From positions 1 to 31,349 of IMG/VR virus record IMGVR_UViG_3300037191_001127: a stretch of DNA of 31,349 bases; one strand, given 5' to 3'. The translations under genes were made by a program, and so were the position numbers. Shown in pieces: positions 1-31,349 of the stretch (within the stretch, counting starts at the first letter, position 1; each line of letters begins with the position of its first letter). The stretch is from a virus. The notes beneath the pieces are model-generated. The model ran no database searches. It was given only the letters and a program-made list of their open reading frames with translations, and was not told the DNA's origin.

Positions 1-334
1 AATCTGCTTCATCAAAGATTACATACTTGCGACCACCAGTAAGAGATACAGATGATGCATATGTTGATATATCATGTCGGATAGTATCGATATTTACGTT
101 TAGTGAACCATTCTTTACGATATAGTCACAACCCAATTCGTCAAGCATTGCCTTTGCGACTGTAGTCTTACCGCAACCTGGACCTCCAGACAGTAATAAG
201 TTTGGAATAGTGCTGTCAGAAACGAATTTTTTGAATACATCTTTAGTTTTTTGAGGTAGTATTGTGTCGGCAATAACTGTTGGTCTATATCGCTCAACCC
301 ACAATACTTCGTTTGATTTAGTTGTAATTGTCAT
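1..334 (-). CDS. 44: Sliding-clamp loader ATPase subunit, gp44-like (partial, C-terminal part beyond the left edge)
   Basis: AAA+ ATPase subunit of the clamp loader, which opens the sliding clamp and places it on primer-template DNA at the replication fork. The first 111 residues are present. They show the family start LWVERYRPTVI (residues 11-21), the Walker A loop GGPGCGKT (50-57) and the Walker B motif YVIFDEAD (104-111), where the window ends. The ATG at 334-332 is chosen because the WxERYRP block lies at the usual distance from the N-terminus. It lies downstream of the clamp gene and an 80-aa gene on the same strand, with a terminator-like hairpin in between. The large-subunit identity (gp44, not gp62) is secure from the nucleotide-binding motifs. 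Confidence 0.93.
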   Translation of the reverse strand, partial: MTITTKSNEVLWVERYRPTVIADTILPQKTKDVFKKFVSDSTIPNLLLSGGPGCGKTTVAKAMLDELGCDYIVKNGSLNVNIDTIRHDISTYASSVSLTGGRKYVIFDEAD

Positions 335-354
335 AATAATGTACCCATCATAGT

Positions 355-386
355 AAAATAAAAAATAAAGGGGAGAATGACTCCCC
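355..386 (-). terminator. Hairpin with T-rich tail (terminator or attenuator)
   Basis: On the minus strand a perfect 6-bp stem GGGGAG/CTCCCC with a 5-nt loop (370-386) is followed by a T-rich run (about 355-369). It sits after the 80-aa gene and before gp44, so it would stop or attenuate clamp-operon transcription before the clamp loader gene. Confidence 0.7.
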
Positions 387-412
387 AGTCAAATATAGTT
401 ATATCATATTAA

Positions 413-655
413 TTAACTAACTAGCTTAGAACGCATTGGACCGATAGTATCAACTTTAGCTTCGCGCTGTGCATCTTCTTGAGTTTTAACGTCATTTTGT
501 TTTAAGAATAACTCTAATTTGTTGCGAAGCATACCAACATTGGCCATTTCGTTGCCTTGAATTCCACCACGAAGTGATACTATGTCGATGATTTGTACTA
601 ACGATGCGATATCAGCCAAAGATACAGATACCGGCTCTTGATGTTGTTCATCCAT
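413..655 (-). CDS. Conserved small phage protein between clamp and clamp loader genes (unknown function)
   Basis: An 80-residue acidic protein with no catalytic motif I can recognise. A central hydrophobic and helical stretch (about residues 14-52, including IIDIVSLRGGIQG) is followed by a charged C-terminal part. It looks like a short helical family that I associate with the same replication neighbourhood in marine T4-like phages, but I cannot assign a role. It starts 8 nt after the clamp gene stop, so the two are probably cotranscribed from the promoter at 1360-1388, and a hairpin terminator follows it. The position suggests a replication or transcription accessory factor, which is only a guess from context. 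Confidence 0.75.
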   Translation of the reverse strand: MDEQHQEPVSVSLADIASLVQIIDIVSLRGGIQGNEMANVGMLRNKLELFLKQNDVKTQEDAQREAKVDTIGPMRSKLVS

Positions 656-663
656 AATAGTTT

Positions 664-1326
664 TTATCCTTTAATGTAAGTTGACTTAGAATCAATAGCA
701 ACGAAATACGTAACTTCATTACCTTTAAATTCAGATATACCCTTAGCACAAATAGTAACGCTGTAATCTTGCGGTAATAATTTAAGGTTATCTGTTTTAA
801 CTATAATCTTAAACGTGTCGCCAGTCTCGCCGATTTCAACTCCATAATCGTCTGCACCTTCGGTTGAACTATCAATTGCTTTAAGATAACATTTGTCGCC
901 ATCTCCGACAAATGCAACTTCAGAGAACTGCAAAACACCAGCTGCCTTAAGAACAGATTGAAGATCGTCCCATTTAACATCAACAACGACGTCTTGTGTT
1001 GGAATCTTGATTTCTTTAGCTGGTGGCGTGTGAATCATCGAAACATCAGCATATATATATTTTGTTCTGCGCTTACCTTCCGATATAATAAAGTGAGTAT
1101 CATTAAACTTAACATCCGGATCGCTATACAAACTCAAGATTGACAAGAATCTTGATAAGTCGTATATGCAAGCTTGAGATGGAATTGTCTCAGGAATATT
1201 GGCACTTGCGATAAGTGTCTTTTCAGGAGTAATCGTTTTAATAGTTTGACCTTCTTGCATTAATATTGACTTATTAATAGAAGAAAAACTTTTAAGGATC
1301 GTGATAGTTCTTTCAGAAAATTTCAT
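664..1326 (-). CDS. 45: Sliding clamp (DNA polymerase processivity factor), gp45-like
   Basis: Ring-forming processivity clamp. It holds the replicative polymerase on DNA and in T4 also activates late transcription. The length of 220 aa compares with 228 in T4. The N-terminus MKFSERTITILKSFSSIN matches the gp45 start, and the internal blocks ACIYDLSRFLSILSL (about 53-67) and the C-terminal KFKGNEVTYFVAIDSKSTY region follow the gp45 pattern. It has its own minus-strand promoter (1360-1388) and is followed closely by the 80-aa gene. In this genome the clamp is probably also the docking platform for modification enzymes, because three of them carry a polymerase-like C-terminal tail. Confidence 0.93.
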   Translation of the reverse strand: MKFSERTITILKSFSSINKSILMQEGQTIKTITPEKTLIASANIPETIPSQACIYDLSRFLSILSLYSDPDVKFNDTHFIISEGKRRTKYIYADVSMIHTPPAKEIKIPTQDVVVDVKWDDLQSVLKAAGVLQFSEVAFVGDGDKCYLKAIDSSTEGADDYGVEIGETGDTFKIIVKTDNLKLLPQDYSVTICAKGISEFKGNEVTYFVAIDSKSTYIKG

Positions 1327-1359
1327 GATATTGTATTCCTATTTGTTTATTAGTTAGAT

Positions 1360-1388
1360 ATTATATAACACATTTATGTACATGTCAA
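1360..1388 (-). promoter_or_regulatory. sigma70-type promoter for clamp gene
   Basis: On the minus strand: TTGACA (1388-1383), 17-bp spacer, TATAAT (1365-1360), about 30 nt upstream of the gp45 start codon. Confidence 0.85.
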
Positions 1389-1404
1389 CGTTTTTATTTA
1401 TGAA

Positions 1405-2256
1405 TTATTTTTTATAATTCTTCTTTTGACCAGAATTGTCTGCTGTTGCAGTAACACCCAACTGAGTAATCGCAGCCATATTGCCTCTAAATATATAAGA
1501 ACCAACATGGTTGATTTGCATCCAAGGGCACATCCAAACACTCATCCCAGCTTCACGAGTCTTATGACAAAAGAAATAATCTTCAGACAAATAACGTTTC
1601 GTCTTAGGGTCTATAATACAATCAAAAAATGCTGTAATATTACGAGCTCCGTCAAAAGATTCAGATCGCAAGTGGTCTGGTTTGTAATTCATTTCAGGAT
1701 AAGCTTCTTGATATTTTTCAAGAGTTACGCGAGGAATTAACATGAAACCAGTTCCTGCTTCTTTAACTTTAATTGGTTCACCGAGATTAAAACTATTTTT
1801 ATTGTCTTCTGGGTTGAATACGAAATCAGCTGTAAATTTCTCTAATTCAAAGGGGTTTTCTGCGCCATGGCCGAGTTTAGCTGCTTTACTAACTTTTTCC
1901 CAAGCTATTGTTTTCTTAGGATAAGGTCCAGTTATTACATCATACTTGGGATCTAATATCTGAAGGCTTAATAAGTGTAGAACATCTCTAGCATCGAAAC
2001 CAATGTCTGAGTCTATAAACATTAGATGAGTACAACCAGAACGCATAAATTCGTCAGTAACGTAATTTCGCGCTCTTTGAACTAAACTTTCGTTGAATAA
2101 GAAATAGTATTGTAATTTAATTCCGTTAAGCGCGCATATTGAAGATAAGTCAGTACAAGATTTAGTGAATAAACCAGAGCAATTACCTCCATACATTGGT
2201 GCGCCAATAAAAAGTGATGCTCCTCTTAATTGTTCAATTGTCGCTTCTATCTTCAT
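1405..2256 (-). CDS. GT-A fold glycosyltransferase-like protein
   Basis: A 283-aa protein with the layout of a GT-A (GT2-like) glycosyltransferase: an N-terminal nucleotide-binding part (SLFIGAPMYGG, 14-24), SLVQRARN (58-64), the metal-binding DxD-type motif FIDSDIGF (80-87), ITGPYPKK (108-114), GTGFMLIPR (168-176) and an acceptor-side acidic motif SEDYFFC (224-230). Such enzymes move a sugar from a nucleotide-sugar. In a phage encoding dCMP hydroxymethylase the natural candidate acceptor is hydroxymethylated DNA, but a surface or protein acceptor is not excluded. The start overlaps the dexA stop by 4 nt (ATGA), so the two genes are translationally coupled and driven by the promoter at 2914-2942. 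Sugar and acceptor cannot be read from the sequence. Confidence 0.75.
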   Translation of the reverse strand: MKIEATIEQLRGASLFIGAPMYGGNCSGLFTKSCTDLSSICALNGIKLQYYFLFNESLVQRARNYVTDEFMRSGCTHLMFIDSDIGFDARDVLHLLSLQILDPKYDVITGPYPKKTIAWEKVSKAAKLGHGAENPFELEKFTADFVFNPEDNKNSFNLGEPIKVKEAGTGFMLIPRVTLEKYQEAYPEMNYKPDHLRSESFDGARNITAFFDCIIDPKTKRYLSEDYFFCHKTREAGMSVWMCPWMQINHVGSYIFRGNMAAITQLGVTATADNSGQKKNYKK

Positions 2257-2885
2257 AATTTCACTTGTTCCAAATCATCTTCGGCTCTCGCGATCGCTTG
2301 TAATCTTAAAACATCAGCTAAAACATCCCAAGAGCTATCATGCTTTTTAAATATTTTCCCCCATTTTACTTCATCTTCAAAAGGAGAAAAACCATTTTCT
2401 TTCGGGAAATCGAGTTTTGCGTCAATAAACGTGCGCATATCTCTTACTGCCCAATATTTTAAATTCTTATTTAATTCATTTTTCTTACCTTGATCATCAA
2501 AAATTCTAGTTAGAATAGGTGGATCAAACGTGTTTCCACGAGACCACCAATAACTAATTTTGTGCTGAGAAACTAAGTTGAGAAACTGATCAGTAAATTC
2601 CTTAACAGTAAGATCAGTTGGTAGCGGCTTAATTTTTGCTCGCACTTCTTTATCTTGTTTAGACCAAAATTCAATAACACTGTTTTCAACAGCATAATTG
2701 TAATTGTTAACCTGATCAGTAACAGATATTTTAAATGTTTTAGTTTCAGTAATATCCGCTACTGTGTACGGTTTATCAGATGTGAATCTCTCTCTGTCGA
2801 AGATAATAATCGAGCAGTCGAGTACTACGCAATTTTCAGGATTTATTCCTAATGTTTCGAAATCTATTAATAATTCTTTTTTCAT
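2253..2885 (-). CDS. dexA: DexA-like 3'-5' exonuclease (DnaQ/DEDDh family)
   Basis: A 210-aa DEDDh exonuclease resembling T4 DexA (227 aa). The metal-binding residues are visible: D8 and E10 in IDFETLG, D121 in SRGNTFDPPIL, and H182 and D187 in KHDSSWDVLAD. RDMRT (148-152), which DexA also has, supports this subfamily over a generic DnaQ. The family degrades single-stranded DNA 3' to 5', and in T4 it is a nonessential exonuclease. It is the first gene of a two-gene operon with the glycosyltransferase-like gene. Confidence 0.88.
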   Translation of the reverse strand: MKKELLIDFETLGINPENCVVLDCSIIIFDRERFTSDKPYTVADITETKTFKISVTDQVNNYNYAVENSVIEFWSKQDKEVRAKIKPLPTDLTVKEFTDQFLNLVSQHKISYWWSRGNTFDPPILTRIFDDQGKKNELNKNLKYWAVRDMRTFIDAKLDFPKENGFSPFEDEVKWGKIFKKHDSSWDVLADVLRLQAIARAEDDLEQVKL

Positions 2886-2913
2886 TTACTACCCCAATTA
2901 ACTAATGTTCCAT

Positions 2914-2942
2914 ATTATAACATGTTTGTGTTTAAATGTCAA
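2914..2942 (-). promoter_or_regulatory. sigma70-type promoter for dexA-glycosyltransferase operon
   Basis: Minus strand: TTGACA (2942-2937), 17-bp spacer, TATAAT (2919-2914), about 29 nt before the dexA start. It lies immediately after the end of the C5-methyltransferase-fold gene. Confidence 0.85.
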
Positions 2943-2950
2943 CAATCATT

Positions 2951-4177
2951 TCAGAAAAATGATTCTAAACTTTGCTCTTTATCTGGTATATTCAAAGTTC
3001 TGGATGTTTCGTTTATGTTAGATTGTAATAAAAAATCAGTATCAGAAAATTGGCGCTTTCCTTCGAAAACAGCTTTAATTTCTAACACCATATCTTTAGC
3101 AGTTTGTAATGGAACATTCTGACAAATATGATTAGCAGATTTTTTAGGGTCTAACAATTCGTAATCTTGTGGTAATCCCATAATAGTCATTGCTTCGCGA
3201 TAATTAATATAACGATCTTCATATGGATGAGTAAGAACTGTCGGATAATGACCAACAAAAGCTCCAATATAATCTTTAGGAATAATAGTGCCACGTCGCA
3301 TTATATTGCCACCATCTTTTAGCTTATGATATTTTCGTTCACATTTTGGAACTTCTCTGTCGTATCCATTTTTTTCCATCCATTCACCAACCATCATATA
3401 ATCGTGACCTGAATTTATAATAATAGATTCTACATCGTTGCCTCGAACATTTTTAGTTTTTAATAACTCAAAATATTCTCTATGCGTAATACCACCATGA
3501 ATTACTTCAAGAAGATATCTATAGTAAGGATCGTCTTTGCTTGGAATTTTAGAATTAATTGGTTCTAACTGTGTACTACCAGTAGCGCTCATAATTACAT
3601 CTTCAATTTTTGTGTGTTCTTTGTTAATAAATTTAAGCATTGGTGCAGTATCACCAAACTCGCTTTTCTTCCAGAAGAAATAGAAAGTGCGTTTACGAAA
3701 TTGTGGAATACCATGTTTAATATTCTTAGTAAGATATAGACCCATAGAGTATCCATTATCGAGGCCAATTTTACGTAGTTTAGTTAACATAAACTCACCG
3801 ATCTTACCAACAAGAGCAGGAGCATTTTCTCCCCAAAATACACTCGGTTGTACGGTTTCTAGAATATGCTTGGCTGTTTTCTCCATCCATTGGTTATTTT
3901 GATTTTCAGCTCCGTGTTTAGAATGATATTGACTTAATCCAGCACAAGGACAGACACTCGATATAACATCAACTTTCTCATTAATATTTTTAGGAGCAAT
4001 ACTGTTCTCATCGTCAAGTACATGATAGGGTACTTCGTTATTCCAATAGTTTAGTAAGTGTTTTTCATTGTTTTCAAATCCTTTATAAGACAAAATGTAT
4101 TCTGGTTTAGTTCCAAATACTTCAGTAGATGCTAGTGCTTCGCCTCCTATAAGTGGTATGATCGTTGCGTGCTTCAT
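2951..4177 (-). CDS. C5-cytosine-methyltransferase-fold protein with altered SAM motifs and a clamp-binding-like tail
   Basis: A 408-aa protein with the later C5-cytosine methyltransferase motifs: motif IV CPCAGLS with the catalytic Cys78, motif VI GENAPAL (116-122, Glu117), motif VIII QFRKR (159-163), motif IX-like YREAMTIMGLPQDY (326-339) and motif X-like QNVPLQTA (353-360). Motif I reads IIPLIGGEALA, without the usual DLFxGxGG Phe and first Gly. The motif II acidic residue appears replaced (LSYKGF). The Cys-based attack on cytosine C6 could therefore be kept while SAM binding is altered. The protein ends SLESFF, like the polymerase tail. It is the last gene of the six-gene operon and starts with a 4-nt overlap. 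The fold call is firm; the reaction (methylation versus another C5 exchange on 5hmC) is open. Confidence 0.82.
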   Translation of the reverse strand: MKHATIIPLIGGEALASTEVFGTKPEYILSYKGFENNEKHLLNYWNNEVPYHVLDDENSIAPKNINEKVDVISSVCPCAGLSQYHSKHGAENQNNQWMEKTAKHILETVQPSVFWGENAPALVGKIGEFMLTKLRKIGLDNGYSMGLYLTKNIKHGIPQFRKRTFYFFWKKSEFGDTAPMLKFINKEHTKIEDVIMSATGSTQLEPINSKIPSKDDPYYRYLLEVIHGGITHREYFELLKTKNVRGNDVESIIINSGHDYMMVGEWMEKNGYDREVPKCERKYHKLKDGGNIMRRGTIIPKDYIGAFVGHYPTVLTHPYEDRYINYREAMTIMGLPQDYELLDPKKSANHICQNVPLQTAKDMVLEIKAVFEGKRQFSDTDFLLQSNINETSRTLNIPDKEQSLESFF

Positions 4178-5277
4178 TGAAAAAAATCCTCAATTGTTGT
4201 TTTATTAATTTTATTGTATTCAAGTCCTTGCCAATGAGGATAGTATTCACGAGATAAATGAACTGATTTTGGTCGCTCCATAGCTTTAAAATCAAGTTCA
4301 CCTAATTCATTATAATACGATGGAGTGAGCCATTCACGAAATTCAACACTCGTTCCTTGAACTCTTTTCATTGAGTATTCTTTAAAGTAAAGTCTTGCTG
4401 CGTTACGCTCAGCCCACGTACCATGAAATTTCTCACCAAGATACCATCCGCTTTTTGGAAGATTTCTGCGTTCGTTTTCGATAGGTAATAGTTCATAGAT
4501 CACTTTACTTTCCATATCCAAAGAATCGACTTGGTCGACATAACGATCAACAAGATCTCTAATAGCTTGTTTATGATCGTCCTGTCTACAAATGTGATGA
4601 CGTATATCAATGTTACCAAAGTAACATTCAATATCCTTAATGTCATTTTTATTTATGAAACTTTTTAAGCCTAATTCTAAGGCTCCATACAAAGTTTTAA
4701 ACGGAACTGAATTAACATTATATCCTTCACGATACATACAAATAGCATGACTATCACCGATCACTAAACCGCTCCAACTAGGATGTTGTGGTATAATTGT
4801 GATCGCTCTTTCTTGCATTGCTCTTAAATTATCAATATCAACTTCGAGAAATTCAGGAACCATTGTGTCAAGTGTACCATCTCGCTTTTCATGGCCAGTA
4901 ATCTTGTGCTCTAACATAGTAGCATAATCAGGCATATCATATCCAATAGAATAAACTTCACCTTTAAATTTAGAAATATTTCTAATATTGTAAGCATGAG
5001 GGAAATTTCGAGTTCCACCAAAAAAGTTTAGATCACCAGCGTCTGCTTTACGATCATTACCATGATAGATATATAATCTATCATATTCGTTAAAATCTTC
5101 TGTTTTGTTTGATTCTTTAGCTTCGGGACCTTGTACGCTTGGTCTAGATAAGCTTACTGAAATATCGTCTGTGTGATAGTGTTTAAGCAAATCAGCATAT
5201 ATAATTCCTTGTGCTGCCCTATGACTCGTTATCTGAAACGACATAGGGATGAATGGTGCTGCTATAATTGTTTTCAT
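4174..5277 (-). CDS. SGNH-hydrolase-like protein with clamp-binding-like tail
   Basis: A 367-aa protein whose second half carries the SGNH (GDSL-type) hydrolase signature: LVIGDSHAI with the nucleophile Ser176 (171-179), ECYFGNIDIRHHI (217-229) as a later block, and a likely catalytic His340 in SVHLSREYY. The first half (1-165) has no motif I recognise. SGNH enzymes are esterases or acyl transferases, so it may add or remove an ester group on a modified base or sugar; the substrate is unknown. The extreme C-terminus is TTIEDFFQ, matching the hydrophobic-x-x-Phe-Phe tail of the polymerase and of both neighbours. It starts 7 nt after the preceding gene and overlaps the next by 4 nt (ATGA). Confidence 0.7.
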   Translation of the reverse strand: MKTIIAAPFIPMSFQITSHRAAQGIIYADLLKHYHTDDISVSLSRPSVQGPEAKESNKTEDFNEYDRLYIYHGNDRKADAGDLNFFGGTRNFPHAYNIRNISKFKGEVYSIGYDMPDYATMLEHKITGHEKRDGTLDTMVPEFLEVDIDNLRAMQERAITIIPQHPSWSGLVIGDSHAICMYREGYNVNSVPFKTLYGALELGLKSFINKNDIKDIECYFGNIDIRHHICRQDDHKQAIRDLVDRYVDQVDSLDMESKVIYELLPIENERRNLPKSGWYLGEKFHGTWAERNAARLYFKEYSMKRVQGTSVEFREWLTPSYYNELGELDFKAMERPKSVHLSREYYPHWQGLEYNKINKTTIEDFFQ

Positions 5278-5284
5278 ATTTACC

Positions 5285-6451
5285 TCATGTAAAAAATTGT
5301 TGAAATGCTGCTTGAGAAATTTGTTCTTGCTCAGCCATATTTAGCATTTTTTCAATGTTTCTATCTCCTATACGGGCAACTTTACGTCTATCGCAAGCTT
5401 TTTTATCTTCGCGCAACTTACAAAAAATACCATATTGGCACATAGCAACCTCAGAACCATAAGTCATCATTTCGGTTTGATCTTTTTCAAGAATCTTTTT
5501 GCCTTCAAAATTTAAAATATTATGAGCAGATTCATGGATTTCAATATCGCCAAAACCAAAGAACTTTTGATTGTGTCTAAACCATATAACAAGATCGCCA
5601 CTGTTAATTAACTTATTTGTTGCGTTTGGAAACATCAACTTTAAAGTATATTGAGCACCAGGTCCAGGTTTAACGAAGTTATCATCATTAGTCCAGTTCA
5701 ACTCAGGGTTTACTGAATTTGAAGTAGCACAATGGAATCCATAATAACTTCCAATACCAGCGTTAGAAGTGAGTTCATTAAATGCTTCTTTAATAGAATT
5801 ACAACTAATTAAACGATCAAAAGTTCCATCTTCGCATAAACCAGCTACCCAATCCATAATATTTCCAGGGTGCTTTCTTTCTTCTTCGGTTGTAACATTA
5901 AAACGGCTTTGTTGATATTTGTTTGCAGCACCCCAGAGAGAAGTACGCAATTCAGTAGAACCATATATAGGCAAACCAGCAATTTTTGAAAGTTTTAAAT
6001 TTTCTCGTATACGAGAGCGCTCGTCAGTAGTAAAATAGTTTTCAAAATCAACATGAGCAGTTTTAACGTCATTATTACGAGTGGCAATCTGGTGAATACC
6101 TCTAGCTCCATAGAAGTGAGATATAATTGTGTTACCAATCTTATTGTGTAGAGATAAAGTGTCGCTTGATAATCCTACTATATTTTCAGCGATATAAACC
6201 ATACGATCGTCGTATGTAATCATCGGATGAAAGTATTCTGTATTTGGATTAAGAGCATACTCTTTATAATCGTATGTTGTAATAAGACCCCTTTGCCATT
6301 CCGATCTCTTATTAACTTCGCATACAAAATATTTAAAGTCAAGAAATTTCTCAACGTCGCACAAATCAAAATATTTATCCAGTGGATAATTTGAGTCAGC
6401 AGATTTAAATCCTTTAGGTACTTCGTATGATTTATGTGTACCATCAATCAT
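5285..6451 (-). CDS. aGPT-Pplase / 5-hmdU DNA kinase helical-domain-like DNA base hypermodification protein
   Basis: A 388-aa protein. Its core resembles the helical (DNA-glycosylase-like) domain family that Aravind and colleagues named aGPT-Pplase and that includes the helical domain of 5-hmdU DNA kinases. The signature elements are a GIGSYYGFHCAT block (about residues 232-243), a downstream NDDNFVKPGPGA segment, and a C-terminal SEVAMCQYGIFCKLRE block like the family's Cys-containing last motif. The N-terminal block FKYFVCEVNKR.EW is present but less like the textbook pattern. Characterised relatives act on hydroxymethylated pyrimidines in phage DNA. The last residues QAAFQQFFT fit a clamp-binding peptide almost exactly (QxxFxxFF). 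It overlaps the FkbM gene stop by 1 nt (TAATG). The family is assigned by motif memory, so confidence is moderate. Confidence 0.62.
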   Translation of the reverse strand: MIDGTHKSYEVPKGFKSADSNYPLDKYFDLCDVEKFLDFKYFVCEVNKRSEWQRGLITTYDYKEYALNPNTEYFHPMITYDDRMVYIAENIVGLSSDTLSLHNKIGNTIISHFYGARGIHQIATRNNDVKTAHVDFENYFTTDERSRIRENLKLSKIAGLPIYGSTELRTSLWGAANKYQQSRFNVTTEEERKHPGNIMDWVAGLCEDGTFDRLISCNSIKEAFNELTSNAGIGSYYGFHCATSNSVNPELNWTNDDNFVKPGPGAQYTLKLMFPNATNKLINSGDLVIWFRHNQKFFGFGDIEIHESAHNILNFEGKKILEKDQTEMMTYGSEVAMCQYGIFCKLREDKKACDRRKVARIGDRNIEKMLNMAEQEQISQAAFQQFFT

Positions 6452-7194
6452 TATTTTACTCTTCTACGCAAGAATAAGTCTATGCTCCACAAAGTACCTT
6501 CTGTTGTATATCCAACTTTTTCATACAGTACAGCGTCTTTTTTATTAAAACTGCCTTTAAACCCAACAGATGGAACAAAACTAACTATTTCAAAATGTTC
6601 AATTATATTATCGTAATATCGCTCGAGTTCTACTATACCAGCTCTACCATGCAACTCAAACGCCAACTCCTGAATATAGTCTGGAAATATACCTTCGCAA
6701 TCAGCTAACCAATCAATTTCTGCTCCTTCTATATCACATTTGACATGAGTAGGTTTATATTTTTCCAACAGTTCATACACATTATAATTAACAACATCGT
6801 ATGCAGTGCCATTCTTTCTAGTAGCTGTTTGACTTTTACTATTAATAGTTCCAGAGCATTTTGATCTTACAGCATTAGATTGAAAAAACGTTAAATGTTC
6901 TGATTCAGAAATAGAGGCTACACCCAACAAATATAAGTTATTACTTCCGTCTATGGAATTAACAGTTGTTAATTCCATATTTTCTGGATCTGGTTCTACT
7001 GCTATGTATTGTTTAACTTCTTTTTCGTTTGCCATCCTAGTAAATCCACCAATATTAGAACCAAGATCAAGCACTACTGATTTTTTATCAAGTGAGAAGT
7101 GGCTATAATGTTTTAGTGAATCGCGAATCATATCACGATCAATACCCGGGCCTGTTCTAATTTTATAGCCTTTATACATTTCAGTATCCCCCAT
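6451..7194 (-). CDS. FkbM-type SAM-dependent methyltransferase
   Basis: A 247-aa Rossmann-fold methyltransferase of the FkbM type. Motif I is VVLDLGSNIGGF (40-51), the acidic ribose-binding residue lies in AVEPDP (Glu67), and the typical KCDIEGAE block is at 152-159; the C-terminus WSIDLFLRRR is the usual FkbM ending. The family O-methylates sugars or polyols in several natural-product and glycan pathways. It sits between the inositol-phosphate synthase/HAD pair and the DNA-modification-like genes, so a hydroxyl of the transferred group is a reasonable guess for the target. The start at 7194 has a good AGGAGA site about 10 nt upstream and overlaps the HAD gene by 14 nt; Met6 (7179) is an alternative start. 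Confidence 0.8.
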   Translation of the reverse strand: MGDTEMYKGYKIRTGPGIDRDMIRDSLKHYSHFSLDKKSVVLDLGSNIGGFTRMANEKEVKQYIAVEPDPENMELTTVNSIDGSNNLYLLGVASISESEHLTFFQSNAVRSKCSGTINSKSQTATRKNGTAYDVVNYNVYELLEKYKPTHVKCDIEGAEIDWLADCEGIFPDYIQELAFELHGRAGIVELERYYDNIIEHFEIVSFVPSVGFKGSFNKKDAVLYEKVGYTTEGTLWSIDLFLRRRVK

Positions 7195-7558
7195 GGCGCA
7201 TATTCTCCTTTTCAGTTAAGTTGTGGTTTAATAATACAACGTGAATTGATGTAACCTTTTTGATTATATCAGCTTGTATTGGATCATCTTCAAAGTGGAT
7301 ATCTATAGGACAACCTAATGTAATAAGAGCTGAAATGATGTCTGCTTTATGGTGACCAGAACTTTCTCTGGTCTTTTGTTTAAATGGTAAGGGATTAAAA
7401 TAAACTTTATTATTAATCCCTTTCTGCTGCAGCATCCTAATAGTTTCTGGTTTTTCTTCAATAGAACGACCAGTAATAATCAAGTCGTTCGGCCCAGGGT
7501 AAACGCCGTCATGGTCTTTACCCATATAAATCACACCATCAATATCAAAAGTATTCAT
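7181..7558 (-). CDS. Small HAD-superfamily phosphatase-like protein
   Basis: A 125-aa HAD-like protein with all four motifs: FDIDGVI (4-10, nucleophile Asp5 and Asp7), TGR (29-31), Lys71 in GHHKAD, and FEDD (89-92). There is little room for a cap domain, so a fairly accessible or large phosphorylated substrate is possible. Small HADs of this layout occur in many phages without known substrate. Here the gene starts 14 nt after the inositol-1-phosphate synthase gene, which makes dephosphorylation of inositol phosphate the simplest hypothesis. A role on a nucleotide or on phosphorylated DNA bases is the alternative. It overlaps the next gene by 14 nt. Confidence 0.75.
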   Translation of the reverse strand: MNTFDIDGVIYMGKDHDGVYPGPNDLIITGRSIEEKPETIRMLQQKGINNKVYFNPLPFKQKTRESSGHHKADIISALITLGCPIDIHFEDDPIQADIIKKVTSIHVVLLNHNLTEKENMRHGGY

Positions 7559-7572
7559 AATATATTTTTCCT

Positions 7573-8853
7573 TTATTCGTAATCTGAAGTATCAGCTTGG
7601 AATGTATAAAGCAAATCTTCAACTTGTGGGTAATTTTCGGCGAGTTGCGGACGAGTAAGATCAGTTAAAATCCTACGAGCTAATGCTTCGCATTCGAATT
7701 TTGAATCAGCAGTTTTTAGCTGAGTTGGTGGTGTCTTTTGAGAGTGTGCCGATGGACCACGTAAGTAACCAACAATACCCATCTCAGCAGCAACTTTGCA
7801 AAAACGAACTGCATCAAATACAATTCCAGCACTATTAGGAGAATCTTGAACAGATAAACGAGCAGTCAATTCATAGCGAGCCCCAGCCCATCCCCAGAAT
7901 ACCATATCAATATTAGCAATCTTATTATCTGAACCAATGTATTCATCACCTGGTTTTTGGAAAACTGTAAGTGACGGACCAGCATACATTGTAAGACCAG
8001 CAATATCTTTACCACGTACAGCAGCTTGACCATTTAAAACATTTTCTTTAGAGATATGTTTATTTTTTAAACGATCTTTAGTTGCCATGTTTAAGAAGTC
8101 AGTATTTGCAGTACGACCAGTACGGCGCATATCACCTTGAGTAGTTCCACAAGCTTTGTTTTCTTGGATGTGTTGAGTAACCAACAATCCAGAATCCATA
8201 ATTGAACCTTGTAACACCTCAGATAAACGTGACGCGCCGTAATCAGAACGCATGTCAGAACCAACAACTGTTACGCCATGTTCGATAGCAAGTCTCTCAA
8301 GTTCCATTGCATCTTTAGTAGATATATATGTTGGCATACAGTTAACAATATGGACACCTGCGCGAATAGCATTTTCAATGTGCCAACGAGCTGCTGTTTC
8401 AGAACCAACTGGCATATAGTTAAGTAATACATCAACTTTGTTATCTTTAAGAATTTGAATGTATTCATTAGCCGTGATAGCCAGAGTTTCTGTATCTTCT
8501 ACGAAGGATATATCAGGATGTAAATCGTGCATGTGAGGTGCTATACCATCAAATGTTGGCGATCTGTATACTGTCGATTTAGATGCTATACAAGTCAAAT
8601 TATGACTTGGAGGATATACTTCCATGTTACAATTTGGTTTAGCATAGATTGAGTTATTTAATCGTTGGCCAACTTTACGGGCATCGACATCAAATCCAAC
8701 AACAAAATTAAAGTTTTTAGCAGAAAAACCACCGATGTCTTCAAACATAAGACCTATGGTATCTTCTGGATTTTCTTTATAGTATTCTACACCTTGAATA
8801 AGTGCTGATGAGCAATTACCGACGCCGGCAATAGCGATATTAATTTTAGACAT
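7573..8853 (-). CDS. ino1: Myo-inositol-1-phosphate synthase
   Basis: A 426-aa enzyme of the bacterial/archaeal myo-inositol-1-phosphate synthase type. It would convert glucose 6-phosphate to inositol 1(3)-phosphate using bound NAD. Visible blocks are the N-terminal dinucleotide-binding loop IAGVGNCSSALIQG (8-21), FDVDARKVG (54-62), VDVLLNYMPVGSETA (140-154), the TDFLNM segment (251-256, counterpart of GGNxDFLNM) and the highly diagnostic SVQDSPNSAG (334-343). The length is between archaeal (about 370) and eukaryotic (above 500) forms. The start has a GAGGAAG site. It is the first gene of the six-gene operon, with its own promoter (8936-8964) and a roughly 80-nt leader. A dedicated inositol-phosphate supply in a phage is unusual. 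Confidence 0.88.
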   Translation of the reverse strand: MSKINIAIAGVGNCSSALIQGVEYYKENPEDTIGLMFEDIGGFSAKNFNFVVGFDVDARKVGQRLNNSIYAKPNCNMEVYPPSHNLTCIASKSTVYRSPTFDGIAPHMHDLHPDISFVEDTETLAITANEYIQILKDNKVDVLLNYMPVGSETAARWHIENAIRAGVHIVNCMPTYISTKDAMELERLAIEHGVTVVGSDMRSDYGASRLSEVLQGSIMDSGLLVTQHIQENKACGTTQGDMRRTGRTANTDFLNMATKDRLKNKHISKENVLNGQAAVRGKDIAGLTMYAGPSLTVFQKPGDEYIGSDNKIANIDMVFWGWAGARYELTARLSVQDSPNSAGIVFDAVRFCKVAAEMGIVGYLRGPSAHSQKTPPTQLKTADSKFECEALARRILTDLTRPQLAENYPQVEDLLYTFQADTSDYE

Positions 8854-8882
8854 TTTCTTCCTCTATTATTTCAGTTTATTAA

Positions 8883-8918
8883 TGTGGGATTGGCTGGGTT
8901 TAAGCAGAGTAGCCCACA
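8883..8918. other. Possible leader hairpin before the inositol-1-phosphate synthase gene
   Basis: The leader contains TGTGGG...CCCACA (6 bp), and an overlapping pairing GGCT...AGCC using some of the same bases; the alternatives are mutually exclusive in part. It lies between the -10 box at 8936-8941 and the start codon at 8853. It could be a regulatory or stabilising structure; there is no U-tract, so it is not an obvious terminator. Confidence 0.35.
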
Positions 8919-8935
8919 GTTGTTTAATTGATACT

Positions 8936-8964
8936 ACTATATCACAAGTTGATTATAATGTCAA
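8936..8964 (-). promoter_or_regulatory. sigma70-type promoter for the six-gene operon
   Basis: Minus strand: TTGACA (8964-8959), 17-bp spacer, TATAGT (8941-8936). It overlaps the last codon of the DUF1353 gene. I see no comparable promoter between here and 2942, so this one probably drives all six downstream genes. Confidence 0.75.
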
Positions 8965-9323
8965 CTTTTATTTAATATTTTTAGTATTGTTGAATATAAT
9001 CTTACTGCGGCAGCCATTAAAAATCTACGCACTCTAGATATATTTAGCTTTTTCAGTACAATCTTAAACTCTCTGTCAGCTTCTACGCGAGATACTTGTG
9101 TTAATAGATAATCATGAATTATGGCTGCAGGAAAGTATCTGTGAATGGGTGGTAGTATGCTCCAAAATATCCTTGGTATAGTCAAACCGTCAGTCACAAA
9201 CCCACTTGGAACTTCAAATCCAGCATATTTAAAATCTCCAATCAACACATATCTTGTTACGTCAGATCTACTCTCTGGTAGTAATATAACCGCACTTATT
9301 GTTGGTAATAAATCATCTTCCAA
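8961..9323 (-). CDS. DUF1353 family protein
   Basis: A 120-aa protein with the DUF1353 pattern: FVTDGLTIPRIFWSILPP (42-59), then FPAAIIHDYLL (64-74). The family is frequent in phages and its function is unknown; proposals for structural or lysis-related roles are not testable here. The C-terminal part is rich in basic and hydrophobic residues. It starts 3 nt after the dCMP deaminase gene and is probably cotranscribed with it. Confidence 0.8.
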   Translation of the reverse strand: MEDDLLPTISAVILLPESRSDVTRYVLIGDFKYAGFEVPSGFVTDGLTIPRIFWSILPPIHRYFPAAIIHDYLLTQVSRVEADREFKIVLKKLNISRVRRFLMAAAVRLYSTILKILNKS

Positions 9324-9326
9324 TTT

Positions 9327-9779
9327 TTATTCTCCTATGTTTACATATGTTATATTTATGCCAGCTTCTAGAAGCATATTCTTTGTTATCTTATAAGCAT
9401 CACACCATCTTACTGGTATTTCTTCATCAGCAGACCAAAATACTTCTTTGATTCCAGTTTGAATAATACCTTTAGCGCATTCAGAACAAACTGGTAAACC
9501 ATGCACATATAATGAACTACCATCAAGGCTAACACCACTATACGTAGCGTTATATATACAGTTCATTTCAGCGTGTACGACATATTTATACTTAGTCTCG
9601 CGGTCATTATATCTTTCTTCAGTATCTCGAATACCCCGAGGGAATCCATTGAAACCTTGAGCTAATACCTGACCTTTAGAACCAATAGCAACTGCTCCGA
9701 TTTTACGAGAAGGATCTCTGCTCCATGAAGCAATATTCTTTGCTAAATGAAGGTAACGTTTATGCCACTTATCACACAT
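9327..9779 (-). CDS. cd: dCMP deaminase
   Basis: A 150-aa zinc-dependent deoxycytidylate deaminase, converting dCMP to dUMP for dTMP synthesis. The zinc and catalytic motif is HAE (69-71), and the second zinc motif is LPVCSEC (95-101). NGFPRG (44-49) is typical of the dCMP deaminase subfamily. It is shorter than T4 Cd (193 aa). Together with the dCMP hydroxymethylase it competes for the dCMP pool and sets the balance between thymine and hydroxymethylcytosine. It is transcribed from the promoter at 9809-9837. Confidence 0.92.
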   Translation of the reverse strand: MCDKWHKRYLHLAKNIASWSRDPSRKIGAVAIGSKGQVLAQGFNGFPRGIRDTEERYNDRETKYKYVVHAEMNCIYNATYSGVSLDGSSLYVHGLPVCSECAKGIIQTGIKEVFWSADEEIPVRWCDAYKITKNMLLEAGINITYVNIGE

Positions 9780-9808
9780 AATATATTTCCTAATAAATTT
9801 ATGTAACT

Positions 9809-9837
9809 ATTATAACAAGCTTAAACCGAAATGTCAA
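9809..9837 (-). promoter_or_regulatory. sigma70-type promoter for dCMP deaminase gene
   Basis: Minus strand: TTGACA (9837-9832), 17-bp spacer, TATAAT (9814-9809), followed by the leader ATAGTTACATAAATTTATTA before the start codon. The same leader type recurs elsewhere in the window on both strands. Confidence 0.85.
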
Positions 9838-9840
9838 CAG

Positions 9841-10590
9841 TTAATTATATTGACTATTCGGATATTTTGCAGCATAGTCGGGTTTAGAAATATGAAATTT
9901 ACCTGTTTTTGAATAATAATCAACTAAATAGAAATTTCTTTCATATATGTGCATATTGGCTACTTGCCAATACAGATTACCAATAGCAATAGGAGTATTT
10001 TCACATCCAACATTGTATTCGTTAACAGCGAGTTCCATAAGATATTTAGCCCAAGCATAATCATTGCGATAACCAGCCCAAGAGTCGTTGCTTCGCATCA
10101 TGCTTACCATATGTAATTTATTATCACGTATATAAAACAGTTGACCTAAAGTACATATGAAATCGTTTTTGCCGCTTTCGTTAAAATCAACCCATACAGA
10201 AGGTCTAGTGTATGTTAGTTGAGCACGTCTACTATCAGGGTTATTGATTAGTTCTTTTACAGCATTTTCAAATTGATTATAGTACTTTGGTTCAAACAAA
10301 AGATGACCATAATTCGAATTGATTTCGCCATAAGAATTTGCTGAGTAAGCCCACGCAGCTGGTTTCTTACCATAAATTTTTTCTAATGTATTAATATTAG
10401 TAGAACAACTATTGTACCATTTTATTTCAGCATCAATATATTCTTGATTAGGAATACCAAAAATAGCAGGTTCATCAGCAATAAAGCTAGCACCTAACAA
10501 CTCGATCGTTTTAGCACCAGTTTTATCAATAGTGAAACGTTCTGCAGCAAGTTCTTCTTTAAAGTATTTACGTATATCTTCAACTATCAT
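9841..10590 (-). CDS. 42: dCMP hydroxymethylase, gp42-like
   Basis: A 249-aa thymidylate-synthase-fold enzyme very similar to T4 gp42 (246 aa). It would make hydroxymethyl-dCMP from dCMP and methylene-tetrahydrofolate. Shared blocks include DKTGAKTIELLGASFIADEP (22-41), GEINSNYG (88-95), NPDSRR (117-122), the catalytic Cys146 in DFICT, MRSND (165-169) and GYRNDYAW (173-180). Asp177 in GYRND matches the gp42 residue that selects cytosine over uracil. The enzyme implies that cytosines in this phage DNA are replaced by 5hmC, which is the substrate context for the modification operon. It overlaps the preceding gene by 1 nt (TAATG). Confidence 0.93.
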   Translation of the reverse strand: MIVEDIRKYFKEELAAERFTIDKTGAKTIELLGASFIADEPAIFGIPNQEYIDAEIKWYNSCSTNINTLEKIYGKKPAAWAYSANSYGEINSNYGHLLFEPKYYNQFENAVKELINNPDSRRAQLTYTRPSVWVDFNESGKNDFICTLGQLFYIRDNKLHMVSMMRSNDSWAGYRNDYAWAKYLMELAVNEYNVGCENTPIAIGNLYWQVANMHIYERNFYLVDYYSKTGKFHISKPDYAAKYPNSQYN

Positions 10591-11009
10591 TATTCAATAA
10601 TCTCCCGAGACTTTAAATATACATAGGGTGCATGTTTAGTTGCTTTAGTATCTAAGAGACTGTCGGGTTTTGGTTTTTCTGTAGTGCTTAACTGTTTTAA
10701 TTTTGTAAAAAACCGGTCATCCATATTCGTATGGCCATCGTTAATTGCAGTTGCAAGAATAATCAATTGGGTAATTGCGTGTGTTATATGTTTCTGACCA
10801 GATTCTGGGTCAAAATCTTCACCTGACCAAAAATCATGCAAGTGGCGTTGGGCTGAAGCATATACTCTACTCCATTCAGTTTCTCCAGCATCAAAGCGGT
10901 GATTATCCCTACCATATTTCTTTGCACCAAAGCCTAATACACACGCAATGTCAACTAAGACTTCTGGTGGTATCAATGATAAATCTGTTTTACCGTTATC
11001 GTATTTCAT
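10590..11009 (-). CDS. dATP/dGTP diphosphohydrolase-like protein (DUF5664 type)
   Basis: A 139-aa protein with the pattern KTDLSLIPPEVL (7-18), GFGAKKYGRDNHR (27-39), RHLHDFWSGEDFDPESG (55-71) and HITHAITQL (74-82). This matches the phage family annotated as dATP/dGTP diphosphohydrolase N-terminal domain, related to the MazZ proteins of 2-aminoadenine phages. No PurZ-like gene is seen in this window, so there is no reason to infer a Z genome. It directly precedes the dCMP hydroxymethylase gene, so a role in shaping dNTP pools is likely. The promoter is at 11053-11081. Confidence 0.75.
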   Translation of the reverse strand: MKYDNGKTDLSLIPPEVLVDIACVLGFGAKKYGRDNHRFDAGETEWSRVYASAQRHLHDFWSGEDFDPESGQKHITHAITQLIILATAINDGHTNMDDRFFTKLKQLSTTEKPKPDSLLDTKATKHAPYVYLKSREIIE

Positions 11010-11052
11010 TTAAACTCCTGTACTAGAAAACCTTCTAAATTAATATACAACT

Positions 11053-11081
11053 ATTATATATTAAAATAAAAGGAATGTCAA
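11053..11081 (-). promoter_or_regulatory. sigma70-type promoter for DUF5664-gp42 operon
   Basis: Minus strand: TTGACA (11081-11076), 17-bp spacer, TATAAT (11058-11053), about 44 nt before the start at 11009, with an AGGAG site in the leader. Confidence 0.85.
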
Positions 11082-11090
11082 TTGTTATTT

Positions 11091-11291
11091 TTAACTAAAG
11101 TATTTTTCTAAAACTTCGAGTTGATCTTGATACTCTGCAATTTGTTTAAGTTCTAGTTCAATAGTTTCAATGACGTCTGAATGCTCACCGATACCAACTG
11201 GGTTTGCGAGGTAAATCTCGACGTTCATCTTATGTTTATTGATATGGCCAATAGCATGAGATTTTAGTGTTTCTATAATTTCCTTTCTCAT
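11091..11291 (-). CDS. Small helical phage protein (unknown function)
   Basis: A 66-aa protein, predicted helical, with a central NPVGIGEHSDVIETIE stretch (about 30-45) that I recognise as a recurring small protein in marine T4-like phages. No function is known to me. It overlaps the MazG-like gene by 4 nt (ATGA) and is the last gene of that operon. Confidence 0.8.
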   Translation of the reverse strand: MRKEIIETLKSHAIGHINKHKMNVEIYLANPVGIGEHSDVIETIELELKQIAEYQDQLEVLEKYFS

Positions 11292-11773
11292 TTAAAATCT
11301 CCGTGATTACCTTCATGAGATGGAGCTACCCAGTCGTAGCCATGTGTTTCCATTTTCGGTTTTATCATATCAGGAAGACCCCATTTATTTGGGCGACCAG
11401 GTTTAACACCAGATTCTTTAACCATATTCGCATCGTATACAGCATCCCAAGCTTTGTTTGCATCAGCATTAAACACGTCTAATGTACCAATAGCGAACAC
11501 AGAAAGATCGATTAAGCCATCTACTACTTCTTCAGAATCAATACACAAATCGTTGTTTTGAGATTCTTTAAACACTAGACCTTCTTGAATATCAGTATGT
11601 AGCACTAAGTTGGCTGCAGTTGCTGTTTCAAGCAATTCTTCAAGACACATGTTAATACGGAATCTAAGGAATTCTTTCATTAATACTTTGTCGTGTTTAT
11701 TCTTTTCAAACCAGTCGTTTACACCAAACTTTTGGTGCATTTCACTAATGTCTTTTACTAAATCATTACTCAT
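11288..11773 (-). CDS. MazG-like all-alpha nucleotide pyrophosphohydrolase
   Basis: A 161-aa protein of the all-alpha NTP pyrophosphohydrolase superfamily. The metal-binding pattern EELLE (45-49, ExxxE type) is followed by a helix with VDGLIDL (84-90, Asp85 and Asp89), and AWDAVYDANMVK (108-119) is the family's third helix. The superfamily includes MazG, dUTPases and the T4 gp56 dCTPase. In a phage making 5hmC DNA, a dCTP- or dUTP-degrading role would fit, but substrate cannot be read from sequence. It sits between two small genes with ATGA overlaps on both sides. Confidence 0.8.
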   Translation of the reverse strand: MSNDLVKDISEMHQKFGVNDWFEKNKHDKVLMKEFLRFRINMCLEELLETATAANLVLHTDIQEGLVFKESQNNDLCIDSEEVVDGLIDLSVFAIGTLDVFNADANKAWDAVYDANMVKESGVKPGRPNKWGLPDMIKPKMETHGYDWVAPSHEGNHGDFK

Positions 11774-12021
11774 TTATTTTTCCCTTTTAAAAAACTTAAT
11801 AGGCCGCGTTTATAACCAATTTGATATATTGATTCTATTTTATTTTCGTATTTATCACCAGCAAAAATATCTATTGGTCTGTTTAAGTCAGAGACATAGT
11901 TGCAATTATTTACATTTCCATTACTCATATTAAAACTGTATACCCAAAAGCGCTTCTGTATACCTGAAATGTAATTAATTTCTATTAAAAACTTGTCGTT
12001 ACCTAGTGTAAAATTAAACAT
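11770..12021 (-). CDS. Hypothetical protein
   Basis: An 83-aa protein not recognised. The first half looks beta-rich (FLIEINYISG, FWVYSFNMS), and the C-terminus is basic (KRGLLSFLKGKNK). It is the first gene of a three-gene operon with the MazG-like gene, overlapping it by 4 nt, under the promoter at 12065-12093. Confidence 0.7.
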   Translation of the reverse strand: MFNFTLGNDKFLIEINYISGIQKRFWVYSFNMSNGNVNNCNYVSDLNRPIDIFAGDKYENKIESIYQIGYKRGLLSFLKGKNK

Positions 12022-12064
12022 TGTGTATTTCCTAATTCAAGTTGTTTTATTAATTTACAAGACT

Positions 12065-12093
12065 ACTGTAATATAATAAAAAATGGGTGTCAA
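12065..12093 (-). promoter_or_regulatory. sigma70-type promoter for MazG-like operon
   Basis: Minus strand: TTGACA (12093-12088), 17-bp spacer, TACAGT (12070-12065); the leader carries the TAGGAAA ribosome site seen for other minus-strand genes. Confidence 0.75.
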
Positions 12094-12101
12094 TAATTTT
12101 T

Positions 12102-12845
12102 TTATATTACTTTGCGTTTTCGAAAACTCATATTGTCAAAACCGCGACCAGTGATTCTGTGTTTATCTTCTATTTCAATAAGAGGTGGACTGTTACCACC
12201 AAGCACACCAGATATAAATTGAGCAATTTCACTAAACGCAATATAAGTGTCTTTAACTCTAAAAAACTCAAATTGCTTTAGATTTATGTCTTTATAAAAA
12301 ATAATGTTATTTGACTTAATATTACTATTTAAAGGGCGTGGTATGCGCATACCAACCATGCCAACTGGAGTTCCAATTTTATGAATCAAATCATGCGATA
12401 TTTTTACTTCATCAGAAAAGAATGAATTCATTTTTTTATGTGAACGAAGCGCGCTAACATATGCAGTTCTTTTTGAATCTTTTAAGATCTTAAACTGATT
12501 ATAATTATGTGTATTATTATATAGATCAACGATAGCTAAGTATTCATACATTGAATAGCAATGATAAACTGGATCTTTCATATTATAATTATTTGCTAAA
12601 GATGGACTGTCGCGTGACCATGATATTTTAGCTCCTGGGTAAAATTTACCACAAAAATAGATATAATATAAACGTACAGTTAATACACTAGAACATCTAT
12701 CTCGATAAACATCATGTATTTTAAAATTTAATTCATTTGAGTTAAATTCTATTTCAGAATCTTTTCTCTTATAGATAATAGTTTTGTCGATACCGTGTTG
12801 CGACACGCAATCATAATAATCGTGGGTTTTACTTAAAATAAGCAT
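12102..12845 (-). CDS. Conserved phage hypothetical protein
   Basis: A 247-aa protein of a family I recognise only as a conserved T4-like phage hypothetical. It begins MLILSKTHDYYDCVSQHGID, contains a short YYIYFCGKFYPG segment (about 60-71), and ends with KHRITGRGFDNMSFRKRK. The conserved Asp/His/Arg/Cys residues might be functional, but no fold can be assigned from the sequence. Two tandem promoters precede it (12875-12902 and 12975-13003). Confidence 0.75.
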   Translation of the reverse strand: MLILSKTHDYYDCVSQHGIDKTIIYKRKDSEIEFNSNELNFKIHDVYRDRCSSVLTVRLYYIYFCGKFYPGAKISWSRDSPSLANNYNMKDPVYHCYSMYEYLAIVDLYNNTHNYNQFKILKDSKRTAYVSALRSHKKMNSFFSDEVKISHDLIHKIGTPVGMVGMRIPRPLNSNIKSNNIIFYKDINLKQFEFFRVKDTYIAFSEIAQFISGVLGGNSPPLIEIEDKHRITGRGFDNMSFRKRKVI

Positions 12846-12874
12846 GAGTTAATTCCTAATAAATTTACGAGACT

Positions 12875-12902
12875 ATTATAACACAATAAAAATAAATGTC
12901 AA
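12875..12902 (-). promoter_or_regulatory. sigma70-type promoter, proximal, for gene at 12102-12845
   Basis: Minus strand: TTGACA (12902-12897), 16-bp spacer, TATAAT (12880-12875), about 30 nt before the start codon. Confidence 0.8.
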
Positions 12903-12974
12903 CGTTTATTTTAATTATATCAAGTACCTACTTGCATCGTTTAAACATATAGTATTATTATCGATTATATATCC

Positions 12975-13003
12975 ATTATACAACAGTTGAATGTTAATGT
13001 CAA
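12975..13003 (-). promoter_or_regulatory. sigma70-type promoter, distal tandem copy
   Basis: Minus strand: TTGACA (13003-12998), 17-bp spacer, TATAAT (12980-12975). The flanking 24 nt around the -35 box repeat those of the proximal promoter 101 bp away with one difference. No gene lies between the two promoters. Confidence 0.7.
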
Positions 13004-13083
13004 CGTTTATTTTAATCATATAAGACTTTATTAACATTTATAAGCTTCGATGAGTGTGTTTAAAGATCACACATATTAACTAT

Positions 13084-13091
13084 TATAAATA
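13084..13091 (+). promoter_or_regulatory. T4-type late promoter
   Basis: TATAAATA, the exact -10 element recognised by gp55-type late sigma factors, 50 nt before the start of the candidate internal head protein gene. No TTGACA-type box lies at the right distance. Confidence 0.65.
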
Positions 13092-13140
13092 AGATAGCTG
13101 TATAATAAGAACATATAATATTACATACAAAGGAATACAA

Positions 13141-13464
13141 ATGAAAACTTTCGCTGCATTTATTACAGAATGCATCACTGAAGAAAATGATTCTCGATTA
13201 AAAAGGGCTGGAGTAAAAGGTTATAATAAACCAAAGAAAACACCAAGTCATCCAACCAAGAGTCATATTGTTGTAGCCAAAGAAGGCGATAAAATCAAAA
13301 CAATACGCTTTGGTGAGCAAGGTTCTTCAACTGCAGGAGAACCTAAAAAAGGTGAATCTGATAATATGAAAGCAAAGCGTAAATCATTCAAAGCCAGACA
13401 CGCTAAGAATATAAAAAAAGGTAAAATGTCTGGCGCATATTGGGCTGACAAAGAAAAATGGTAA
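13141..13464 (+). CDS. Small basic phage protein with capsid-targeting-like N-terminus
   Basis: A 107-aa, strongly basic protein. Residues 12 onward include KGYNKPKKTPSHPTKSHIVV, IRFGEQG and a Lys/Arg-rich C-terminus (KAKRKSFKARHAKNIKKG) that I recognise as a conserved marine phage family. The N-terminus MKTFAAFITE|C resembles the T4 capsid targeting sequence MKTYQEFIAE found on internal head proteins, ending in an Ile-x-Glu site of the prohead-protease type. I infer a DNA-associated protein packaged in the head and possibly injected. The late promoter TATAAATA upstream fits this. The basic part may simply bind DNA; the packaging idea needs virion data. Confidence 0.8.
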   Translation: MKTFAAFITECITEENDSRLKRAGVKGYNKPKKTPSHPTKSHIVVAKEGDKIKTIRFGEQGSSTAGEPKKGESDNMKAKRKSFKARHAKNIKKGKMSGAYWADKEKW

Positions 13465-13478
13465 ATTAATAGATAATG

Positions 13479-13652
13479 CTATTTCTTAGAAGCAATATGC
13501 TTTGCTTTCCATCCATATATAGTTTCGCCAAATGAGATAAAATCACCTTTAATAGTTACACCCGTCTCTAACACACTTATGATTTTTCTCCATCCTTTAG
13601 ATGTTTTTATTTTTTCTCCTGTTTGAACAGTAGATCCCAATTTATAATTCAT
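13479..13652 (-). CDS. Hypothetical small protein
   Basis: A 57-aa reading frame from the ATG at 13652 to TAG at 13479, starting MNYKLGSTVQTGEKIKTSKG and containing ISFGETIYGWKAKHI. The pattern of short beta strands with turns and Gly-Trp pairs looks like a real coding sequence and not chance. It resembles small proteins of marine phages, but I cannot assign a function. It is convergent with the basic head protein candidate and lies 31 nt downstream of the next minus-strand gene. Confidence 0.65.
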   Translation of the reverse strand: MNYKLGSTVQTGEKIKTSKGWRKIISVLETGVTIKGDFISFGETIYGWKAKHIASKK

Positions 13653-13683
13653 TTATTTAATCCCAGTTAGTAAAATTTTAAAT

Positions 13684-14037
13684 TTAACCTTTAGCAAATC
13701 GAGCTTTTTTATTTTTTCGAGGAACAGGCCACTTTGGTTTATGCATGCTTATATAAGTATCAAAGTTTTGATTTTCTTTTTTCATATGTTGCTGATCATT
13801 TTTGAATACGAAATATTCTCTTGTACTAGTTCTAGTACCAATTGAAACACTATCGTAATATGGTTCAATAAGCTCAATATCAGAATCTAACAATTCAACA
13901 CAAACATCGTGATTGACATCTTTTGTAAACTGATGCCAGACACCATTACCACTCAAGTTATAACCAACATATCTAAATATATTTTCATCATATTTAAATT
14001 TATACAAACTATCTATTTTAAGATCAAGCACTTTCAT
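13684..14037 (-). CDS. Hypothetical protein
   Basis: A 117-aa protein not recognised. The N-terminal part (LKIDSLYKFKYDENIFRYVGY) looks like a small beta barrel with aromatic residues, and the C-terminus is very basic (PRKNKKARFAKG). It is driven by the minus-strand promoters at 14068-14096 and 14131-14159. Confidence 0.7.
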   Translation of the reverse strand: MKVLDLKIDSLYKFKYDENIFRYVGYNLSGNGVWHQFTKDVNHDVCVELLDSDIELIEPYYDSVSIGTRTSTREYFVFKNDQQHMKKENQNFDTYISMHKPKWPVPRKNKKARFAKG

Positions 14038-14067
14038 AATTTATTTCCTTAACTTATTTGATAATAC

Positions 14068-14096
14068 TATAATAACATATTTTAACTAAATGTCAA
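14068..14096 (-). promoter_or_regulatory. sigma70-type promoter for gene at 13684-14037
   Basis: Minus strand: TTGACA (14096-14091), 17-bp spacer, ATTATA as -10 (14073-14068), about 30 nt before the start. Confidence 0.65.
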
Positions 14097-14107
14097 TAAA
14101 TAATTGT

Positions 14108-14115
14108 TATAAATA
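14108..14115 (+). promoter_or_regulatory. Possible T4-type late promoter
   Basis: TATAAATA on the plus strand, about 110 nt upstream of the second capsid-targeting-like gene. It lies inside the divergent promoter region, so this one is less certain than the other late sites. Confidence 0.4.
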
Positions 14116-14130
14116 ATAACCGATAAACTT

Positions 14131-14159
14131 ATTATAACACAATTTAATAACGATGTAAA
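14131..14159 (-). promoter_or_regulatory. sigma70-type promoter, second upstream copy
   Basis: Minus strand: TTTACA (14159-14154), 17-bp spacer, TATAAT (14136-14131). It would give a tandem promoter for the gene at 13684-14037. Confidence 0.5.
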
Positions 14160-14174
14160 TAAATATTTTTAATA

Positions 14175-14203
14175 TTGACATTTAATTTAAACGAGTTTAT
14201 AAT
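14175..14203 (+). promoter_or_regulatory. sigma70-type promoter for gene at 14226
   Basis: TTGACA (14175-14180), 17-bp spacer, TATAAT (14198-14203), then an AAAAGGA ribosome site and the ATG at 14226. Confidence 0.8.
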
Positions 14204-14225
14204 AAACTCATAAAAAGGAATAAAC

Positions 14226-14768
14226 ATGAAATCATTTAAAAGTTACATAAACGAATCAATTAAACCAAACTCAGTTTTAATAAAAATGGATAGAAGTCGC
14301 CTTGACCCAGACGTTCAACGGCAAACATTGCAATTTGATCCTAGACAAATCAAAAAAGCACTTATTAAAATATTAAGTGATGATGCTAAAAAAGCAATGA
14401 AAACTTCGTATATAGATGATGCAGACTTTGTTAACAGTAAAACTGACTCAACAATGGGTACTATACGTAAAGATAATACACTTGCTGATTTGGCAGCACA
14501 AATAGAAAAATGGACTAAAGCAAACGCAGCTGCGTTTGCTCCTAAACAACCTAAACCAATAGTAGATATTAAATCTGATACAAGAGCTATAATTACAACA
14601 AGTGATGAGATGGGTGCTGAAATCAAGAAAAAATTACACAATGCAAAAACAGGAATTAAAATTAGAGTAATGAAACGCAAATCTGGTGCAATGGTTTATA
14701 TTGATACTAATGATGAAGAAAGTCTAAACAAAACTATTGAACAAGTTGAGAAAATGTTGGATATGTAA
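14226..14768 (+). CDS. Candidate internal head protein (capsid-targeting-like N-terminus)
   Basis: A 180-aa protein starting MKSFKSYINE|S, the same pattern as the gene at 13141 and as the T4 capsid targeting sequence MKTYQEFIAE, with Ile-x-Glu where prohead protease would cut. The body is a mixed alpha/beta, highly charged protein (helical RQIKKALIKILSDDAKKAMK, then a C-terminal IKIRVMKRKSGAMVYID unit) with no catalytic motif I recognise. It has both a sigma70-type promoter and a possible late promoter upstream. I infer a packaged internal protein; the alternative is a coincidental N-terminal match. Confidence 0.78.
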   Translation: MKSFKSYINESIKPNSVLIKMDRSRLDPDVQRQTLQFDPRQIKKALIKILSDDAKKAMKTSYIDDADFVNSKTDSTMGTIRKDNTLADLAAQIEKWTKANAAAFAPKQPKPIVDIKSDTRAIITTSDEMGAEIKKKLHNAKTGIKIRVMKRKSGAMVYIDTNDEESLNKTIEQVEKMLDM

Positions 14769-14794
14769 TATTTTTATTTAAAATGAGAAGTAAA

Positions 14795-15120
14795 ATGATA
14801 AAGCAACCAAGTTCTGTAGGATTTATAGGTACATTTAACGAGATTATAACTAACTATCAAAAAGTATTTTGTAGAGAATATAATCTCAGTGAGAAAAAAC
14901 ACTATATTATAAATCCAAAAATGAAAGGTGTTAGGGTAAATATATTAAATGTACTGGAATATATCCACAATATGAATTTAGCGCATCGCAAGTTGGGTCA
15001 GAATTTAGAATTTATAATAGTACATCTGGGCCGATTGAAATGGTAGGAAGCACAGGTGGACATCACGAAACTGACGATAAATATATATTTGAAATAATAA
15101 GATGTCAGTCAAAAGATTAA
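14795..15120 (+). pseudogene. Frameshifted small gene (one base short in a G-run)
   Basis: The reading frame from the ATG at 14795 (GAGAAG site just upstream) stays open to about 14936 with sensible sequence (MIKQPSSVGFIGTF). It then runs into an unconvincing tail ending at 15046. The other frame gives a coherent second half from 14936 to TAA at 15118-15120 (GIYPQYEFSASQVG, FRIYNSTSGPIEMVGSTGG, KYIFEIIRC). Adding one G to the GGG run at 14934-14936 would join them as GVRGKY. Predicted intact product about 108 aa, beta-rich, function unknown. Either a real recent mutation or a sequencing/assembly error. Confidence 0.65.
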
Positions 15121-15144
15121 TAACAAATTATATTTAAATAAACG

Positions 15145-15173
15145 TTAACATTTCGTTCTCGCTATGATATAAT
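15145..15173 (+). promoter_or_regulatory. sigma70-type promoter for topoisomerase large-subunit gene
   Basis: TTAACA (15145-15150), 17-bp spacer, extended -10 TGATATAAT with TATAAT at 15168-15173, then the recurring leader ATAGTTACATAAACTGATAA and an AAAGGA ribosome site. Confidence 0.85.
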
Positions 15174-15198
15174 AGTTACATAAACTGATAAAGGATAA

Positions 15199-17025
15199 AT
15201 GATGAGTGAAGAATTTAAGATTTTAACACCGCGGCAGCACATTCGTGCTCGTATCGGTATGTATATGGGTTCGAGTTCTAAAGAAGAAGTCGAAAGATTT
15301 GTTCTAGGTACTTGGAAAAAAACTTTGTATGTTCCTGCTTTATCTAAAATGGTTGATGAAATTCTTGATAATTCAATTGATGAGGCAATTAGAACAAACT
15401 TCAAATATGGAAACAAAATTAATGTTTCTGTTGATGGTGATTCTGTAACTGTTTCTGATAACGGTAGAGGTATACCGCAAGACGAGATATATGACGAGGT
15501 CACGGGAGCTAACATCTATAGACCTGTTGCTGCTTGGACAAAAGTCAATGCAGGTACAAGTTTCGATGACAATCGAGTCACTATAGGAACCAACGGAGTT
15601 GGTTCCTCTGCAACTAATTTCCTTTCATCTAAATTTTTAGGAAGAACTTGGTCAAATGGAAAAATGATCGAAGTTGATTGTAAAGATGGTGGTGAAGAAC
15701 TTAAAGTCAGCGAATATCAAAAAGAAGGCAATGGAACTGAAGTTGCTTTTACTGCAGACTTTAGCTTGTTTGAAGTCGACAACTTACAAGACTTAGATAC
15801 TGTTGAGTTAATCGAAGACCGATTAATTGGATTACAAATGGCGTTTCCTGAGATTGCTTTTTCATTCAATAAGAAACGAATTAAAGTTAGTAACCTTAAG
15901 AAATATTCTGAAATGTTTAGTAATAATAATATTGTTGAGAAAGATGATAATTTATCGTTTTTCTTTGGTCCTTCTGAAGATGGTTTCCGGACAACAAGTT
16001 ATATAAACGGAGTGAATACTAGACAAGGCGGAACATACATAGATTATGTGATGAACGGTGTTGTTGATGAGCTAGTCAAATTAGTCAAAAGAAAACATAA
16101 AATAGAAGTCGTTAAAACCACTATTAAAGCTGGAATAACTTTCGTATTATTTGCTCGTAACTTTACAAATCCAAAATTTGACAGCCAAACAAAAGAACGT
16201 CTAACTAATTCTATGTCTGATGTAAGAAATCATTTTGCTACTACTAGTGCTAAAGATCATGCTTATTATGCTCGTAAAATCATGGATACTCCAGAAATTA
16301 TCGATCCTATAATTGAAGCTCAATTAGCTAAAAAAATAGCTGCTGATAGACGAGCTGCAACGATGGCTCAAAAGAAATTAAAGAAAATTAAAGTTGCAAA
16401 ACACATATCTGCAAACAGATCTGATGCAACTTTAAAGATTGTAGAAGGCGATTCTGCAATGGGTTTCTTACTTAAAGTACGCGATGCAAACAAAGTCGGT
16501 GCTTATCCTCTTCGTGGTGTTATCATGAATACTTGGGATATGAAACCTGCTGACGTATTAAAGAATAAAGAACTTAGCGAATTAACAGCTATACTAGGTC
16601 TTGATATAAACGATCCAAATAGTGTTGTCAATATGACATACAAAAATATTGCAATACTAACAGACGCCGATCATGATGGAATTGGACATATTTGCCCACT
16701 TCTTATTACATTCTTCTACAAATTCTGGCCAAGACTTTTAACTGAACATAGAGTTAAAATTACAAGAACACCGATTATGATTTCAACAATTAAAAACGAA
16801 GTCAAGTGGTTCTATACATACGAGGAAGCAAATGATTTCAAAACAGAATCTAAGAGTTGGTATCATAGGTATATCAAAGGCTTGGGAAGTCTTAACGAAC
16901 AAGAGTATGATACCATTATTAACAAACCTGTATACGATACTGTCACTGTTGATGATGCTAAATATTTTGAAATGATGTTTGGTAAAGATGCTGGATTACG
17001 TAAAGAGTTTATGTTCGAGGAATAA
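15199..17025 (+). CDS. 39: DNA topoisomerase II large subunit (gp39/gp60-type)
   Basis: A 608-aa GyrB-like subunit with ATPase and TOPRIM domains. The GHKL ATPase motifs are EILDNSIDEA (54-63), DNGRGIP (87-93) and IGTNGVGSS (129-137). The TOPRIM motifs are EGDSA (416-420) and TDADHDG (488-494). In T4 this function is split between gp39 (516 aa) and gp60; here one chain carries all motifs. With the gp52-like protein at 17392 it forms the phage type II topoisomerase that relieves torsion at forks. ATG at 15199 and 15202 are both possible starts; two tiny genes separate it from gp52. Confidence 0.93.
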   Translation: MMSEEFKILTPRQHIRARIGMYMGSSSKEEVERFVLGTWKKTLYVPALSKMVDEILDNSIDEAIRTNFKYGNKINVSVDGDSVTVSDNGRGIPQDEIYDEVTGANIYRPVAAWTKVNAGTSFDDNRVTIGTNGVGSSATNFLSSKFLGRTWSNGKMIEVDCKDGGEELKVSEYQKEGNGTEVAFTADFSLFEVDNLQDLDTVELIEDRLIGLQMAFPEIAFSFNKKRIKVSNLKKYSEMFSNNNIVEKDDNLSFFFGPSEDGFRTTSYINGVNTRQGGTYIDYVMNGVVDELVKLVKRKHKIEVVKTTIKAGITFVLFARNFTNPKFDSQTKERLTNSMSDVRNHFATTSAKDHAYYARKIMDTPEIIDPIIEAQLAKKIAADRRAATMAQKKLKKIKVAKHISANRSDATLKIVEGDSAMGFLLKVRDANKVGAYPLRGVIMNTWDMKPADVLKNKELSELTAILGLDINDPNSVVNMTYKNIAILTDADHDGIGHICPLLITFFYKFWPRLLTEHRVKITRTPIMISTIKNEVKWFYTYEEANDFKTESKSWYHRYIKGLGSLNEQEYDTIINKPVYDTVTVDDAKYFEMMFGKDAGLRKEFMFEE

Positions 17026-17029
17026 TACT

Positions 17030-17170
17030 ATGACTAGACCATACGAGTTAAAGCAAATGGCTCCACCAGATTGCAAACCTATTTTTGATAGTAAGGGTAT
17101 TCATGTAGGGTGGAAAAGAAAGGACTCAGACGGACAAGAGTGGGAATTTTATCCAACACATTTACAGTAA
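17030..17170 (+). CDS. Small hypothetical protein
   Basis: A 46-aa protein, MTRPYELKQMAPPDCKPIFD with GWKRKDSDGQEWEF following. I take the ATG at 17030, which starts 4 nt after the topoisomerase stop, because a longer start in the same frame would lie inside that gene. Function unknown. Confidence 0.6.
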   Translation: MTRPYELKQMAPPDCKPIFDSKGIHVGWKRKDSDGQEWEFYPTHLQ

Positions 17171-17181
17171 GGAATAATATT

Positions 17182-17349
17182 ATGGTTAAACGAATTGATA
17201 AAGATACAAACAATCTCGATTGGAAACTGTGGGACGAATGTTTAGCTAAATCTCAGCTTGCTTATGAAGAAGACATTATCAAATTTGAGCAGCTTGATGA
17301 TTATGCTGCATCATTATATAATTCAAAAATAAACGTTGACATTTCATAA
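17182..17349 (+). CDS. Small hypothetical protein
   Basis: A 55-aa protein, acidic and helical (MVKRIDKDTNNLDWKLWDEC...), with a GGAAT site. Its last codons overlap the -35 region of the next promoter (17336-17341). Function unknown. Confidence 0.6.
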   Translation: MVKRIDKDTNNLDWKLWDECLAKSQLAYEEDIIKFEQLDDYAASLYNSKINVDIS

Positions 17350-17364
17350 TGAATGCGATATAAT
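17336..17364 (+). promoter_or_regulatory. sigma70-type promoter for gp52 gene
   Basis: TTGACA (17336-17341), 17-bp spacer, TATAAT (17359-17364), with the leader ATAGTATCATAAATTAAATA before the start at 17392. Confidence 0.85.
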
Positions 17365-17391
17365 AGTATCATAAATTAAATAAGGTAGATT

Positions 17392-18756
17392 ATGGTTGAT
17401 TTAACAAGTTTTACAAATGACGATAATACTGTAGTATCGAATGACAATATGTATCCAATTTCTAAAGTTGCTGCTAACGAATGGAAATCATTCGCGATGT
17501 ATACTGTAGAGTCACGAGCTATTCCAAATATGATAGATGGTATGAAACCTGTACAGCGGTTTTATCTATATTCATCTATTATGAATTCGAAATCTACGTT
17601 CAAGAAAGTATCAGCTGTTTCAGGTATCATATCAGATTATGGTTATAACCACGGAGAATCCTCTGCTGCAGGTGCAGGTGTGTTAATGGCAGCTGAGTGG
17701 AATAACAATCTTTGTTTAATCGAAGGTCGTGGTTCATTTGGTACTCGCTTAATACAAGAAGCTGGTGCTCCAAGATATGTTTACACCAAGTTGCACGATA
17801 ATTTCAACAAATATATTAAAGACATCAATTTAGCTCCGGTTCACGACGATCCTGAGCATGAACCGCCGTCATTCTATTTACCAGTTATTCCGTTAGTTCT
17901 CGTGAATGGCACCAAAGGTATCGCAACTGGTTTCGCTACAAACGTCGTGCCCCGCGATCCTAATAGTGTTATTAAAGCATGTAGAGAATATTTAACAAAG
18001 GGTAAAATCACAAGACAACCTAAAATTAAATTTCCAGACTTTAAAGGCACCGTCGTTAATGGCGACGAACCTAACAAATATAATGTGTGTGGTCTTTATA
18101 ATAGGAAGAGTAAAACACAACTGGCTATTACTGAAGTACCATATGGATTCGATCGTGAGTCTTATGTTAAAGTATTAGACAAACTGGAAGATGATGGAGA
18201 TATTGTTGGTTATGATGATTTATGCGACAAGACTGGTTTTTGCTTTGAAGTTAAATTAAAACTAAATACAGCGTCAAGCTGGAACGATGCGAAAATATTA
18301 CAAAAGTTTAAACTTACTAAATCAATATCTGAAAACTTGACTGTAATCGACTACAATGGTAAGTTGCGCGAATACGATGATGCGCGACAGCTTATTAAAG
18401 ACTTCTGTGATTTTAGGTTGGGTATCTTACAAAAACGTATCGATATACAAATTAGTGACATATCAGAAAAAGCCAGATGGTTAAATGTCAAAATGAATTT
18501 TATCCAAGCTGTATTAGACGATAATATCGTATTTAAGAATAAGAAAAAAGCTCAAGTTGTAGACCAAATGATTAATGCTTTAATTCCGCTTTGTAACGAT
18601 GATTCTGAACGTTTGCTTCGTATTAACATTATGAGCTTAACAGACGAAATGGTTAAAAGCCTAGCAAAAGAAATTAAAGAAGCTCAAGCTGAACTAAAAT
18701 TCTGGAAAACAACAACACCTAGTAACCAATTCACAACAGATATTGATAAACTATAA
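17392..18756 (+). CDS. 52: DNA topoisomerase II medium subunit (gp52-type)
   Basis: A 454-aa GyrA-like breakage-reunion subunit (T4 gp52: 442 aa). DGMKPVQRFYLYS (49-61) and SDYGYNHGESS (81-91) are the winged-helix blocks, and the active-site Tyr129 lies in EAGAPRYVYTK (123-133, after Arg128). A long charged C-terminal helix (about 390-440) would form the coiled-coil gate. It works with the large subunit at 15199. Its stop overlaps the convergent minus-strand gene by a few bases. Confidence 0.92.
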   Translation: MVDLTSFTNDDNTVVSNDNMYPISKVAANEWKSFAMYTVESRAIPNMIDGMKPVQRFYLYSSIMNSKSTFKKVSAVSGIISDYGYNHGESSAAGAGVLMAAEWNNNLCLIEGRGSFGTRLIQEAGAPRYVYTKLHDNFNKYIKDINLAPVHDDPEHEPPSFYLPVIPLVLVNGTKGIATGFATNVVPRDPNSVIKACREYLTKGKITRQPKIKFPDFKGTVVNGDEPNKYNVCGLYNRKSKTQLAITEVPYGFDRESYVKVLDKLEDDGDIVGYDDLCDKTGFCFEVKLKLNTASSWNDAKILQKFKLTKSISENLTVIDYNGKLREYDDARQLIKDFCDFRLGILQKRIDIQISDISEKARWLNVKMNFIQAVLDDNIVFKNKKKAQVVDQMINALIPLCNDDSERLLRINIMSLTDEMVKSLAKEIKEAQAELKFWKTTTPSNQFTTDIDKL

Positions 18757-18969
18757 ATTGTAAACTTCAAGTATGGCGGTGATTAATTTCTCCGCCAATT
18801 CCTTATCACTCCGCGTTTCTAACTTAAAATTAATCTTTTCTAAATCTGTATGGTAATCACACATATCGTTAAGCTCAGCAAGAGATATAGAACCATCGAG
18901 ATACATAATTTGTATCTCGCTTATTTCTGACTCGATATCATCTATTATGTTGTGTACTAAATCTGACAT
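18751..18969 (-). CDS. Small hypothetical protein on the opposite strand
   Basis: A 72-aa acidic, helical protein starting MSDLVHNIIDDIESEISEIQ. I place the start at 18969 because of the strong AAGGAG site 7 nt upstream; a further upstream ATG would lack one. It is the only likely minus-strand gene within the plus-strand block and is convergent with gp52. Function unknown. Confidence 0.65.
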   Translation of the reverse strand: MSDLVHNIIDDIESEISEIQIMYLDGSISLAELNDMCDYHTDLEKINFKLETRSDKELAEKLITAILEVYNL

Positions 18970-18990
18970 TTTGAACTCCTTGGAAGCTTG

Positions 18991-18998
18991 TATAAATA
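18991..18998 (+). promoter_or_regulatory. T4-type late promoter
   Basis: TATAAATA, 39 nt before the start of the tail-tube-like gene. A late promoter before a virion gene is the expected arrangement. Confidence 0.65.
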
Positions 18999-19036
18999 AG
19001 AGTATTACTTTCATTAATATTTTATAGGTTAAACAA

Positions 19037-19519
19037 ATGGATACTAATTATTTATCAACGGCGAGTTTTTCTATATCGATTGATCGTTTGCCTAATGTTG
19101 AATTTAATACTCAAAAAATAAACATTCCTTCTATATCATCTGGTAATATCAATACTGGCTCTCCGCTTGGTAATATTTTTAATGTTGGTGATAGATTAGA
19201 ATATGATGATCTAATTTTATCGTTTATAGTTAATGAGACTATGGACAATTATTTAGAAATAACAAATTGGCTTATAGGAATAAGTGCTCCACAAGAAAGC
19301 TCTCAATATGGTAAATTTCCAAACGGACTTACTGAAAAAGCTGACATAATTATCCTTATTACGAATAGTCACAAAAACCCACACTTAAGAATTACTTTCG
19401 TTGACTGTTTTCCAATAAGTTTATCTGATATTCAACTAGACGTTACTGCAACAACAATCGAATATCCAGAAGCAACTGCAACTTTCAAGTATAATTATTT
19501 TAAAATAGAAAAAATATAA
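19037..19519 (+). CDS. Tail-tube-like virion protein (gp19-type fold)
   Basis: A 160-aa, beta-rich protein with the layout of T4-type tail tube and tube-initiator proteins. FSISIDRLPNVEFNTQKINI (11-30) fits the N-terminal strand and iPg-type turn. VGDRLEYDDLILSFIVNETM (50-69) fits the GDR.F.D block of gp19, and DCFPISLSDIQLDV (122-135) plus the C-terminal FKYNYFKI fits the LWPTNVGELQLD and final strand. I cannot decide between tube protein, baseplate tube initiator (gp48/54-like) or another tube-fold protein. The late promoter at 18991-18998 supports a structural role. Confidence 0.6.
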   Translation: MDTNYLSTASFSISIDRLPNVEFNTQKINIPSISSGNINTGSPLGNIFNVGDRLEYDDLILSFIVNETMDNYLEITNWLIGISAPQESSQYGKFPNGLTEKADIIILITNSHKNPHLRITFVDCFPISLSDIQLDVTATTIEYPEATATFKYNYFKIEKI

Positions 19520-19522
19520 TTG

Positions 19523-19551
19523 TTGACATTTCATAATGATTGTGATATGAT
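19523..19551 (+). promoter_or_regulatory. sigma70-type promoter for uvsY
   Basis: TTGACA (19523-19528), 17-bp spacer, extended -10 TGATATGAT with TATGAT at 19546-19551, recurring leader, AAAGGA site. Confidence 0.85.
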
Positions 19552-19579
19552 AGTCGCATAAATTGATAAAGGATACATA

Positions 19580-20017
19580 ATGAGTATTGATGATCTAAGC
19601 GAGATATGGGCAAAAGATTCAACTATTGACGAAAACAATCTGATTAGTGAATCTAAAAATATACCTAAGCTTCATAGTAAATATTATAACATGTACTTCA
19701 ATGAAGTACTACGGGTCAAAAAACACAAAGCTGAATATAGAACTTTAGAACACCTGAAGCGATCATACTATGATGGTTCGATGGCTGAAGAGACCTTAAA
19801 TGAAATGAGTTGGAAGCCATTCCAACTCAAAGTTTTACGCAACGATGTCGACAAGCACATCCAAGCTGATAAAGATATCATAGCAAAAAGTTTAAAAGTT
19901 GACTATTATTCCGCTCGAGCTAATTATCTAGAGGATATTATTAAAACCATACACTCTCGCAATTTTATAATTAAGTCGATTATAGATGTGATGAAATTTC
20001 AGGCTGGGGAATATTAA
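19580..20017 (+). CDS. uvsY: UvsY-like recombination mediator
   Basis: A 145-aa protein resembling T4 UvsY (137 aa), which helps UvsX load on single-stranded DNA by displacing gp32. The N-terminal MSIDDLSEIWAKDSTIDENN matches the UvsY start, the helical middle carries HLKRSYYDGSM, and the C-terminal signature IHSRNFIIKSIIDVMKFQAG (125-144) aligns with IKSRGFAIKHIQDMRAFEAG. Charged and helical, as expected. UvsX and gp32 are not in this window. Confidence 0.87.
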   Translation: MSIDDLSEIWAKDSTIDENNLISESKNIPKLHSKYYNMYFNEVLRVKKHKAEYRTLEHLKRSYYDGSMAEETLNEMSWKPFQLKVLRNDVDKHIQADKDIIAKSLKVDYYSARANYLEDIIKTIHSRNFIIKSIIDVMKFQAGEY

Positions 20018-20020
20018 TCG

Positions 20021-20049
20021 TTGACATTTAGCTTTGAATGTGTTGTAAT
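20021..20049 (+). promoter_or_regulatory. sigma70-type promoter
   Basis: TTGACA (20021-20026), 17-bp spacer, TGTAAT (20044-20049), for the gene at 20080. Confidence 0.75.
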
Positions 20050-20079
20050 ATTCTCATAAATTGATAAAGGTAATAAATT

Positions 20080-20676
20080 ATGTTTGTACGAAATGTTGCA
20101 GTTCCTAAAGTTGAAACTAAGGAAATTGTTTTAAAGTCTAACACTGTAGTTACAATTAATTCTAATAAAAGGCAAGCTGACTATCATGTTCTGAGTAATG
20201 ATGGTGGTGTGTTAGTTGTTCAAGAAGTTAAATGTCTAAGTAATGTTAATGTCATACAAGACCATAATAATTATATGGAATGTGGTACAGATAAAACTGA
20301 AATTCTAGATATTTTTATAAAGATAGATCAAAATACAACTCCTATCTGTTTTAGTTGCGATTATTCTAAATCAAGATTTGTATACCAAAAAGAAGTTATT
20401 ACTCACGTACGCCAAGATGCCCGAATTACAACAGGTGACGAATTAAGTGGGTACCTTAATGACGATAATGACGAAAATCATGTTGCAGTTACTATTAGTG
20501 CAGTTTCAGATGAACAATTAGTACTAAATTATCACGATAATGATACTGATAAATCATTCTTTGCAGTTCTTGACAAAGATTCTATTATCTCTGACGGCGA
20601 TTGGAAAATCTTCCTTGAAAATGGTAACACATTACACTTAGATTCATCTGATATACGTTACACAGAAGCAGTATAA
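20080..20676 (+). CDS. Hypothetical protein, paralogue A of a tandem pair
   Basis: A 198-aa protein related to the gene at 21032. Shared blocks are MFVRN at the start, the VLSN..G.LV.QEV region (about 57-70), FVYQKEV (106-112), a GDE...GY segment, VTI.AV...QLVLN and SFFAVLDKD. The sequence is beta-rich and has no catalytic motif I recognise. It has its own promoter (20021-20049) with the standard leader. Function unknown. Confidence 0.75.
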   Translation: MFVRNVAVPKVETKEIVLKSNTVVTINSNKRQADYHVLSNDGGVLVVQEVKCLSNVNVIQDHNNYMECGTDKTEILDIFIKIDQNTTPICFSCDYSKSRFVYQKEVITHVRQDARITTGDELSGYLNDDNDENHVAVTISAVSDEQLVLNYHDNDTDKSFFAVLDKDSIISDGDWKIFLENGNTLHLDSSDIRYTEAV

Positions 20677-20696
20677 CCTTATAAAGTAATTATATT

Positions 20697-20969
20697 ATGA
20701 AATATGAATGTGTATACAAGTTTTGTTATTCTGATATGGAATCAAAAAGCAGAATAATGTTAGGTGATGTTGAAATTGAATTAAGTGACTTGTGCAATTT
20801 ATTAAACGCAAAAGATAAGAAAATCGACAATCTTAAAAATAAACTAGATAAGCATAGATGCAGTTTAGTAGCATGCATGACTGGTGTTGACGGACCAGCA
20901 TCAGCTCATGAAATTCAAGGCGTTGACATTTTGAGAGACGAATTAAAAGTACAGCGAAATAAAAAATAA
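20697..20969 (+). CDS. Small coiled-coil-like hypothetical protein
   Basis: A 90-aa protein with a charged helical middle (LLNAKDKKIDNLKNKLDKHR, about 35-54) and an otherwise unremarkable sequence (GVDGPASAHEIQGVDILRDE near the C-terminus). It begins 20 nt after paralogue A and is probably cotranscribed. Function unknown. Confidence 0.65.
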   Translation: MKYECVYKFCYSDMESKSRIMLGDVEIELSDLCNLLNAKDKKIDNLKNKLDKHRCSLVACMTGVDGPASAHEIQGVDILRDELKVQRNKK

Positions 20970-20972
20970 TAG

Positions 20973-21001
20973 TTGACATTTCGCTGTCATTATTTTATTA
21001 T
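20973..21001 (+). promoter_or_regulatory. sigma70-type promoter
   Basis: TTGACA (20973-20978), 17-bp spacer, TATTAT (20996-21001), standard leader, for paralogue B. Confidence 0.75.
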
Positions 21002-21031
21002 AGTTACATAAATTGATAAAGGCAATAAATT

Positions 21032-21619
21032 ATGTTCGTACGAAATACTAAAGTTGATGTAATTAAAACTAAGGAAATTGATCTAAAAGTAAATTCCTTA
21101 GTAAAAACTACAAGAAAATCACAAACCATCGACTGGAGAGTTCTAAGTAATCAAGATGGTACATTAGTCATACAGGAAGTTGGTTGGGGTTATAATGTGA
21201 GTGTTATTAAAGACAATGAAGAATTTAGAAGATGTGGTCAAGACAGAATTAAATTAGATAGTATTTCTATAGAAGTCTGCAAAAATAACACACCAGTTTA
21301 TTTTAGTCAAATTAATAAAACAAAATTTGTATACCAAAAAGAAGTTAGTACTAGTAATTATCTCGATGTACCAATTGTAATAGGCGATGAATTTCACGGA
21401 TACATTTACGATGATTATGTCTTTATTACTATTACTGCAGTAACACATAATCAATTAGTGTTAAATTGTAGTAATACTGAGAATAGCGAATCATTCTTTG
21501 CAATTCTTGACAAAAATACACTTAAGAGCGATGGTTTGTGGAAAATTAACACTAATGTTGCTGGCCTGGTACCGCAAATATTAGTAGTAGATTCAGATGA
21601 TGTTCGCTATATTGAATAG
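21032..21619 (+). CDS. Hypothetical protein, paralogue B of a tandem pair
   Basis: A 195-aa protein clearly related to the gene at 20080 over its whole length (MFVRN, WRVLSNQDGTLVIQEV, KFVYQKEVST, GDEFHGYI, TITAVTHNQLVLN, SFFAILDKN, DSDDVRYIE). The pair arose by tandem duplication together with the promoter and a small gene between them. Function unknown. Confidence 0.75.
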   Translation: MFVRNTKVDVIKTKEIDLKVNSLVKTTRKSQTIDWRVLSNQDGTLVIQEVGWGYNVSVIKDNEEFRRCGQDRIKLDSISIEVCKNNTPVYFSQINKTKFVYQKEVSTSNYLDVPIVIGDEFHGYIYDDYVFITITAVTHNQLVLNCSNTENSESFFAILDKNTLKSDGLWKINTNVAGLVPQILVVDSDDVRYIE

Positions 21620-21643
21620 TTAACATTTTGATTTGATTATAAT
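21620..21643 (+). promoter_or_regulatory. Promoter-like element with short spacer
   Basis: TTAACA (21620-21625) and TATAAT (21638-21643) with only 12 bp between, where sister promoters have 16-17. Flanks and leader match the family, so it looks like a deleted copy that may be weak. Confidence 0.45.
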
Positions 21644-21673
21644 AGTCTAATAAATTGATAAAGGAATTAAATT

Positions 21674-21946
21674 ATGAAAGTTACCGAGAATATAAATCAA
21701 TTATTTATTGACGATAGCGTATTCTGTCAAACAGTTGTTTCATACGCTACTGTAAAAGTTAAGAGACATCGATATTTTTGCACAAAAAGCGATATCGTTC
21801 CGCATGCTCTAGTCAATTCAGAGTTAACATTTGAAGAATTTATCGAAGACTTCTCGCTTGTATGGGGTTACGATATTGAAGATATAAACGATTTATGTGA
21901 TCTTAAACTCTTGTATCAACATGTTATGGAGAAAGGCAATGGATAA
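21674..21946 (+). CDS. Hypothetical protein
   Basis: A 90-aa acidic protein (MKVTENINQLFIDDSVFCQT...), predicted mixed alpha/beta, not recognised. Its stop overlaps the next start by 8 nt (ATGGATAA), so the two are translationally coupled. Confidence 0.65.
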   Translation: MKVTENINQLFIDDSVFCQTVVSYATVKVKRHRYFCTKSDIVPHALVNSELTFEEFIEDFSLVWGYDIEDINDLCDLKLLYQHVMEKGNG

Positions 21947-22286
21947 CAAAAACACAGAGTTAAGCCAACATATTACGCGTCCTACTCACGTTGGCGATGA
22001 TAACTTATATTACATGTATACTTCAAATGGATATATGCTACTCGAAGATGACGAATGGGACTACGTTAATACAATTCCTAATCTTAGACTATTAGATGAC
22101 ATCAGCAACGCAATTGAGCAAAGACGCGAAATAAAAAGACTTCACGATTTAATCGATGAACTTAAATATGATCTAGATAATGCAAATGAAGAACTTAATG
22201 CTAAGATTAAACTACTTAATGATCGTTGCAATGAGTCTGAATTTAAAGCTGTTGATATTTTATTAGGAATTACTAGTGATAATTAA
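21939..22286 (+). CDS. Hypothetical coiled-coil protein
   Basis: A 115-aa protein from the ATG at 21939, which has a GAGAAAGG site just upstream; an upstream in-frame ATG lies inside the preceding gene and lacks one. The N-terminal half is aromatic and acidic (YYMYTSNGYMLLEDDEWDY), and the second half is a long charged helix (IEQRREIKRLHDLIDELKYD onward) typical of a coiled coil. Function unknown. Confidence 0.65.
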   Translation: MDNKNTELSQHITRPTHVGDDNLYYMYTSNGYMLLEDDEWDYVNTIPNLRLLDDISNAIEQRREIKRLHDLIDELKYDLDNANEELNAKIKLLNDRCNESEFKAVDILLGITSDN

Positions 22287-22301
22287 TTTAGGAATTATAT
22301 T

Positions 22302-22433
22302 ATGAAACGAACAATAGGTGAAACAGTAACAAGGTTCTGGTGTGGTGATAGATTTGTCTTCACATATCGTGGAAATGGTGAATGGGAGTGTGACAAAAAC
22401 CCGTACCCAATAGCCATATACGACTTCGATTAA
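22302..22433 (+). CDS. Very small hypothetical protein
   Basis: A 43-aa reading frame, MKRTIGETVTRFWCGDRFVF and then a Gly-Asn-Gly-Glu-Trp segment, with a GGAAT site 7 nt before the ATG. It fills an otherwise empty gap before uvsW, so it is probably real. Function unknown. Confidence 0.5.
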   Translation: MKRTIGETVTRFWCGDRFVFTYRGNGEWECDKNPYPIAIYDFD

Positions 22434-22437
22434 TTTT

Positions 22438-22445
22438 TATAAATA
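22438..22445 (+). promoter_or_regulatory. T4-type late promoter before uvsW
   Basis: TATAAATA, 31 nt before the uvsW start. T4 uvsW is also expressed from a late promoter, so position and gene agree. Confidence 0.7.
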
Positions 22446-22475
22446 TATTCAATAACAAATAATATTGGGTATATC

Positions 22476-23969
22476 ATGGCTGACATAATTAATGTCGAAT
22501 ATATAAATGAAGTTAATATGAAAGTGACTGCTGATCCATCTGTACGGCAAGAACTTTCTGACTATTTCTCCTTCAAACCAGAAGGCTATCAATTCTCACC
22601 AAAATACAAATCCCGGATGTGGGATGGTGTTATACGAATGTACTCTCCATTTAAGCCATTACTTCTAGTTGGACTGTTAAACCATCTCAAAAAGTTCTGT
22701 GAGGTTCGAGAATACGAACTTAATTTGCCGTCTGAATTACAAGATAAAGATAGATGCGCGGATGATTATGGATATGATATTGCTAAACTAGTCAAGTCTA
22801 AATTTCAACCAAGAGATTATCAAAACAAATATATTGTTAATGCAATAAGAGATAGACGTTCGCTTAACGTATCTCCAACTTCATCTGGTAAATCATTAAT
22901 TATATATCTATTGCAACAACATTACTACCAAACTGAGCAATTACGAACACTCATTATTGTGCCGACTGTCTCGTTAGTATTCCAGATGGCGGGTGATTTT
23001 GTTGATTATGGTTGTAAGTCTGAATTGATTTATACAATTAAAGGTGGTGTCGAGAAAAATACTCGAGCTCCAATCGTTATCAGTACTTGGCAATCATTAC
23101 AAAAAATGCCAAAAGAGTGGTTTAGTCAGTTTGGTGTTGTACTTGGCGATGAAGCCCATTTATTCCAAGCAAAAGCTTTGACTACGATTATGGAAAAAAT
23201 GACTGATTGTCGTTATAGACATGGATTCACTGGTACGCTTAAATCTTCTGAGTCTAAAACTAATAGGCTTGTATTAGAAGGTTCATTTGGATCTACTCGT
23301 AAATATGTGACTACTAAGAATCTAATTGACGATGGCACGGTTGCTGACTTTAAAATCAAAGGTATTGTACTTGAATATTCAAAGGAAGAAAAGAAAAAGT
23401 TTAGAACAGCTCTTAAAACTATTAAAGAGCCAACTCGTAAATATCCGGCAGAACGCGAATTCATAAATAATCATACTAAACGTAATATCTTTATTCGTAA
23501 CTTATTATGGTCATTGGAAGGTCAGAACAATTTAATATTATTTGATTTAGTCGAGAAGCATGGCAAAGTATTAGAGCCAATTTTACAGAAAGAAGGCCGT
23601 GTATTACATTTTATTCATGGTAGTGTGAGTGGTGAAGAACGTGAACGTATCAGGCACTTAGTTGAAAATGATCCTGAAAAGAAACATAATATTCTTGCTT
23701 CATACGGCACATTCTCAACTGGCGTGAACTTGCGCAGACTTGATAATGTTATATTTGCGTCCGGTTCTAAATCTGAGATTAAAGTATTACAATCTGTTGG
23801 TCGATCACTCAGGAAAGGCAACGGGTCGGACAAAGCAACTCTATACGATATTGCTGATAATCTTGGAACAGAAAGTTCAGAGAATTATACTTTAAGACAT
23901 TTTAGGAAGAGAGTTGAAATGTATAGTCAAGAAGAATTTGAATTAAAGATATACAATATAGATATTTAA
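22476..23969 (+). CDS. uvsW: UvsW-like recombination helicase
   Basis: A 497-aa superfamily 2 DNA/RNA helicase close to T4 UvsW (503 aa). An N-terminal DNA-binding domain (1-110, including SRMWDGVIRMYSP) precedes motor motifs: the Q-like FQPRDYQ (110-116), Walker A SPTSSGKS (133-140), DEAH (225-228), motif III-like GFTGTL, and the C-terminal helicase motif VI QSVGRSLRKG. UvsW unwinds R-loops and D-loops and in T4 drives the change from origin-dependent to recombination-dependent replication. The late promoter directly upstream matches that role. A divergent promoter downstream (24005-24033) would produce RNA antisense to its 3' end. Confidence 0.93.
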   Translation: MADIINVEYINEVNMKVTADPSVRQELSDYFSFKPEGYQFSPKYKSRMWDGVIRMYSPFKPLLLVGLLNHLKKFCEVREYELNLPSELQDKDRCADDYGYDIAKLVKSKFQPRDYQNKYIVNAIRDRRSLNVSPTSSGKSLIIYLLQQHYYQTEQLRTLIIVPTVSLVFQMAGDFVDYGCKSELIYTIKGGVEKNTRAPIVISTWQSLQKMPKEWFSQFGVVLGDEAHLFQAKALTTIMEKMTDCRYRHGFTGTLKSSESKTNRLVLEGSFGSTRKYVTTKNLIDDGTVADFKIKGIVLEYSKEEKKKFRTALKTIKEPTRKYPAEREFINNHTKRNIFIRNLLWSLEGQNNLILFDLVEKHGKVLEPILQKEGRVLHFIHGSVSGEERERIRHLVENDPEKKHNILASYGTFSTGVNLRRLDNVIFASGSKSEIKVLQSVGRSLRKGNGSDKATLYDIADNLGTESSENYTLRHFRKRVEMYSQEEFELKIYNIDI

Positions 23970-24004
23970 AGCCTTTTAGTATTATTACTAACGATGATAC
24001 ATCT

Positions 24005-24033
24005 ATTATACCACAGTTATTATTAAATGTCAA
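24005..24033 (-). promoter_or_regulatory. Minus-strand sigma70-type promoter pointing into uvsW
   Basis: Minus strand: TTGACA (24033-24028), 17-bp spacer, TATAAT (24010-24005). There is no minus-strand gene downstream until 18969, so a transcript would be antisense to uvsW. Confidence 0.7.
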
Positions 24034-24092
24034 CAACTATTTCAGATAAATTAAAATATAATAAACGTTGACATTTAATAATAACTGTGGTA
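24009..24092. repeat. Perfect 26-bp inverted repeat forming two outward-facing promoters
   Basis: Arms 24009-24034 and 24067-24092 are exact reverse complements over 26 bp, separated by 32 bp. Each arm holds a -35 box and spacer, so they read as divergent promoters. As RNA this would also form a long hairpin. Confidence 0.9.
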
Positions 24093-24096
24093 CAAT
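24068..24096 (+). promoter_or_regulatory. sigma70-type promoter for gene 55
   Basis: TTGACA (24068-24073), 17-bp spacer, extended -10 TGGTACAAT with TACAAT at 24091-24096, upstream of the start at 24135. Confidence 0.8.
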
Positions 24097-24134
24097 GTAT
24101 GCTATTAAAATTATTAACTGTAGGTTTAAATATA

Positions 24135-24632
24135 ATGGCTAAAAAGAAAAATTATGTAAATAACAAAGATCTATTCGCAGCTCTTGTTGAATATAACAAT
24201 AAAGTGAAAGAAGCAGAAGAGTGTAGTGATCCTAAACCAAGGGTTCCAGATTATATTGGCAAATGCATATTGCTGATAGCTACCCGACTTGCAACAAAAC
24301 CGAATTTCTCTGGTTACACATATAAAGAAGATATGGTATCTGACGGTGTTGAGAACTGTTTACAATATATGTGTAACTTTAATTCAGAGAAATCGGAAAA
24401 TCCTTTCGCGTACTTTACGCAAATTATCTGGTTTGCGTTCCTACGCCGTATCCAAAAAGAGAAAAAGCAAATGTATATCCGCTTTAAATCATCTCAGCAT
24501 ATGATGTCTGAATTAGCTATGATTGATGCTGGCGATGCTAAGGTCACACTTAACGAACCACCAGAATATATCAGCGAATTTGTTAATGATTTTGAACAGA
24601 AGTTATATTCAAAAAAAGTTCAAGTAGTTTAA
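24135..24632 (+). CDS. 55: Late-transcription sigma factor, gp55-like
   Basis: A 165-aa protein close to T4 gp55 (185 aa), the sigma factor that directs host RNA polymerase to TATAAATA late promoters. NYVNNKDLFAALVEY (6-20) matches the gp55 start, and FSGYTYKEDMVSDGVENC plus FAYFTQIIWFAFLRRIQKEKKQ matches its core. I take the ATG at 24135: the reading frame extends further upstream but there it overlaps the -10 box. Unlike T4 gp55, which ends with the clamp-binding tail SLDFLYE, this protein ends EFVNDFEQKLYSKKVQVV with no such tail. Four late-promoter sites in the window are its predicted targets. Confidence 0.9.
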   Translation: MAKKKNYVNNKDLFAALVEYNNKVKEAEECSDPKPRVPDYIGKCILLIATRLATKPNFSGYTYKEDMVSDGVENCLQYMCNFNSEKSENPFAYFTQIIWFAFLRRIQKEKKQMYIRFKSSQHMMSELAMIDAGDAKVTLNEPPEYISEFVNDFEQKLYSKKVQVV

Positions 24633-24653
24633 TAAACAAATTATTATATAACG

Positions 24654-24682
24654 TTGACATTTGTCACTGACTGTTATATAAT
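24654..24682 (+). promoter_or_regulatory. sigma70-type promoter for gp47-gp46 operon
   Basis: TTGACA (24654-24659), 17-bp spacer, TATAAT (24677-24682), 34 nt before the start at 24716. Confidence 0.85.
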
Positions 24683-24715
24683 AGCATATGAAATTCAAGA
24701 TAAATGAGGTAAACA

Positions 24716-25780
24716 ATGAAAATAGCTATTGTTACTGATATACATATCGGTGCAAGAGGGGACAGTAAAGTATTCCTTGATCACCAAGAACAATTCTTTA
24801 TGGAGCAGTTCTTTCCGTATATAGACGCAAATGATATTAAAGTCGTATTTGATCTTGGTGACACATTTGATAGAAGAAAGTATATCAATTATTTAAGTTT
24901 AAAGCGCTCTAAGGATTTCTTCTTTGGTCAATTAGCTAAACGTGGAATAGAATTTCACACGCTTGTTGGTAATCATACTACATTCTATACTAACACAAAC
25001 GAAGTCAATTCGATGGATCTTCTATTGCGAGAATATCCTAATTTTAATATGTATGAATCTGCAGCAACTGAATTAGTTTTAGGTTCAACTAAATTCTTAA
25101 TGTTACCGTGGATTACAAAAACAAATTTCGAACAGGTTATGACTAGCATAGAAAATACAGATGCTAATATAGTTATGGGTCATCTAGAATTGAAAGGCTT
25201 TGAAATGATGAAAGGTTCGTTATGTGTTCATGGTTTAGATATGAAAGTATTTAAGAATTTTGAGAACGTATTTTCTGGTCATTTCCATCATCCATCGCGA
25301 TATAGAAATATTGAGTACTTAGGTGCACCTTATGAGATGAATTGGTCTGATTATGAATGTAGTCGTGGATTTCATGTATTTGATACAGAAAGTCGCTCTA
25401 TGGTTAAAGTAGAAAATCCAAATCGCATATTCCATAAAATAGATTATGACGATAGAGACATGAATATTGATGATGTTGCTAGCCTAGATTTAGCACCGTT
25501 AAAAAATTGTTTTATTAAAGTAATTGTTAAGCATAGAACAAACGCATACTTGTATGATATGTTTATGAACAGATTAACTGAAGCTGGAGCTGCTGACGTA
25601 AAATCTATTGATGATTCTTTAAACTTTGAATCTACCGGTGTTAATGAAATTCTTGATGAATCTAAAGATACTAAAGAAATATTACACAACTATATAGATT
25701 CTATTAAAACTTCAGTTGATACAGGTACCGTTAAGTCTATTATGGACGAGCTATATTTAGAGGCAATAAATTTACCATGA
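24716..25780 (+). CDS. 47: Recombination endonuclease subunit gp47 (Mre11/SbcD-like)
   Basis: A 354-aa metallophosphoesterase nuclease (T4 gp47: 339 aa). The metal-binding motifs are TDIHIG (7-12, Asp8 and His10), DLGDTFDRR (46-54, Asp49), GNH (85-87), GHLE and SGHFHHP. It forms the gp46/47 complex that resects double-strand ends to feed recombination-dependent replication, so its partner is the next gene. The stop overlaps the gp46 start by 4 nt (ATGA). Confidence 0.93.
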   Translation: MKIAIVTDIHIGARGDSKVFLDHQEQFFMEQFFPYIDANDIKVVFDLGDTFDRRKYINYLSLKRSKDFFFGQLAKRGIEFHTLVGNHTTFYTNTNEVNSMDLLLREYPNFNMYESAATELVLGSTKFLMLPWITKTNFEQVMTSIENTDANIVMGHLELKGFEMMKGSLCVHGLDMKVFKNFENVFSGHFHHPSRYRNIEYLGAPYEMNWSDYECSRGFHVFDTESRSMVKVENPNRIFHKIDYDDRDMNIDDVASLDLAPLKNCFIKVIVKHRTNAYLYDMFMNRLTEAGAADVKSIDDSLNFESTGVNEILDESKDTKEILHNYIDSIKTSVDTGTVKSIMDELYLEAINLP

Positions 25781-27489
25781 GGATACATTTTAAGAAAGTT
25801 AGATATAAAAATTTATTATCAACAGGAAACGTCTTTACTCATATTGATTTAGATCGTCGTAACTCGACACTAATTAGTGGAGCCAATGGTAGTGGTAAAA
25901 GTACTATATTAGACGCGATTGTATTTGGTCTATATGGAAAGGCTTTTAGAAAAGTCAACAAAGCTCAATTAATAAATTCAATCAACGACAAAGATATGTT
26001 AGTTGAAGTTGAGTTTAATGCAACCGGTGCAGAGTATTTAATTAGACGTGGGATGAAACCTGGAATATTTGAAATTTTTAAGAACGGTAAACTGATCGAC
26101 CAAGATGCAGCTTCGCGCGATTATCAATCGTATCTAGAGCAAAACATTCTGGGTATTAATTACAAATCATTTAATCAAATAGTTGTATTAGGTAGTGCAA
26201 CATATGTTCCCTTCATGGAATTGTCTCCGTCACAGCGACGTGATATCATTGAAGATTTGTTAGATATACAAGTTTTTAGTACTATGAATGTGTTAGCTAA
26301 AGATCGCATCAGTCAGAACAAATTAGATATTAGCGAAAATGCATATCAACTTGATTTAACTGAAAATAAAATAACATCAGCGAAAGAACACAACAAATCA
26401 ATTCAAAAAATACGCAAAACTGAAGTCGAAAAAATACGATCTAAAATGCGTAGTCATTTGGATCATATAAAAGATTGTGATGTAAAAATAGATGGTTTTG
26501 AACAAGTGTTTAACGGATACGCTTCTCAAATAGAAGATAAGAAGAACGCCAAATCTAAATTTGATAAAGCCAGAAATATACGACGCGACCTTGAAAAAGT
26601 TAGCCTTAATTTTACAAGAGATCTTAGTTTTTATCATGAAAACGATAACTGTCCTGTATGCAAGCAGGGAATTGATCACGATTTTAAAGTTGATGTTATT
26701 CAAGAAAAGAATAAGAAGAGAGACGAAATACAGCAAGCGCTAATTGATATTGATGTTAAGATTAGACAATTTGAAGATCGATTAGAAGAAATTCTTGCGA
26801 TTGAAAATTTAATTAAAAGCAACAACGTCGAAATAATGGAGTGTCGCTCAGAAATAAAAATAGGGAAGAATGCTCTCGCTAGTTATAAGAAAGATTTAGA
26901 TTCAGCTGAAAAAGAGATGAAAGAAGTTGATAGTAACAGTATTATTGAACTTAAAGATCATTTATCTAGTATACAGTGCGAACATAACTCACTACTTGAA
27001 GCTAAAAATACACTTGGCGTTGTGAGTACTATATTAAAAGATGGCGGCATTAAGGCTCGCATTATTAGTCAGTATATTCCTGTCATGAATAAATTGATTA
27101 ATAAGTATCTTGCTGAGTTTGATTTATTCGTAGACTTCCAATTAGACGAGAACTTTAACGAAATAATAAAATCAAGATTCCGTGATAAATTCTCTTATGC
27201 TTCTTTTTCTGAAGGTGAGAAACTTCGCATCACTTTAGCTATAATGTTATCTTGGAGATCAGTTGCAAAATTAAGAAATTCTGTATCTACTAATTTGTTG
27301 ATTCTTGATGAAACACTAGACGGTGCTTTAGATGGTGTTGGTATTGAAAATCTAATAGAGACATTACATAGTGTGAACAGCGATGATAACATATTTGTGA
27401 TATCGCATCGAGGTGATCAGTTTGCTGAAAAATTTGCTGCTCATATTAAATTCCAAAAAATTAAAAATTTTAGTGATGTTGTATTATAA
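25777..27489 (+). CDS. 46: Recombination endonuclease subunit gp46 (Rad50/SbcC-like)
   Basis: A 570-aa SMC-type ATPase (T4 gp46: 560 aa). The Walker A is GANGSGKST (35-43), the zinc hook is CPVC (292-295) between two coiled-coil arms (about 180-290 and 300-400), and the signature and Walker B region YASFSEGEKLRIT and LLILDETLDGALD lies near the C-terminus. It forms the gp46/47 DNA-end-processing complex. The gene is coupled to gp47 by an ATGA overlap, and the gp43 promoter follows immediately. Confidence 0.93.
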   Translation: MRIHFKKVRYKNLLSTGNVFTHIDLDRRNSTLISGANGSGKSTILDAIVFGLYGKAFRKVNKAQLINSINDKDMLVEVEFNATGAEYLIRRGMKPGIFEIFKNGKLIDQDAASRDYQSYLEQNILGINYKSFNQIVVLGSATYVPFMELSPSQRRDIIEDLLDIQVFSTMNVLAKDRISQNKLDISENAYQLDLTENKITSAKEHNKSIQKIRKTEVEKIRSKMRSHLDHIKDCDVKIDGFEQVFNGYASQIEDKKNAKSKFDKARNIRRDLEKVSLNFTRDLSFYHENDNCPVCKQGIDHDFKVDVIQEKNKKRDEIQQALIDIDVKIRQFEDRLEEILAIENLIKSNNVEIMECRSEIKIGKNALASYKKDLDSAEKEMKEVDSNSIIELKDHLSSIQCEHNSLLEAKNTLGVVSTILKDGGIKARIISQYIPVMNKLINKYLAEFDLFVDFQLDENFNEIIKSRFRDKFSYASFSEGEKLRITLAIMLSWRSVAKLRNSVSTNLLILDETLDGALDGVGIENLIETLHSVNSDDNIFVISHRGDQFAEKFAAHIKFQKIKNFSDVVL

Positions 27490-27494
27490 AATAG

Positions 27495-27523
27495 TTGACA
27501 TTTGTAGTTAGATTGTATATAAT
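27495..27523 (+). promoter_or_regulatory. sigma70-type promoter for DNA polymerase gene
   Basis: TTGACA (27495-27500), 17-bp spacer, TATAAT (27518-27523), 30 nt before the gp43 start, AAAGGC site. Confidence 0.85.
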
Positions 27524-27552
27524 AGCAAACAATATAATGAAAAAGGCATATA

Positions 27553-30093
27553 ATGAGTAATAATTTTTATACATCAGTTGAAAGATATGGCAATAATATG
27601 CTGTGGCGCGGATACAAAGATGGCGAACGTTTTTCAGAGCGTGTTCCATTTGGTCCAACACTTTATTTACACACTAAGAAATCAGAAGGAGATTACAAAT
27701 CACTATATAGCGATAAGCGATTGAATCCACAAAAGTTTGATTCAATGGGAGACGCTAAAGAATTTATTGCACTTTATAAGGAAGTGAGTAACTTCAAAAT
27801 ATACGGTAACACTAACTATGTATCTCAGTTTATTCAAGAAGAATATCCTGACGATATTACTTTTGATATTTCACTAGTTAACATATGCTCATTCGATATT
27901 GAAGTTGATATATCAGATGGCTATCCAAATATTGAAGAAGCTGATAAAGAAATAACTTCTATATCATACAAGTCTTCTAAGTCTAACAAATATTTTCTGT
28001 TAGGTCGTAAAGACTTCGATAAAACTAAGACTATAACCGGTATTGATCCAGCTGATATTGTCTTTGTTAAATTCGAAAGTGAAGTAGCAATGTTATCTCG
28101 TTTTATCGACTTATGGAAAGCTGATTATCCTGATGTAGTTACCGGTTGGAATGTTGAATACTTCGATATTATGTATATTGTAACTCGAGTGATGCGACTG
28201 TTTGGTGAAGAAAAAGCCCGTGACTTCTCTCCTTGGAGATCAATAAAAAAGACATCTCGCGAATTCTTTGGTAAAGAACAATCAACTTATTCAATATCTG
28301 GTATATCAATAATTGATTACATGGATGCGTTTAAAAAGTTTGGTTATAAGTATGGTCCTCAGGAATCATTTAAACTTGATCATATTGCTCACGTCATACT
28401 TGGTGAAAAGAAATTAGATTATTCTGCTTATGGTACTCTTACTGATTTGTATGAACAAAATCCACAGTTATATTTAGATTATAACTTACAAGATACTCGA
28501 CTTATTCAAAGATTCGAAGAAGAAACTGGTTTACTATCATTAGTTATGACTGTTGCTTATTCAGGTGGTGTAAACTATAATGATGCATTTGGTACTGTTG
28601 GTATATGGGAAAGTACAATTTACCGCAAACTTATTAAAGATAAGATTGTACCTCCAGTTAAAGGTAGCCCTGGAATTCGCTCTAATCTTGTTGGTGGTTT
28701 TGTTAAAGATCCCAAAGTTGGGATGCATCCGTGGATTGTATCATTCGATTTAAACAGTCTGTATCCGCATTTGATGATGCAATTTAACATGTCACCAGAA
28801 ACATATCTTCCACACGAACACGAATATGTTACTCAAGAAATGGTTTTAAACCGTGAATATAAGAATAATAATAAAGATATGTCAGTTGGTGCTAATGGCT
28901 CGTGTTTTGATAATAATAAACTCGGTGTTATCCCTGAAATAATCGCAACTTATTATGGTAATCGTAAAGTTATTAAGACAGAAATGCTTGAAGTTGAAAA
29001 GTTAGTTGAAATAGAAAAAGATCCCGTTAAACTAAAAGAACTTAAGAAACAAGCCAGTCAATTACATAACCAGCAAATGGCTATAAAGATCGCCATGAAC
29101 AGCCTTTACGGTGCTGTCGCAAATATCTACTTCTTGTATTATATTAATGATATGGCTGAAGCAATTACTACGTCAGGCCAGTTGGCAATTCGTTGTGCTG
29201 AAAAATCAGTTAATGAATACTTGAATAAAATACTCAAGTCAACATCCAAAGATTATATTGTTTATATTGATACGGATTCTATATATGTAGACTTTGGTCC
29301 ATTAATAGAAGCTGCTTTTGGTACAACTGATATTTCTCGTGATGAAGGAGAACAGTTCCTTGATAAGATTTGTGGTACTAAAATTGAAAAAGTAATCGAA
29401 GATGGTTATGTTAATTTAGCAAAAGACTTAGGCGCCTATCGTAATGCTATGGTAATGAAGCGCGAAAAGATTACAGATAAATCAGTGTTTATAGCTAAGA
29501 AGCGTTATATCATGAATACGTTAAACAGTGAAGGTGTTCATTATGATAAACCTAAAATCTCTGTGACTGGTTTAGAATCTGTTCGATCTTCGACACCTCA
29601 AGTCTGTCGCGATAAAATGAAAAAGTCTTTCGAAGTAATTATGAATGGTAGTGAAGAAGATGTTCAAGAGTTTATTAGCGACTTCAAATCTGAGTTTTAT
29701 TCGTTACCTGCTCACTCTGTAGCTAAGACGTCAGGTACTGATAATATTGGTAAATATTCTGATAAAAAATCAATATACAAAAAGGGTTGTCCATTCCATG
29801 TTCGTGGTGCTTTGCTATATAATAAGATGATAGATGATTCTGGTTTAGCTAAACAGTATCAACATATAATTGGTGGAGATAAAGTTAAAGTTCTGTATTT
29901 GAAAGTTCCAAATCCATTACGCGAAAATATTGTATCGTTCCCGGGCGTGTTACCACAAGAATTGGGTTTAGACAAGTACATAGATTACGATCTGCAATTC
30001 GAGAAAGTATTTCTTGCACCAGTTCGAGCAATTGTTGAAGCAATAGGTTGGTCTGCTGAAAAACGCGACACGCTTGATGAATTCTTTTGCTAA
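27553..30093 (+). CDS. 43: Replicative DNA polymerase, gp43-like (family B)
   Basis: An 846-aa family B polymerase with 3'-5' exonuclease (T4 gp43: 898 aa). Exonuclease motifs: FDIEVD (114-119, Asp115, Glu117), GWNVEYFD and YNLQDTRLI. Polymerase motifs: A DLNSLYPHL (about 398), B KIAMNSLYG (about 512) and C YIDTDSIYVD (about 570). The C-terminus is DTLDEFFC, the expected position for the peptide that binds the sliding clamp, as in T4/RB69 gp43 (SLFDMFDF). The same tail type appears on three genes of the modification operon. It has its own promoter and leader. Confidence 0.95.
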   Translation: MSNNFYTSVERYGNNMLWRGYKDGERFSERVPFGPTLYLHTKKSEGDYKSLYSDKRLNPQKFDSMGDAKEFIALYKEVSNFKIYGNTNYVSQFIQEEYPDDITFDISLVNICSFDIEVDISDGYPNIEEADKEITSISYKSSKSNKYFLLGRKDFDKTKTITGIDPADIVFVKFESEVAMLSRFIDLWKADYPDVVTGWNVEYFDIMYIVTRVMRLFGEEKARDFSPWRSIKKTSREFFGKEQSTYSISGISIIDYMDAFKKFGYKYGPQESFKLDHIAHVILGEKKLDYSAYGTLTDLYEQNPQLYLDYNLQDTRLIQRFEEETGLLSLVMTVAYSGGVNYNDAFGTVGIWESTIYRKLIKDKIVPPVKGSPGIRSNLVGGFVKDPKVGMHPWIVSFDLNSLYPHLMMQFNMSPETYLPHEHEYVTQEMVLNREYKNNNKDMSVGANGSCFDNNKLGVIPEIIATYYGNRKVIKTEMLEVEKLVEIEKDPVKLKELKKQASQLHNQQMAIKIAMNSLYGAVANIYFLYYINDMAEAITTSGQLAIRCAEKSVNEYLNKILKSTSKDYIVYIDTDSIYVDFGPLIEAAFGTTDISRDEGEQFLDKICGTKIEKVIEDGYVNLAKDLGAYRNAMVMKREKITDKSVFIAKKRYIMNTLNSEGVHYDKPKISVTGLESVRSSTPQVCRDKMKKSFEVIMNGSEEDVQEFISDFKSEFYSLPAHSVAKTSGTDNIGKYSDKKSIYKKGCPFHVRGALLYNKMIDDSGLAKQYQHIIGGDKVKVLYLKVPNPLRENIVSFPGVLPQELGLDKYIDYDLQFEKVFLAPVRAIVEAIGWSAEKRDTLDEFFC

Positions 30094-30101
30094 AATAAAA
30101 T

Positions 30102-30129
30102 TTGAATTATCACAAGGACGTGATACAAT
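30102..30129 (+). promoter_or_regulatory. sigma70-type promoter, weaker -35
   Basis: TTGAAT (30102-30107), 16-bp spacer, extended -10 TGATACAAT with TACAAT at 30124-30129, for the genes from 30160. Confidence 0.6.
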
Positions 30130-30159
30130 ACTCTCTTAAATTAATACAGGAAATAAATT

Positions 30160-30384
30160 ATGGTTGAATTAAACGAAGAAGATTTTTACCTAGGTCATTT
30201 TGAGTTAATCGGCAACACTGCTGATACTAATTGGGAAGACGTTCCAGTAAAAATAACTGAAGTTGAACAAGATATTATAATCAGTGTGCTTATTGAGTTT
30301 GATAAAAAGAAAACAGCTTACTTGCGCAATATTTACAAAATTTTTAGTATAAATCAACTTTCCTCGATAGAATCAAATGATTGA
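30160..30384 (+). CDS. Small hypothetical protein
   Basis: A 74-aa acidic protein not recognised (MVELNEEDFYLGHFELIGNT...). It overlaps the following nuclease-like gene by 8 nt, so the two are translationally coupled. Function unknown. Confidence 0.65.
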   Translation: MVELNEEDFYLGHFELIGNTADTNWEDVPVKITEVEQDIIISVLIEFDKKKTAYLRNIYKIFSINQLSSIESND

Positions 30385-30850
30385 TAGGTCAATTTTTATA
30401 ACTGAAGAAGAAGCTCAAGGCGAGTATGGCGAAAGATTAGTAAACAGTTTTTTTGAAAAGAACAAGTTTATTGTTGAGAGTAATCCGGATAAATATGGTA
30501 CCTGGGATACCAGAATTACAGAAAATATTGAAGATGCCTTGCCGCAAACAATTCAAATAAAAACATGCACTCGGTTTGTAACGAAGAGAAGTTTTAGATT
30601 CCATATTGGATATACAGGTAAAGCATTCGAAACTATTAAGTCGTGTGATCATCTTATATGCGTAATACGAAATCCTCCTACAATGTTTGATCATGAATAT
30701 GGTGGTTCGATAGTAAAAATACTAGACCATAAGAAATATAAAATGTCTCGCGACAAGAATCTGTGGATTCCATCTAATAAAGATACAACAAAGATACTAC
30801 ATTGGATTTCACCAGAAGAGCTAACTGAGTTAGATTCTTTTAAAACTTAA
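30377..30850 (+). CDS. PD-(D/E)XK nuclease-like protein
   Basis: A 157-aa protein with the core pattern of PD-(D/E)XK nucleases: an acidic residue in the first helix (GEYGER, Glu17/Glu19), Asp44 in GTWDTRI (41-47), then Gln60-Ile-Lys62 in TIQIKT, which corresponds to the (D/E)xK motif with Gln in place of the acidic residue. Such Q-x-K variants occur among active nucleases. A C-terminal segment HWISPEELTELD follows. The role could be a DNA-repair, packaging or exclusion endonuclease; this cannot be decided here. Confidence 0.55.
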   Translation: MIDRSIFITEEEAQGEYGERLVNSFFEKNKFIVESNPDKYGTWDTRITENIEDALPQTIQIKTCTRFVTKRSFRFHIGYTGKAFETIKSCDHLICVIRNPPTMFDHEYGGSIVKILDHKKYKMSRDKNLWIPSNKDTTKILHWISPEELTELDSFKT

Positions 30851-30864
30851 TAAGGAACAACGAT

Positions 30865-31038
30865 ATGCGTTATGACGAAAGAGAATGCCCTGGATGTCGA
30901 CGAACTGTGTGCATGTATGAACAACCGAGGTGTCAGTCTTGCACACCACAGCTTAAGCATGTATCAGCAATGAACAAACCTGATACTCGAACAAAGAGTG
31001 AAATCTGGTCGGATTTTTACAAAAACGGTTTTCAATAA
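30865..31038 (+). CDS. Small zinc-ribbon-like protein
   Basis: A 57-aa protein starting MRYDERECPGCRRTVCMYEQ. Cys8, Cys11, Cys16, Cys23 and Cys26 give two CxxC pairs (CPGC and CQSC), consistent with a small zinc ribbon that binds nucleic acid. It has an AAGGAA site and lies 14 nt after the nuclease-like gene, so a shared operon is likely. Confidence 0.65.
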   Translation: MRYDERECPGCRRTVCMYEQPRCQSCTPQLKHVSAMNKPDTRTKSEIWSDFYKNGFQ

Positions 31039-31051
31039 ACTAAAATAAACG

Positions 31052-31080
31052 TTGACATTCTACTTTGATTTTATTATAAT
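31052..31080 (+). promoter_or_regulatory. sigma70-type promoter
   Basis: TTGACA (31052-31057), 17-bp spacer, TATAAT (31075-31080), leader ATAGTTACATAAATTAATAA, for the gene at 31110. Confidence 0.85.
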
Positions 31081-31109
31081 AGTTACATAAATTAATAAAG
31101 GCATCAAAA

Positions 31110-31298
31110 ATGAAACAAGCACGGAACTTACAAACGTTAACTCGCGGTAAATCAGTTGCTTTATTAATAAAGCAAAATGGTTACATAAGAGTCTTAGATA
31201 TTCTTGATATAGGAATTAGTACAGAGAGAGAAACTGTAGCTTTACTGCTTAAGAAAAACGGTTTAGAAAAAAGTAACGTTCCACATAATAAAAAATAA
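31110..31298 (+). CDS. Small hypothetical protein
   Basis: A 62-aa basic protein (MKQARNLQTLTRGKSVALLI...), mostly helical or mixed, not recognised. It lies between two nearly identical promoter-leader copies, which forms a one-gene cassette. Function unknown. Confidence 0.65.
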   Translation: MKQARNLQTLTRGKSVALLIKQNGYIRVLDILDIGISTERETVALLLKKNGLEKSNVPHNKK

Positions 31299-31301
31299 AC
31301 G

Positions 31302-31330
31302 TTGACATTTCGCTTTGATTTTATTATAAT
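31302..31330 (+). promoter_or_regulatory. sigma70-type promoter at right edge
   Basis: TTGACA (31302-31307), 17-bp spacer, TATAAT (31325-31330), followed by the standard leader running off the window; a gene should start just beyond. Confidence 0.85.
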
Positions 31331-31349
31331 AGTTACATAAATTGATAAA

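Follow-up and report, generated by a model that had tools for sequence, protein, structure and literature searches.

The window analysed here, the whole 31,349-nt stretch of IMG/VR record IMGVR_UViG_3300037191_001127, contains a compact operon at positions 2951-8964, with genes read from the minus strand in the order MIPS, HAD, FkbM, HMUDK_hel, SGNH-like and C5-MTase fold. The operon and the neighbouring features that bear on its function are the following:

664..1326, minus strand: sliding clamp of gp45 type, encoded downstream of the operon, on which the enzyme tails presumably dock (PF09116, 1.2e-15)
2914..2942, minus strand: sigma-70-like promoter (12/12, consensus match only), just 3′ of the C5-MTase gene, opening the next unit
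2951..4177, minus strand: C5-MTase-fold protein, 408 aa, constant gene of the locus (PF00145, 5e-21)
4174..5277, minus strand: SGNH-like protein, 367 aa, with a T4 beta-glucosyltransferase-like N-domain and an SGNH C-domain (Foldseek, VIA, PF09198)
5285..6451, minus strand: HMUDK_hel-family protein, 388 aa, predicted all-helical fold resembling PUGT/HhH glycosylases, presumed DNA transferase (PF18723, 2.4e-12)
6451..7194, minus strand: FkbM-family methyltransferase, 247 aa, optional tailoring (TIGR01444, 2e-15; PF05050, 1.7e-6)
7181..7558, minus strand: small phosphatase of the HAD family, 125 aa, presumably acting on inositol phosphate (PHROG_415, 2.9e-6; motifs)
7573..8853, minus strand: MIPS/Ino1-like myo-inositol-phosphate synthase, 426 aa, precursor supply (PF01658, 8.2e-8; TIGR03450, 1.6e-58; 1gr0, 2.7e-48)
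8936..8964, minus strand: sigma-70-like promoter TTGACA-17-TATAGT with extended TG (11/12, consensus match only), ahead of MIPS
9327..9779, minus strand: dCMP deaminase, 150 aa, marking the upstream edge of the swap slot (PF00383, 1.9e-18)
9841..10590, minus strand: dCMP hydroxymethylase of T4 gp42 type, 249 aa, making hm-dCMP (PF00303, 6.5e-13; PHROG_160, 2.6e-49; T4 gp42 alignment)
27553..30093, plus strand: DNA polymerase of family B, 846 aa, with the C-terminus TLDEFFC, the reference for the tails (PF00136, 1.3e-29)

All six ORFs of the original prediction are present on the minus strand at the place it gave, and the junctions from MIPS to the C5-MTase-fold gene have the lengths it reported (in order, a gap of 14 nt, overlaps of 14 and 1 nt, a gap of 7 nt and an overlap of 4 nt). 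Its picture of one strong promoter at the front and none inside also holds, as a same-strand scan within the operon yielded nothing above 9/12 and weak promoter-like sites are not enriched (42 found versus 42.7 expected from shuffles). The 12/12 site directly past the C5-MTase stop means that the operon is bounded on both sides. The family labels are backed by profile matches for MIPS, FkbM, HMUDK_hel and C5-MTase, by PHROG_415 and motifs for HAD, and by structure (Z 12-13) for SGNH, where the window protein itself has no Pfam match. Dozens of diverged contigs from viruses show the same arrangement, which is therefore not due to chance.

The precursor genes form a unit. MIPS aligns with the Ino1 of M. 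tuberculosis (1gr0), and its match to TIGR03450, the mycothiol INO1 model, lies under the equivalog cut-off; lysines K265, K269, K311 and K373, which we take to be the MIPS active-site lysines, are invariant among 16 phage homologues. In 89 of the 92 loci the gene is accompanied by HAD, a pairing that together with the Ino1 alignment sustains the earlier claim of an inositol-type precursor supply. The HAD protein matches PHROG_415, a polynucleotide kinase family, and its DxDG motif is kept in 53/53 homologues. FkbM is a different matter: it occurs in 14 loci, 13 of them with MIPS and the other (L005) a short copy of this same window, and most MIPS cassettes lack it. The methylation step that had been assigned to the operon is thus optional, although where the gene is present we infer that it O-methylates the cyclitol.

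The HMUDK_hel protein scores 47.3 bits against PF18723 (curated cut-off 25) and was modelled by AF2 with a pLDDT of 92. Foldseek returned no significant PDB match for this model; only the second aligner, VIA, gave one, namely 8z2n, the 5-PmdU glycinyltransferase of phage PaMx11 (Z 10.8, rmsd 3.8, 226 residues aligned), a score below the tool's safe level for helical folds. HhH glycosylases come next at 9.2, and the top structural matches make up one coherent group. Searches of the six operon proteins with Pfam, PHROGs and NCBIfam detected no kinase domain, including the P-loop 5hmdU kinase.

The SGNH-like protein combines two domains. Its N-domain resembles T4 beta-glucosyltransferase, with PF09198 matched by 21 of 42 members (best 6e-5) and a Foldseek match to 1qkj (prob 0.99, E 5e-3); apart from this domain, no complete BGT or AGT was found in the operon with Pfam and PHROGs. 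The C-domain, approximately residues 165-347, was matched by VIA to SGNH hydrolases and resembles both O-acetyl esterases and PatB O-acetyltransferases. Residues S176, N222 and H340 are invariant, and the GDSH motif is present in 99/99 sequences. The protein is not specific to inositol, as it also accompanies PLP and galactofuranose-type genes.

The base on which these enzymes would act is indicated by the hydroxymethylase, which aligns with T4 gp42 through RSND...GYRNDYAW and is of the gp42 (dCMP) type, not of the dUMP type that provides an hmU base. The Asp typical of dCMP hydroxymethylases stands at the base-deciding position in 122/123 relatives, in agreement with the earlier assignment of 5hmC. 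Inositol on 5hmC would add +162.05, the same as glucose; the two are isomers that mass by itself cannot tell apart, and the LC-MS/MS mass test proposed originally is ambiguous.

In T4-like relatives, a swap slot lies between the hydroxymethylase/dCMP deaminase genes and the C5-MTase-fold gene, a gene order that agrees with the position of b-gt after gene 42 in T4. The slot is occupied in the window by MIPS-HAD-HMUDK_hel-SGNH, and in relatives by AGT (PF11440, 3.3e-73), other GTs, GalE-like plus GLF genes, or a PLP-enzyme cassette. That the cassette takes the place of AGT in the same slot supports the earlier view that it decorates DNA. The cassette classes are associated with 29 (inositol), 19 (PLP), 11 (AGT), 11 (v2) and 5 (v9) distinct gp42 clusters and almost never occur together, one locus (L212) combining MIPS with a GT. 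On a clamp tree of 66 rows, the class of cassette switches about 26 times; inositol versus other cassettes accounts for seven changes, of which at least three are forced by starred branches. The original prediction named unlinked homologous operons as evidence against it, and in these phages MIPS, HAD, HMUDK_hel and SGNH hold together as a unit. Individual parts can nevertheless travel without the others, as SGNH does in PLP cassettes and in Aeromonas phage 25, and the MIPS-HAD pair in the Moby and Cr30 phages.

The C-termini of three operon proteins, AAFQQFFT in HMUDK_hel, TTIEDFFQ in SGNH and QSLESFF in the C5-MTase-fold protein, resemble that of the polymerase, and similar ends are found in T4 gp43 and gp55. 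A strict tail motif, defined post hoc after it had been noticed, is carried among the three enzymes by 92 of their 131 distinct C-termini (79 with the looser criterion set apart), and by 8/11 of the polymerase cluster versus 5/1202 others; the HMUDK_hel tail of the window fits the looser motif only. These sequences suggest that the three enzymes may be tethered to the sliding clamp by a polymerase-like tail. The tail was also considered as a mark of every DNA-acting enzyme, an idea that was dropped since it occurs in 1/13 AGT and 0/14 v2 proteins and is lacking from c15/c16. The c15/c16 proteins gave no match to HMUDK_hel or the M6 transferases with hhalign, nor any with Pfam, PHROGs and NCBIfam.

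We consider it fairly likely that this T4-like phage uses the operon as an exchangeable cassette for decorating 5hmC with an inositol-type cyclitol; the virus probably makes inositol and attaches it to modified cytosines of its own DNA, with inositol as the moiety that the precursor genes imply. Here, gp42 would make hm-dCMP, which, judging from its family, would be incorporated into DNA. MIPS would convert glucose-6-phosphate into inositol phosphate, HAD would then strip the phosphate, and in a minority of phages FkbM would methylate the cyclitol. HMUDK_hel, whose predicted fold resembles that of a phage enzyme joining glycine to 5-phosphomethyl-dU, would link the 5-CH2 group of 5hmC in DNA to the cyclitol. 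The SGNH protein may bind hmC-DNA through its BGT-like N-domain and either activate a hydroxyl, for example by acylation in place of the absent kinase, or acylate or deacylate the product. The three DNA-acting enzymes would be brought to fresh DNA by their clamp tails. Of the order first proposed, from precursor through dephosphorylation, methylation and transfer to finishing, the precursor supply is supported, while the linear scheme as a whole is conjectural.

Several points speak against the cassette reading: MIPS could produce another cyclitol, the operon encodes no activating kinase, the structural score of HMUDK_hel is low for a helical fold, SGNH also accompanies other gene sets, the symporter of phage 44RR is nearest to glucose/galactose transporters, and the tail motif was defined post hoc and is mostly missing from the AGT and v2 enzymes of the slot. 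It is unlikely that 5hmC is decorated instead with a different cyclitol, such as a five-membered one from an Ari2-like synthase, or with a cyclitol acylated by SGNH. The five-membered-cyclitol-phosphate synthase 6k96 belongs to the MIPS superfamily and is matched at 2.1e-27, and the esterase and acetyltransferase resemblance of the SGNH domain fits an acyl-cyclitol, yet Ino1 matches MIPS far better, and TIGR03450 is an INO1 model as well. A transfer of an amino acid by HMUDK_hel, as in its thymidine relatives, with inositol serving as second-step acceptor or not involved, appears quite unlikely. Its nearest fold is a glycinyltransferase, and the PLP cassettes share SGNH and carry a PLP enzyme homologous to phage M6 gp52; however, the inositol cassette has no amino-acid-tailoring gene, and MIPS-HAD is nearly always found with HMUDK_hel. 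That association (MIPS with HMUDK_hel in 85/92 loci) and the near-exclusion of other decoration cassettes also make it highly unlikely that MIPS, HAD and FkbM are an auxiliary metabolic set, providing inositol as an osmolyte or for lipids or the surface, that just happens to adjoin DNA-modification genes. MIPS is indeed widespread in cells, and in Moby the MIPS-HAD pair occurs without gp42 or HMUDK_hel, but even there it lies beside queC/dpdA/queE, and in Cr30 it adjoins an ADDT gene (1.3e-52).

The C5-MTase-fold gene accompanies gp42 in all loci that are not truncated and is constant whichever decoration gene occupies the slot, which places it outside the inositol pathway that it had been thought to finish; a role as the coupler of inositol to hmC was dropped because the gene persists across AGT and GT cassettes. 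The catalytic Cys (PC), Glu (ENV) and QxRxR are kept in 51/51 aligned sequences, with PCAGLS in 98/98 and ENAP in 96/98. The canonical AdoMet-site residues (motif I FxGxG, motif II acidic) are absent from the family: F.G.G occurs in 0/98, F18 of M.HhaI is replaced by I/V, G20 by L and E40 by S/T in 51/51, and D60 and L100 are also replaced. We regard the protein as a fixed companion of gp42 rather than of inositol, which may perform AdoMet-independent covalent chemistry at C5. Formaldehyde addition to cytosine is known only as an in-vitro side activity of C5-MTases. An ordinary AdoMet-dependent methyltransferase, acting on leftover cytosines or a specific site independently of decoration, is a possibility to be taken seriously if not the favoured one: the PC, ENA and QxRxR motifs are invariant and an aromatic residue is retained near the adenine-stacking position, whereas the replaced AdoMet site and the constant gp42 linkage argue otherwise. 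More tentatively, the cassette reading can be extended to marine T4-like phages that would place a de novo cyclitol on 5hmC through a kinase-free, clamp-tethered PUGT-like transferase, combined with AdoMet-independent chemistry of the C5-MTase fold on cytosine or 5hmC, such as formaldehyde addition.

If the cassette acts as proposed, inositol would join glucose and arabinose as a phage 5hmC decoration, and ether-type coupling by an enzyme like those of thymidine hypermodification, without a kinase, would be new chemistry. A literature search found no report of inositol-modified phage DNA, and this decoration may not have been described before, although the same idea may have been predicted earlier. 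The swap slot offers a practical rule to find or predict further decorations from sequence, among them galactofuranose and PLP types. The fate of 5hmC in gene-42 phages without glucosyltransferases (44RR, 31, 25) is a published question (PMC2993671) for which the cassette supplies candidate genes. A cytosine-C5 enzyme that has no AdoMet site and constantly accompanies the hydroxymethylase is a separate puzzle.

A close parallel to the transfer proteins is in Aeromonas phage 44RR, which carries gp42 and has no known glucosyltransferase gene (PMC2993671). Here SGNH and HMUDK_hel are fused in one protein (ORF233c, also fused in AS4) with the clamp-type tail CSLDGLFAI. Phage 44RR differs in having no MIPS-HAD; an SGLT-type sodium:solute symporter adjoins ORF233c, and its closeness to glucose/galactose transporters gives no support for inositol over these sugars as the cargo. 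No relative of the C5-MTase-fold protein was found in Aeromonas phage records. RB69 represents an alternative hmC decoration in a T4-like phage, arabinosyl-5hmC (PMC6024577), yet is thought to use glycosyltransferase and nucleotide-sugar genes, of which the window operon has none. M.HhaI and other C5 MTases share with the C5-MTase-fold protein the family match and all C5-activation residues, but not the altered AdoMet site, the clamp-type tail or the invariant linkage to dCMP hydroxymethylase. The thymidine hypermodification systems of M6, ViI and PaMx11 (HMUDK, ADDT/PUGT, PLP enzymes) are similar in the HMUDK_hel family and possibly in the PUGT-like fold; in contrast, the base here is 5hmC instead of 5hmU, and the operon lacks P-loop kinase, radical-SAM and PLP enzymes and includes an inositol synthase. 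With T4 the window shares the dCMP hydroxymethylase and the neighbourhood after gene 42 and near gp45, slot relatives carry AGT, and the SGNH protein retains a BGT-like N-domain. Unlike T4, the cassette of the window has no complete glycosyltransferase, and instead combines a de novo MIPS-HAD precursor route with a PUGT-like helical protein and an SGNH domain.

The T4-type genes of the window (31,349 bases) include a gp45-type clamp, type II topoisomerase subunits, a family B DNA polymerase and a gp42-type hydroxymethylase. The six-gene set described in the original prediction was recovered in full on the minus strand (2951-8853), with gaps and overlaps exactly as stated, and its proposed front promoter corresponds to an 11/12 promoter-like site ahead of the operon; a 12/12 site lies directly past the last operon gene. 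In a 77,450-base viral contig three operon proteins are 100% identical and the gene order is the same. Between the dCMP deaminase gene and the operon (8961-9323) lies a TTG-started gene for a DUF1353 protein with a tail-chaperone PHROG match, which among the loci examined is present in the window virus only.

The window hydroxymethylase aligns with T4 gp42 over its length, the segment RNDYAW being common to both, and the deciding position, which is Asn in thymidylate synthases, is Asp in 122 of 123 relatives. Because of this alignment and the Asp, 5hmC is likely the base of the phage DNA, as had been proposed.

Viral contigs were scanned with four operon proteins, and profiles were built from the more than 200 loci obtained. 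The order in these loci is hydroxymethylase, dCMP deaminase, inositol-1-phosphate synthase (MIPS), HAD, (FkbM), HMUDK_hel, SGNH, C5-MTase fold, (exonuclease), unknown gene and clamp, with rearrangement in a few contigs (for example, SGNH before MIPS in L100, L133 and L137). MIPS is accompanied by HAD in 89 and by HMUDK_hel in 85 of 92 loci, and FkbM is limited to 14 loci, all inositol cassettes (including L005, a short piece of the window itself); these figures count some contigs more than once, and distinct hydroxymethylase clusters were counted separately. When loci were retrieved with the C5-MTase-fold profile, that gene was constant and the genes from there to the dCMP deaminase were variable.

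Alternative occupants of the variable slot
DNA alpha-glucosyltransferase (AGT; PF11440, 3.3e-73)
GT4-like enzyme
Unclassified v2 enzyme with an epimerase and UDP-galactopyranose mutase
Two unknown proteins with a PLP enzyme, then the SGNH gene

Its neighbour genes are the reason for reading the v2 enzyme as a glycosyltransferase. Counted by distinct hydroxymethylases, the classes comprise 29 inositol, 19 PLP, 11 AGT, 11 v2, 5 v9 and 1 v22, frequencies that do not stand for abundances, since the choice of queries biases the sample. MIPS and a glycosyltransferase occur together in L212 only. On a clamp tree of 66 rows the cassette class switches at least 26 times, and near relatives carry different classes, such as inositol beside v2; in T4, b-gt lies directly behind gene 42. 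That the inositol cassette, too, decorates 5hmC is best supported by this slot, in which it is interchangeable with a known 5hmC glucosyltransferase family.

Other slot contents were also encountered. In L180, L181, L185 and L200 the genes v10-v2-v7 (epimerase, v2 enzyme, UDP-galactopyranose mutase) predict a galactofuranose decoration. In Aeromonas phage 25, where gene 42 is present, a UDP-galactopyranose mutase-like gene (by sequence likeness), a v2-family enzyme (PHROG_14998) and an SGNH gene are consecutive (L219:1776-5047), which suggests galactofuranosyl-5hmC. In about 20 distinct phages the families c15 and c16, for which no match was found in Pfam, PHROGs or NCBIfam, stand with an M6 gp52-like PLP enzyme ahead of SGNH (L064:4994-8004). 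Small UDG-superfamily-like proteins recur at the slot start (L180:6639-7025, L064:4600-5007).

The solved structure nearest to MIPS is M. tuberculosis Ino1 (2.7e-48), followed by a five-membered-cyclitol synthase (2.1e-27), and the HAD protein keeps DxDG in 53/53 sequences. The confident HMUDK_hel model (pLDDT 92) is all-helical, and its best structural match is the phage PaMx11 5-PmdU glycinyltransferase (Z 10.8, rmsd 3.8, 226 residues), with HhH DNA glycosylases next. A lone HMUDK_hel homologue (44 percent) adjoins a phage-type integrase in the bacterial genome of Crocinitomix algicola (L215:7965-8996). The SGNH protein is a chimera, in which residues ~1-160 resemble the T4 beta-glucosyltransferase N-domain (Foldseek 1qkj; hhalign), with 21 of 42 homologues matching PF09198 (best 6e-5), and residues 165-347 adopt an SGNH fold (Z 12-13) with S176, N222 and H340 invariant.

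In the C5-MTase-fold family the C5-chemistry residues are all invariant, and the AdoMet-site positions of M.HhaI (reference sequence verified against PDB) are replaced family-wide: G20 by Leu (51/51), E40 by Ser/Thr (51/51) and F18 by Ile/Val. The N-terminal alignment to M.HhaI is of low identity, and the acidic residue is absent in both plausible registers; the canonical FxGxG was found in 0 of 98 sequences. We infer from these residues a probably AdoMet-independent role, tied to hydroxymethylcytosine generally. C5-MTases have a known side reaction, the AdoMet-free addition or removal of formaldehyde at C5.

The HMUDK_hel, SGNH and C5-MTase-fold proteins share with the phage polymerase a [S/T]-[L/I]-[E/D]-x-F-[F/L]-like C-terminal tail.

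C-terminal tails in the window
HMUDK_hel: AAFQQFFT
SGNH: TTIEDFFQ
C5-MTase fold: QSLESFF
Polymerase: TLDEFFC

The strict motif, picked after inspection so that its counts describe and do not test, occurs in 92 of the 131 distinct tails from these three families, 8/11 of the polymerase cluster and 5/1202 other tails. Similar tails end T4 gp43 (SLDFLFG) and gp55 (SLDFLYEAND), both gp45 clients. In one case, L137 (polymerase 12703-15195), polymerase, SGNH and HMUDK_hel are all without a clamp-type tail. Recruitment of hmC-modifying enzymes by the clamp has precedent because T4 alpha-GT binds gp45 (PMC13216743, in agreement with a 2004 report cited in that paper), although T4 alpha-GT is without the tail of the three window enzymes; the same study puts the glucosylation balance down mostly to expression.

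Of the inositol-type modification on 5hmC originally proposed, decoration by the cassette is likely, and the inositol-type moiety itself is probable; how HMUDK_hel and SGNH divide the work is offered as a proposal. Hypermodification of phage hmC is of a known kind, and the inositol variant appears undescribed in the searchable papers, a set outside which most subscription papers and preprints fall.

Gene sets in other phages lend independent support to the idea of inositol as a DNA building block. In Caulobacter phage Cr30 (L001:6732-11257), in whose genome a gp42 match was not found, MIPS and HAD adjoin two further genes, one for a TAGT-like glycosyltransferase and one for an amino-acid:DNA transferase (ADDT; PF18724, 1.3e-52). 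In Stenotrophomonas phage Moby (L002:9001-13621) they lie directly upstream of queC, dpdA-like and queE genes, and a link of inositol to 7-deazaguanine DNA is possible. In Aeromonas phages 44RR and AS4, SGNH and HMUDK_hel are fused in a single polypeptide, whose gene adjoins an SGLT-type sodium:solute symporter; gp42 is present in 44RR, which is listed among the gene-42 phages without glucosyltransferase genes whose further hmC modification was posed as an open question (PMC2993671). The window cassette differs from the M6/SN1 set (PMC9476957) in that the latter includes a kinase and the former has none.
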